Positions 1-64,000 of a stretch of DNA of 64,000 nt are shown in pieces. How positions within the stretch are numbered: the first letter of the stretch is position 1; each line of letters begins with the position of its first letter. The notes under the pieces were generated by a model, which was given only the letters and a program-made list of their open reading frames with translations, was not told the DNA's origin and searched no databases. This DNA is from Kappaphycus alvarezii (Eukaryota; Rhodophyta; Florideophyceae; Gigartinales; Solieriaceae): positions 1 to 64,000 of the forward strand of contig NADL03000768.1 of the NCBI GenBank assembly GCA_002205965.3, read 5' to 3'. The position numbers and the translations under genes were made by a program.

Positions 1-511
1 AGCCTTTAGTTCCTTTTTGGCAACTCGATCGGCGAGGGCTTTAGCTTTCTTTGCGCGAGAGGCTTTGAACTTTCTTTATTGGCTTATCCAGAGGTACTGA
101 CTTACGAGGGATCCTATACCTTTCCCTAGATGAGGGAAGCGCGAGCGTCTTTCGGCGGCGGTCCTTCTGGTTCGAGTACTTCGATCGATTCCACAACTGT
201 CCTCCCCACAGATGGCAAAGTCCTAACTGTCGCAGCCCTGGGCACTCGGGGCACCAAGGCTAATTCGAGTCTAGCACAACCCCGCAAAAGCAGGCACAAA
301 AGGGGAAGTGATCGTCAGTAACAGCTTTTGGGATTATGAGTCTTTAGACCAACCAAAAGGTGCAAAGAGAATCACTTCGATGTGCAAAGAAATGGAATTA
401 TTCAAATAGCTTACCGGAACGAGTAGACATAATCAAGAGACTGAGATAGAAAAATAACAATGCAGAAACACACGGCGACTTACGGGGTTCAGAGAAGGAG
501 ACGGCGTTAAA
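1..511 (-). mobile_element. Copia-B leader, partial copy
   Basis: This is the untranslated leader between primer site and gag of a family-B copia element, read on the minus strand and cut by the window start. It matches 15,105-15,614 closely, including a Lys/Arg/Pro-rich coding stretch described in the fuller copy. The rest of this element lies outside the window. It is fossil material; the copy looks somewhat more decayed than the second one. Confidence 0.7.
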
Positions 512-525
512 CTGGGCCCATAACC
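512..525 (-). other. Primer binding site, initiator tRNA-Met anticodon-arm type
   Basis: On the minus strand the 14 bases GGTTATGGGCCCAG follow directly on the end of an LTR. They are complementary to the anticodon stem-loop of initiator tRNA-Met, the half-tRNA primer known from Drosophila copia. The same site recurs at 7,446, 15,615, 21,928, 32,226 and 38,402, always at an LTR edge. Confidence 0.8.
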
Positions 526-1711
526 TAATGGGAATCGGGGAGGGTGAAGGACTTTGCTGGACGGATGAAGTTGCGGGCTTGGCTACCCAGAATTTACTCG
601 GAACTCTAAAATCCTGGCCTTAAGTACAACCTACAACTACTTTCTAACTCACTGCGACCATTAGCAGAATCCCACAAACTGAGCCATTTGAGCGGATTTC
701 AAGATCTTGGCCCGGTGATAACAGTCATTAGGGGCAAATTTGGAACTGCTTCCAAAGTTGACAAATTTGTGTAAATAGGTTGGCCCAATACACACATCAA
801 TACAGTACCTTATTTTGTAGACTTATCGGAACCGAATTCCCTTGTGCCAAAATAACAGACTTAGTCCGTCATAGGTGAAATAGAATCACATAGCTGATTT
901 TGGATGCAGTCAGTCCAATCTTCATCATAATTGCGAACCTCATACATATGATGGAATCACATAACTGATTTTTGGATGCAGTTGTACAAACCAATATCAT
1001 AACTAGAAACCACATACGTATGATGGAATCACATAACTGATTTTTGGATGCAGATGTACAAATCAGTATCATAACTAGGAACCACATACGTATGATGGAA
1101 TCACATAACTGATTTTTGGATGCAGTTGTACAAATCAATATCATAACTAGAAACACCATACGTATGACGGAATCACATAACTGATTTTTGGATGCAGTTG
1201 AACAAACTAATAATATAACTAGAAACCACATACGTATGATGAAATCACATAACTGATTTTTGGATGCAGACGGACAATCCGTAATCATAACTAGAAACCT
1301 CATACGTAATATAAAATCAAATACCTCTTTCTAGGAGTCGTGACAGTATTGCCATAATCGATTCCTACTGTACAAACTCAAGTACAGTAAGAAGTACAGT
1401 ACTTGGTATATTACGATGTACATTGCGAAGTACAGTTCCTCATTTGGCACTAGTACAGTACGTCTACACCACTGCACAAAAGGTTTCTACTCTTAGCTGT
1501 ACCACGTGTACATCACATACACAGCTGCCACCACGTCCACGAGCACATAGCTTTCCTCAGCATATCTCTCATACAGTATACTCATCATCCACTTATAGTA
1601 CCCTACCCTACGTAAAATCACCCCATAAACAACATTGTACCCTCTAAGTCGCTGACTTCTCAAAATCGTTCTTTCGGCCCTGAGAACTTTGGATTTCTTC
1701 CGGAATGCCTA
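526..1711 (-). repeat. LTR of copia-B (minus)
   Basis: This is a B-family long terminal repeat, recognised by its end (CCCATTA on the minus strand) next to the primer site and by match to the B repeats at 11,964, 15,629 and 27,128. It holds about six copies of a 72-base tandem unit (868-1,312), each with the palindrome CATACGTATG. Those copies read as a spurious peptide of 24-residue repeats. Towards 1,711 it passes into an A-repeat fragment at a shared ACACGTGT motif, so its own start is not preserved here. Confidence 0.75.
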
Positions 1712-1843
1712 TGACACGTGTAAAATGGGCCAAATCGAAAGTTGCCTGGGACGAAAGCCCATTTCCGGGCAACCCATAATCACGGCGCATTTTGCCATTT
1801 TTCAAACCACTTGGTATTCTGCCCTCTGATTGGCTGCTAGATA
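1712..1843 (+). repeat. LTR fragment of copia-A
   Basis: About 130 bases matching the inner part of the A repeat (compare 16,535-16,655), including the stretch with ATTGGCTG (CCAAT-box complement). It is broken off by the start of a C repeat at 1,844. The left join lies in ACACGTGT, present in both A and B repeats, so template switching or ectopic recombination there is plausible. Confidence 0.65.
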
Positions 1844-3153
1844 TGTTGGTGATTTTGTGTGACAATCACACGCCCATCGCCTTGACTAGAAGTCTCGCAC
1901 GGAGGTTGGGAAGCTGTATATCTGTACACGTGGACACATGTGGTTCTGAAGGATAATATATGCCAAATTTACCCGAAAAACAAAGTTGCCGGGGACGAAA
2001 AGCCATTTTCGAGGGGTGGACGATAAATGCAAATTTTGCATAATTGTTGACAAGTGGAACTTGGCCCATAATGCCTAGGCTAAGAATTGCCTGCTTTAAT
2101 CCTATTGGCTGATAGGTCAAATGCTGCAATTCTATTGGCTGGTGATGTACACGTGTAATGGCTGTAGAGGTGTAAGGGTTGACTTTGAGCTATTTTAGAG
2201 GGCAGAATGGTGTTTATGGGGTCATTTTACATAGGGTAGGGCACTGTAAGTGGGTGAGGAGTATACTGTATAAGAGGTATGTCGAGGTAAGGTATGTACA
2301 CGTGTACGTGGTGGCAGTTGTGTATGTGATGTACACGTGGTACAGCAAAGAGTAGAAACCTTTGGGCAGTGGTGTACACATACTGTACTGGTGTCAAGTT
2401 TCGTACTGTACCTCGTACTGTGCTTCTTACTGTACCTCGTACTGTACTTCTTACAGCACTTGAGTTCGTACAGTGGGATTTGGTTATGAAAATACTACCA
2501 TGGCTACACCGCTCCGGTCTCTCCAGGTACAGTAGAATGCCTGCTGTATCCGCCGGCTGCATCCAAAATCAGTTTTGAGATTCTATATTACGTATGTAGT
2601 TTCTAGTTATGATTATGGTTAGTCCGGCTGCATCCGAAATCAGTTTTGTGATTCTACCATACGTATGAGGTTTCTGATTATGATTATGATTTGCCGGCTG
2701 CATCCGAAATCAGTTTTGTGATTCTACCATACGTATGAGGTTTCTGATTATGATTATGGTTTGCCGGCTGCATCCAAAATCAGTTGTGTGATTCCATAAT
2801 ACGTATGACGGGTTGAGTCCGTTATTTTGGCAAAAGAGAATTCGATTCGGATGAGTTTACAAACTAAGGTGCTGTATTGATGTGTGTATTGGGCCAAACT
2901 GTCTTACACGAATTTGACAACTTTGGAAGCAGTTCTAAACATGCCCCAATTGAACGTTATTACTGGGCCAACATGTTTCAATCTGTCCAAATGGTTCAGT
3001 TTCTATGTTTTTTTGTTAATGGACGCAGTGAGTTAGAGAGTAGTTGCAGGTTGTACTTAAGGTCAGAATTTTAGAGTACCGAGTGAATTCTGGGTAGCCA
3101 AGCCCGCAGCTTCATCCTCTCTCCCACCAGCCTTCCCCATCGCAACTCATCTT
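1844..3153 (+). repeat. LTR of copia-C (plus)
   Basis: The repeat starts TGTTGGTGATTTTG and ends CAACTCATCTT. It pairs with the oppositely oriented copy at 9,560-11,125. It contains about four 70-base minisatellite units (2,570-2,810) with CATACGTATG, and clustered ACACGTGT and GTACAGTA-type palindromes. No coding part of a C element was recognised in the window. The two C repeats flank the flipped block 3,154-9,559. Confidence 0.75.
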
Positions 3154-5913
3154 AAAAACACCCATTTTGGAGTCAGAATGTTTGAGGCCTCCAAACGTGG
3201 GACTAACTTCCATGTTTTGTTCCGAAGGATCGAGTCTCGCTCGGACTCGATGGCGGACTTCCAAAAGTCTGCGTCCGGTCCTGTCGCCGCGTGTCTGTAC
3301 GAGATGTTGACAACATTTGTAACGAGAGCCGTGTCATTAGGTGTCAAGGATATGTTTGATCTCCACCAAGCATTTGGGGCTCTTCGAATCCTTTCAGATC
3401 TCCGAGGAGCTACAGACACCTCAGGGGGCTCAGGGATTTCGTTATCTGTACCTACGTTTTCGGCGACCGTCGGGTCGTTTCCAACATTAGCCTGGTCATT
3501 CCATTGTCCCTGAATATCTTGTCTCGAAGATGCAGTTATTTCGACTGTGTCCGGTGTAGGAAGCCGGACTTGAGCATCCTGTTCAACGCCGGAACTTACA
3601 AGATCCTCATCGGAGCTAATTGCGAGATACTCATCTGATTCTTTCTCATTTATTTCAGACTGGCAGGTTTCGCTCTCACTGAATCTGACATCTCTGGAAA
3701 CAACTTCCTTGTGTAATTCAGGATCCCACAGTTTGTAAGCTTTGCTGGCTTCCGCATATCCAAGCATAATTGCTTCCGGAGCTCGGTTGTCGAGCTTACT
3801 GAACTGACTTGCCGGGACGGTATACCAACATTTGCTTCCGAACGTACGAAGGTGCGACAAATTGGGCTTGCGACCGTACCATATATGATGCGAGGTCGTG
3901 AGGCTTGGAAGTGCGCGAGTTGTAACTCTGTTTCGGATGTATACAGCAGTCTCCAGAGCTTCGGCCCAGAACTGTTTTGGCAGACTCTTTGCATGTAGCA
4001 TTGACCGAACCAGATCCATCAGTGTTCGGTTCAGCCGCTCTGAAACACCATTCTGTTCAGGTGACTCCACTGCACTAAGCTCATGTTTTGTGCCGCGCTC
4101 GGCAAAGTAGTCCTTGAATGCAGTGGACATATATTCTTCCGCTCGATCTGAACGAAGAATGCCAATGCGACGCCCAGTATGGGCTTCGCTACGAGCTTGG
4201 AACAGTTTATATTTATCAAACACCTCTGACTTTCGCTGCATCATGTAGACGGTAACCCAGGAAGAGTGATCGTCCGTGAAGACCACAAAGTACCCCTCCA
4301 ACAGAAGAAACCTCCATAGGTCCACACACGTCACTGTGAACAATGTCTAACATCGCTTCAGCTCTACCAGTTGTGCGTTTCTTCGGCACTGCAGAACGAT
4401 GAGCCTTTCCATGAACGCATGAGGAGCTTATTTCGGATGTATTCGAGTCACTGATCTGCACGTCGTCCACAAAATTGTTCCTTACCATAGATGCAATGCC
4501 CTGCTTGCTTATATGAGCCATTCTCTCGTGCCGTGTCGAGAGTGTGGTGACTTTCGCACAGTACAAGGTATCATTTGGTATCTTCTGGACTATGTCGATA
4601 GCATAAAGAAGGCTATTGCACAGTAATTTACCAGTTGCTACAACTCTCCCATTCTTAGTCATCTGCAAAGCTTTGTTCTCAAATACAGTTTTGATCCCTT
4701 CTATGTCCGCTTTGCCTCCAGAGATGAGAGAATATTCGAAACTAGGAACGTGGACAACATCTCGCAGAAGGCACCGCTTTCGAGAACCATCCACTAGTAG
4801 AATCAGCTCCACGTCACCTCGCCCAGCAATCTTAGCCCGGTCTTTAGTTCCCATTTCGACTGAGGCTGATGAAAATTCGGTATAATTCGTGAAAACACTC
4901 CTATCGTATGTCATATGGGAAGAACATGCCGAATCTGCGTACCAGGAGGAAGTTCCGGCCGAAATCCCGGCCTGTTTAATTCGTGACATGAGGCAAAGAA
5001 TTTCATCATCAACTCTGTCCCCACTATCTGCTGAAGGATGAGAATCAGTCGAATCAAATACATTTGCACCTACGAACGCCTGCTGATCTCTTCTCGGGCG
5101 ATTTTTCTCGTTTCGATGATTATTAGATGCTCTGCCACTACGAGAACCGGATGCACGATAGCCCCTTGGAGCTTCCGGGCGCCTACCGTTCACATTTTTG
5201 CCCCAGCATCTGTCCGCGGTGTGACCAGAATGACCGCAGTTCGTACAGTGCAGCTGTCTAGCATTACCTCCGAAGTCATTCGGACGGGCATTGGAGATGA
5301 GCGCAGCATTGGATTTTGTCTTTTTTGACTCCCTCATTTGAGCACGCTCCTCTTCCCGCAAAAACCGGCTCTTCACAAATTCCAAAGTAAACACCCTGTC
5401 CTCATTGCCGAGCGCATCCGAGGCAACGATGAGATTGTCGAACCGGGATGGAAATCCGTTAAGCACAGCCATGGCTATCTCGTTGTCATTAATAGTCACA
5501 TCCATGGATTTCAGGGTCGCTGCCAACTGTGTTACACGGTTAACGTACTGCAAGACTCTCTCGTTACCATCCATAGCCGCAGTGTAAAACCGACGTCGAG
5601 CCGCAAGTTTATTGAGGAGCGTGTGCCTCTCAAACGTGTTGAGAATAATAGTCCACATGTCCTTTGCAGTTGCCGCAGTGCGCACATGCTCAAGGTGCTC
5701 ATCAGAAAGGGACAACCCGATGAGCGCCCGTGCCTTGTGGTCGGCCCGAGTCCATGATTTGAGAGCTCCATCATCCGATTCCTCAGGCGGATCATCCACA
5801 TTGTAGTCATCAAGCTCCCGGAGAGCGAGAAGAAGCTGCACCTTCTGCTTCCAAACATGGAAATTATTGTTGGTGAGCTATTCAATTCGAACTCCGCCTC
5901 CGCCATCGTCCAT
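3154..5913 (-). mobile_element. Copia-A1 gag-pol fossil (gag, protease, integrase, start of RT)
   Basis: Ty1/copia polyprotein remains on the minus strand. Gag (UBN2-like, about 5,913-5,250) is followed by a CCHC knuckle (CTNCGHSGHTADRC, near 5,220), a protease with the active-site stretch YADSACSSHMT (near 4,930) and an integrase. The integrase shows its HHCC zinc region (HERMAH, CSSCVHGKAH) and core motifs such as DVCGPM and RLNRTLMDLV. The linker rich in Ser/Glu/Asp and the beginning of the reverse transcriptase (KTWKLVPR) come last. The element is broken at several places and ends against the C repeat. Its 5' repeat is at 7,460-8,704. Confidence 0.85.
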
Positions 5914-7445
5914 GACTACGTTTTTATCCAAGACCCTTTGTATCTGAAACCTCTATTACCACGTATGCAGTGAATATGCAAAGCCCTCTGTTCGGGTATC
6001 CCAAGCCGGCGACCGATAGTCGCTTGTCACGGCAAGCATTTCCCTATAAGAAGTTTGCAGCGTTTACTCAAAGACACGTGGTGTTAAATTTCCAACTCTT
6101 TACCTCTTTAGTTTTCCTCCTCTTTACCTCTTTACCACCTCTTTATTTGTGCCTTAGTGCGCTACCCCTGTATATCGGCCAGTGCTGGTCTTTCAACTTT
6201 GAGCGCAATCCGTGTGCCACGAGTAAGCACAGCAACTTTTACCTGTAGACGGCCAGGAATTTTCAGCCACTACCCCGAAAGGTCCCCGCAGCAAAGGGCG
6301 TCTTACCACAATCACAGTCTTTCCGTACTAACTCATGCGCGTTTCCTTCCGGACTGTGTTGCTTGACTTCCGTCGTACTCGTGTGAAAGCACTCAAGGTC
6401 ACCAATGAGCCTCGTCCTTCCGTGCACAGCACGTATCTACACCTCAACAGAAGTATAGCCAGCAGGTACCAAAGTACAAGTGCAGAACACTAGTACCCGG
6501 TATGCTACCAGAGTAAGGAACTAGAAGACAGTCGTTCCCTCTCCGACCACGGGCGATGGTGTTTCGCGTACGTATCGGTCGTTCAAGCGAGGAGCGTCTC
6601 TGTCCCGCCGGCGCGCAAAAGGTCCACTGCAACGGACCGACTCGGCTGGTACACCGTGATTCCCACCCGGAATCGGGTTCAGTCTTACGACTTTTGATAA
6701 CTCGCGTTATCAACCGCGTGGGTTTGTATGGTACGGTCCGTCCAGCTCGCGTTACACAAAGGCACTGTTCTCACAAGAGTACAGCCGGTGAGAGGATTAC
6801 AAAACCGATTGCCAAGACCACGATTCGGCAAAAGAATCGGACAAACTTGGGCGGACCCCTGGCACTCTGTCTTCTTCTTTTCCGTTGCCGTGAAGGCTTT
6901 CCAAGAGTGCAAGGGGTATCAACAACCAGGCCTAGATTCCTTCTCAAACAACAAGGCCAATATTTCCAAACAATAAACTCGAGCTGATCAATTGCCGAAT
7001 AGCCAAAACCACCACAAAAGAGACAGAAAACCGAACTAAAAAACGACAAGCAGAGCACTGAAACCACAAAGCACTCAGGATCCTCACACAGAGTGCTTGA
7101 CAACAAAAAATTGTTCTCAACAGTAGTAGAGCACAAACAACGATTGCTCTGAATCAACACACAATTGAAACCACGAAAGCACTCAGGATCCACAAAAAGA
7201 GTGCTTGACAACCTTAGAGTTGATGTGTATAACACGAAAGGACAACCAAAAAAACACTCAGGGCCCACACGCAGAGTGCTTGACAATCACCAAATGGGTC
7301 CTAACAAAGACAAGAACCCAACAACAATCACCACAAAGCAACAAATGACAACACCAACAGCACCAACAACACAGAGAAAGCAATTACCTCAACGTCAACG
7401 TCAATGGTTGAGGGACGGATCAAGCGGGAAGAGCGGTAGCGTGGA
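5914..7445 (-). mobile_element. Leader of copia-A1
   Basis: About 1.5 kb of untranslated leader lies between primer site and gag, matching 36,833-38,401 and, for its gag-proximal part, 26,533-27,127. It holds a three-unit hairpin array at 7,068-7,282. I see no convincing gene in it. Such a long leader could hold packaging or translation signals; that is inference. Confidence 0.7.
7068..7282 (-). repeat. Hairpin array in copia-A leader
   Basis: Three spaced units, each an 8-base inverted repeat AAGCACTC / GAGTGCTT around a loop that in most units holds GGATCC. They lie near 7,068-7,099, 7,177-7,206 and 7,250-7,282. The same arrays occur in all A leaders seen (22,105-22,340; 32,400-32,637; about 37,990-38,245; about 60,520-60,765). 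Confidence 0.75.
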
Positions 7446-7459
7446 CTGGGCCCATAACC
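7446..7459 (-). other. Primer binding site of copia-A1
   Basis: GGTTATGGGCCCAG on the minus strand directly abuts the LTR end (CATCA). This is the initiator tRNA-Met anticodon-arm complement. Confidence 0.85.
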
Positions 7460-8704
7460 TGATGTAAGGAACAGGGGATGATGAGGGATGAGGAGCGAGA
7501 ATAAAAAGGGAAGTCGGGAAAGAGTGCAGATAAAGAAAGGAAACAGAAAGGAGATGGAAAGGCAAGGGTGAGGTTGGTGTTGAAATCAAAGGAAAGTCCG
7601 TGCCTCTTCTTTACTTGAATGAGCTATTAGACTACAACTATATACTGTTTGCCAGTACTCACTTCGGCTTTGCGAAAGCAAAGTGAAAGTAGCAAAATCT
7701 ACATTTGCAGTACTATCTTTGTTGATCCTATAGCCTACCCAAGCCGAGATGCCTCAGAATCCCTGATTTGCATGCGCGGGAAATTCATAATTACCGATAT
7801 TCAAAACGTAAGTAACATTGCGTGCATGCTAGCCATGCATGTTCTGTTACGTAAACGTACACTAAAACAGTCAACCCGTGAATTATGCCTTACGTGACCC
7901 GCCAACGCAACTGTAATCTCTCGGCCTGTAACAGAACCCAAAGGCGGGAACTTAAGGCGGGAACTTAAAATATCATAAAAGTAGAAAACAATTTTTGGCG
8001 GGCTTGTCTCACGTTGCTATGTAACAGAACGTAAATCTCATGCAGGCCGTTCAACGTGAATTAAGCCTTACGTGCTATACGTGCAATACTGTAAAAGCAA
8101 CGTGGCTGCATCAACATACTTTGGCTGCATACTTGTGCAAGAGTGATTTGTAGGCAGCCAGTATAATGAGTATAGTGTAAACTGTATGCAGCCAGTCCAG
8201 GCAACTATAGGATGAATATAGAAACCACTGTTTACTTGTACACGTACGACACCTATAATACTGTACACGTACGGCAGAGAGGAGACAGTACACGTATGCC
8301 ACATAGGAGACAGTACACGTATGACTAAATGGGTACAGTACTTTGAGCCTTAAATAGAGACAAACCATCAACCAACCATAACATGCCAAGTGTCAGAATG
8401 CTCCACAATAATCAGCTCAGATATCGCCACTTGGAGCGATGTGAGTGGTATGGAGGCGTATCTAACAGCCAATCAGAGGGCAGAATACCAAGTGGCTTGA
8501 AAAAAAGCAAAATGCGCCGTGATTTTGAGTTGCCCGAAAATGGGCTTTCGTCCCAGGCAACTTTCGATTTGGCCCACTTGACACGTGTATTATTTTTTTA
8601 CACATAAGAGGGGTGCAGCTCGCATTTTCGTGCTACAAGTGTACACATGTCCAGGTGGCAACTAAAAACCATGGGATCGCATGCATTCTATCCCTTTTTC
8701 AACA
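7460..8704 (-). repeat. 5' LTR of copia-A1
   Basis: A full A repeat of 1,245 bases, from TGTTGAAAAAGGG (starting at 8,704 on the minus strand) to CATCA next to the primer site. It is preceded by GATAC inside copia-D, and the A repeat at 16,411-17,652 is followed by the same GATAC. The two share variants not seen in other A repeats, for example GGCTGTT where the others read GGCTGCT. A TATATAG box lies about 190 bases before the 3' end. CATACGTGTAC-type motifs are arrayed in its U3 part. Confidence 0.85.
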
Positions 8705-9559
8705 GTATCTTCTTATCAACCATAGACTCCACTGTATGTCGCATCGTATATCCCCAGTCAAAGCCATCCGCAAAAGCGTAGCATTTACCTCCCAGTACAG
8801 ATCTTACAATGCGTTTGGACTTATAACTGCAGTAATGCAGTATGTTAGCCTTCCCTGATGCATCGCATAGCAGAACGACAAATCCTAACTGAGAACGTAA
8901 GGACGGAGTGTTAGAGAAAGAGCTCTCAGCAAAAACCTTGATGCACAGTGTCTCCTTGTCAAGCTTCTGCTGACGGAGTCCTCGGCGTGGGGAGTCTTTA
9001 ACGTAGCGGATAATGGTGTTTAGGTACTTTATGGCCTTACGACACCAGGTTGATTCGGTTACTTGAGTCGCGAGGTTAATACCAGCACAAATATCGGGGC
9101 GCGTACTTTTCAGCCACGCGAGTTCCTGACGACGGTAGCGGAATTCTGCAAAGGTGCAGTCTATGGTGAGTTCCTGTAACCGCTTTGCATATCGTTCCTG
9201 GTGAAGCAGGAAGCCACCCGCAATCGTCTCAACCTGCAATAACGCAAAAGTAAAAGAATCATACTCCCGTTGTTTGGACTCGAATGTTCGTTCAATTAGT
9301 TTTGCGTCCTCCGCAAAAGATTCATCGCCAGCACATAGGGTGTAATCTAAATATGTACCTACCATGCCTGAAAGCTTCCCTCGCACCGCTTTGAAAAAAA
9401 TGAAAGATCACCAGCGGTAGGTGTCATGCCTAGGTTGTGGGTCAGGTGACGGAAGAAAGTCTCATGCCAATAATCCCCACTCTCGGATAGTCCGTAAAGC
9501 GGTTTTAGAAGATACAGCAGTTGGTTGGCCTGGAGGTGAAACTCTTTGGACGGCTTGAC
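8705..9559 (-). mobile_element. Copia-D fossil, RT and RNase H part (5' side of the A1 insertion)
   Basis: Remains of a second copia lineage. The reverse transcriptase shows KPLYGLSESGDYW (near 9,500) and the connection and RNase H region shows TRPDICAGINLATQ and GKCYAFADG. The wording is typical of fungal-type copia and unlike families A, B and E. The fragment ends at the GATAC target repeat next to the A1 LTR at 8,704; upstream it is cut by a C repeat at 9,560. Its other side lies at 17,653-17,979 in the opposite orientation. Broken. Confidence 0.8.
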
Positions 9560-11125
9560 TGAAGATGAGTTGCGATTGGGAAGGCTGGTAGGAGAGAGGA
9601 TGAAGCTGCGGGCTTGGCTACCCAGAACTTACTCGGTACACTAAAATTCTGACCTTAAGTACAACCTGCAACTACTCTCTAACTCACTGCGTCCATTAAC
9701 AAAAAACATAGAAACTGAACCATTTGGACAGATTGAAACATATTGGCCCAATAATAACGTTCAATTGGGGCATTTTTAGAACTGCTTCCAAAGTTTCAAA
9801 TTCGTGTAAGACAGTTTGGCCCAATACACACATCAATACAGCACCTTATTTTGTAAACTCATCCGAATCGAATTCTCTTGTTCCAGAATAGCGGACTCAA
9901 CCCGTCATACGTATTATGGAATCACACAACTGATTTTGGATGCAGCCGGCAAACAGTAATCATAATCAGAAACCTCATACGTGTTATAGAATCACATAGC
10001 TGATTTTGGATGCAGCGGGCAAAACTTAATCATAATCAGAAACCTCATACGTTTTATGGAATCACACAACTGATTTTGGATGCAGGCGACAAACCGTAAT
10101 CATTATTAGATACCTCATACGTATTATAGAATCACATAACTGATTTTGGATGCAGCGGGCAAACCTTAATCATAATCAGAAACCTCATACGTATTTTGGA
10201 ATCACACAACTGATTTTGGATGCAGCCGGATAACCCGTAATCATAATTAGAAACCTCATACGTATAATAGAATCAAAAAACTGATTTTGCATGCAGCCGG
10301 CAAACCGTAATCATAATTAGATACCTCATACGTATTATAGAATCACAAAACTGATTTCGGATGCAGCCGGACTAACCATAATCATAACTAGAAACCTCAT
10401 ACGTATTATAGAATCACAAAACTGATTTTGGATGCAGCCGGCGGATACAGCAGGCATTCTACTGTACCTGGAGAGAACGGAGCGGTGTAGCCATGATATT
10501 GTTTTCATAACCAACTCCCACTGTACGAACTCAAGTGCAGTAAGAAGTACAGTACGAGGTACAGCACGAAACTTGACACCAGTACAGTATGTGTACACCA
10601 CTGCACCAAAGGTTTCTACTCTTTGCTGTACCACGTGTACATCACATACACAACTGCCACCACGTACACGTGTACATACCTTACCTCGACATACCTCTTA
10701 TACAGTATACTCCTCACCCACTTACAGTGCCCTACCCTATGTAAAATGACCCCATAAACACCATTCTGCCCTCTAAAATAGCTCAAAGTCAACCCTTACA
10801 CCTCTACAGCCATTACACGTGTACATCACCAGCCAATAGAATTGCAGCATTTGACCTATCAGCCAATAGGATTAAAGCAGGCAATTCTTAGCCTAGGCAT
10901 TATGGGCCAAGTTCCACTTGTCAACAATTATGTAAAATTTGCATTTATCGTCCACCCCTCGAAAATGGCTTCGTCCCCGGCAACTTTGTTTTTCGGGTAA
11001 ATTTGGCATATATTATCCTTCAGAACCACATGTGTACACGTGTACAGATATACAGCTTCCCAACCTCCGTGCGAGACGTCTAGTCAAGGGGATGGGCGTG
11101 TGATCGTCTCACAAAGTCACCAACA
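9560..11125 (-). repeat. LTR of copia-C (minus)
   Basis: C repeat in opposite orientation to the one at 1,844. It runs from TGTTGGTGACTTTG at 11,125 down to CATCTTCA at 9,560. It is longer because it carries about eight 70-base minisatellite units (about 9,905-10,440). It shares with B and A repeats the ACACGTGT and TACAGTA motifs. Together with the plus copy it brackets the inverted block. Confidence 0.8.
9905..10440 (-). repeat. 70-base LTR minisatellite, longest array
   Basis: Around eight tandem units of about 60-72 bases, each with CATACGTATT or CATACGTATG, a GATTTTGGATGCAG core and ATCATAAT. Shorter arrays lie in other repeats (868-1,312; 2,570-2,810; 12,480-12,845; 15,985-16,405; 27,470-27,830; 60,120-60,345). 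Copy number differs between repeats of the same family. Confidence 0.8.
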
Positions 11126-11944
11126 TAGACGGATCTATATCTCGCAAACAGAGTATGCCAAGTCCATTTTGAAACGTTTTGGTATGGCCAGTTGCAATCC
11201 CGTGAGGACTCCGATGGAACAAGGATTACACCCTGAGACGTCAACTAGCCCGTATTGCGATGTACCATATCGACAGATCATTGGCTGCTTAATGTTTCTT
11301 ATGGTAGGGTCACGTCCAGTTCTTGCATATGTGGTGGGAAAACTGTCCTATCACTGTGAGAACCCTCGCGAGGACCACTGGCAAGCAGCCAAAAGAGTTC
11401 TGAGATATATCAGAGGAACTCTCTCACTAGGTGTAGTTCTAGATGGAAATCTCCCAGTGAAAACTCTAGAGGGCTTCAGCGATGCAGACTGGGTGGTTGC
11501 TTGGACTCGAGAAAGTCCACCAGTGGATATGTGTTCAAACTGTGTGGGGGAGCTATTAGTTGGTCGTCTAGGAGACAAACGGTCGTTGCGAAATACACAT
11601 GCGAAGCAGAGTATATTGCACTGTGTGAGGCTTGCAAAGAGGCAGCTTGGCTCAGGCGCCTTCTTGCAGACGCATTGGGAAAGTCGAAAGACAGCACAGT
11701 TACAGTCGGGTGTGATAATGCTGGTACAATAACGTTTGCGGGTAACGAAGGAGTAAACAGGGGAAATAAGCACATTGACATATCATATCATTTGGTCCGA
11801 GATGCTGTGACTCGAAAAATTGTTTCACTGTTTCACGTACCTTCTACAGATATGCCAGCGGATATACTCACCAAACCTCTTGGTCGCATTCTATTCATGA
11901 AATGCATAAAATCTCTAGGCCTCGGAGAGCTGCACGATGCTTAG
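11126..11944 (+). mobile_element. Copia-B 3' half: end of RT and RNase H
   Basis: Plus-strand copia remains. The end of the reverse transcriptase (YISQTEYAKSILKRFGM, PYRQIIGCLMF) leads into RNase H with SDADW, SRKSTSGYVFKL, YTCEAEYIALCEA, NKHIDISYHLVRD and ADILTKPLGR. It ends a few bases before a polypurine run (GAGGGGGG, 11,956-11,963) and the B repeat, so this is the normal 3' end of a B element. Its left edge is abrupt at the C repeat. It is probably the same family as the gag half at 13,198-14,706, which faces the other way. Confidence 0.8.
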
Positions 11945-11963
11945 GTCATGTAATCGAGGGGGG

Positions 11964-13197
11964 TGTTGTTGATTTGGCAAGACGATCACATGACCCCACA
12001 TTGGTGCCAAACCTCATAAGAGGCATGAGGCATGTTCCACGTGTATACATGCACACGTGTTTATTGAAGGGTAGCCGTAAGGCATTTCGGAAGAAATCCA
12101 AAGTTCCCAGGGACGAAAGTACGATTTTGAGAGATCAGCGATTTAGAGGGCAAAATGTTGTTTATGGGGTGATTTTACGTTGGGTAGGGTACTATAAGTG
12201 GATGATGAGTATACTATATGAGAGATATGCTGAGGGAAGCTATGTATACGTGTACGTGGAGGCAGTTGTGTATGTGATGTACACGTGGTACAGCTAAGAG
12301 TAGAAACCTTTTGTGCAGTGGTGTACACGTACTGTACTAGTACCAAATGAGGAACTGTACTTCGCACTGTACATCGTAATATGCCAAGTACTGTACTTCT
12401 TACTGTACTTGAGTTTGTACTGTAGGAATCGATTATGGCAATACTGTCATGACTGCTAGAAAGAGGTATTTGTTTATATATTACGTATGAGATTTGTAGT
12501 TATGATTACGGGTTTTATCCAGCTGCATCCAAAAATCAGTTATGTGATTCCATCATACGTATGAGGTTTCTAGTTATGATTATGGGTCTTATCCAGCTGC
12601 ATCCAAAAATCAGTTATGTGATTCAATCATACGTATGTGGTGTCTAGTTATGATATTGGTTTGTACAACTGCATCCAAAAATCAGTTATGTGATTCCGTC
12701 ATACGTATGTGGTTTCTATTTATGATATTGGTTGGTACAACTGCATCCAAAAATCAGTTATGTGATTCCAATATATGTATGAGGTTCGTAATTATGATGA
12801 AGATCGGACCGACTGCATCCAAAATCAGTTATGTGATTCTATTTCACCTATGACGGATTGAGTCTGTTATTTTGTCACAAGGGAATTCGGTTCCGATAAG
12901 TCTACAAAATAAGGTAATGTATTGATGTGTATATTGGGCCAATCTGTTTACACAAATGTGTCAACTTTGGAAGCAGTTCCAAATTTGCCCCTAATGACTG
13001 TTATCACCGGGCCAAGATCTTGAGATCCGCTCAAATGGCAATAGTTTGCGGGATTATGTTAGTGGACGCAGTGAGTTAGAAAATAGTTGTATGTTGTACT
13101 TAAGGCCAGAATTTTAGAGTTCCGAGTAAATTCTGGGAAGCCAAGCCCGCAACTTCATCCGTCCAGCAAAGTCCTTCACCCTCTCTGATTCCCATTA
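11964..13197 (+). repeat. 3' LTR of copia-B (plus)
   Basis: It starts TGTTGTTGATTTGG directly after the polypurine tract and ends CCCATTA, 1,234 bases. It includes a minisatellite array (12,480-12,845) and a CAC/GTG-rich promoter-like first third. It runs straight into minus-strand B coding sequence at 13,198, so an insertion or inversion joint lies there. Confidence 0.8.
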
Positions 13198-14706
13198 GTC
13201 TAGCAAATGTTTGGCCCTCCCTCCAGAGCGCTGTTTAGGAATCACAGCACGAGTTGCTTTTCCTAACACACACGCATCACATGTCACAGATTCACAGTCA
13301 GAAGATGAGCTAGCGTCTCTTTTCATATCTGAAGAGGAGATATGAAGTCCACTTACGACGTTCTTACGAGCCATGGACAATATTCCTTGAGTATGAACGT
13401 GGGCCAATCTTTCATGCCATGTCTTCAAAGAGGCTTTGTGCGCTGAATGAACCTCGTTACATGTGTCAAGCACATACAGCTCTCCTCGACTTGTGGCAGT
13501 AGCCACGATGCAGTCACTCCTCTTCACAGTGCACTTGTCACGAACGAACTCAACGTCAAATCCATTATCGACCATCTTACGTACAGAAATTAAGGAAAAA
13601 GCAAAGCTTGGAACGTGCAGCAAATTGTTGAGCTTGCATTACTTTTGAACTCCGTTCACTACAAGCGTAATGAGGACGGTCCCGACTCCAGCTACTATTG
13701 CACACGCTTTTGTTCCCATTTCTACGCGGCTGTTTGAGACCTCCCTGTAGTCGGAGAATAGTCTCCTGTCAAATGTCATGTGCGCGGAGCATCCAGAGTC
13801 GATAAGCCAAGTGTTTGCCGTTATGTTGATACCAGAGTTATCTACCTTGTTCATCAGACATATGTACTCGACTTCATTAATTTCCAGATCTTCTTTCTCT
13901 TGAGCAATCATCGCAGTAGGCTCCTGTGACTGTCTACGTAGGAACCGGTCAGGTGGCGGTGGTCGCCTTCCGTTGATGTCCCTTCCCCAGCAGCGGGCAG
14001 CGGAGTGTCCATTGTGACCACAGTTGGTGCATGTCAAAGTCAAAACACGCCTTGCCTCAGGGATCTGCACAATAAGAGCAGAAATTTGCGGATTCTGCCT
14101 CCTAGTAAGCTTCATCGATGCACGTTGCTCCTCTTGGAGCAGGCGACGTTTTACATATTCTACTCCGAACGTGTTATCTTCGGATCCAAGAGCGTCAAGC
14201 GCTACAATGAGATTTTGAAACCTCTGCGGAAGACCATTGAGAACTTTCATAGCCATTTCCTTGTCATCAATGATGACTCCCATTGACTTTAAGCGAGCTG
14301 CTAGGTGTCGCACACGTCCCATGTACGGCAAAACTTTCTTATTGTCTAGCATGGTGACCGTGTAGAAGTCTATCCGGGCAGCCAGCTTATTTAGTAATGT
14401 GTGGCGCTCAAAAACTTCCAAGATGGCGTCCCACATTTCTTTGGCTGTGACAGCATCTCTCACATGATCCAAGTGATCATCAGACAGCGACAGGCCGATG
14501 ATGGCCCGGGCCTTTCGATCCCCTTGCTTCCATGCCTTGTAAGTGGAAGATTGTTCATCTTCAGGAACGGTGCCATCAGTAATGTACTGTTCCACATCGC
14601 GAAGGGCCAACAGGAGCTGAATCTTCTGTTTCCACACGTAGAAATTGGTATCCGTGAGCATTTCGATCTTCATAGATCCTCCTCCTTGATCTTCTCCGCT
14701 ACTCAT
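13198..14706 (-). mobile_element. Copia-B 5' half: gag, protease, integrase start
   Basis: Minus-strand start of a B polyprotein. Gag opens at 14,706 after a 0.9-kb leader and shows the UBN2-like pattern (YVWKQKIQLLLALRD, FERHTLLNKLAA). A CCHC knuckle follows (CTNCGHNGHSAARC, near 14,020), then the protease site WLIDSGCSAHMTFD (near 13,800) and the integrase zinc region (WHERLAH, CDACVLGKA). It stops at the B repeat end at 13,197. The upstream leader, primer site and LTR (14,707-16,410) belong to it. Broken. Confidence 0.85.
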
Positions 14707-15614
14707 TGCAATATTATAGAGGTGCTAATGTTCTGTTCGAAGATCCCAAGCCGGGGACCGATATTCCCTTGTAGTGGCAAGCCCACCTCTATAAGAACAC
14801 AGCACACGAAACTCTAGACTAAAGCAAAGGCCAAAGACGTCGCTTCAAACAAACAAATGGATCTCTTTAAATTCTCTGGGACAAAACTACTTTCAAGTGT
14901 TCCTTCCCGTTCTCGTGACGCTTGAGAACCTCGTGGGAATCGAGTACTCTATCACAAGCAGTACACCTAGGGGTCTTTTTCTTGTTTTTCTCTCTAGTCC
15001 TAAGACCCTTAGAATTGATGTGATGGTAGAATGTCTGTGCGCTATTGCAGCTAATATCACAGAGCTTTCAGTACCTCTTGTTCCTCGGCGGAACTCTTCG
15101 TTTAGCCTTTAGTTCCTTTTTGGCAACTCGATCGGCGAGGGCTTTAGCTTTCTTTGCCGAGAGGCTTTGAACTTTCTTTATTGGCTTATCCAGAGGTACT
15201 GACTTACGAGGGATCCTATACCTTTCCCTAGATGAGGGAAGCGCGAGCGTCTTTGGCGGCGGTCCTTTTGGTTCGAGTACTTCGATCGATTCCACAACTG
15301 TCCTCCCCACAGATGGCAAAGTCCTAACTGTCGCAGCCCTGGGCACTCGGGGCACCGAGGCTAATTCCGAGTCTAGCACAACCCCGCAAAAGCAGGCACA
15401 AAAGTGGAAGTGATCGTCAGTAACAGCTTTTGGGATTATGAGTCTTTAGACCAACCAAAAGGTGCAAAGAGAATCACTTCGATGTGCAAAGAAATGGAAT
15501 TATTCAAATTGCTTACCGGAACGAGTAGACATAATCAAGAGACTGAGATAGACAAGAAAACAATGCAGCAACACACGGCGACTTACGGGGTTCAGAGAAA
15601 GAGACGGCGTTGAA
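14707..15614 (-). mobile_element. Copia-B leader with a coding-like stretch and a C2H2-type finger
   Basis: About 0.9 kb between primer site and gag. On the minus strand 15,378-15,068 is open and very rich in Lys, Arg and Pro (for example KKAKALADRVAKKELKAKRR). Further down, near 14,966-14,890, a second open stretch shows a zinc-finger pattern C-x2-C-x12-H-x5-H (CTACDRVLDSH, then KRHENGKEH). That spacing is typical of U1/JAZ-type RNA-binding fingers. Several sequences resemble splice donors and acceptors. I do not claim the two stretches form one product. The region could be a captured host gene piece or an extra ORF of the family. The partial copy at 1-511 shows that the element carried it before it spread. 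Confidence 0.5.
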
Positions 15615-15628
15615 CTGGGCCCATAACC
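15615..15628 (-). other. Primer binding site of copia-B
   Basis: GGTTATGGGCCCAG on the minus strand, two bases from the CCCATTA-type LTR end. Initiator tRNA-Met anticodon-arm complement, as in family A. Confidence 0.85.
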
Positions 15629-16410
15629 TAATGGGAATCGGGAGGGTGAAGGACTTTGCTGGACGGATGAAGTTGCGGGCTTGGCTACCCAGAATTTACT
15701 CGGAATTCAAAAATCCTGGCCTTAAGTACAACATACAACTATTTCCTAACTCACTGCGTCCACTAACAGAATCCCGCAAACTATTGCCACTTGAGCGGAT
15801 TTCAAGATCTTGGCCCGGTGATAACAGTTATTAGGGGCAATTTTGGAACTGCTTCAATAGTTGACACATTTGTGTAAACAGATTGGCCCAATACACACAT
15901 CAATACATTACCTTATTTTGCAGAGATATCGAAACCGAATTCCCTTGTGACAAAATAACAGACTCAATCCGTCATAGGTGAAATAGAATCACATAACTGA
16001 TTTTGGATGCAGTCGGTCCAATCTTCATCATAATTACGAACCTCATACATATGATGGAATCACATAACTGATTTTTGGATGCAGTTGAACAAACTAATAT
16101 CATAACTAGAAACCACATACGTATGATGGAATCACATAACAGATTTTTGGATGCATTTGTACAAACCAATATTATAACTAGAAACCACATACGTATGATG
16201 GAATCACATAACTGATTTTTGGATGCAGTTGTACAAACCAATGTCATAACTAGACACCACATACGTATGATTGAATCACATAACTGATTTTTGGATGCAG
16301 TTGTACAAACCAATATCATAATTAGACACCACATACGTATGATTGAATCACATAACTGATTTTTGGATGCAGCTGGATAAAACCCATAATCATAACTAGA
16401 ACCCTCATAC
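15629..16410 (-). repeat. 5' LTR of copia-B, partial
   Basis: The 3' two thirds of a B repeat, with a minisatellite array at 15,985-16,405. It stops within the array at the beginning of an A repeat at 16,411. Close match to 526-1,312. Confidence 0.8.
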
Positions 16411-17652
16411 TTTTGAAAAAGGGATAGAATGCATGCGATCCCATGGTTTTTAGTTGCCACCTGGACACGTGTACACTTGGAGCATGAAAAAGCGAGTTGC
16501 ACCCTTCTTCTGTGTGTACACCTACTACACGTGTAGAATGGGCCAAATCGAAAGTTGTCTGGGACGAAAGCCCATTTTCGGGCAACTCAAAATCACGGCG
16601 CATTTTGCTATTTTTCAAGCCACTTGGTATTCTGCCCTCTGATTGGCTGTTAGATACTCCTCCATACCACTCACATCGCTCCAAGTGGCGATATTTGAGC
16701 TGATTATTGTGGAGCATTCTGACACTTGCCATGTTATGGTTGGTTGATGGTTTGTCTCTATTCTAGGCTCAAAGTACTGTACCCATTTAGTCATACGTGT
16801 ACTGTCTCCTATGTGGCATACTTGTACTGTCTCCTCTCTGTCGTACGTGTACAGTATTATAGGTGTCGTACGTGTACAAGTAAACAGTGGTTTCTATATT
16901 CATCCTATAGTTGCCTGGACTGGCTGCATACAGTTTACACTATACTCATTATACTGGCTGCCTACAAATCACTCTTGCACAAGTATGCAACCAAATTATG
17001 TTGATGCAGCCACGTTCCTTTGACATTATTGCACGTATGGTACGTAAGGTTTAATTCACGTTGAATGAGATTGAGATTTACGTACTGTTACATAACAACG
17101 TGAGACAAGCCCGCTAAAAATTGTTTTCTACGTTTATGATATTCTAAGTTCCCGCCTTAAGTTCCCGCCTTTGGGTTCTGTTACAGGCCGAGAGATTACA
17201 GTTGCGTTGGCGGGTCACGTAAGGCATAATTCACGGGTTGACTGTTTTAGTGTACGTTTACGTAACAGAACATGCATGGCTAGCATGCACGCAATGTTAC
17301 TTACGTTTTGAATATCGGTAATTATGAATTTCCCGCGCATGCAAATCAGGGATTCTGAGGCATCTCGGCTTGGGTAGGCTATAGAATCAACAAAGATAGT
17401 ACTGCAAATATAGATTTTGCTACTTTCATTTTGCTTTCACAAAGCCGAAGTGAGTACTGGCAAACAGTATATAGTTGTAGTCTAATAGCTCATCCAAGTA
17501 AAGACGAGGCACGGACTTGCCTTTGATTTCAACACCAACCTCACCCTTTCCTTTCCATCTCCTTTCTGTTTCCTTTCTCCATCTGCACTCTTTCCCTACT
17601 TCCCTTTTTATTCTCGCTCCTCATCCCTCATCATCCCCTGTTCCTTACATCA
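16411..17652 (+). repeat. LTR of copia-A1, opposite side
   Basis: A near-complete A repeat in plus orientation, ending TTACATCA at 17,652 and followed by GATAC and copia-D coding sequence. It is most likely the 3' repeat of the element whose 5' repeat is at 7,460-8,704. Both are flanked by GATAC on the D side and share private variants. A TATATAG promoter box lies at 17,468-17,474. Confidence 0.8.
17468..17474 (+). promoter_or_regulatory. TATA box of the A repeat
   Basis: TATATAG about 180 bases before the LTR end, in a context (GGCAAACAGTATATAG) kept in all complete A repeats. It marks the likely U3/R border, giving a U3 of about 1.05 kb. Confidence 0.55.
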
Positions 17653-17979
17653 GATACCTCTACAAATGTACACCGATTCAGACAGCTTGTTCAAAATCAT
17701 CATCAAAAACTCTACAACAACCGAACGACGCCTCATGACAGACGTTATGGCTACCAGGGAAGCATACGGGAACGGAGAGATATCGGAAATCGGGTGGGTA
17801 CGTAGTGAAGATAACCCAGCCGATGCCCTTACAAAAAGGGGTAACTGCAACGCGATGATGAAGCTGATGGATAGCGGTCGCTTGGAACTCGATGTTCTTC
17901 AATGGGTGATACGGCCTGACGGGAAAAAAGCGAAAAGAGATCATTAGTACCTCGACTTTTACCTTTAAGATATCCGGAG
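17653..17979 (+). mobile_element. Copia-D fossil, end of RNase H (3' side of the A1 insertion)
   Basis: It begins with the GATAC target repeat. The protein wording (MYTDSDSLFK, TTTERRLMTDVMATREAYG, EDNPADALTK) is the usual C-terminal end of fungal-type copia RNase H. It directly precedes the D repeat. It is the counterpart of 8,705-9,559, now about 8 kb away and in the other orientation. Confidence 0.8.
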
Positions 17980-18316
17980 TGTAGAAATACACGTTTCTAT
18001 CTGATCTGGATCCAGAGATGATCAGGATCTACCGTGGCCACGACCAATGGTAATGAATTGATCCCGTGACCCTTCATGGACCACGTAAAAGGTCGATGTT
18101 CCTATAGTGCAACTTATTGACGGCTTTCGGTTGAAATGGTCGTGAACAACATTGACATATAGACAAGCAGACAGTACAGATTATGAGAGGGAGAGAGGAG
18201 GCAGAGAGATACACACTGAACACATTAAAGTTGATCCTTAACACTTTGAACCTAGCTTCCGTGAGCTACCTTTGTCCGGTGACAAAGGATTGGAACCATC
18301 GAGCATTTGATCGACA
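17980..18316 (+). repeat. 3' LTR of copia-D
   Basis: A 337-base stretch that starts TGTAGAAATACACG and ends TTTGATCGACA, giving TGT...ACA ends. It follows the D RNase H end. The next bases (TTCAT, 18,317) are A-repeat sequence that is uninterrupted at 28,593 in the second duplicated block, which gives an empty-site comparison for the D insertion. Confidence 0.65.
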
Positions 18317-18394
18317 TTCATGCTACACATGTACACGTGTGCAGGTGGCAACTAAACAAAATTAGATCGCATCCATTCTATCACTTTTTCAACA
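18317..18394 (-). repeat. LTR end of copia-A
   Basis: The first 78 bases of an A repeat (minus strand, TGTTGAAAAAGTG at 18,394), abutting copia-E coding sequence on the right and the D repeat on the left. Confidence 0.75.
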
Positions 18395-19878
18395 GATGAG
18401 TTCTAGTCACTGGAATCAAAGTGCACATTGGAAGGTTATGATAGCTCTGGTGCTCAGCTGCTGCCAGCTTATGCCATTTTGAAGGTTAAACGCAAATCTG
18501 ATGGAAAGGTTGAACCCGTCAAAGCCCGGGTCTTGGCCGGAGGTATCTTTTAGACCTACGGCCAGGACTACCTGGAGACATATGCACTGGTCTTGATATT
18601 CACGTTGGTGCGCATTTTGCTTTATTTGATAGTTTGCTCTGGAATGCATGCTGCACAGCTGGATGTGAAAATTGCATTCCCGAACGGCGAACTGAAGGAA
18701 ATCTCCGCGTGGCATACTTGGAAGAGCACCAGTGTGTTATACACTCCGTAAGGCCATGTGCGGGTTAAAGAAAGCTCACCTACCTTGATTCAACAAGCTG
18801 GGTGGCGACCTCTGCAGGTTGGGATTCCAGGAATTTCCAAGTGCACCCTGCATGTTTCGGCGCAAGTCAAAATCTGGGCAGCCGTTCACTCAGGTGTACT
18901 TTGACGACCTGCTGGTGCTTGCGATGACAATTTCCGAGGGGGATGGCATTAAGGCGGAGCTGAAAGGTGTGTAACACATTTGCGTTTCAGAAGAGGTTGA
19001 CCTGTTGCTCAGAGCTCAGCTTGGATGGGAGTTGAGCTCAGATGGAATACCAGTGTTTCTGACGATGTCGTAGTCCTTGTACATGAAGAGCATTCTGCGG
19101 AGGTTTAGACTTGGGCAATACAGGCCAGCATTCACGCCTATGGTGGCATCTTTTCCCACAGGAATTGCTGCTGAAACAGACAAGTCGCCAGTGCTCTTGG
19201 AAAGGTATCAGCAGATGATCTGTTCCTTATTTTTTGGCCTTCAGAACGCGTTCGGACATTCTTGCTCTCGTTCTCGTACTTGGTCGGTTTCAGAAGGCAC
19301 CGACTGTGTATTGCCATCGTGGGGTGAACCGATTCCTGCGTAATCTCCATGGAACCCGCCGGTTTGGTTTGACATTCACATCCAGGATCACAAAGTTGCA
19401 GACTTAAATTGATGCGAAATATTCCGGTGACAAGATAGACCGCAAGTCAATGTCCGGATTCATGGTCAAACCCGGTGACGCAACCTGCACCTGAGGGGCT
19501 AGGAAGCAGTCCTCGGATGCGTTGTCTCCCTTCGAATCCGAGTATAACGCAATGACGTTGGCGGCACAGGGGACGGTTTGGATCACCAGGGGACTGAAAG
19601 AAGCTGGGTTTGACAATAACGCTTCCGTACCGGTACGATCCGACAACCAGTCCGCCATCACCTGGGCAACTGGAGAGTGCTGCCCGTCTGGACGTGCCAA
19701 GCATATCGACGTTCGTGTGCACTTCATTCGTGAGCTCGTGAGCAACTCTGCTCTGGACTTAGTACAGGTGACGTCCGAGGACAACGATGCAGACATGCTT
19801 TCCAAACCGCTCGGACCTGTGCCCGGTCGCATCTTAGTGAGGGTTAGCCTTGTAGGAACCACCGAAGAGGAGTGTTGA
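18395..19878 (+). mobile_element. Copia-E fossil: RT and RNase H, copy 1
   Basis: Remains of another copia family on the plus strand. The reverse transcriptase part (KVKRKSDGKVEPVKARVLAGG, near 18,500, and HAAQLDVKIAFPNGE near 18,650) is heavily decayed with many breaks. The RNase H end is better kept (SPFESEYNAMTLAAQG, VRSDNQSAITWATG, AKHIDVRVHFIRELV, DADMLSKPLG; 19,522-19,875). Coding sequence runs into the first bases of the E repeat. Gag, protease and integrase were not found. An A repeat begins at each end of E. Confidence 0.8.
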
Positions 19879-20694
19879 CGGATGGTCGGTAACCCCTTTG
19901 TCCGAGGTCGGGCACCGTTCGTGGATCATAGATTGGGTCAAAACCAAACCTTCCAGGAACAGCATCTGATTGGCTGCTCAAACTGCTTCCTTGCGTATGA
20001 ATGGCCACAGGTGTTGTAGTATCACGGGCAAATGTAGGAGGACTGGCCAAGTGGAGCAATCTGAATGGACCACGTGGATGCAGGGGAGCTTCCAATGGTG
20101 GACTTGGAGAGCTGTGCAATGGTGTTCATTGCGGTGTGTTACGTGGAACTATACACGTGGAACTTCTTGCAAAGTGAGAGCACGACAGCTTTACTGTACT
20201 GTGTACAGTAACGGGGAATATAGTATTACTATTACTGTACGGAAAAGGAACATGTTCGGAAAAATTACAGTAACTGTACACCATGTGGCTACAGTAAAGT
20301 AGGCTACAATACGTCAATACTTGTCGTAGGTGTACTGGATTACACTATGTAACTGTACATGAGCAGTTTAAAGTACAGTAAGTGTACACTAAGTTACGTA
20401 TATCAATACTTGTCGTACGTGCGCTAGACTACAGATGCTCTGTTTATGAAAGCAACCGACAGTTCAGCTGTCGAATGGTATTGCACGGTTTCGAAGGTTT
20501 AACGTTTTGTCAGAGGTCACCGGTCGAATGGTATAGCACGGTTTCCGAGGTTAAAAGTTTTGCCAGAGGTCACCGGCCAAATAATATCGCACGGTTTCGG
20601 AGGTTAAAGTTTTTGTTACCAAAAACAACTGTTCCACATACCAGTTTAAATTGTTGGATTACAGTTTTACTTTTCGTGTGCGTAAGGCACAGGT
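19873..20694 (+). repeat. LTR of copia-E, interrupted, copy 1
   Basis: It starts TGTTGACGGATGG after a purine-rich GAAGAGGAG. It includes palindromic TACTGTAC / GTACAGTA motifs near 20,190-20,290 and three tandem 54-base units (about 20,467-20,626) built on GCACGGTTTC and AGAGGTCACCGG. An A repeat is inserted at 20,695, so its 3' end is not seen here. Confidence 0.65.
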
Positions 20695-21927
20695 TGTTGA
20701 AAAAGGGATAGAATGCATGCGATCCCATAGCTTTTAGTTGCCACCTGGACACGTGTACACTTGTAGCATGAAAATGCGTGTTGCACCCCTCTTATGTGTG
20801 TACACCTACTACACGTGTCAAGTGGGCCAAATTGAAAGTTGCCTGGGAAGAAAGCCCATTTTCGGGCAGCTCAAAATCACTTCGCATTTTGCCATTTTTC
20901 AAACCACTTGGTATTCCGCCGTCTGATTGGCTGCTGGATACGCCTCCATACCACTCAAATCGCTCCAAGTGGCGATATCTGAGCTGATCATTGTGGAGCA
21001 TTCTGACACTTGCCATGTTATGGTTGGTTGATGGTTTGTCTCTATTCTAGGCTCGAAGTACTGTGCCCAGCGTGTCATACGTGTACTGTCTCCTATATGG
21101 CATACGTATACTGTCTCTTCTCTGTCGTACGTGTACAGTATTATAAATGTCGTACGTGTACAAGTAAACAGTGGTTTCTATATTTATTTTATAGTTGCCT
21201 GGACTGGCTGCATACAGTTTACACTATATTCATTATACTGGCTGCATACAAATCACTCTTGCACAAGTATGCAGCCAAAGTATGTTGATGCAGCGACGTT
21301 GCTTTTACAGTATTGCACTTATGGCACGTAAGGCTTAATTCACGTTGAAAGGCCTGCATGAGATTTACGTACTGTTACGTAACAAAGTGAGACAAGCCCG
21401 CCAAAAATTGCTTTCTACTTTTATGATATTTTAAGTTCCCGCCTTTGGGTTCTGTTACAGGCCGAGAGATTACAGTTGGGTTGGCGGGTCACGTAAGGCA
21501 TAATTCACGGGTTGACTGTTTTAGTGTACGTTTACGTAACAGAACATGCATGGCTAGCATGCACGTAAGGTTACTTACGTTTTGAATATCGGTAATTATG
21601 AATTTCTCGCGCATGCAAATCAGGGATTCTGAGGCATCTCGGCTTGGGTAGGCTATAGAATCAACAAAGGTAGTACTGCAAATGTAGATTTTGCTACTTT
21701 CATTTTGCTTTCACAAAGCCGAAGTGAGTACTGGCAAACAGTATATAGTTGTAGTCTAATAGCTCATCCAAGTAAAGACGAGGCACGGACTTGCCTTTGA
21801 TTTCAACACCAACCTCACCCTTGCCTTTCCATCTCCTTTCTGTTTCCTTTATCCATCTACACTCTTTTCCCTACTTCCCTTTTCATTCTCTCTCCTCATC
21901 CCTCATCATCCCTTGTTCCTTGCTTCA
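20695..21927 (+). repeat. LTR of a copia-A element, complete, copy 1
   Basis: TGTTGAAAAAGGG to TTGCTTCA, 1,233 bases, followed directly by an initiator tRNA-Met type primer site at 21,928. It is therefore the 5' LTR of a plus-strand A element, of which only the leader remains. Confidence 0.85.
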
Positions 21928-22345
21928 GGTTATGGGCCAGCCCACGCTACCGCTCTTTCCGCGTGATCCGTCCCTCAACCGTTTACGTTGATGTTGAGGT
22001 AATTGCTTTCCCTGTGTTGTTGGTGCTGTTGGTGTTGTCATTTGTTGCTTCGTGGTGATTTTTGTTGGGTTCTTGTCTTTGTTAGGACCCATTTGGTGAT
22101 TGTCAAGCACTCTGTGTGTGGATCCTGAGTGTTTTTTTGGTTATCCTTGCGTGTTGTTGGAACCTTTTGTTTATATACACCAACTCTAAGGTTGTCAAGC
22201 ACTCTGTGTGTGGATCCTGAGTGCTTTTGTGGTTATCATTGTGTTTTGAACCAGAGCAATCGTTGTTTGTGCTCTACTACTGTTGAGACCAATTTTGTGT
22301 TGTCAAGCACTCTATGTGAGGATCCTGAGTGCTTTGTGGTGTAAC
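21928..22345 (+). mobile_element. Primer site and start of copia-A leader, copy 1
   Basis: The GGTTATGGGCC primer site, then about 400 bases of leader with the hairpin array (units near 22,108, 22,198 and 22,302, each AAGCACTC...GAGTGCTT). It ends abruptly at 22,345. Confidence 0.75.
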
Positions 22346-22468
22346 GTTCCGGATCCTTCTCCAAAACTTCCTGAATCCCTTTTTTTGCAACATTGAAAAC
22401 GTTAACCACTGAGACACATGCGCTGGCTTTCTTGTGCAACTGAGCGGACCTCAACATATATATATCAA
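22346..22468. other. Unassigned joint sequence, copy 1
   Basis: About 120 bases between an A leader (plus) and an A repeat part (minus). A short AT run, (AT)n near 22,457, sits at its right side. No gene or known repeat recognised; probably filler at a rearrangement joint. Confidence 0.4.
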
Positions 22469-22988
22469 CATGCAGCCAGTCCAGGCAAATATAGGATAAA
22501 TATAGAAACCACTGTTTACTTGTACACGTACGACACCTATAATACTGTACACGTACGACAGAGAAGAGACAGTATACGTATGCCATATAGGAGACAGTAC
22601 ACGTATGACACACTGGGCACAGTACTTCGAGCCTAGAATAGAGACAAACCATCAACCAACCATAACATGGCAAGTGTCAGAATGCTCCACAATGATCAGC
22701 TCAGATATCGCCACTTGGAGCGATTTGAGTGGTATGGAGGCGTATCCAGCAGCCAATCAGACGGCAGAATACCAAGTGGTTTGAAAAATGGCAAAATGCG
22801 CCGTGATTTTGAGCTGCCCGAAAATGGGCTTTCTTCCCAGGCAACTTTCAATTTGGCCCACTTGACACGTGTATTATTTTTTTACACATAAGAGGGGTGC
22901 AGCTCGCATTTTCGTGCTACAAGTGTACACATGTCCAGGTGGCAACTAAAAACCATGGGATCGCATGCATTCTATCATTTTTTCAACA
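22469..22988 (-). repeat. 3' LTR of copia-A2, partial, copy 1
   Basis: The first 520 bases of an A repeat (minus). It follows a polypurine tract GAGGGGGAG on the minus strand, so it is the 3' LTR of A2. It is cut off after the GGCTGCAT region. Confidence 0.8.
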
Positions 22989-25900
22989 CTCCCCCTCGCT
23001 CACATTGTTTTGCCATTAGTTCATGCTCCCCTTACTACCCATCACAATCATTCTAACAATTTTTGTCATCTGAACTCGCCCTAGTGGTTTTGTCAAGGCG
23101 TCAGCAACATTTTCAGTTGTTTGCACGTACTCCAAGTCCACCTTTTTACGGACAACTGCATCTCTTACAAAGTGGTATGCAATATCAATGTGCTTGTTGC
23201 ATCTGTTGGTTCTCTCGTTTCGAGTGGGCTCCATAGCCCCCTGATTATCACTGTATATTGTAATAGCATGATCAATTCCAAGTTTTTTCATGCCCAGCGA
23301 TATCCAGGTTTCAAGGATGTCCCGGACGACACATCTCAGCCATATTGCTTCTTTACTTGCTGCAGTTAACGAAATGTATTCGGCCTCACATGACGAAGCT
23401 GCGACAACCGTTTGCTTTCGCGAGCACCACCTTACCCCACTTCCAGCCATGCGAAACACGAAACCACTCGTTGATTTGCGATCGGACGCATCTCCGGCCC
23501 AATCCGAGTCACAGTATGCAGACAAGCCTAGATCAGCATTCCCTCGGAACACAAGACCTAAATCTTTGGTCCAAGGGAGATACCTTAACACTCTTTTTAC
23601 TGCTAACCAATGCTTCTCTCTTGGTTCTTCGCAGAAACGTGCAAGTTTGCCCACCGCATAAGATATATCAGGTCGTGTTCCAACAGACAAATACATCAGA
23701 GCTCCAATGGCGCTCCTGCATGGAGCATCTGTCCGAGAATCACTACCCGTATCTCCCGACCGATTCAAGTTCAACTCGTCAGTGTTTAAATTCATACGAG
23801 TTGGAATGGGTCTACAATTCAGCATTCCAAATCGCTCTGGAACGCTGTCTACAAATGGTGTCAGGGATAAAAACAAGGAGCGTTCGGATCTCCGGCGTGA
23901 TATTTCAAGCCCAACAACCATTCTCGTTTCGCCCAAACCTTTCATTTCAAAACATTGGTTCAGCTCCCCCTTCATCCATGCAATCGCCTCCATGTTGTTT
24001 CCTGCAAACAGCAAGTCATCAATATACAGGAGGATAATCATGATTGAGTCGGAGGTCAGGTCAAATTTTACATAAACACAGGGATCATTAGTGCTACTAT
24101 TGAATTTGAGCCCATCAACAAGAAAATGATCGATTTTCTGGTGCCACCGCCTATGTGCCTGTTTCAAACCATACAAGGCCTTCAGAAATTCGCAGACATG
24201 ATTTGGTTTCGAGGCATCCTTAAATCCATTAGGCTGGTCCATGTACACGTCCTCCTCCACATCACCGTTCAGAAATGGCGTCTTAACATCCCTTTGATGC
24301 AGCTCCAGGTCCTGATGTGCGAAAAGTGCCAAAAGCACCCGAATTGCCGTGAGCTTCACGACAGGGGCGTACGTCTCATTATAATCGACCCCTTTCACCT
24401 GTTGGAAACCACGAGCGACAAGACGCGCCTTCGATTTTCGGGAAAAGCCTCCGTTGGAGTCCTGGGCATCTTTTATTGCAAACACCCATTATGGAGTCAG
24501 AATGTTTGAGGCCTCCAAACGTGGGACTAACTTCCATGTTTTGTCCCAAAGGATCGAGTCTCGCTCGGACTCGATGGCGGACTTCCAAAAGTCTGCGTCC
24601 GGTCCTGTCGCCGCGTGTCGGTACGAGATGTTGACAACATTTGTAACGAGAGCCGTGTCATTAGGTGTCAAGGATATGTTTGATCTCCACCAAGCATTTG
24701 GGGCTCATCGAATCCTTTTAGATCTTATTTATATTCTCCCCCTCGATCTGAACGAAGAATGCCAATGCGACGCCCAGTATGGGCTTCGCTACGAGCTTGG
24801 AACAGTTTATATTTATCAAAGACCTCTGACTTTCGCTGCATCATGTAGACGGTAACCCAGGAAGAGTGATCGTCCGTGAAGGTCACAAAGTATCGTGCCC
24901 CTCCAACAGAAGAAACCTCCATAGGTCCACACACGTCACTGTGAACAAGGTCTAACATCGCTTCAGCTCTACCAGTCGTGCGTTCCTTCGGCACTGCAGA
25001 ACGATGAGCCTTTCCATGAACGCATGAGGAGCATATTTCGGATGTATTCGAGTCACTGATCTGCACGCCATCCACAACATTGTTCCTTACCATAGATGCA
25101 ATGTCCTACTTGCTTATATAAGCCATGCTTATATAAGCCATTCTCTCGTGCCATAACGAGAGTGTGGTGACTTTTGCAGAGTACAAGGTATCATTTGGTA
25201 TCTTCTGGACTATGTCGATAGCATAAAGAAGGCTATTGTACAGCATTTTTCCAGTTGCGACAACTCTCTCATTCTTAGTCATCTGCAAAGATTTGTTCCC
25301 AAATACTGTTTTGATCCCTTCTATGTCCGGTTTGCCTACAGAGATGAGAGAGTATTCGAAAATAGGAACGTGGACAACATCTCGCAGAATGCACCGCTTT
25401 CGAGATCCATCCACTAGAAGGGTCAGCTCCACGTCACCTCGCCCAGCAATTTTAGCCCGGGCTTTAGTTCCCATTTCGACTGAGGCTGCAGAAAATTCGG
25501 TATAATTCGTGAAAACACTCCTATCGTAAGTCATATGGGAAGTACATGCGGAATCTGCGTACCAGGAGGAAGTTCCGGCCGAAATCCCGGCCTGTTTAAT
25601 TCGTGACATGAGGCAAACAATTTCATCATCTACGCTGTCCCCACTATCAGCTGAAGGATGAGAATCAGTCGAATCAAATACATTTGCACCTACGAACGCC
25701 TGCTGATCTCCTCTTGGGCGATTTTTCTCGTTTCAATGATTATTAGATGCTCTGCCACTACGAGAACCGGATGCACGATAGCCCCTTGGAGCTTCCGGGC
25801 GCCTACCGTTCACATCTTTGCCCCAGCATATGTCCGCGGTGTGACCAGAATGACCGCAGTTCGCACAGTGCAGCTGTCTAGCATTACCTCCGAAGTCATT

Positions 25901-26532
25901 CGGACGGGCATTGGATATGAGCGCAGCATTGGATTTTGTCCCATTTTACTCCCTCACTTGAGCACGCTCCTCTTCCTGCAACAACCGGCTCTTCACAAAT
26001 TCCAAAGTAAACACCCTTTCCTCACTGCCGAGCCCATCCAAGGCAACGATTAGATTGTCAAAACGGGGTGGAAATCCGTTAAGCACAGCCATGGCTCTCT
26101 CTTTGTCATCAATAGTCACATCCATGGATTTCAGGGTCGCTGCCAACTGTGTTACACGGTTAACGTACTGCAAAACTCTCTCGTTACCATCCATAGCCGC
26201 GGTGTAAAACCGGCGTCGAGCCACTAGTTTATTGAGAAGTGTGTGCCTCTCGAACGTGTTGAGAATAATAGTCCACATCTCCTTTGCAGTTGCCGCAGTG
26301 CGCACATGCTCAAGGTGCTCATCGGATATGGACAACCCGATGAGCTCCTATGCTTCGCGATCGGCCCTATTACATCATTTGAAAGCCCCATCATCGGATT
26401 CCTCAGGCAGATAATCCATAACGTAGTCATCAAGCTCCCAGAGAGTGAGAAGGGGCTGCTCTTCCTGCTTCCAGCATGGAAATTATTGTTGGTGAGCTTT
26501 TCAATTCGAACTCCGCCTCCGCGATCGTCCAT
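22989..26532 (-). mobile_element. Copia-A2 gag-pol fossil, copy 1
   Basis: Minus-strand copia polyprotein. Gag (26,532 to about 25,900, FERHTLLNKLVARRRFY) is followed by the knuckle region (near 25,840), a protease (YADSACTSHMTYD, near 25,560), an integrase zinc region and part of its core (near 25,140-24,730). Reverse transcriptase and RNase H are long and well kept (24,485-23,016). They show YNETYAPVVKLTAIRVLLAL, YIDDLLFAGNN, YGLKQAHRRWH, CDSDWAGDASDRKSTSGF, SSCEAEYISLT, NKHIDIAYHFVRD and VADALTKPLGR. The gag-to-integrase part has several breaks, so the element is dead as it stands. Same family as A1 and A3. Confidence 0.85.
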
Positions 26533-27127
26533 GACTACATTTTATTCCAAACCCCTTTGTATATGAAACCTCTATTACCACGTATGCAGTGAGTATGCAA
26601 AGTCCTCTGTTCGGGTATCCCAAGCCAGCGACCGATAGTCGCTTGTCACGGCAAGCCTTTCCCTATACGAAGTTTGCATCGTTTACTCAAAGACACGTGG
26701 TGTTTAATTTCCAACTCTTTATCTCTTTAGTTTTCCTCCTCTTTACCTCTTACCACCTCTTTATTTGTGCCTTAGGGCGCTACCCCTGTATATCGGCCAG
26801 TGCTGGTCTTTCAACTTTGAGCGCAATCCGTGTGCCACGAGTAAGCACAGCGAATTTACCTGTAGACGGCCAGGAATTTTCAGCCACTACCCCAAAAGGT
26901 CCCCGCAGCAAAGGGCGTCTTACCACAATCACATTCTTTCCGTACTAACTCAGGCGCGTTTCCTTCTGGACTGTGTTGCTTGACTTCCGTCGTACTCGTG
27001 ATAAAGCATTCAGGGTCACCATCGAGCCTCGTCCTTCCGTGCACAGCACGTATCTATACCTCAACAGAAGTATAGCCAGCAGGTACCAAAGTACAAGTGC
27101 AGAACACTAGTACCCGGTATGCTACCA
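26533..27127 (-). mobile_element. Leader of copia-A2, truncated, copy 1
   Basis: The gag-proximal 595 bases of an A leader, matching 5,914-6,493 and 36,833-37,427. It ends at GCTACCA where the B repeat begins, whereas the second copy runs on to its primer site. Confidence 0.75.
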
Positions 27128-28520
27128 TAATGGGAATCGGAGAGGGTGAAATATTTTGTTGGACGGATGAAGTTGCGGGCTTGGCTACCCAGAATTTACT
27201 CGGAACTGTAAAATCCTGACCTTAAGTACAACCTACAAGTACTTGCTAACCAACTGCGTCCACTAATATAATCCACAAACTGAGCTATTTGAGCGGATTT
27301 CAAGATGTTGGCCCGGTGATAACAGTCAATAGGGGAAATTTTGGAACTGCTTCCAAAGTTGACAAATTTGTGTAAATAGGTTGGCCCAATACACACATCA
27401 ATACAGTACCTTATTTTGCAGACTTATCGGAACCGAATTCCCTTGTGCCAAAATAACGGACTCAATCCGTCATACGTATAATAGAATCACATAACTGATT
27501 TTGGATGCAGTCGGTCCAATCTTCATCATAATTGGGAACCTCAGACGTATGGCGGAATCATATAACTGATTTTGGATGCAGTCGGTCCAATCTAAATCAT
27601 AATTAGAAACCTTCTACGTATGATGGAATCACATAACTGATTTTGGAAGCAGTTGTACAGATCAATATCATATCTCGAAACCACATACGTATGATGGAAT
27701 CACATAACTGATTTTGGAAGCAGTTGTACAGACCAATATCATAACTCGAAACCACATACGTATGATGGAATCACATAACTGATTTTTGGATGCAGTTGTA
27801 CAGACCAATATCATAACTAGAATCCTCATACACAATATAAAATCAAATACCTCTTTCTAGGAGTCATGACAGTATTGCCATAACCGATTCCTACTGTACA
27901 AACTCAATTACAGTAAAAAGTACAGTACCTGGTACATTACGATGTACAGTGCGAAGTACAGTTCCTTATTTGGCACTAGTACAGTACGTGTACACCACTG
28001 CACCAAAGGTTTCTACTCTTAGCTGTACCACGTGTACATCACATACACAACTGCCACCACGTACACGTGTACGTAGCTTCCCTCAGCATATCTCTCATAC
28101 AGTATACTCCTCATCCACTTATAGTACCCTACCCTACGTAAAATCACCCCATAAACAACATCGTGCCCTCTAAAATAGCTCACAATCAACCCTCGCACCG
28201 CCACAGTCGTTATACGTAACCAGTAGCCAATAGAATTGAAGTATTTGCCCTATCAGCCAATGAGATTGCAGGAAGTAATCTATAGCCTAGGGAACAATGG
28301 GCCAAGTTCCACTTATCAAAATTTATGCAAAATTTGCATAAATCGCTGACCTCTGAAAATCGTACCTTCCCCCAGGAACTTTGGATTTTTTCCAAAATGC
28401 CTTAGAGCCAGCCTTCAATCAACGTGTGTATATGTGTAGACGTGGAACATGAATCATGCCTCTTATGAGTGTTGACACCCGATGTGGGGCTCATGTGATC
28501 GTCTTGCCAAATCAACAATA
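27128..28520 (-). repeat. LTR of copia-B between the duplicated blocks
   Basis: A nearly complete B repeat of 1.39 kb (minus), from TTGTTGATTTGG near 28,519 to CCCATTA at 27,128. It has a minisatellite array at 27,470-27,830 and a first part with CCAAT boxes and ACACGTGT-type motifs. No primer site follows it, so it is a lone repeat or a joint. With the next 72 bases it forms the spacer between the two copies. Confidence 0.8.
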
Positions 28521-28670
28521 GATTGGCCCATTTTACTCGTGTATTTACTCGTGTAACAGGTGTGCACAAAGAAGAGGGCTGCAACTCGCATTTTCATGCT
28601 ACACATGTACACGTGTGCAGGTGGCAACTAAACAAAATTAGATCGCATCCATTCTATCACTTTTTCAACA
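28521..28670 (-). repeat. LTR end of copia-A, copy 2
   Basis: The first 150 bases of an A repeat (minus), uninterrupted through TTTTCATGCTAC. The same place in copy 1 (18,317) is where the copia-D repeat joins, so this is the apparent empty site. Confidence 0.75.
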
Positions 28671-30154
28671 GATGAGTTCTAGTCACTGGAATCAAAGTGC
28701 ACATTGGAAGGTTATGATAGCTCTGGTGCTCAGCTGCTGCCAGCTTATGCCATTTTGAAGGTTAAACGCAAATCTGATGGAAAGGTTGAACCCGTCAAAG
28801 CCCGGGTCTTGGCCGGAGGTATCTTTTAGACCTACGGCCAGGACTACCTGGAGACATATGCACTGGTCTTGATATTCACGTTGGTGCGCATTTTGCTTTA
28901 TTTGATAGTTTGCTCTGGAATGCATGCTGCACAGCTGGATGTGAAAATTGCATTCCCGAACGGCGAACTGAAGGAAATCTCCGCGTGGCATACTTGGAAG
29001 AGCACCAGTGTGTTATACACTCCGTAAGGCCATGTGCGGGTTAAAGAAAGCTCACCTACCTTGATTCAACAAGCTGGGTGGCGACCTCTGCAGGTTGGGA
29101 TTCCAGGAATTTCCAAGTGCACCCTGCATGTTTCGGCGCAAGTCAAAATCTGGGCAGCCGTTCACTCAGGTGTACTTTGACGACCTGCTGGTGCTTGCGA
29201 TGACAATTTCCGAGGGGGATGGCATTAAGGCGGAGCTGAAAGGTGTGTAACACATTTGCGTTTCAGAAGAGGTTGACCTGTTGCTCAGAGCTCAGCTTGG
29301 ATGGGAGTTGAGCTCAGATGGAATACCAGTGTTTCTGACGATGTCGTAGTCCTTGTACATGAAGAGCATTCTGCGGAGGTTTAGACTTGGGCAATACAGG
29401 CCAGCATTCACGCCTATGGTGGCATCTTTTCCCACAGGAATTGCTGCTGAAACAGACAAGTCGCCAGTGCTCTTGGAAAGGTATCAGCAGATGATCTGTT
29501 CCTTATTTTTTGGCCTTCAGAACGCGTTCGGACATTCTTGCTCTCGTTCTCGTACTTGGTCGGTTTCAGAAGGCACCGACTGTGTATTGCCATCGTGGGG
29601 TGAACCGATTCCTGCGTAATCTCCATGGAACCCGCCGGTTTGGTTTGACATTCACATCCAGGATCACAAAGTTGCAGACTTAAATTGATGCGAAATATTC
29701 CGGTGACAAGATAGACCGCAAGTCAATGTCCGGATTCATGGTCAAACCCGGTGACGCAACCTGCACCTGAGGGGCTAGGAAGCAGTCCTCGGATGCGTTG
29801 TCTCCCTTCGAATCCGAGTATAACGCAATGACGTTGGCGGCACAGGGGACGGTTTGGATCACCAGGGGACTGAAAGAAGCTGGGTTTGACAATAACGCTT
29901 CCGTACCGGTACGATCCGACAACCAGTCCGCCATCACCTGGGCAACTGGGGAGTGCTGCCCGTCTGGACGTGCCAAGCATATCGACGTTCGTGTGCACTT
30001 CATTCGTGAGCTCGTGAGCAACTCTGCTCTGGACTTAGTACAGGTGACGTCCGAGGACAACGATGCAGACATGCTTTCCAAACCGCTCGGACCTGTGCCC
30101 GGTCGCATCTTAGTGAGGGTTAGCCTTGTAGGAACCACCGAAGAGGAGTGTTGA
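28671..30154 (+). mobile_element. Copia-E fossil: RT and RNase H, copy 2
   Basis: Same content as 18,395-19,878, with decayed reverse transcriptase and a readable RNase H end at 29,798-30,151. Differences from copy 1 are very few, so the decay predates the duplication. Confidence 0.8.
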
Positions 30155-30993
30155 CGGATGGTCGGTAACCCTTTGTCCGAGGTCGGGCACCGTTCGTGGA
30201 TCATAGATTGGGTCAAAACCAAACCTTCCAGGAACAGCATCTGATTGGCTGCTCAAACTGCTTCCTTGCGTATGAATGGCCACAGGTGTTGTAGTATCAC
30301 GGGCAAATGTAGGAGGACTGGCCAAGTGGAGCAATCTGAATGGACCACGTGGATGCAGGGGAGCTTCCAATGGTGGACTTGGAGAGCTGTGCAATGGTGT
30401 TCATTGCGGTGTGTTACGTGGAACTATACACGTGGAACTTCTTGCAAAGTGAGAGCACGACAGCTTTACTGTACTGTGTACAGTAACGGTTACTGTACTG
30501 TGTACAGTAACGGGGAATATAGTATTACTATTACTGTACGGAAAAGGAACATGTTCGGAAAAATTACAGTAACTGTACACCATGTGGCTACAGTAAAGTA
30601 GGCTACAATACGTCAATACTTGTCGTAGGTGTACTGGATTACACTATGTAACTGTACATGAGCAGTTTAAAGTACAGTAAGTGTACACTAAGTTACGTAT
30701 ATCAATACTTGTCGTACGTGCGCTAGACTACAGATGCTCTGTTTATGAAAGCAACCGACAGTTCAGCTGTCGAATGGTATTGCACGGTTTCGAAGGTTTA
30801 ACGTTTTGTCAGAGGTCACCGGTCGAATGGTATAGCACGGTTTCCGAGGTTAAAAGTTTTGCCAGAGGTCACCGGCCAAATAATATCGCACGGTTTCGGA
30901 GGTTAAAGTTTTTGTTACCAAAAACAACTGTTCCACATACCAGTTTAAATTGTTGGATTACAGTTTTACTTTTCGTGTGCGTAAGGCACAGGT
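30149..30993 (+). repeat. LTR of copia-E, interrupted, copy 2
   Basis: Second copy of the E repeat, interrupted by an A repeat at 30,994. It carries one extra short TACTGTACTGTGTACAGTAA-type motif near 30,490 compared with copy 1, and the same three 54-base units (about 30,766-30,925). Confidence 0.65.
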
Positions 30994-32225
30994 TGTTGAA
31001 AAAGGGATAGAATGCATGCGATCCCATAGCTTTTAGTTGCCACCTGGACACGTGTACACTTGTAGCATGAAAATGCGTGTTGCACCCCTCTTATGTGTGT
31101 ACACCTACTACACGTGTCAAGTGGGCCAAATTGAAAGTTGCCTGGGAAGAAAGCCCATTTTCGGGCAGCTCAAAATCACTTCGCATTTTGCCATTTTTCA
31201 AACCACTTGGTATTCCGCCGTCTGATTGGCTGCTGGATACGCCTCCATACCACTCAAATCGCTCCAAGTGGCGATATCTGAGCTGATCATTGTGGAGCAT
31301 TCTGACACTTGCCATGTTATGGTTGGTTGATGGTTTGTCTCTATTCTAGGCTCGAAGTACTGTGCCCAGTGTGTCATACGTGTACTGTCTCCTATATGGC
31401 ATACGTATACTGTCTCTTCTCTGTCGTACGTGTACAGTATTATAAATGTCGTACGTGTACAAGTAAACAGTGGTTTCTATATTTATTTTATAGTTGCCTG
31501 GACTGGCTGCATACAGTTTACACTATATTCATTATACTGGCTGCATACAAATCACTCTTGCACAAGTATGCAGCCAAAGTATGTTGATGCAGCGACGTTG
31601 CTTTTACAGTATTGCACGTATGGCACGTAAGGCTTAATTCACGTTGAAAGGCCTGCATGAGATTTACGTACTGTTACGTAACAAAGTGAGACAAGCCCGC
31701 CAAAAATTGCTTTCTACTTTTATGATATTTTAAGTTCCCGCCTTTGGGTTCTGTTACAGGCCGAGAGATTACAGTTGGGTTGGCGGGTCACGTAAGGCAT
31801 AATTCACGGGTTGACTGTTTTAGTGTACGTTTACGTAACAGAACATGCATGGCTAGCATGCACGTAAGGTTACTTACGTTTTGAATATCGGTAATTATGA
31901 ATTTCTCGCGCATGCAAATCAGGGATTCTGAGGCATCTCGGCTTGGGTAGGCTATAGAATCAACAAAGGTAGTACTGCAAATGTAGATTTTGCTACTTTC
32001 ATTTTGCTTTCACAAAGCCGAAGTGAGTACTGGCAAACAGTATATAGTTGTAGTCTAATAGCTCATCCAAGTAAAGACGAGGCACGGACTTGCCTTTGAT
32101 TTCAACACCAACCTCACCCTTGCCTTTCCATCTCCTTTCTGTTTCCTTTATCCATCTACACTCTTTTCCTACTTCCCTTTTCATTCTCTCTCCTCATCCC
32201 TCATCATCCCTTGTTCCTTGCTTCA
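30994..32225 (+). repeat. LTR of a copia-A element, complete, copy 2
   Basis: Second copy of the 20,695-21,927 repeat, ending TTGCTTCA and followed by GGTTATGGGCCCAG. Confidence 0.85.
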
Positions 32226-32644
32226 GGTTATGGGCCCAGCCCACGCTACCGCTCTTTCCGCGTGATCCGTCCCTCAACCGTTTACGTTGATGTTGAGGTA
32301 ATTGCTTTCCCTGTGTTGTTGGTGCTGTTGGTGTTGTCATTTGTTGCTTCGTGGTGATTTTTGTTGGGTTCTTGTCTTTGTTAGGACCCATTTGGTGATT
32401 GTCAAGCACTCTGTGTGTGGATCCTGAGTGTTTTTTTGGTTATCCTTGCGTGTTGTTGGAACCTTTTGTTTATATACACCAACTCTAAGGTTGTCAAGCA
32501 CTCTGTGTGTGGATCCTGAGTGCTTTTGTGGTTATCATTGTGTTTTGAACCAGAGCAATCGTTGTTTGTGCTCTACTACTGTTGAGACCAATTTTGTGTT
32601 GTCAAGCACTCTATGTGAGGATCCTGAGTGCTTTGTGGTGTAAC
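32226..32644 (+). mobile_element. Primer site and start of copia-A leader, copy 2
   Basis: Initiator tRNA-Met type primer site at 32,226-32,239, then leader with the hairpin array at about 32,400-32,637. Ends as in copy 1. Confidence 0.75.
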
Positions 32645-32767
32645 GTTCCGGATCCTTCTCCAAAACTTCCTGAATCCCTTTTTTTGCAACATTGAAAACG
32701 TTAACCACTGAGACACATGCGCTGGCTTTCTTGTGCAACTGAGCGGACCTCAACATATATATATCAA
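32645..32767. other. Unassigned joint sequence, copy 2
   Basis: Identical by eye to 22,346-22,468. Nothing recognised. Confidence 0.4.
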
Positions 32768-33287
32768 CATGCAGCCAGTCCAGGCAAATATAGGATAAAT
32801 ATAGAAACCACTGTTTACTTGTACACGTACGACACCTATAATACTGTACACGTACGACAGAGAAGAGACAGTATACGTATGCCATATAGGAGACAGTACA
32901 CGTATGACACACTGGGCACAGTACTTCGAGCCTAGAATAGAGACAAACCATCAACCAACCATAACATGGCAAGTGTCAGAATGCTCCACAATGATCAGCT
33001 CAGATATCGCCACTTGGAGCGATTTGAGTGGTATGGAGGCGTATCCAGCAGCCAATCAGACGGCAGAATACCAAGTGGTTTGAAAAATGGCAAAATGCGC
33101 CGTGATTTTGAGCTGCCCGAAAATGGGCTTTCTTCCCAGGCAACTTTCAATTTGGCCCACTTGACACGTGTATTATTTTTTTACACATAAGAGGGGTGCA
33201 GCTCGCATTTTCGTGCTACAAGTGTACACATGTCCAGGTGGCAACTAAAAACCATGGGATCGCATGCATTCTATCATTTTTTCAACA
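32768..33287 (-). repeat. 3' LTR of copia-A2, partial, copy 2
   Basis: Second copy of 22,469-22,988, next to the polypurine tract GAGGGGGAG on the minus strand. Confidence 0.8.
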
Positions 33288-36200
33288 CTCCCCCTCGCTC
33301 ACATTGTTTTGCCATTAGTTCATGCTCCCCCTTACTACCCATCACAATCATTCTAACAATTTTTGTCATCTGAACTCGCCCTAGTGGTTTTGTCAAGGCG
33401 TCAGCAACATTTTCAGTTGTTGGCACGTACTCCAAGTCCACCTTTTTACGGACAACTGCATCTCTTACAAAGTGGTATGCAATATCAATGTGCTTGTTGC
33501 GTCTGTTGGTGCTCTCGTTTCGAGTGGGCTCCATAGCCCCCTGATTATCACTGTATATTGTAATAGCATGATCAATTCCAAGTTTTTTCATGCCCAGCGA
33601 TATCCAGGTTTCAAGGATGTCCCGGACGACACATCTCAGCCATATTGCTTCTTTACTTGCTGCAGTTAACGAAATGTATTCGGCCTCACATGACGAAGCT
33701 GCGACAACCGTTTGCTTTCGCGAGCACCAACTTACCCCACTTCCAGCCATGCGAAACACGAAACCACTCGTTGATTTGCGATCGGACGCATCTCCGGCCC
33801 AATCCGAGTCACAGTATGCAGACAAGCCTAGATCAGCATTCCCTCGGAACACAAGACCTAAATCTTTGGTCCAAGGGAGATACCTTAACACTCTTTTTAC
33901 TGCTAACCAATGCTTCTCTCTTGGTTCTTCGCAGAAACGTGCAAGTTTGCCCACCGCATAAGATATATCAGGTCGTGTTCCAACAGACAAATACATCAGA
34001 GCTCCAATGGCGCTCCTGCATGGAGCATCTGTCCGAGAATCACTACCCGTATCTCCCGACCGATTCAAGTTCAACTCGTCAGTGTTTAAATTCATACGAG
34101 TTGGAATGGGTCTACAATTCAGCATTCCAAATCGCTCTGGAACGCTGTCTACAAATGGTGTCAGGGATAAAAACAAGGAGCGTTCGGATCTCCGGCGTGA
34201 TATTTCAAGCCCAACAACCATTCTCGTTTCGCCCAAACCTTTCATTTCAAAACATTGGTTCAGCTCCCCCTTCATCCATGCAATCGCCTCCATGTTGTTT
34301 CCTGCAAACAGCAAGTCATCAATATACAGGAGGATAATCATGATTGAGTCGGAGGTCAGGTCAAATTTTACATAAACACAGGGATCATTAGTGCTACTAT
34401 TGAATTTGAGCCCATCAACAAGAAAATGATCGATTTTCTGGTGCCACCGCCTATGTGCCTGTTTCAAACCATACAAGGCCTTCAGAAATTCGCAGACATG
34501 ATTTGGTTTCGAGGCATCCTTAAATCCATTAGGCTGGTCCATGTACACGTCCTCCTCCACATCACCGTTCAGAAATGGCGTCTTAACATCCCTTTGATGC
34601 AGCTCCAGGTCCTGATGTGCGAAAAGTGCCAAAAGCACCCGAATTGCCGTGAGCTTCACGACAGGGGCGTACGTCTCATTATAATCGACCCCTTTCACCT
34701 GTTGGAAACCACGAGCGACAAGACGCGCCTTCGATTTTCGGGAAAAGCCTCCGTTGGAGTCCTGGGCATCTTTTATTGCAAACACCCATTATGGAGTCAG
34801 AATGTTTGAGGCCTCCAAACGTGGGACTAACTTCCATGTTTTGTCCCAAAGGATCGAGTCTCGCTCGGACTCGATGGCGGACTTCCAAAAGTCTGCGTCC
34901 GGTCCTGTCGCCGCGTGTCGGTACGAGATGTTGACAACATTTGTAACGAGAGCCGTGTCATTAGGTGTCAAGGATATGTTTGATCTCCACCAAGCATTTG
35001 GGGCTCATCGAATCCTTTTAGATCTTATTTATATTCTCCCCCTCGATCTGAACGAAGAATGCCAATGCGACGCCCAGTATGGGCTTCGCTACGAGCTTGG
35101 AACAGTTTATATTTATCAAAGACCTCTGACTTTCGCTGCATCATGTAGACGGTAACCCAGGAAGAGTGATCGTCCGTGAAGGTCACAAAGTATCGTGCCC
35201 CTCCAACAGAAGAAACCTCCATAGGTCCACACACGTCACTGTGAACAAGGTCTAACATCGCTTCAGCTCTACCAGTCGTGCGTTCCTTCGGCACTGCAGA
35301 ACGATGAGCCTTTCCATGAACGCATGAGGAGCATATTTCGGATGTATTCGAGTCACTGATCTGCACGCCATCCACAACATTGTTCCTTACCATAGATGCA
35401 ATGCCCTACTTGCTTATATAAGCCATGCTTATATAAGCCATTCTCTCGTGCCATAACGAGAGTGTGGTGACTTTTGCAGAGTACAAGGTATCATTTGGTA
35501 TCTTCTGGACTATGTCGATAGCATAAAGAAGGCTATTGTACAGCATTTTTCCAGTTGCGACAACTCTCTCATTCTTAGTCATCTGCAAAGATTTGTTCCC
35601 AAATACTGTTTTGATCCCTTCTATGTCCGGTTTGCCTACAGAGATGAGAGAGTATTCGAAAATAGGAACGTGGACAACATCTCGCAGAATGCACCGCTTT
35701 CGAGATCCATCCACTAGAAGGGTCAGCTCCACGTCACCTCGCCCAGCAATTTTAGCCCGGGCTTTAGTTCCCATTTCGACTGAGGCTGCAGAAAATTCGG
35801 TATAATTCGTGAAAACACTCCTATCGTAAGTCATATGGGAAGTACATGCGGAATCTGCGTACCAGGAGGAAGTTCCGGCCGAAATCCCGGCCTGTTTAAT
35901 TCGTGACATGAGGCAAACAATTTCATCATCTACGCTGTCCCCACTATCAGCTGAAGGATGAGAATCAGTCGAATCAAATACATTTGCACCTACGAACGCC
36001 TGCTGATCTCCTCTTGGGCGATTTTTCTCGTTTCAATGATTATTAGATGCTCTGCCACTACGAGAACCGGATGCACGATAGCCCCTTGGAGCTTCCGGGC
36101 GCCTACCGTTCACATCTTTGCCCCAGCATATGTCCGCGGTGTGACCAGAATGACCGCAGTTCGCACAGTGCAGCTGTCTAGCATTACCTCCGAAGTCATT

Positions 36201-36832
36201 CGGACGGGCATTGGATATGAGCGCAGCATTGGATTTTGTCCCATTTTACTCCCTCACTTGAGCACGCTCCTCTTCCTGCAACAACCGGCTCTTCACAAAT
36301 TCCAAAGTAAACACCCTTTCCTCACTGCCGAGCCCATCCAAGGCAACGATTAGATTGTCAAAACGGGGTGGAAATCCGTTAAGCACAGCCATGGCTCTCT
36401 CTTTGTCATCAATAGTCACATCCATGGATTTCAGGGTCGCTGCCAACTGTGTTACACGGTTAACGTACTGCAAAACTCTCTCGTTACCATCCATAGCCGC
36501 GGTGTAAAACCGGCGTCGAGCCACTAGTTTATTGAGAAGTGTGTGCCTCTCGAACGTGTTGAGAATAATAGTCCACATCTCCTTTGCAGTTGCCGCAGTG
36601 CGCACATGCTCAAGGTGCTCATCGGATATGGACAACCCGATGAGCTCCTATGCTTCGCGATCGGCCCTATTACATCATTTGAAAGCCCCATCATCGGATT
36701 CCTCAGGCAGATAATCCATAACGTAGTCATCAAGCTCCCAGAGAGTGAGAAGGGGCTGCTCTTCCTGCTTCCAGCATGGAAATTATTGTTGGTGAGCTTT
36801 TCAATTCGAACTCCGCCTCCGCGATCGTCCAT
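33288..36832 (-). mobile_element. Copia-A2 gag-pol fossil, copy 2
   Basis: Same element parts as copy 1: gag 36,832 to about 36,200, protease near 35,860, integrase part near 35,440-35,030, reverse transcriptase and RNase H 34,785-33,310. Reverse transcriptase and RNase H read well; the gag-to-integrase part is broken in the same manner as copy 1, so the breaks predate the duplication. Confidence 0.85.
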
Positions 36833-38401
36833 GACTACATTTTATTCCAAACCCCTTTGTATATGAAACCTCTATTACCACGTATGCAGTGAGTATGCAA
36901 AGTCCTCTGTTCGGGTATCCCAAGCCAGCGACCGATAGTCGCTTGTCACGGCAAGCCTTTCCCTATACGAAGTTTGCATCGTTTACTCAAAGACACGTGG
37001 TGTTTAATTTCCAACTCTTTATCTCTTTAGTTTTCCTCCTCTTTACCTCTTACCACCTCTTTATTTGTGCCTTAGGGCGCTACCCCTGTATATCGGCCAG
37101 TGCTGGTCTTTCAACTTTGAGCGCAATCCGTGTGCCACGAGTAAGCACAGCGAATTTACCTGTAGACGGCCAGGAATTTTCAGCCACTACCCCAAAAGGT
37201 CCCCGCAGCAAAGGGCGTCTTACCACAATCACATTCTTTCCGTACTAACTCAGGCGCGTTTCCTTCTGGACTGTGTTGCTTGACTTCCGTCGTACTCGTG
37301 ATAAAGCATTCAGGGTCACCATCGAGCCTCGTCCTTCCGTGCACAGCACGTATCTATACCTCAACAGAAGTATAGCCAGCAGGTACCAAAGTACAAGTGC
37401 AGAACACTAGTACCCGGTATGCTACCAGAGTAAGTAATTAGAAGACAGTCGTTCCCTCTCCGACCACGGGCGATGGTGTTTCGCGTACGTATGGGTGGTT
37501 CAAGCGAGGAGCGTCTCTGTCCCGCCGGCGCGCGAAAGGGCCACTGCAACGGACCGACTCGGCTGGTACACCGTGATTCCCACCGGGAATCGGGTTCAGT
37601 CTTACGACTTTTGATATATCGCGTTATCAACCGCGTGGGTTTGTATGGTACGGTCCGTTCAACTCGCGTTACACAAAGGCACTGTTCTCAAAAGAGTACA
37701 GCCGGTGAGAGGATTACAAAACCGATTGCCAAGACCACGATTCGGCAAAAGAATCGGACAAACTTGGGCGGACCCCCGGCACTCTGTCTTTTTCTTTTCC
37801 GTTGCCGTGAAGGCTTTCCAAGAGTGCAAGGGGTATCAACAACCAGGCCTAGATTCCTCCTCAAACAAAAAAGGCCAATATTTCCAAACAAAAAACTCGA
37901 GCTGATCAATTACCAAATAACCACAACCACCTCAAAGGAGGTAGAAAACCGAGCCAAAAAACAACGACCAGATCAATGATACCAAAAAACCACTCAGGAT
38001 CTTCACACAGAGTGCTTGAAAACAAAAAGAAGTTGGTCTCAACAGCAATAGAGAACAAACAACGATTGCTCTGATTCAACACACAATGATAACCACAAAA
38101 ACACTCAGGCTCCAAACACAGAGTGCTTGACAACCACAGAGTTGGTTCGTACAAACAGAAGGCCCCAACAGCAACCCTTCCGATTCAGCAACGAATAGTA
38201 CCCACTAGAGCACTCAGGATCCACACACAGGGTGCTTGACAACCACCAAATGGGTCCCAACAAAGACAAGAACCCAACAACAACCACCACGAAGCAACAA
38301 ATGACAATACCAACAGCACCAACCACACAGAAAAATCAATTACCTCAACGTCAACGTCAACGGTTGAGGGACGGATCAAGCGAAAAGAGCATTAGCGTGG
38401 G
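36833..38401 (-). mobile_element. Leader of copia-A2, complete
   Basis: The full 1.57-kb leader from gag back to the primer site, with hairpin units at about 37,990-38,245. It is the best-kept A leader in the window and matches A1 (5,914-7,445). Confidence 0.75.
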
Positions 38402-38415
38402 CTGGGCCCATAACC
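38402..38415 (-). other. Primer binding site of copia-A2
   Basis: GGTTATGGGCCCAG on the minus strand, directly next to the LTR end CATCA. Confidence 0.85.
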
Positions 38416-39043
38416 TGATGAAAGGAACAGGGGATGATGAGGGATGAGGAGAGAGAATTAAAAGGGAAATAGGGAAAGAGTCTAGATGGATAAAGGAAAC
38501 AGAAAGGAGATAGAACGGCAAGGGTGAGGTTGGTGTTGAAATCAAAGGCATGTCCGTGCCTCTACTCTACTTGGATGAGCTATTAGGCTACAACTATATA
38601 CTGTTTGCCGGTACTCACTTCGTCTTTTTGAAATCAGAATTAAAGTAGCAAAATCTACATTTGCAGTACTACCTTTGTCTATCCTATAGCATACCCAAGC
38701 CGAGATGTCTCAGAATCCCTGATTTTGCATGTGCTGGAAAATTCATAATTACCGATATTCAAAACGTACGTATCATTACGTGTACGCTAGCCATGCGTGT
38801 TCTGTTACGTAAACATACACTAAAACAGCTAACCCGTGAATTATGCCTTACGTGCCCCGCCAACGCAACTGTAATCTCTCGGCCTGTAACAGAACCAAAA
38901 GGCGAGAACTTAAAATATCATAAGAGTAGAAAACAATTTTTGGCGGGCTTGCCTCACGTTGTTACGTAACATTACGTAGATCTCATGCAGGCCGTTCAAA
39001 GTGAGTTAAGATTTACGTGCCATACGTGCAATACTGTAAAAGC
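38416..39043 (-). repeat. 5' LTR of copia-A2, partial
   Basis: The 3' half (628 bases) of an A repeat, including the TATATAG region. It is cut at 39,043 by the foldback of B repeat ends. Confidence 0.8.
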
Positions 39044-39570
39044 TGTTGCTGATTTGGTAAGACTATCACATGACCCCCACATCGGCGCCAAGCCTCATAA
39101 GAGGCATGAGGTATGTTCCACGTGTACATATGTACACGTGTTGATTGAAGGCTGGCCCTAAGGCATTTCTGAAGAAATCCAAAGTTCCCGGGGACGAAAG
39201 TCCGATTTTGAGAGGTCAGCGATTTAGGATAATCAACCCTTACACCGCTACAGTAATTACACGTGTAAACTACTAGCCAACAAAATTGAAGTATTTGACC
39301 TATCAGCCAATGAGGTTGCAGGAAGCAATCTATAGCCTAGGGAACAATGGGCCAAGTTCCATTTGTCAAAATTTATGTAAAATTTACATAAATCGCTGAC
39401 CCCTCAAAATCGGACTTTCATCCCCGGGAACTTGGGATTTCTTCCGAAATGCCTTAGGGTCAGTCTTCAACCCATGCGTGTACATGTACACACGTGGAAG
39501 ACCCCTCACGCCTCTTATGAGGCTTGGCACCGATGTGGGGTCATGTGGTCGCCTTGCTAACTCAACAACA
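39044..39570. repeat. Foldback built from copia-B LTR ends
   Basis: 527 bases beginning TGTTGCTGATTTGG and ending with its near complement (TCAACAACA). The left arm is about 185 bases of the B repeat start in plus orientation. The right 345 bases are the B repeat start in minus orientation. The arms pair over roughly 185 bases with mismatches. Left flank is an A repeat, right flank is gypsy-1; no target repeat is visible. Confidence 0.65.
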
Positions 39571-42500
39571 AAATCTTTGATAAATCTTCGGTAATATGAG
39601 GCAAGTCCTAAGAAGCTTCGAACTTCCGTCTCTGAAGCGGGACTTGGTGCCAACTTGATTTTTTTCGGTTTCTTTGGATCAACCGTAATTCCCTCTTGAT
39701 CGACGATATGACCGAGTAATTGGATAGAAGTTTTCGCAAAGAAGAATTTGCTCAACATTTTCAGGCTGTATGCCGATATCCTAACCACCACTGTTTTGAC
39801 ATGCAATATGTGCTGATCCAATATTTTTTGAGAATATCACCACATCATCGATATAAACTCTTGCAAATGGAAGTCCCTTCAAAACCTCGTTCATCATTCT
39901 TTGGAATGTAGCTGGTGCATTCCTGAGACCAAAAGGCATCACTTCGAACCTGACAGTACCGACTTTGCTGGTAAAAGTTGTTTTTTCCTTACATTTTTCA
40001 TCCAACGGAATCTGGCAAAAGCCAGTGTAAAGGTCAATTGAAGTGAAATATCTCCCGTCCTTCAGGTCCTCGAGGATTTCCTCCATGTTTGGAAATCGAA
40101 AATCGATCGGGTATCATTCTTTGGTTCGATTGTCGCTATTCGACCCAAAAGCGAAGATTTCCACCCTTCTTTGGTGCTATCACAGCTGGAAATGACCATA
40201 GGGATGAAACTCGCCAAATAATATCATTTTCCAGCATACTTGTCACGTTCTCTGACATAAATTGTCATGTTTTGGCGGTTAACGTCTAGGCCTGGGGTAA
40301 ACTGGTTGAGTGTCTGTAAGTTCGAATGAGTGAGTGACCGGTACACTTGTTTGTCTTAGATCTGAAAGGCTCCATGCAAACATTTCGGAAGATGTTAATA
40401 TGTCAGATATTTTCTTTGATGCGGGAGAGGGAAGGTGCTGCACTTTTTCTTGAATTTCTGCGATCCTACGCTCTTCTTCTTCGTGATCCTTACCTTCGTT
40501 ATTTTGAAGCACCTCTTCCGGCGTGCCCATATCTTCAGATATGGAATTCTACGTATTCCTATTCTCTTTCCAAAGGTAATTCTCTTTCATCCTCTGCATG
40601 TCGACCTTTGACTCGATATTATCGCAAAAAGGAACACATTAGGGTCTCAAATTGCCCTAAAATTCAGGTCGTCATCTGTTTCAAACCCAGAATTATAATC
40701 ATCCCATGCCATGTTCATTATCCCTCGAGGATACCCTTTTCCACTCCTGAAAATGTTATTTGGTTCGAAATCTTCTCTTTCAAAGCTAACAGTGAGATCT
40801 TCACTGTCCTTTTCTCTTTAATTTTCCGGGTGTACGCTTTTGTCGAAGTCCAGGGGCATTTTCACGGCTCTGCCGTCTATATGAACTGAAACGCCTTGGT
40901 TGCACGAGTTAATTCATGTCCCTAGTCTTTCTATGGTAGGGCAACCAATAATTGCATCGAAAGGTAGATCAGACATGAGAGAGTCTACATTAACTTTAGA
41001 GTTCCCAAGAAACATGCAAACCTTGTCAACAGTGTTGATGCATTTTGATACGGTTCCATCCGTAACAGTTACTCTTCGAGTAGTTGGAATAATTTCGAGA
41101 CCTAGATCTGTCACCAAAGTTTCTGAAATGAGGTTTGATACAGCGCCCGGATCGAAAAGAGCTTGGGTTTTCATTCCCAATACTTTGACTGGTACCAACT
41201 TAAGACGTCTTGGTGCTGCCGACGTCGATTGAAGAAACAATTTTCTTACCTTTAGCGTAACTATTAGACCTGATAATTTTTTTTGAGTTCTTTTCTCGCA
41301 TCCTCTGCGTCGCCCCTCAAAAGATGAAAGGACATTATTCCAGTTGCGGCCGATGCAAGCTCAGCTACCAAATTGTACTTATTCACATACTCTAGCACGT
41401 CCTTCTAGATACTCTTGAATTTCTTATTCTTTTTCGTTTTCTTGGCCAAAGTGATTTCCACTACTGGAACAACTTGATCAGATCTCTTCGTCCGAGGATG
41501 TACAGGTGCTAGGACATGCTCCAGAATTCCATAATCTAGCCTAGGTTTTTTTGATAAAATATTCCCTTCCGCATCCCTTTTTGTCACATTGACTTGACCG
41601 ATTTCTTCAGCGATGGATACGTTACCGGCATCCGTCAACCTTTTATCCTTCCTGTATTGTAAAATTTGCACCTCTTGTCCTGATTCGCTTCTCGCGTCCG
41701 ACAAATTTGCTCTTCTGCTGTCTTTAGACCAGCAGTTACTTTCATGATGCCAATATCGACCGCACTTTCCACACAGCGAATGTTTCTATGTGGATTATCA
41801 GGACACCTGTTTGTAAATTGTCTAGGCTTGTGGCAGTAGGAACAGACTTATGCGGCCTTAGGGGCCCCAGACTGGTTCTTCTTAATGGTAAGAGTAAGGC
41901 TCTCCAACTGCGAGGTTATCATGTCAAGTCGACTATCAAATCGGGTTTCCAGTCGTTCTTCCAAGCTTTTGACATCGCTTCTGACAGATTCTAGTACCGC
42001 TGCACTAGTAGTCATCCTTTAATAATTCTTTCCAGGATGTACGATAGATATCGATGTATCCGTTTCCCTCGGTACCTCACCGAGTGACTGAAATGTCTCC
42101 GAAATTTTGACAAATTCTACTATGATACCCTTCAGTTCATTAAAAGTGTGAGGCCCCTTGATGAGGAGGGAATCGGAGAGCCGCTTATCCCCCATCGCCG
42201 CCTTACGCAGCATTCATTACTTGCCTTTGGCGTTGAACCCAGCCATTCTATAGAGATCACACAGGTATACCAATGAGCTTAACAAATCTTCAAAGTTGAG
42301 CCGGGCCTCTATGGCAGTACGAATCATCTCATCTGGTTCTACCTCCTTATCATATTCTTTTACAAGCCACTCAAATACCTTACCGAAGTTACGCCCATTC
42401 CCGTTAAGAAACCACCCGTCGATAAACCTGGCCGTATATTTGTGCTTTGCGTCACCATAAAGATAGGCAAAGATACTTGCGGACTTCTCTTCATCGCTCT

Positions 42501-42597
42501 TCTCCCGCATTAAAACATTAACATATGTATAGAGAAACTCCTAAACGTCTTCAGTCTTGCCCCCTGTGAATGTTATACGAGCAGCGTTGAGATCCAT
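39571..42597 (-). mobile_element. Gypsy-1 fossil: gag, protease, RT
   Basis: Minus-strand Ty3/gypsy remains. Gag opens at 42,597 (MDLNAARITFTGG) and continues to about 42,000. A protease region lies at 41,240-40,914. A linker (VTHSFELTDTQPVYPR, near 40,300) leads to reverse transcriptase with YFTSIDLYTGFCQIP, VMPFGLRNAPATFQRMMNEVL, YIDDVVIFSK (40,086-39,800) and then LLGHIVDQEG and LGLASYYRRFIKDF. It is broken in many places and ends at the foldback. RNase H and integrase are not present in the window. It is the same broad lineage as gypsy-2 but clearly older. Confidence 0.85.
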
Positions 42598-43520
42598 GGT
42601 TACAGAAAAAAATCCCCCCGAATTGTTCCCTAATACTCCACAGCTCGAATACCTCTGGTGGAACCCCCTCAACAAGAGTACCAAATGATTAGGGGTAAAT
42701 AGTCGGGAGAAGAGATACTCAGAACCAACTGTAATTGTAAGTACCCAGCTACTGAAAGCTGTGCTGAGTGTTACCGTAAGACTATAGCGGAGCTTAGAGA
42801 CACGAACAGTCGTCAATTATGGTTACCCTAGAATCTGACCTACAGATCTTCGAGCTGATCAGCATTAGATCAGCTCACATAGTTTAGGGTTAGTCTTTCA
42901 CCGTCGTCTCCTGAACTTCGGGAAACTTCCAGGAACAGCTCTACAGCTTCGAGCAACCAGGCTCAAAGTCTATATAAGACCGACCATTACTTCGTCCTCG
43001 GCCTCAGTAAGGATCATCGACATCTTCTCTCCTCTCAACTCTCTCTTTGGTCATTCACTCTTTCTCTGCTCTCACTCCTCTTCTCTCAGTCTCTCTCCCT
43101 TCTCCCTTGGTCTCCCTCGCTCGACCTTCTACTCCTTCTCCGACACCAACTACCCCAAGAAGGAGGTGTTGCAGGCGACAAAAGTGCTACCGTGGTAAAG
43201 TTGAACGAACAAAAAGGAGTGGATAAGGAAGACAGTCGATAGGGCTACAAGCAAATATGGAAGGGGCAGGGTCTACCACTGATGCTCTGTGACCAGCGTA
43301 GGAAAACTTTTTCTGGGTCTGAAGTTGACTCTCAACTTCCTGCTACTCGGGACTTGACTCGAAATTGTCTGCCAACTTGCTTGACCTCCACAAGAGGAAG
43401 CAGTTTACTCAGCTTATATAGACTTTTTGGGGATCCCTAAAGTCTCAAAGAAACATACTAAAAACCATAAAATGCTTCAATTGGAGTCGTGTGAACGAGA
43501 AAGACTAACAGCAGAAACTA
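42598..43520. other. Unassigned stretch with opposed TATA boxes
   Basis: No gene recognised. On the plus strand TCTATATAAG at about 42,971 is followed by a very pyrimidine-rich 150 bases (CTCTCT runs, 43,020-43,140), as in many gypsy LTRs or housekeeping leaders. On the minus strand GTCTATATAAGC lies near 43,417-43,428. A run TGGTACTCTTG near 42,675 (minus) could be a primer site for gypsy-1. I could not delimit an LTR pair. Confidence 0.35.
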
Positions 43521-43913
43521 TCAGGATAAATATCTAGATTCCTTCCTTAATATCTTAGTCCTCTGTATCAGAGCCAAACAGTTCCCCAAAATATCCATTC
43601 CACCCAGGCAGTCCACACAAATATCCGCGAACGGCTTAGAATTCTCCATTGCCTCCTGTGAAATATCTGGGCCACTGAGGACGTCCCCATCCGGTTCCGG
43701 AGTCGGAACCACTTGGTCCATATTTTCTGGCCCCTTCCCCACTAATCCAGCACTTTCCATGTCTCCCTCCCCCTCATCCTCCTCATCCTCCTCTTCTCTT
43801 CTCTCTGCATCCTCGTCAGAAGAGTCAGAGATCACAATTACTCCTTCAGTCTCCCCTCCTTTCTCCATGGGAGCCCCCCCACCGTTATAGACTAGTTGTT
43901 CCCACGGATCCAC
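43521..43913 (-). CDS. Acidic hypothetical protein with a SUMO-interaction-like motif
   Basis: A 130-residue open frame (MDPWEQLVYNGGG...), open further upstream to about 44,010 with a run of Glu/Asp. It shows GVIVISDSSDED, a hydrophobic core followed by Ser/Asp/Glu as in SUMO-interacting motifs, then a long acidic run, then a Cys-containing C-terminal part (ICVDCLGGMDILGNCLALIQ). I do not recognise the family. It could be a retroelement accessory or gag piece, a host exon, or chance in low-complexity DNA. A repeat of its acidic coding sequence (GAGGAGGAT-type) overlaps the start, so the true start is open. Confidence 0.3.
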   Translation of the reverse strand: MDPWEQLVYNGGGAPMEKGGETEGVIVISDSSDEDAERREEEDEEDEGEGDMESAGLVGKGPENMDQVVPTPEPDGDVLSGPDISQEAMENSKPFADICVDCLGGMDILGNCLALIQRTKILRKESRYLS

Positions 43914-44343
43914 CCAGTCCTCTTCATCCTCCTCATCCTCCTCTTCCTCTATCTCCTCTTCTCCCTCCTCCTTTCTCCATGGGAGCCGATGGGTAGTTGA
44001 TGGCGGGGGGTTGCCTCAACGACGTCAACTTCGAAGTCTAAATACTGCGACGTCTTCGAAAAGTATGTCGACCTTGGACGTGTACAGTAATGACATCTAT
44101 TAATGGCACTGTGTCTTGAAATAAAAAATCAACTCATTAATTTGCCACACTCATCCAAATTAAAAATATCTTGCAAATTCAGGAACTGTAATAAATATCT
44201 TGCAAATCCCGATACTGTATCCAAATTTGGTCCTCTAGATTTTTTTTGTGCAAATTTTGCGCACATCACCTTGCTCGCCCGTTTCCCGAATGGGGAGTAG
44301 GGTCGAGTTGTGCCTTCGCCACCCGTATCTCCATCATGCGTTA
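43914..44343. other. Low-complexity and unassigned stretch
   Basis: 43,920-43,990 is a pyrimidine-rich (CTCCTC)n run that encodes acidic residues on the minus strand. 44,100-44,260 is AT-rich with a repeated ATATCTTGCAAAT(T/C)C motif (about 44,167 and 44,196). No gene seen. Confidence 0.4.
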
Positions 44344-45464
44344 TCACAGGGCGCGGGTGCGGTTCGTGCGTCTGTCGGCATTCCCCACGGCATTCCCCTT
44401 TAGTATGGAGAGGGCTTCGGGGACGTCCGGCTTTGGTTGCGCAAGCCGCTGAGCAACACCTGTTTCCTTGGGTTCTGCAGCCCTGAGGTTGTCAGGTGAG
44501 GGCGCTATAGTTTCGGGGGCCGGGGCACTTTTGCTTGGCGCCGGTGGGGCTTCTTCTTCGACTGTGGTGGTCTGCGGGGGTTTTTCCACACCACTGTCTG
44601 TGGTCTCTTTATTGTTGTCATGGTGGGCCGTTGATGGAGTGTCTGGCTCCGGTGCTGCGCGTGGGGTGTCTTGCTATTCCGAGTCAACCTGTTGGATGTC
44701 GTTGTTTTCTGAGTCAGTCTTTAGGGGAGCTAGGTTTTCGCACCCCGCGTAGAATTTCGCGATGAAGTACTCTACAACAGCATCCCCTCTCGGAAGGGTT
44801 GCAACTGCTGCGTCAATGAGGCGAGTGATTGCTCCCGCTAGGGCTTTCGGGTTTTCCATAGTTATTTCGGAGGCCACGGTCTTGAGCTTTGCAACTTCGC
44901 GCGCAGCAGCAATGCAAGTGCCAACTTTCCACTCTGTTGTGGGGAGCTCAGTAATGAGCTCAGAAAGCGGGTTTGTGGAGAGGCGGGCGCCATTGTAGAT
45001 GTTTGGGATCTCCTGGAGTATTTTTAGGAGATCTTGGGAAGCCGCTGCGTAGTGCACAGCAATTGTCCAATCTCCTGATGTGAGGAGTGCATGTTTGGGC
45101 AAGGATATTCCAGCATCCTCGGCTGCGATTAGCAGGCTTGCTTGTGCTTCCTCGCAAGCCGGCAGAGCTCCGCAGCCTGGAAGACCTGCGCAGAAAGCCA
45201 GCGTGGACATCATGGGGCCAGCGTCTGGGGCAATCCTGTCATACCATTGAGAGCGACAGGTGCTCTCGGTTTGGGGGCCCGAGACCAACGCGTCGGAGTC
45301 TCTTCTTGCGTTGGGGCGGTCAGGTCAAGCGATCCTGCCTGCATTCGGCAGAAATCGCGCACGGTCGAGGGGACAGTAGCTACACGAAGGCTCTTGTGGG
45401 CCTTCACGATCTGTGCCCACGAAGGCGGGCGCGCCTTGGCTTTACCCTTGGCGGCTGTCTCCAT
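44344..45464 (-). pseudogene. LINE ORF1 protein, broken copy (minus)
   Basis: Homologous throughout to the plus-strand ORF1 at 45,746. It starts METAAKGKAKARPPSWAQIV at 45,464 (compare MAKAKGDKARLPSWADIA), keeps ATVPSTVRDFCR and GPMMSTLAFCAGLPG, and later GDWTIAVHYAAAS, ELITELPTTEWKVGTCIAAAREV and GAITRLIDAAVATLPRGD. Reading changes frame near 45,230, and an in-frame TAG stop lies near 44,673. A Pro/Ala/Glu-rich tail continues in frame to 44,344. The plus copy has a stop at the corresponding place, so the stop may be ancestral or functional. No ORF2 follows on this strand. The function of this ORF1 type is unknown to me; it is Ala-rich and mostly alpha-helical in appearance. Confidence 0.7.
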
Positions 45465-45745
45465 GCTGTTAGATCAAATAATTGTGGGGAGCGTTCGAGG
45501 AAGAAGAAGTGGTGGTGGTAATTCTTTATGGGTTGTACAATGTTGCACAGAAGCGTGCGGAGGGTATTCATAAATTAACGAAGAAGAGAGAAAAGAGAAA
45601 AGAAAGGAGGAGGATGATCTTGGACACTAGCATATCTCTTATACAGTACATATTCAACGCTTTTCTCCTGTTCTCTCTTCTTCCTCTTCTTCAACCTCCC
45701 ACACTCTCTCCGAAGTTCTCCCACCCGCTAACATCCCTGCTCAGA
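45465..45745. other. Head-to-head interval between two LINE ORF1 genes
   Basis: 281 bases separate two divergent ORF1 starts. It contains a 67-base sequence (45,513-45,579) repeated at 50,595-50,661, then a pyrimidine-rich leader (CTCTTCTTCCTC, 45,665-45,700) before the plus ORF1. It may act as the LINE 5' UTR and promoter, or as a joint of two LINE insertions in opposite orientation. Confidence 0.5.
45513..45579 (+). repeat. 67-base direct repeat, left copy
   Basis: From TGGTGGTAATTCTTTATGGG to TAAATTAAC. About 65 of 67 bases match 50,595-50,661. The pair brackets the LINE ORF1-ORF2 unit and the 3' fragment of a second LINE. It is either a long target duplication or a terminal piece shared by tandem LINE copies. 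Confidence 0.7.
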
Positions 45746-46729
45746 ATGGCGAAAGCCAAAGGTGACAAGGCACGTTTGCCCTCTTGGGCGGACATAGCCA
45801 AATCTCACATGCAACCAAGAGTTGCAGCCATCCCGTCCACTGTACGTGACTTCTGCCGCCTACAGAATGGATCACTTGAACAAATACCGGCACCACCCGC
45901 ACCAAAGGCCCCAGAATGCCACGGCCGATACCCAGTCAGTATCGCGCCCACCCCTGTCAACGGAACGACAGGGCTCGAATATGAAATGGCCCCGATGATG
46001 TCCACTCTCGCGTTCTCCGCAGGGCCGCCGGCCAAGGGAGCCCTGTCGTCTTATGCGGACGCACAGGCATGCCTTCTGATAGCGGCAGAGGGTGCCGGAG
46101 AGAGCCTACCAAAGCACGCCCCCCTAAAGGTGGGAGATTGGACAATCGTTGTGCACCACGCTGCCGATTCTCGAAGTGTCCCAAAGATCCTAGGAATGCT
46201 CCGCAGCGACCTCCCTGGTGCTCGTCTCTGCACGAACGCACTATCGGAACTCGTCGCCGAGCTCCCCACAGTCGAGTGGCAAGTCGGTGCTTGCATTGCG
46301 GCCGCCCGTGAGGTTGGAAACCTCAAGACAATAGCCTCTGATATCACTATGACAGACCGAAAAGCATTAGCGGGAGCATTTACCAGCCTCATTGACAAGG
46401 CAGCAGCGACTTTGCCTCGAGGAAATGAATTCGTGGAGAACTTCATTACAAAGTTCTACACGGGGATCCCACACTTGGCACCGGCAGCTGGAGGAAAAGA
46501 CGGACCCTCAGCTGACGATGCGCATACCAATGGCTACAAACAGGATATACCAGACGCGCAGGACAACCCCAGTGCAGCTCCGGAGCCAAATACTCCAGCA
46601 GAGGCCCACCAACACACATCCACGGACACCCAGGACGAAGGAGGAGAGATACCGGAACCCGCTACAGTTTGGGAAAGACCCAAAAGCGCTGCACCATCGG
46701 AAACAGGCACAAAACCCACACCCGCATAA
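45746..46729 (+). CDS. LINE ORF1 protein (plus)
   Basis: A 327-residue ORF, starting at MAKAKGDKARLPSW. This start was chosen because the minus-strand copy begins at the equivalent place; the frame is open further upstream without homology. It is Ala-rich with conserved blocks PSTVRDFCRLQNGS, MAPMMSTLAFSAGPP, GDWTIVVHHAADS, ELVAELPTVEWQVGACIAAAREV and SLIDKAAATLPRGNEFVENFI. The Pro/Glu/Thr-rich C-terminus continues in frame past the TAA at 46,727-46,729 for about 64 further codons (to about 46,923), as in the minus copy. It lies 274 bases before ORF2. No zinc knuckle is visible in it. Probably a nucleic-acid-binding particle protein by analogy with other LINE ORF1s; that is inference. Confidence 0.6.
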   Translation: MAKAKGDKARLPSWADIAKSHMQPRVAAIPSTVRDFCRLQNGSLEQIPAPPAPKAPECHGRYPVSIAPTPVNGTTGLEYEMAPMMSTLAFSAGPPAKGALSSYADAQACLLIAAEGAGESLPKHAPLKVGDWTIVVHHAADSRSVPKILGMLRSDLPGARLCTNALSELVAELPTVEWQVGACIAAAREVGNLKTIASDITMTDRKALAGAFTSLIDKAAATLPRGNEFVENFITKFYTGIPHLAPAAGGKDGPSADDAHTNGYKQDIPDAQDNPSAAPEPNTPAEAHQHTSTDTQDEGGEIPEPATVWERPKSAAPSETGTKPTPA

Positions 46730-47003
46730 ACTGCGGACCCGTCGCCTACCAACCTGCCGGTTGCAAGGCCGAATGAAACAAGCGCCGCTAAGCAGCCTAA
46801 ACAGTCCGAGCCCGGCCTTGCAGCCCCACCCATGATGATTGCGAAGACCGAAGCGACGTACGAACCGCACCCGCACCCTGTCGCAGCGGATGAAAGATAT
46901 GCGGAAGGAGACGGCAAAACGTGACCCTGCCCCCCATTGGGACAACGGGCAAGCAGGACATCACGCTACTAATCCCTCCCTTCTTTCTCCCTAGCCCGTA
47001 GCA

Positions 47004-50000
47004 ATGCCTCAAATGACTTCCTCAGAAACCCGCGAAAGGTCCACGCAAGCCACGTCCCTCCCTACGGTTTACGATGCATTGCACAGCCCGCTAAGGCCTT
47101 CTGACATCTTCGACCGCATACCCGCAAACTGCATGCACAGCCTCGCCATATTACTCATACGGCTTTTCCGCGCTGCAGCAAACGCACGGAATGCCGATGC
47201 AGTCCGCGCCATCCTCCTCCGGATACACCTTCCTCCTACTGCAGTTCTGCGACGCTTAATGCGTGGGGAAGCCGGATGGCGGTCTCAAATAAGGCAAAGC
47301 CAAAGACTTCGCGAACGCATCCGCCGTGCCAACGCTGGCGAATGGAATGAACTTTGGACAGAAGCAATTCAAGCCCACAAGACCAGAGAAGAGAGAATCT
47401 TTAGGCGTCGCCACCAGCAGACCGACAGTAGGCACGACCCGAAGTTTCGCCGAGCATCCTATTTGGCTGCAGACGCGCAATACGGACGTACCATGCGCAC
47501 GCTACATCGGTCGCGCATCGCCGACGTGCGAGACCCGCAGGTTATAGAACGTCTGCAAGAGCTGCACCCAGCACCGCAGTCTCCGGTAACAGCCATCCAA
47601 GCGAGAGACCTTCCGCTCCCGATCGACATCACTGAAGAGGCGGTTCTGCGCGCTGTCCGACGCCTTAACCCAAACTCCACCCCGGGCCCGGACAGAATGT
47701 CCCCGCGGCTCCTTCGTTTGCAGGCCAACACAACCGTGACTCCCGAAGCAGGAGGGGCAGGCATCTCGGTGCTAACTCCTGTTGTGACGAGATTAGCCCA
47801 GGGGGACCTTCCGGACGACACAATTCCTTTGATCTCCTCTGCGACGCTGCTGCCCATCTAACCGCGGCCAGATAAGATTCGCCCCATTGCCATTGGGACG
47901 GCCCTGAGGATACTTGTAACAAAGGTGCTTCTACCACAAGCACTGGAAGACACGAGAGAATATCTCACACCCCTGCAAGTGGCCAATGGCGTGCCCTGCG
48001 GACTAGATTCCACTGTGCACGAAGCACGGAGATTGGTACAGTGCCAGGGCAACAAGGAAGAGTGCGCACTAGTGTCCGTGGATGCACATAATGCCTTCAA
48101 TCGGTTCTCCAGACAGTGCATGATAAACTTGCTGCCGACCAAGGTACCGTCGCTATGTCGTTTTCTGAACATAGTGTACGCTTGCAACAAGCCTTCGCTA
48201 ATTCTGCCTCTAGCGTATGCACAATACATCCCTAGCCAAGAAGGGATGCAACAAGGGGACCCGGCAAGTATGCTTATGTTCTCCCTTGTAGTGCATCCAT
48301 TAGCAACAGAAATTGCCGGGCGAACACAGCTCAGTCTACACAGATGGTATGCCGGTGACTGCACTCTCATAGGCACTCATACTGAGCTCGACAAAGCAAT
48401 CCAGATCCTCAGTGCCAGGGGACACGATCACGGATTGCATTTGAACCCGGCGAAAACACGTCTATTCTGGCCGCGCCAGCCTGGCAACCGGACATCGCCA
48501 CCATTGTACCGCTTCCCTAGAGATAACTTTTCCACTGAAGGCATCGACCTCCTCGGCGCCCCGATTGGATCGCCCCAATTCAAGGACCACCTTCTCAATG
48601 AGAAAATCAGCGGCTGTAAGAACACTTTATCGCTGATCGACGGTATTGGAGACGCTCGTACTCGGTTCCACAGTCACCGAGTATGTGCCCCGGCATGCAA
48701 GCTTCAACATGTGGTGAAGCTAACGCCGCCGGATGTGTCCACTGCCATTGCACTGAGATTTGATGAAGAACAGTTGGAATTCTACTCGCGCTCCAATAAT
48801 GTGCTGATGACCGGTGCAGTTCGACGGCAGGTGTCCTTACCTCTGCGATATGGCGGTCATGGCTTCACACCTGTGGTGACGCTCAATATCGCAGCGTATA
48901 CGGCGAGCATTATTGAAGCCGAGCAACTGCGATGCCCTGACGAGCCAGATGCGTTAGAACACCGTGAGTATAGGTGCGCGGAAGCGGATGGACACCTTCG
49001 GGACTTTGTACGACAGCTCCATGCATCCTTTCCGAACGAACAAGGCAGTCTTCCAGAAGCACTGACAGCGGCCAGCCTTGCTGCTAAGCCCGATAATCCA
49101 CACAACGTTATATATCGAGCCTGGTGCGAGTCGGTAAAGTCCTTCTGGAAGGATGATGAATGGGCAAGATTCCCCAACCCCGCAACGCACTCGGAAGAAG
49201 ATATTCGGCGAAGGATTCGCCGCCAAGCATACATGGAGAAGCCTGCAGCAGCATTACTCACTGCGCATCCTTCTGCTGTCAACCGAACGTACGACGAGAT
49301 GTGGACAGTAATGCTGCGTCGCATCTGGAAGTGCCCGTGTTTGATGACACTGCTCCGCTGCGGTGCGCGGAGTGCCACAGGCCCATGGACGTTCTAGGAG
49401 ACCATGTAGCAGACTTATGCAACAAAGTTCTCGGATGGACCAACCGTTACACAGTGGTGGTAAAGGTACTTGGCCGAGAGCTGTTCAAGGCAGCAGGAGT
49501 CAGCGTTCAATACGAAGTGAAGTACCTACTTCGTGGACTGAACGCGCGACCCCCAGACATTCTGGTGTACCCAAGGTCTGATGCAACAAACACATAGTCC
49601 CCTCTCCCAGTGGCGTATGACGTGACTGTATCATCCCCGTTCCAAGAGAGCTATAAGTCAATGGCAGCACGGGAAGCGCGAGCTGTTGCAAACGCAGCAG
49701 AAAAGCGGAAGAAGAGGGACTTAGCTACGAAAGTGGCAGCGATTCCAGGCGAGGCAATGCCAGGACGATCAAGGCTAGGATGGGATTTTGTACCACTAGC
49801 CTTCGACTTGTTAGGATCACCCTCTTTAGAAACATCCAAGGTTATAGAGACATACGCGGCAGCAGTAGCGTCTCGTAACGGATGCTCGACGGGAGGAGTA
49901 AAGACTCGCCTGTATCAGAAGCTTAGCCACTCAGTCTGGTCAACATGTGCAGCATCCGTGATTTGTCGCGCACCGCAACGAGCAGAGCTTAGTAACCCAA

Positions 50001-50011
50001 TTCCAACTTAA
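47004..50011 (+). pseudogene. LINE ORF2: reverse transcriptase with restriction-like endonuclease
   Basis: Starts MPQMTSSETRERS at 47,004. Order: an N-terminal Arg-rich region, then RT with NSTPGPDRMSPRLL, KIRPIAIGTALRILVTKVL, LVSVDAHNAFN (motif A), EGMQQGDPASML (motif B), WYAGDCTLIG (motif C) and LHLNPAKTRLFWP. Motif C normally reads YADD or FADD; here it is YAGD, so the first catalytic Asp is replaced. A CCHC zinc pattern C-x2-C-x9-H-x4-C follows (CAECHRPMDVLGDHVADLC, near 49,363-49,420). The restriction-like nuclease has RPPDILVY then AYDVTVSSP, i.e. the PD...D pattern. This C-terminal layout is that of R2-like LINEs; no N-terminal AP endonuclease is seen. In-frame stops lie at 47,859-47,861 and 49,595-49,597, and the reading frame changes near 49,350. 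A dead copy. Confidence 0.8.
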
Positions 50012-50130
50012 TTTAAGAACTTTGCAATGTTGCATGCTTAATTTGAAGTACTTTGCAACGTTGCACATTTGGACTGTACACCAGTGATAAACGATTGTAC
50101 TATACTCCTCACCCACTAACAGTACCCTAT
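50012..50130. other. Short spacer with a repeated motif and an LTR scrap
   Basis: The motif ACTTTGCAA(T/C)GTTGCA occurs twice (about 50,019 and 50,051). About 30 bases (50,098-50,128) match the TATACTCCTCACCCACT stretch of C repeats. Confidence 0.45.
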
Positions 50131-50545
50131 CCGCCCCATTGCCGGCGATGTCACCATCTTCTCTCCGTTCAAGGACAACGTAAGATCGAGGGCCACCCGC
50201 GAAATGGGCGGTGCCGCTGCCGTCGCTCACAGCAACAAGGTTACGGACCTGGTGCGAAAACTTTCGCGGCGTCTGCCACCGCCCTCAGACAACCCGACCC
50301 AGGCCCCCAATTTCGAGTTCCAACCGCTGGCGTTTGATTCTCTGGGGTCACCTTCTCCTGCCACCTTCCTCTTCATAGAGGGTCTTCTGCCGCGTATCGC
50401 GGAGAAGTTCAGCACCCCTGTCGGAGTGAACCGCACGCGCGTGTTGAGCCGCATCAGTTGCACTATCTGGTCGTCAGTTGCGCAAGCTATTTTTTCGCGC
50501 ATGTCGCTGCACAAGGACGACGTGGACCATCCTTTTAGCTCTTAG
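50131..50545 (+). pseudogene. 3' end of a second LINE ORF2 (plus)
   Basis: An open frame homologous to the last part of the ORF2 above: AGDVTIFSPFKDN (nuclease D-x-T block), then FEFQPLAFDSLGSPSPATFLFIEGLLPRIA and LSRISCTIWSSVAQAIF, compared with FVPLAFDLLGSPSLETSKVIE and LSHSVWSTCAAS. It is 5'-truncated and ends in a TAG at 50,545. It follows the first LINE in the same orientation, so two LINE tails are stacked. GC content is higher than in the first copy, suggesting a different subfamily. Confidence 0.65.
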
Positions 50546-50701
50546 CTAGCAATATAGTCGGATCCTGCAGCGGACACCTGTTATACTAATGCTATGGTGG
50601 TAAATCTTTATGGGTTGTACAATGTCGCACAGAAGCGTGCGGAGGGTATTCATAAATTAACTACGGATGCGGGCGGCGGTTAGAAACCTGTCGCGCCTGC
50701 A
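50546..50701. other. LINE 3' flank with right copy of the 67-base repeat
   Basis: Right copy of the 67-base repeat at 50,595-50,661, about 50 bases after the second LINE tail, followed by a GC-rich stretch leading into a minus-strand LINE. No gene. Confidence 0.5.
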
Positions 50702-51853
50702 TTATTTGGAGACTAAATGCAAAACGGGTAACGAAGTCGCGGAGCTCCTGTTGAGGGGAGGAACCGCGACGGGAAGCAGGGAAGGAAGCAAGCCGGCGGA
50801 AAAAACACTTGCCGTCGCCGCCCAAGGCGCCATAGATATCAATCCCGACGGTGGAGAGGAATATATCGTTTTGGTTGCAGTAAGTGCCTTAATGACGATG
50901 TTTCTCGCGCTCTGCGAGTGTTGCGGCAGCGCCTGCGGTAACCGTACTTGGCGAAATGTGGCGGCGTGCGGAGGGGTGGGCAACTGTAACGTCGACGGCG
51001 ATATCAGTACTGTGAAGCCCGTATGCAGCGGGTATGTAAATGTCCATTCGTAGCGCGGGGGACTCCGAATGCCCAGATGAGTTGGCAACCTGGTAGAGGA
51101 GCGGATGTTCGACGAGGGCGACGATCCCAACTTCCTTGCAGTAGCGGGCAAGAACGTTGCGGAGGATGTGATCACGACGAGTCATTCCGTCTTCGTATTT
51201 GCAGGTCAACGCGTGTTGACCACTTGGATCTAGCGCGATGCCAAGACGTAGAGCCAGAGCGACTTTCCACGTAGAAGACGACATGTACGTGCCGCGGTGG
51301 GGGTGAGGAAGCGAAGAGAAAACAGACGACGCGGAGGATGTGCGCACGGAGAGAAGCCGTGCTCGGTCGTGGGCTGCCGCGGACGAGAACAACCTATCGG
51401 ACTTCGATAGCATGAGTTCTGTTGTGATCGCAGACTTGAGCCTTTCGCCCGGGACCGGCGATGAACAACGCTCGAAAAGAGCCGTAGCTGTAAGCGACGA
51501 AGACAGCTGCGGGTGGTGGGAGGATGAGAGCGAGATGGCGGACCGAGGGATCTCTTCCAAGTGGCGGTCCTGGGAAAGAGTGAGCAGGTCGGAGATAAGT
51601 CCAAAAGAATCAATTACAGATGCTGCGTAAGCAGCCTCGGTAATGTCTGAAGTTTGCAGGAGACCTAGACCGCCCATGGAGAAGGGGAGAGAGGCTTGGA
51701 GCCAGGCTCGCTCTGGACAGGGCAGCTGCAATTCGTGGAACGCTTCCCTATACTTCTAATCGAAGCTAGCGGCGAGTACCGCAGATTGAGTTGAAGGAAG
51801 CGAACGTAGCAGGTGCATGACCTTGGAGGCGTTCGCGCAGAAGCGGTGCCATA
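50702..51853 (-). pseudogene. LINE ORF2 fragment (minus)
   Basis: Minus-strand C-terminal part of a related LINE ORF2. Upstream end near 51,853 (WHRFCANASKVMHLLRSLP), then PCPERAWLQASLPFSMGGLGLLQTSDITEAAYAASVI, which aligns with PLRYGGHGFTPVVTLNIAAYTASII of the plus ORF2. Near 51,190 comes a zinc-like HALTCKYEDGMTRRDHILRN and then the nuclease blocks RMDIYIP and IAVDVTVAHPSA. An in-frame stop lies near 51,757 (after LAASFD), and the frame changes near 50,890. It is truncated at its 5' side by a short B-repeat piece. Confidence 0.7.
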
Positions 51854-51909
51854 CAGTAAAGTATTTGACCTATCAGCCAATGAGGTTGCAGGAAGCAATC
51901 TATAGCCTA
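51854..51909 (-). repeat. LTR of copia-B, left part of a split copy
   Basis: 56 bases matching the B repeat (ACCTATCAGCCAATGAGG). It ends in ATAGCCTA (51,902-51,909), the left target repeat of the LINE insertion that follows. The B repeat resumes at 59,723. Confidence 0.7.
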
Positions 51910-52516
51910 ACAAACAAACAAGCATACGCTTTCATTAAATGTTCACTAAACCGAGCCGGGTCACTCAGGCATCAGGTGATGTGAGAGACAAACCATGTCG
52001 AGATACGGCATGAGCCGTCAGCTGGAGAACGAGGGAGGCGAGGGTGGTGACCAATCGGTGGTATTCATCGGATGGGGGTTTCCCGCGGCGGAGTGCGAAA
52101 AAGGAGGCGACTTTTGCCACGGCCTCACGGGCAGGTTTGCCTATGGCTCCGTGAGTATCGAATCCAAGAGGGTGGAATTGGGCTTGTATCGTCCCACAGA
52201 GTGCAGCGTAATGCGCAGTTTTCGAGGCTTCAATGGGCAAGGTAGCCCCTCTGGAGGTCTTGCGAGAGTGGGAGGTGGCCTGTGCGGTGTAGGGGTTTGC
52301 AATGAAGACGTGAAGTGCGCAGGGACGTGAGGAGAATTCGATGTCGTCAATGAGGATGTCCATTCGGCGGCGTTCCGAGAACGGGAGGTTGGCTTCGCAG
52401 GGGAAGGTGTATTCGAGCTTCGGGCGCAACGGTACAAAAGGATATCGGAGGAGGGTAAACAGTTTGTCTCGAAGGTGGTTGTGGCGTCGGGGGAATCCCT
52501 CCATCGCTGGGCAGTT
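51910..52516 (-). pseudogene. 5'-truncated LINE (restriction-like endonuclease end), main part
   Basis: The 3' end of a LINE ORF2 on the minus strand: PAMEGFPRRHNHLRDKLF (end of the zinc region), RRRMDILIDDIEF (R-x-D block of the nuclease), HVFIANPYTAQA, ASKTAHYAALCG, FHPLGFDTHGAIGKPA, and a stop at 51,967. The minus-strand 3' flank ends in a TTTG-type tail (GCTTGTTTGTTTGTT). Flanking ATAGCC(T/A)A at 51,902 and 59,723 is its target repeat. Its 5' 40 bases are at 59,683-59,722, separated by gypsy-2. Total LINE length is about 650 bases, a typical 5' truncation. Confidence 0.75.
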
Positions 52517-52799
52517 TGTCGCGAGATTTTTGTATCGCGCGACGGTTAGGGTCGCTAGTTGATTGGCCCAGTATGTTCGTACAGTATACAGTACTACTGT
52601 ACACTGTACGAGCGGGAAGTGGGCTCGTACAGTGTACAGTAGTAGTGTACACTGTACTTGCACGTTCATGAGTAGAAATCCCAGACCGGCCGCCCTATAA
52701 GATGACGCGAGGGCGGCCGGAGTCCGGGGGAATGAGAGGTAGGTTCCGCTTGGCCGCGAGAGAGAGAAGAGGACAGAGTAAACAAAAACAAGCATTGCA
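52517..52799 (+). repeat. 5' LTR of gypsy-2
   Basis: 283 bases, TGTCGCG to GCATTGCA. It differs from the 3' copy (59,400-59,682) at about four positions. It contains a long hairpin (52,579-52,657) and a CCTATAAG promoter-like box near 52,694. Left flank ends in CAGT(T) and the right flank of the 3' copy begins CAGT(G), so a 4-base target repeat CAGT is visible. Confidence 0.9.
52579..52657. repeat. Long hairpin in the gypsy-2 LTR
   Basis: Two 35-base arms made of GTACAGT / ACTGTAC words pair with few mismatches around a 9-base loop GGGAAGTGG. The same structure is at 59,462-59,540 in the other LTR. Confidence 0.8.
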
Positions 52800-52815
52800 T
52801 GGTACCGCATCCAAG
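52800..52815 (+). other. Primer binding site of gypsy-2
   Basis: TGGTACCGCATCCAAG starts directly after the LTR end. Position and the TGG start are typical of a tRNA 3'-end primer site; I cannot name the tRNA. Confidence 0.6.
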
Positions 52816-52822
52816 GTTGACT

Positions 52823-53700
52823 ATGGACATGAACGATTCCCTTAGACCCCACGTTTCCTTCGACGGTTCCCCTTCTTCCGACGTCGCGCGCTTCCTTTTC
52901 GCGTACGAGAATGTAGTCATGCGCGGGAAAAACGACGAGGAAAAGGCGCTCCAGATCCTTTGCCACCTCGAGGGCGCGGCGTTTGAGCGTTACTATGAGG
53001 CTTTTGCGAGAGACGGAGCATTGGTGGAGGAGGCGAAGGACTATTCGATCGTTAAGGCCAAGCTCATTGAGGAGTTTGGGAAGACCCCGAAGCCGGAAGA
53101 AGAACTGCAGAAGGCTATAAACGCTAGGTTGGACCCGAAGGATGTAATGGGCTCCCTAGCGCAGTTGGACGCTCTATATAAGAGAGTTGGATTCAACGAT
53201 ACCGCCTCGTTCGGCCTGCTTCGGAAAGCAGTGGCAGAAGATCAAGATATGGCACAGTTCGTAATGTTTAGAGCCCCTTCGGACTATAAGGGGCTCAAGA
53301 AGGCAATCACGGACTTCGTAAGTGGAAAGAAGACGTTTTACTGAGAAGGAAGTCAAGGATCATCGTCGAGTGAAGCGCCGAAGAAGATCCTCCAGAGGCC
53401 AGATGCTCTTAGTTCCCAGCATCTGGAAAATAAGGTGTAGAAGTTGGCCGACCAATTCGCTGAACTATCGTTGCTTGTGAAGAAGCAATTCGAAGGAACG
53501 AAGCCGCCGGTGAAGACGGATGCGGATCACTTTTGCAGCTATTGCAACCAAAAGGGCCACGGAGCGAGCCGTTGTCCGCATAATCCGCATTGAGATACGC
53601 GCTGTACAATTTGTGGGAGAAGAGGACATTCCGAAGCAACATGCTGGTCCAAGAACCCCCGTGGTGATGACCAGCGGAGAGGAGTTGCTAGGGCCCGGTC
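52823..53700 (+). mobile_element. Gypsy-2 gag region
   Basis: The gag protein starts MDMNDSLRPHVSFDG at 52,823. It has a retrotransposon-gag capsid pattern (ARFLFAYENVVMRG, ALQILCHLEGAAFERYYEAF) and two CCHC knuckles near 53,530-53,640 (CSYCNQKGHGASRC and CTICGRRGHSEATC). Family resemblance to gypsy-1 gag is clear. The region has a few breaks. Confidence 0.8.
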
Positions 53701-53716
53701 TGAGTCTGGAGAAGAA

Positions 53717-54840
53717 TTGAAAATGAAGGAGCTGAAGGACGATGACAGGGTCGCCGTTCTTCAGGAATCTCGCAGAAATGACGTGGTTGCCGCTGCGAAG
53801 AGAAGAGCGGACGGGCAGGCCCTCCCGAAACAGCGGAGGGAAAACTTGATGAATCTGGATGCCATATTGAACAAGGCCCCTGCTAATCGTCCGCTGATGA
53901 TGGCTCCTGTCCCAAAGAAGAAGAATAAGAGAGTAAATCGCAAGTCGAAGAAGAAATCCGGTGGACTTCAGGATCATGTAGGTAAGTATAACGTGATCGC
54001 TGAACTGGCTTCCGCTGCCACAGGAATGAACTTCGGGCAACTGTTGCGCGGGGATGCCGAGGAGGCCAGAAGGGTTTTAAGGAAATTGTTATCCAAGAGG
54101 TTACCGGTTACACAGGCGTCGATGGTTAACTCTTCAGGAGCTCCACGCCGACTCAGGGTAGTAGCCGTGAAGTTGTACGGAACGGAGAATCATGCCCTTT
54201 TGGACACGGGTGCAGTTCCTAACCTGATCTCTTGGGACCTCTGCAAAAGGCTTGCCCTCACCCCGACGGAAACCGATCGTCAGGTGACAGTAGCAGACGG
54301 AACTGTCGCCGAGGTTCTTGGTTGTCTGAAAGGAGTCCCGGTGTCTTATGGGTCAACGGTTGTGCATCTTGAGTTCCTGGTTGTCAACAATGCCCCGTTT
54401 GACGTTATTGTTGGAAGCCCGACTTTGGAAGCCCTCCAGACGCGCATCGATTATGCACTCCAACACGTCACTTTGGTTATTGGAGATGAAGAGGTTGTGT
54501 TTCCATTCGTCAACGAGCCGTCCAGAGTCAATGTGGCTCATACGGATAGTGAGGACTTCACGTCCCCCAAAGGTTCAGACGATGAGGAATCTCTCCACCC
54601 TTTCTCGTCGTCTAGCGAAAGCGATGGTGGATCGGACACCGAACAAGACCTTGTCTTATCCATCATTAACAAGGAACCATACGAGCCTGATCTACCTCGC
54701 TCGACGAAGACTGAAGTTAAGAAGGAGGTAAAAGAGCAGGTGGACCGCTCGGCTCTATTGGCCTCGAAGAGAAGAATCAGGAGGAGCTGGCGAGAGCTCT
54801 CAAGGAAACGGATGTCATAGTTTGGGATATTCACGACCTG
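53717..54840 (+). mobile_element. Gypsy-2 protease region
   Basis: A basic stretch (KKKNKRVNRKSKKKSG) and ASAATGMNFGQLLRGDAEEARR precede the aspartic protease with HALLDTGAVPNLIS (near 54,195), RQVTVADGT and DVIVGSPTLEAL. An acidic Ser/Asp-rich linker leads to RT. Confidence 0.8.
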
Positions 54841-56262
54841 GAGCCTGCTAATGTGCCGGTGGTACATTCTTTCGAGTTGACGGACGAGGCACCGATACAT
54901 TCGAAGGCCCGCCGAATGCCGCCGAGGCATGACGAGGTCGTAAAGAAAGAAGTGAAGGAATTATTGGAAGCTGGAATCATTACGCCGTCTAGGTCCGCCT
55001 GGTCCTTTCCGGTCGTGATAGCCGCGAACAAAGACGGAAGGCACCGGTTCTGCGTCGATTACCGTCAGTTGAACAGGGTGATGAAGCCAGACCGCTGGCC
55101 GCTACCGAAAATAGAAGAAATCTTCGATGAACTCTCTGGCGCAGAGTTCTTCACAACGTTGGACCTTTACACAGGGTACTGGCAGGTTATGATGTCCGAG
55201 TCTTGCAAGGAAAAAACGACCTTTGCCTCTCGATATGGAACGTACAAGTTCGAGGTAATGCCGTTCGGACTCATGAATGCTCCAGCGACATTTCAAAGGA
55301 TGATGGATGATGTCCTTCGCGGGTTGCCGTTCGCTATGGTTTATGTGGACGACGTTGTCATCTTCTCGAGGACATTGGAGGAACACATAGCTCATTGCAA
55401 GGAAGTGTTCAGGAGGATAAAAGAATCGAAACTGAAGTTGAAGGTTACCAAGTGCAGCTTTGCTCAATCAGAAGTGAAGTTGCTTGGCCACATCGTTAAT
55501 TCAAGTTGTGTGAAGGTGGATCCCGACAAGATCAAAGATATTGTAGAAGCTCCGGTGCCGGAAAACGTGACCGTACTCAGGAGTTTTCTGGTACTCGCGG
55601 GGTACTACCGACGTTTCATAAGGGGGTTTACCGACAGCTCAGCAGTGTTGCACGCGGCGACGTCTGTTAAGAAGGCTTTCGAGTGGACTACGGAGATGCA
55701 AGAGGCCATCGAATACTTGGAGGGGAAACTGACTACCCCTCCAGTATTGGCGTTACCGGATTTCAATTCTCCTTTTCGAGTGGAAACAGACGCCTCTTCG
55801 GCAGCCCTTAGGGTTGTTCTCTCGCAGAAGAAAGAAGACGGGAAAATACATCCCATTCAGTTTGCTTCTCGAACGATGACGGACCAGGAGCGCCGCTACT
55901 CCACGAGCGAACGAGAAGCACTCGCCGTGGTTTTCGTTCTTAAGAATTTTAGAGTGTACCTCCTGTCTGAGAAACCCTTCGTTGTCTATACGGATCATCA
56001 ACCCTTCAAACCGCATTCAAGAAGAAAGATATTCACGGGCGGTTGGCAAGGTGGATGGATTTGATGGCGGAATACGACTTCGAGATCAAATATCGTCCAG
56101 GACTGGCAAATGGGGCTGCCAATTATCTCTCGAGAAGACCTAACAAGAAGGAAGAAAGAAGAAACGAGGAAAACATAACAGAAGGATTGGTGGCGACAGT
56201 GGATTGGGCAGACCCAAAGTTGCATGGTTTGGAACCGCACGTGCTAGATGTAGCACGGTTCT
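54841..56262 (+). mobile_element. Gypsy-2 reverse transcriptase and RNase H
   Basis: Ty3/gypsy RT with RFCVDYRQLN, FFTTLDLYTGYWQV, VMPFGLMNAPATFQRMMDDVL, MVYVDDVVIFS, LLGHIVNSS and LAGYYRRFIRGF. RNase H follows with FRVETDASSAALRVVLSQ, RRYSTSEREALAVVF and FVVYTDHQPF, then the end motif EIKYRPGLANGAANYLSR near 56,085-56,130. It looks close to whole, with about one break. Confidence 0.85.
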
Positions 56263-57523
56263 GAGCCGGAGAAATGGTTCAAGAATCCGACCCGAAGAAG
56301 AAGGTCACAGTCAGACGGAGCGCAAAAAGTTTCATGCTCTGGAACGATACCCTCTTTCGTCGTGAGAAGGACGGGCTCCGTGTATTGCCTCCGATCAATC
56401 AGCGCTCGGAGATTCTGGCCACCTTTCATGATGATATTGGCCACTGGGACGTCGGTTCGACAAGACAGTTCGTGAGGGACCGATCCTGGTGGCGTGGGGT
56501 GTACCGTGATGTCACCGAGTATGTGCAAGGCTGTGATGGGTGTCAGCATGCGAGAAGGTTGCCGACGTATCACTCGAGTTTGAGAGCTACCGTTACTGGA
56601 CTCTTTGAGACCTTCTCATGGACTTTGCTGGACCCTTCAAGCCTTCGAAGAATGGGAAGAGATTTGTTCTGATCGCTGTGGAACGTATGAAAGGGTGGCC
56701 CATAGCCTGGGCCACGACGGATTCTACGGCCGATACGGTGATGAGGTTCATCGAGGAAGAGATAATATCACCGTTCGGGCCGCCAAAGAGAATTGTCTCG
56801 GATAACGCGACTGCGTTTATGGCGGGAGCGGTACAAGAGTACATGAAAGAGAGGGGAGTCGAGTGGAAGGCGGTGCTTGCTTACGCGCCGATGGCAAACG
56901 GTCGCACGGAGCGGATGGTTGGAACTATCAAGCACGCGCTCAAAAGGGCTATCGTCCGCAGTGGGGTAGACTGGGCAGAGGCCCTCCCCAAAGTCTTATA
57001 AGTTTACCGCAGACGCGATCGAAGCGACGCCCCTTCCCCTTTTCGACTGATGTATGGAATTAATCCGAGGATGCTGTCCAGCGATTAGGTAGCATTTCTC
57101 AGTGACGCTGGCCCCCATCATCGGCTTATAGAGACCTTAGCCGATTCGAAAACGCGGGCCGGCGTTTTGGAGAAGACCAGCGAACCCCGCAAGACGAACG
57201 GAAAAGTCAGGAAGTTCGAAGTTGGGGATGAAGTATTGGTAGCGCACGGTGCGGCCTTCAATAAGAGGCGCAACTGGCCGGCTTTCGACTCTTATTACTA
57301 TGGACCGTGCAGGGTGACGAAGGCGAACCACCCTCGCTACGATTTACTTTCCTCCATCGGCTGCGTTACGAGGAAGGCAATTCACGCGCGCGCCGGATTG
57401 TCTCGTATCAGAAGAGATCGATCCATTTATTCAATTAAGGAAGAACAAGAAATTCGAGGACATGAGAGAAGAAGAGGCAATAATCGAGTAGATAGTAGCG
57501 CGATGAAAGCAAAGAACGCATGA
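56263..57523 (+). mobile_element. Gypsy-2 integrase
   Basis: An HHCC zinc region (HDDIGHWDVGSTRQFVRD, CDGCQHAR, near 56,430-56,560), the catalytic core with MDFAGPFKPS, VSDNATAFM and MANGRTERM (near 56,618-56,920), and a C-terminal part with KFEVGDEVLVAHG and YYYGPCRVTKANHPRYDL, i.e. a GPY/F-type module. No chromodomain was recognised after it. The region has a few breaks. Confidence 0.8.
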
Positions 57524-57596
57524 TAGAAGGCTAAGTACCGAAGAGGCACACAGAGAAACCGTAAACATTGTGAGTGAAGTCTTGAATCTTGAGCAA

Positions 57597-59018
57597 CTAG
57601 GGAGCGGCGCTGCTGCCTCCCTGGTTCTCCCTAATCCTCCTCTCGCGCTTCCGGACGGAAAAGGAGTTGCGACCAGGGCGCCGCTTCCTGCGCTTTCCTG
57701 GATTAGCGAGCGCCGCCTTCCGAACCTCTAGGATGGAAATGAATGTAGAATTTTTACCGACGCATTCACGGAGAGCTTGAGAGGAGAGCTCCAAGGCAAA
57801 GCGCTCACATGGGTCCCATATCTGGCCCGTCTCGGTGTTCATGGTGATGCAGTAATGGACACCATGGGAACTCTGGATCGTCACGACGTAGACACCAATA
57901 GGAAGAGCCAAGGTCTCCTTGATGCTCGGGTTGTAGATTTGATGTAGAATGAACGAGCGTGGAGGCGCATGCTTCTGGGCGTCCCTCAGGCTCCTGATGC
58001 GACCCCAACGTGTGACATCGGCCTTCAAAGCTCTATCGTTACCCTCATAGTACTCCAACCACTCTCGTGCGACGGGAGGGGCACCCAACTACCAAAGGGC
58101 GTTGGAGATTGAGAAACCGATGCATAAGTCAGTATCATCACGGAATACCACATCAGTGCGAGTAGAGGCTAAGAGAGAATCAGGGGAAGCACGGGGCTCC
58201 CTGGAACGAACTGATGACAACTGGAGATCACGACCAGGATGAAGTTGGCACCACCTGTGGAAGCGCGACACAGCACTGAGTCGACCTTCACACCCCAAAG
58301 AGAACCGGGCCTTACGAGAGATGGAGTGACCGTCTGGCTCTTGGGGGCCGTAGAATGCGAGAGTGTAGAGCAAAACCGAGTGCTCCTCTCCCGTTTCCGT
58401 GTCGACTGCTCTATAAGTCTGGGTGTCGTCGTACCAGCGGACCGTGCTGATAATCCAATCCTCTTCCCGTACTCCACCGTACACACGCCGATCGTGCTGG
58501 GCTTCCGTGAGACCGGGTTGAAAAGAATCCTCCCGAGTGACTTCGTCACCAACGCAGTGAATCACGTAATCTGTGATGTGGGTCCCGAAGAGATCGAGGA
58601 ACTCCTGACGAGAGACACGGTATGGATATATTCCACAGGCGTCGGTGTGGATGAAGAAAGGGTTCCGCTCCTCCCCGCCGAGGAAAAGCACCTTCCTGAT
58701 GTAGGAATGCTCCGACAATAACCGCATCAAATTCGCTCTAGCCACTGGAGGAGGCCCCTTTGCGCCGCGGGCGACTCGCGCCGCCTTAGTGGCGATATTC
58801 TTGCGAGGTGCACGGCCACCGGTGCTCAAACGAGCAAGCGACTTCGTTCGAGCCATTGGGAAAAAAGGAAAGGGAAGGAAGGAGTTGCGGAGGGTTAAGC
58901 GTTCAAGGCGGTGCAGAACGGGGGATAAATTAATGAACGGGGGAATTGCAGAGAAGAAAGATCGTTCAAGATAAGTTCTGGACGGTTGCGAATTTCGAGG
59001 GCAGCGGACGGAGCTCAA
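57597..59018 (-). mobile_element. Antisense accessory gene of gypsy-2: histone H3 tail mimic plus cysteine-peptidase-like part
   Basis: The reading region lies on the minus strand between integrase and 3' LTR, about 470 codons in two successive open stretches (about one break). I place the start at 58,856, where the protein reads MARTKSLARLSTGGRAPRK followed by NIATKAAR. This aligns without gaps to the histone H3 N-terminus, 20 of the first 26 tail residues identical. K4, S10, K18 and K23 are kept; positions 9, 14 and 27 are Leu, Arg and Val. There is no histone fold afterwards. The middle part (YPYRVSRQEFLDLFG, DWIISTVRWYDD, TETGEEHSVLLYTL) is unknown. Further on, DLCIGFSISNAL (Cys near 58,123) and SSHGVHYCITMN ... 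IWDP (His near 57,857, Asp near 57,815) resemble the Cys, His and Asp sites of papain-like peptidases such as Josephin or OTU types. The C-terminus is Lys/Arg-rich. Known: gypsy elements may carry antisense or 3' extra ORFs. Inferred: chromatin mimicry and peptidase role. Confidence 0.6.
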
Positions 59019-59399
59019 CAGTGCCTTGGGTTGGCGAAGACGAGAGGTTGAGATGAGGGAACGGAGATGAGGGAACGGATTGACAGAGTCTGGAGGATTT
59101 GGGACCTCCGGGCGTATACTGGCTGTTTGTCGGCACCTCAGTCGTTCGCCCGGAGAATGGTTGCACGTCGGGCGTATACTGGCCGTTTGGCGGCACCCCA
59201 GTCGTTGGCCCGACGGAAGTTGAAGGGTTGATTAGGCTGACAAGTTGAGTAGGGCGAGTAGGGACTGAGGTCGGTGGAATGGATGGTGTGCGAGTCGGGC
59301 ATGGGGTTGTGATGAGGGGGCCCCTAGGTGAGAGAGAAGCTGAGCTGGAAGCCCGTTATTATGATTGCGGCGCCCGTGGCCCACAGTCATTGGGGGGCG
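59019..59399 (-). promoter_or_regulatory. Region upstream of the antisense gene, with a tandem repeat
   Basis: No open gene. Two imperfect copies of a 47-base unit (59,108-59,154 and 59,167-59,214), built on GGGCGTATACTGGC and GTCGTT(C/G)GCCCG, lie upstream of the antisense gene. They may belong to its promoter. A polypurine tract (TTGGGGGGCG) directly before 59,400 serves the plus-strand element. Confidence 0.4.
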
Positions 59400-59682
59400 T
59401 GTCGCGCGATTTTTGTGTCGCGCGACGGTTAGGGTCGCTAGTTGATTGGCCCAGTATGTTCGTACAGTATACAGTACTACTGTACACTGTACGAGCGGGA
59501 AGTGGGCTCGTACAGTGTACAGTAGTAGTGTACACTGTACTTGCACGTTCATGAGTAGAAAACCCAGACCGGCCGCCCTATAAGATGACGCGAGGGCGGC
59601 CGGAGTCCGGGGGAATGAGAGGTAGGTTCCGCTTGGCCGCGAGAGAGAGAAGAGAACAGAGTAAACAAAAACAAGCATTGCA
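59400..59682 (+). repeat. 3' LTR of gypsy-2
   Basis: 283 bases, about 98.6% identical to the 5' LTR by eye, so the insertion is recent compared with everything else here. Followed by CAGT, the target repeat. Confidence 0.9.
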
Positions 59683-59722
59683 CAGTGGATAGCATGTCTC
59701 CCGAGAGGATCGAGGAGGGGTG
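59683..59722 (-). pseudogene. 5'-truncated LINE, upstream 40 bases
   Basis: Minus-strand codons LLDPLGRHAIH, the beginning of the LINE zinc region, which continues at 52,516 (PAMEGFPRRHNH) across the gypsy-2 insertion. Compare DPSGQHALTCKYEDGMTRRDH in the LINE at 50,702. This shows that gypsy-2 landed inside the CCHC-coding part of the LINE. Confidence 0.7.
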
Positions 59723-59962
59723 ATAGCCAAGGGAACAATGGGCCAGGTTCCACTTGTCAAAATTTATGCAAAATTTGCATAAATCGCTGACCCCTCAAAT
59801 TCGCCATTTCGGCCCGGAAACTTTGGATTTCTTCCGAAATGCCATAGGGTCACCCATCACCCACACGTGTATACGCACACACGTGGAAGACGCCTCATGC
59901 TTCTTATGAGGCTTGCCACCGATGCGGGGGTCATGTGATGGTCTCGCCAACTCAGCAATAAA
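59723..59962 (-). repeat. LTR of copia-B, right part of a split copy
   Basis: It starts ATAGCCAA (right target repeat of the LINE) and continues as the B repeat (AACAATGGGCCAGGTTCC onwards) to the repeat start near 59,960 (TCAGCAATA). Confidence 0.7.
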
Positions 59963-60356
59963 TGGTTTCCCGGTAATAACGTTCATTAAGGGCATTTTTA
60001 GAACTGCTTCCAAAGTTTTCAAATTTGTGTTAAACAGTTTGGCCCAATTCAAACATCAATACAGCACCTTATTTTGCAAACTCGTCGGAACCAAAATCCC
60101 TTGTGCCAAACTATAGGACTCAACCGGTCATGCATATTATAGAATCACATAACTGATTTTGGATACATCCGGACAGACTGTAATCATAATTAAAAACCTC
60201 ATACGTACTACGGAATCACATAACTGATTTTGGATGCAGCCGGATAGACCGTAATCATAATTAGAAACCTCAAACGTACAATAGAATAACATAACTGATT
60301 TTGGATGCAGCCGGACAGAGCGTAATCACAACTGGAACCCTCATACACAAAATAAG
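59963..60356 (-). repeat. LTR fragment of copia-C with minisatellite units
   Basis: Matches the C repeat around 9,745-10,130 (TTTAGAACTGCTTCCAAAG, AATACAGCACCTTATTTTG), followed by about three to four minisatellite units (60,120-60,345). Confidence 0.6.
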
Positions 60357-60935
60357 GTCAACAAACAGTCTTAGACGCCTCCTCAAAAAACAAGGCCAAT
60401 ATGTTGGAACAATAAACTCGAGCTGATCAATTTCCGAATTACTACAAACACCACAGAGAAGACAGAAAACAGAGCCAACAAACAACAGAGACCAGATCAA
60501 TGACATCAAAAACCACTGAGGATCCCCACACAGAGTGCTTGAAAACAAAAATATGGTCCTAACAGCGATGGAGCACAAACAATGATTGCTTTGATTCAAA
60601 ACACAATGATAACAACAAAAAAACTCAAGATTCACACACAGAGTGCTTAACAACCATAAAATTGGTTCCTATACACAAAGAGGCCCCAACAACAACTCTT
60701 TCGATTCAGAAACGTATAATACCCACAGAACCACTCAGGGTCTACACACAGAGTGCTTGGCAACCACCAAATAAGTCCCAACAAAGAAAATAACCCCAAA
60801 AAATCACCACGAAGCATCAAATGACAACACCGACAGCACCAAAAACTCAGAAACAGCTTTAACCTCAACGTCAACGTCAACAGTTGAGTGGCGGATCAAG
60901 CGGAAAGAGCGGTCGCGTGGGCTGGACTCATAACC
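60357..60935 (-). mobile_element. Leader end and primer-site region of another copia-A (A4)
   Basis: About 565 bases of A leader with hairpin units (about 60,520-60,765), diverged from A1 and A2. The primer-site position is at about 60,922-60,935 next to the LTR. Older copy. Confidence 0.65.
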
Positions 60936-62727
60936 TGATGAAAGGAACAGGGAATGATGAGGGATGAGGAGTGAGAATGAAAAGGGAAGTAGGAAACTAG
61001 CGTAGATGCAGAAGGGAAACAGAAAGTAGACAGGACGGCAAAGGTGAGTTTGGTGTTGAAATAAAAAGCAATTCCGTGCCTTTGCTTTACTTGGATGAAC
61101 TACTAGACTACACATATATAATGTTTGCCGGTACTCACTTCGGCTTTGTGAAAGCAAAATGAAACTAGCAAAATCTACATTTGCAGCACTATCTTCGTCG
61201 AGTCCATAGCCTACCCAAGCCTAGATGCTTCAGAATACCTGATTTGCGTGCGCGGGAAATTCATAATTACCGATTTTCAAAACGTAAGTAACATTACGTT
61301 TATGCTAGCCATGCATGTTCTGTTACGTAAACGTACACTAAAACAGTCAACCCGTGAATTATGCCTTACGTGCCCCGCCAACGCAACTGTAATCTCTCGG
61401 CCTGTAACAGAACCCAGGGCGGGAACTTAAAATATCATAAGAGTAGAAAACACTTTTTGGAGGGCTTGTCTCACGTTGTCATGTAACAGTACGTAGATCT
61501 CATGTAGGCCGTTCAGCGTGAATTAAGCCTCACGTGCCATACGTGCGATACTGTAAAGCAACGTGGCTGCATCAACATACTATGGCTGCATACTTGTGCA
61601 AGAGTGATTTACACACAGCCAGTTTAATGAGTATAGTGTAAGCCGTATGCAGCCAGTCCAGGCAATTAAAGGATAAATATAGAAACCGGTATTTACTTGT
61701 ACACGTAGGACACCTATGATATTGTACACGTATGAAACATAGGAGGCTGTACACGTATGCCACATAGGAGGCTGTACACGTATGCCACATAGGAGGCTGT
61801 AGACGTATGACACATAGGGTACAGTACTTTGAGCCTAGAATAGAGACAAACTATCAACCAACCATAACATGCCAAGTGTCAGAATGCTCCACAATGGACA
61901 GCTCAAATATCGCCACATGGAGCGATATGAATGGCATGGAGGCGTATCTAGCTGCCAATGAGAGGGCAGATTACCAAGTGGTTTGAAAAATGGCAAAATG
62001 ACCTGTGATTTTGAGTTGGCGCGGGCGCTGGATCTATAAGTGCTCGCATGTCCTGGCTATGGAGCAACCATGACTCAAGATCTCTCGCTGCACCGTTGTT
62101 GCTGATGGTTATTTCGAGAGGATTGTCGTCCCGCGCCCCAAGCGCACGTGGGACGGTCCGGGAAAGGCGTGTAAGAAGGCTCTTCCAATCGGACAGGGTT
62201 TTCAAAGTTCGCTGTTTCCTATCGCTTTTCAACCTACTGTCTTTGTTACAGTCTTCGAAGGAGCGTGGTCTGTGCAGCCCTGTTAGTCCTTCGGCAAGTT
62301 CACTCGTCCTGAGTGTTCTTCGTGCTGGTTGTCGTCGTCTGTAAGTTGTCATGCTTACACTAGAAGTTATTCAAGCTGTCTGGATCCCGTATTTAGATGG
62401 TGGAATTTTATTCAAGTGCCCCCTTTGTCCTTTTTGGAGTTAGTGATGGTTCAGCCGTCACCTGGAAATGTTCTTAGTCTTTTAGTGTAACCACTACCTG
62501 TATGGTTCAGGGTTTTGAACACATAAAGGATTCCTCCCCCATGATTTTGAATTGCCCGAAAATGGGCTTTCGTCCCAGGCAACTTTCGATTTGGCCCATT
62601 TTACACGTATAATAGGTGAGCACACAGAAGTAGGGTTCACTCTCGCATTTTCATGTTACAAGTGTACACATGTCCAGGTGGCAACTAAAAGCCATGGGAT
62701 CGCATGCGTTATATCCCATTTACAACA
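60936..62727 (-). repeat. 5' LTR of copia-A4, with an insertion
   Basis: A complete but diverged A repeat (TGTTGTAAATGGG at 62,727 down to CATCA) with a 523-base insert at 62,019-62,541. Four tandem 26-base units (TACACGTATGCCACATAGGA type) lie at about 61,715-61,812. The TATATA region is near 61,114. Confidence 0.75.
62019..62541. mobile_element. 523-base insert of unknown kind with 13-base target repeat
   Basis: The A repeat is interrupted between TGATTTTGAGTTG (62,006-62,018) and TGATTTTGAATTG (62,542-62,554), a 13-base near-perfect duplication. That length suits LINE-machinery insertion (SINE, LINE scrap or processed retrocopy). On the minus strand 62,352-62,019 is open for about 111 codons (MTTYRRRQPARRTL..., later RALGARDDNPLEITISNNG), basic at first. 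No homology recognised, no poly-A tail seen on either strand. Confidence 0.55.
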
Positions 62728-63144
62728 CTTATTAGTACGGAAAGGCTGTAATTGTGGTAAGACGCCCTTTGCTGCGGGGACCTTTCAGGGTAGTCGCTGA
62801 AAATTCCTGGCCGTCTACAGGTGAAAGTTTCTGTGCTTACCCGTGGCTCACGGATTGCACTCAAAGTTAAAAGACCAACACTGGCCGATAATCAGGGGTA
62901 GCGCCCTAATGTACAAATAAAGAGGTGGTAAGAGTTAAAGAGGAGGAAAACCAAAGAGGTCAAGAGTTTAAAATTGAACACTAAGAGTATTTGAATAAAT
63001 GATGCAAACTTCTTATAGGGAAAGGCTTGCCGTTGCAAGCGACCATCGGTCGCTGGCCTAGGATAAACGATGACAGGATCTTGCATACTCACTGAACACG
63101 TGGTAGGAGAGATTATTTCTAGCAAAGGAGCGTCAATTATAGCC
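62728..63144 (+). mobile_element. Copia-A3 leader, gag-proximal part
   Basis: Plus-strand A leader sequence matching the complement of 5,914-6,335. It starts abruptly next to the A4 repeat start at 62,727 and leads into gag. Diverged by many substitutions. Confidence 0.65.
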
Positions 63145-64000
63145 ATGGACGATCTTCGGGGCGCAGAACGGATTAAAAAGCTCCGCAACTCTAACTTCCA
63201 CCTTTTGAAACAGAAGGTGCAGCTTCTTCTCGTGCTCCAAGAATTTAAGACTGCATTGTCGATGATCCTCGTCACAGTCTCCTCGGGAATCTCACGACGG
63301 CGCGTTCAAAGCATGGAGCCGAGGTGATCGCAAAGCACGAGCACTCTTCGGACTCTCTCTGTCCGATGAGCATCTTGAGCATGTGCCCACTGCGACAACT
63401 GCCAAGGAGATGTGGACTACTATCCTCATCACGTTTGAGAGACATACACTCCTCAATAAACTTGCGCTTCTGCGTCGGTTGTAAATGGCAGCCATGGATA
63501 GTAACAAGAGAGTCCTACAGTATGGTAACCGTGTGACCCAGTTGGCAGGGACGCTAAAATCTATGGACGTGACCATCGATGACAAAGAGGTAGCCATGGC
63601 TGTGTTCGACATATTTCTACCTCGGTTCGACAATCTCATCGTTGCTGTGGATGCTTTCGGCAATGAGGACAGGGTTTTTACTCTGTAATTTAAGAAGAGA
63701 CGGTTGTTGCAGGAAGAGGAGCGTGCTCAAATGAGGGAGTTGAAAGGGACAAAATCCAATGCTGCGCTCATATCCAATGCCCGTCCGAATGACTACAGAG
63801 GTAATGCTAGACAGCTGCACTGGTCGAGCTGCGGTCATTCTGGTCAAACCGTGGTCAGGTGCTGGAGCAAAGATGTGCACGGTAGGCGCCCGGGAGCTCC
63901 TAGGAGCTATCGTACATCTGGGACTTGTAGCGGAAGAGCGCCTAGTGGTCATCGAAACAATAAGAATCACCCAGGAGGAGATCAGCAGGCGTTCGTAAGT
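63145..64000 (+). mobile_element. Copia-A3 gag fossil, cut by window end
   Basis: Gag of family A on the plus strand, from MDDLRGAERIKKLRNSNFH through LCPMSILSMCPLRQ-type remains, QYGNRVTQLAGTLKSMDVTIDDKEVAMAVFD and FDNLIVAVDAFGNEDRVFTL to the knuckle region (CGHSGQTVVRC, near 63,835). Broken in a few places. The rest lies beyond the window. Confidence 0.75.

What the first reader, a model, noticed from the sequence alone, without database searches (positions are those of the whole stretch)
58089..58856. Retrotransposon accessory protein begins with a histone H3 tail mimic lacking K9 and K27
The antisense gene of gypsy-2 encodes MARTKSLARLSTGGRAPRK then NIATKAAR, gap-free against the H3 tail with 20 of the first 26 residues identical. 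K4, S10, T11, R17, K18 and K23 positions are kept. The two main silencing-methylation positions, K9 and K27, read Leu and Val, and K14 reads Arg. No histone fold follows, so this is not a histone gene. A TE protein displaying an H3 tail that can carry activating but not K9/K27 marks could bind H3K4 readers or writers, or block silencing enzymes at new insertions. I know of no described family of this kind.
Basis: partly seen in the sequence, partly recalled or inferred. Interest (0 to 1): 0.92.

Follow-up and report, generated by a model that had tools for sequence, protein, structure and literature searches.

The report
Retrotransposon proteins wearing histone H3 tails
A large, diverse family of retrotransposons carries a backward-facing extra gene whose protein starts with a copy of the histone H3 tail, kept by selection at the protein level, which suggests that these genome parasites imitate a histone to deal with the host's chromatin machinery.

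Summary
The window holds a Ty3/gypsy-type element (52517-59682; LTRs 279/283 identical). Its antisense gene before the 3' LTR begins with an H3-like tail (20/26 residues). In the own genome 140 of 150 rows of an H3 query are non-histone matches, mostly confined to the tail; an H4 query gives none. Tail-less body queries also lead to the tail: 17 of 20 loci read that way score 14/30 or more (shuffles: at most 9). In ten divergent representatives the tail residues are 65% identical while four-fold sites at the same codons are 25% identical (saturation), so selection acts on the protein and it is no fresh scrap of host H3. A 442-aa relative from an unnamed public source, found with a tail-less profile, has the tail too. 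Loss of K9/K27 is not a family trait: T3, Q5, A7, S10, G12, G13, P16, R17, K23-R26 are kept; K4, K9, K14, K18, K27 vary. In the window's and nearest subfamilies Leu9 and Val/Met/Ile27 resemble K-to-M methyltransferase traps. The C-terminal part keeps Cys, His, Asp in papain-like order; fold unproven. The window copy is decayed. Best reading: an H3-tail decoy, mechanism untested.

The parts
52517..59682 (+). Whole Ty3/gypsy-type LTR element ('gypsy-2'), 7166 bp, flanked by CAGTT / CAGTG (probable 5-bp target duplication with one change)
   Evidence: LTR ends TGTCGCG...GCATTGCA located by script; direct repeats
52517..52799 (+). 5' LTR, 283 bp; followed at once by TGGTACCGC..., a plausible primer-binding site
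   Evidence: 279 of 283 identical to the 3' LTR
59400..59682 (+). 3' LTR, 283 bp; preceded by ATTGGGGGGCG, a plausible polypurine tract
53717..54820 (+). ORF with aspartic protease domain
   Evidence: Pfam Asp_protease_2, E 3.2e-8
54853..56064 (+). Reverse transcriptase and RNase H ORF
   Evidence: Pfam RVT_1 E 2.7e-33, RT_RNaseH_2 E 2.2e-32
56274..57001 (+). Integrase in two overlapping ORFs (zinc-binding part and core), so the frame is broken in this copy
   Evidence: Pfam Integrase_H2C2 E 1.4e-14 and rve E 2.3e-12; ORFs 56274-56672 and 56618-57001
58089..58856 (-). Antisense accessory ORF, first part (255 aa): H3-like tail, middle domain, and the segment with the conserved Cys; ends at an in-frame TAG
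   Evidence: homologues
58776..58856 (-). H3-like N-terminal tail (27 codons, MARTKSLARLSTGGRAPRKNIATKAAR)
57597..58088 (-). Same frame beyond the TAG (163 aa): rest of the C-terminal domain with the conserved His and Asp positions (His reads Tyr in this copy) and a basic C-terminus
   Evidence: alignment with relatives as a separate row
58857..59399 (-). Region upstream of the antisense ORF, between its ATG and the 3' LTR; candidate place of an antisense promoter (inferred, not tested); contains two 44-bp direct repeats (59109-59152, 59169-59212)

Best explanation
The gene belongs to an antisense accessory gene family of Ty3/gypsy-type elements for which I found no description. Its protein of about 420-440 residues has an H3 tail mimic (residues 1-26) at the N-terminus, a family-specific middle domain and a C-terminal domain with Cys, His and Asp in papain-like order. 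Shown: the tail is real, occurs in divergent subfamilies and in one outside relative, and is held by selection on the amino acids. Inferred: after loss of Met1 the tail is displayed as a decoy that host proteins recognising the unmodified H3 tail bind in place of nucleosomes. Inferred further: in the window's and nearest subfamilies the Leu at 9 and Val/Met/Ile at 27 let it act like H3K9M, H3K27M or EZHIP, occupying a silencing methyltransferase so that new insertions escape silencing. Other subfamilies keep Lys or have Arg or Ser there and would act as plain competitors or substrates.
For: In an H3 query of the own genome 10 of 150 rows are host H3 or centromeric-type H3; the other 140 all start at residue 1 or 2, and 134 of them end by residue 58 (six run on to 62-98 at 30-49% identity). 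An H4 query finds 3 H4 loci and nothing else. A body-only query leads to loci with the tail at the predicted start: 17 of 20 read score >= 14/30 and 19 of 20 >= 10. Ten subfamily representatives: amino acids 65% identical over residues 1-26, four-fold third bases at identical amino acids 25% identical (n=540), i.e. saturated. Bodies of other subfamilies are 22-38% identical to L047. P0003, at most 36% identical to any of 95 matches in the own genome, was found with a tail-less profile and starts MGRTKQTAKKSTGGKRIPRSYLAEKSARF. Position 27 is Val, Met or Ile in 29 of 45 copies and 9 is Leu in 19 of 45, with A24-A25-R26 mostly kept. PMC6513997 reports that Met or Ile at the K27 position inhibits PRC2 and that Arg before it is needed (passages); PMC5030085 reports that H3K9M traps Clr4 (title, start of abstract, passages). 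The own genome holds two matches over the cut-off to preSET_CXC, which I recall as an EZH-type marker.
Against: No expression, localisation or binding data. K9 and K27 are kept as Lys in several subfamilies, so a SET trap cannot be the common function. Whether Leu at 9 or Val at 27 traps a SET enzyme is not shown in the passages I read, and the window copy has just these two. H3K9 methyltransferases were not found, but that search was uninformative: Pre-SET rang in none of 14 control genomes. Five near copies in the window's subfamily show nearly neutral change (pN/pS about 0.4-0.9 in the 228 codons after the tail), so many copies are dead. Within the window's subfamily the tail is not slower than the body (L043: tail 19/26, body 79%), and it is not always slower than RT (L031: tail 14/26, RT 75%). 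The C-terminal domain is unexplained by a pure decoy.
Confidence: 0.5

Rival explanations
1. The protein is a papain-like cysteine protease that recognises the H3 tail. Its own N-terminal tail is a pro-segment or cis substrate, and the real target is the host H3 tail, which it clips to remove silencing marks.
For: Cys, His and Asp in papain-like order in the rows that cover them, including P0003, except L034 (Tyr for Cys) and the window (Tyr for His). Cathepsin L, a cysteine protease, clips H3 tails (passages of PMC12269491). The conserved core runs along the whole tail and depends little on lysines, as a protease substrate might.
Confidence: 0.22
2. The tail is mainly an import or chaperone-binding signal: H3-specific importins and chaperones carry the protein, and perhaps the integration complex, into the nucleus.
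For: Arg17, Lys23 and Arg26 are among the best-kept residues; one antisense accessory protein of a plant gypsy element (Grande gene23) is reported to be nuclear (PMC7264820, section 7).
Against: A generic signal would not need T3, Q5, A7, S10, G12, G13 and P16, kept in 10 of 10 representatives, while K14 and K18 vary freely. The C-terminus is already basic.
Confidence: 0.15
3. The tail is a mobilisation scrap of a host H3 gene, or a DNA-level constraint on the sense strand, without a protein function.
For: TE capture of host sequence is common (recalled); many copies are decayed.
Against: Synonymous sites are saturated between subfamilies while amino acids are kept; nucleotide identity to four host H3 genes is only 0.56-0.71. 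The same N-terminus occurs in ten divergent representatives and one outside relative.
Confidence: 0.03
4. Chance resemblance of a basic N-terminus.
For: None found.
Against: Shuffled stretches never exceed 9 of 30 (400 shuffles); the H4 control is clean.
Confidence: 0.01

Closest known systems
Antisense accessory ORFs between pol and 3' LTR (aORF-3R: maize Grande gene23, rice RIRE2, Silene Retand, fungal Boty), as reviewed in PMC7264820
   Same: Same place and orientation in LTR elements; function unknown
   Different: The review says that no clear similarities to other proteins have been described, but names an SMC domain in PvRetro13 and a transposase-28 domain in Retand (section 7); the abstract and sections 5, 7 and 8 that I read mention no histone tail. 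No sequence comparison with them was made here.
EZHIP / H3K27M and H3K9M-type methyltransferase traps
   Same: H3-like peptide with an aliphatic residue in place of the target lysine after Arg26 (window and nearest subfamilies)
   Different: Those are a host protein or histone mutations; here a TE encodes the whole tail 1-26, and other subfamilies have Lys, Arg or Ser there
Viral histone mimics and viral histones (influenza NS1 tail and SNAG domains recalled; viral histones in PMC9145170, passages only)
   Same: Parasite-encoded imitation of a histone
   Different: The ones I know are short motifs or whole histones with a fold; here a full-length tail is fused to an unrelated protein in a retrotransposon
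Chromodomain-bearing gypsy elements (chromoviruses)
   Same: Gypsy elements using chromatin recognition (recalled)
   Different: They read H3; these display H3. No chromodomain was found in the eight ORFs of this element scanned

Membership tests
Histone H3 | Histone fold after the tail | tested here: not met
   No Pfam family at E <= 1; the 60 PDB matches shown of 145 lie within residues 1-35
Ty3/gypsy (Metaviridae-type) LTR element | LTR pair, PR-RT-RNaseH-IN order | tested here: met
Antisense aORF-3R | Antisense ORF between pol and 3' LTR | tested here: met
   Window; in 19 of 20 ten-kb loci integrase lies antisense 1.5-2.9 kb downstream of the tail ATG, and 16 of 20 have an LTR-like repeat pair around
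Antisense aORF-3R | Present in most copies of the element | not tested
   All element loci were chosen through this ORF, so elements without it were never sampled
Antisense aORF-3R | Homology to the described plant or Boty aORF proteins | not tested
   No sequences of these were fetched
K-to-M type SET-domain trap | Hydrophobic linear residue in place of target Lys, with Arg before it | tested here: inconclusive
   Met or Ile at 27 in 12 of 45 copies, Val in 17; Lys kept in 8; the window copy itself has Val
K-to-M type SET-domain trap | Inhibits H3K9/H3K27 methylation | not testable with these tools
   Needs enzyme assays
Papain-like cysteine protease | Cys-His-Asp in papain order | tested here: met
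   Rows; exceptions L034 (Tyr for Cys) and the window (Tyr for His). The papain order itself is from recall
Papain-like cysteine protease | Significant match to a known family | tested here: not met
Papain-like cysteine protease | Papain fold | not testable with these tools

The most novel reading that the evidence does not exclude
A family of retrotransposons has taken the whole H3 tail as a weapon: an antisense-expressed, trans-acting protein that occupies the host's H3-tail enzymes (in the window's and nearest subfamilies as a trap at positions 9 and/or 27), possibly coupled to its own protease that clips H3, so that copies escape heterochromatin.
Probability: 0.3. Interest if true: 0.96.

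Novelty: new variant of a known kind. Interest (0 to 1): 0.87.

Why it matters
If true, it would be the first transposable-element family that I know of to imitate a full histone tail. It would give a natural mutational record of which H3-tail residues a binding partner needs (T3, Q5, A7, S10, G12, G13, P16, R17, K23-R26, not most acetyl/methyl lysines). It would also turn the open question of what antisense accessory genes of gypsy elements do into one that simple peptide-binding and silencing assays can answer.

Tried and rejected
Rejected: chance (shuffles, H4 control); scrap of host H3 or DNA-level constraint; the general form of 'K9/K27 lost'. Led nowhere: protein database search with the window ORF (645 candidates, none at E <= 0.01); viral contigs (no relative; records of this or a very near genome may be left out there); Pfam, NCBIfam, PHROGs and PDB for the body or the C-terminal domain (best values not significant); Pre-SET in the own genome (rang in 0 of 14 control genomes, so uninformative); host identity (not determined; the H3 and H4 genes of L009 look fungus-like to me, from recall). 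No tree was built; 'nearest subfamilies' rests on body identity. Results against the reading: 3 of 20 body-selected loci score under 14 (L059, L067, L068), one of them (L067) with no tail seen; of three outside relatives only P0003 shows the tail, P0001 covers the start of the body but lacks it (looks frame-shifted to me) and P0002 does not reach it; five near copies evolve almost neutrally; within the window's subfamily the tail is not slower than the body, and it is not always slower than RT. Limits of the counts: ten loci that repeat others were left out, giving 48 rows with the window; the position table uses the 45 of 48 with score >= 14, which favours H3-like residues. L001-L048 (48 of 68 loci) came from queries that included the tail, so counts from those are biased towards it; L049-L068 and P0003 did not. 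Of 132 prepared body-selected regions only the first 20 were fetched. Genome match counts are lower bounds: 149 of 754, 150 of 399, 125 of 866 and 125 of 665 candidates were scored.

Full report
OBSERVATION. The minus strand from 58856 encodes MARTKSLARLSTGGRAPRKNIATKAAR..., 255 aa to a TAG at 58091-58089; the same frame stays open for 163 more codons to 57597. After Met, 20 of 26 residues equal H3, without a gap; the best PDB matches are H3 chains, residues 1-35, E 4e-6. No Pfam family is found at E <= 1.

THE ELEMENT. LTRs lie at 52517-52799 and 59400-59682 (279 of 283 identical), flanked by CAGTT and CAGTG, with a TGG primer-site start and a G-rich tract before the 3' LTR. Pol runs on the plus strand: protease 53717-54820, RT/RNase H 54853-56064, integrase in two overlapping ORFs. 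The antisense gene lies between integrase and 3' LTR; 543 bp separate its ATG from the LTR, leaving room for an antisense promoter (inferred). This copy is decayed: a stop in the antisense gene, a broken integrase frame, and Tyr at the conserved His position.

A FAMILY, NOT A SINGLETON. The genome searched is 336 Mb in 884 contigs. The window ORF gives 157 matches including itself (149 of 754 candidates scored, so a lower bound; not all rows were listed). The other rows listed run from 92% down to 33% identity, the distant ones often aligned from residue 1. A canonical H3 query gives 150 rows (150 of 399 candidates scored): ten are host H3 or centromeric-type H3; the other 140 all start at residue 1 or 2, 134 of them end by residue 58 and six run on to 62-98 at 30-49% identity. 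An H4 query gives three H4 genes and nothing else. Twenty ten-kb loci, picked mostly for long open frames, show the same anatomy: integrase antisense 1.5-2.9 kb downstream of the tail ATG in 19 of 20, an LTR-like repeat pair in 16 of 20. Their best RT matches to the window have 36 to 77% identity; the lowest (L040, L047) may belong to other elements. As every element locus was chosen through this ORF, I cannot say what share of the elements carries it.

TEST NOT BIASED BY THE TAIL. I searched with body pieces that begin at residue 41: 132 matches with the L032 body and 136 with the L030 body. Seventeen of 20 score 14 or more of 30 against H3 and 19 of 20 score 10 or more, each of the 19 within 9 bases of the predicted start; L067 shows none. 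In 400 shuffled stretches the best score was 9.

SELECTION ON THE PROTEIN. In ten representatives of divergent subfamilies the tail (residues 1-26) is 65% identical on average, but third bases at four-fold sites of identical amino acids agree in 25% of 540 comparisons, the value expected at saturation. Against four host H3 genes the nucleotide identity is 0.56-0.71. So the tail is old, is not a fresh scrap, and is kept as protein. Bodies of other subfamilies are 22-38% identical to L047. In the ten comparisons of the window with loci of other subfamilies where both could be measured the tail is more alike than the body (54-85% against 27-44%); within the window's own subfamily it is not clearly so (L043 73% against 79%, L046 88% against 89%, L047 85% against 82%), and it is not always slower than RT. 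Five near copies change almost neutrally after insertion, as dead copies do.

WHAT IS KEPT. Over ten representatives A1, T3, Q5, A7, S10, G12, G13, P16, A24 and R26 are invariant; R17, K23 and A25 are kept in 9, T11 and A15 in 8. K4 is kept in 6, K9 and R8 in 5, K18 and R2 in 4, K14 and K27 in 3. Over 45 copies: K4 26, K9 19 (Leu 19), K14 11, K27 8 (Val 17, Met 6, Ile 6). Thus the phospho-acceptors T3, S10 and T11, the arginines 17 and 26, Lys23 and the small residues are the conserved core.

OUTSIDE THIS GENOME. Two tail-less profiles found three relatives, all from a source given only as 'lgn'. P0003 is an intact 442-aa protein with at most 36% identity to the 95 matches in the own genome. 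It begins MGRTKQTAKKSTGGKRIPRSYLAEKSARF (19 of 26 H3 residues by my count, with one inserted residue) and keeps the C-terminal Cys, His and Asp. P0001 starts before the body but lacks the tail and looks frame-shifted; P0002 is a fragment without the N-terminus. Viral contigs gave none.

THE C-TERMINAL DOMAIN. Rows that cover it share D-x4-C-(I/M)-x2-(S/A/F) (the D not in L045), then G-(V/I)-Y...H-x(0-2)-C...D-x2-E, the order of papain-like enzymes (the likeness to papain and C39 peptidases is from recall). L034 has Tyr for the Cys and the window Tyr for the His. No library or PDB profile supports it, and structure prediction was off. I hold it as a lead.

MECHANISM. Most likely the tail is a decoy for host proteins that read or modify the unmodified H3 tail. 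In the window's and nearest subfamilies the aliphatic residue after A24-A25-R26 recalls H3K27M/K27I and EZHIP: PMC6513997 reports that Met or Ile inhibits PRC2, that acidic or basic residues do not, and that the Arg before it is critical (passages); PMC4853476 describes the Arg26 pocket (passages). PMC5030085 reports that K9M traps Clr4 and that norleucine binds similarly (title and start of abstract, passages); Leu at 9 and Val at 27, the window's own residues, are not covered in what I read. Two preSET_CXC matches suggest an EZH-type enzyme in the host (marker from recall; the same search rang in 0 of 14 control genomes). None of this is shown for these proteins. The main rival is an H3-clipping protease with its own tail as pro-segment; cathepsin L is a known H3 clipper (PMC12269491, passages).

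KNOWN OR NEW. [quoted passage not shown]). Histone mimicry is known in viruses (recalled) and in EZHIP. I found no TE that encodes an H3 tail in searches (open-licence full texts only; titles and starts of abstracts seen). I therefore call it a new variant of a known kind (histone mimicry), in a protein family not described before as far as these searches reach.

Noticed in passing
52517-52799 and 59400-59682: Each LTR holds a 35-bp inverted repeat with a 9-bp loop (GTACAGTATACAGTACTACTGTACACTGTACGAGC and its complement, 94% complementary).
   Followed up: no
59109-59152 and 59169-59212: Two 44-bp direct repeats (91% alike), each starting CGGGC and ending GCCCG, lie upstream of the antisense ORF; possible regulatory units.
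   Followed up: no
60128-60346: Three repeats at 71-bp spacing (81-86% alike) some 450 bp beyond the element.
   Followed up: no
3147-5841, 13639-14706, 23016-24485, 33274-34785: Copia-type retrotransposon ORFs (Retrotran_gag_2, RVT_2, SH3_retrovirus); the two RVT_2 ORFs have nearly equal scores and both have a 230-aa ORF on the opposite strand.
   Followed up: partly
47925-49397 and 50889-51731: A further reverse transcriptase ORF (RVT_1, E 1.2e-11), and a minus-strand ORF without a Pfam match at E <= 0.01.
   Followed up: no
G000:C660:372234-372670 and G000:C609:1093448-1093887: Two very similar divergent H3 genes matching in two pieces each, probably centromeric H3 with an intron (inferred).
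   Followed up: no
L018 (G000:C600:513959-514365): An H3 gene whose tail and rest match in different frames, an apparent frameshift at about residue 25.
   Followed up: no
58089-58091 and 57852-57854: The window copy has an in-frame TAG just after the conserved Cys segment, and Tyr at the conserved His position; other copies (for example L047) have an open frame and His there.
   Followed up: yes
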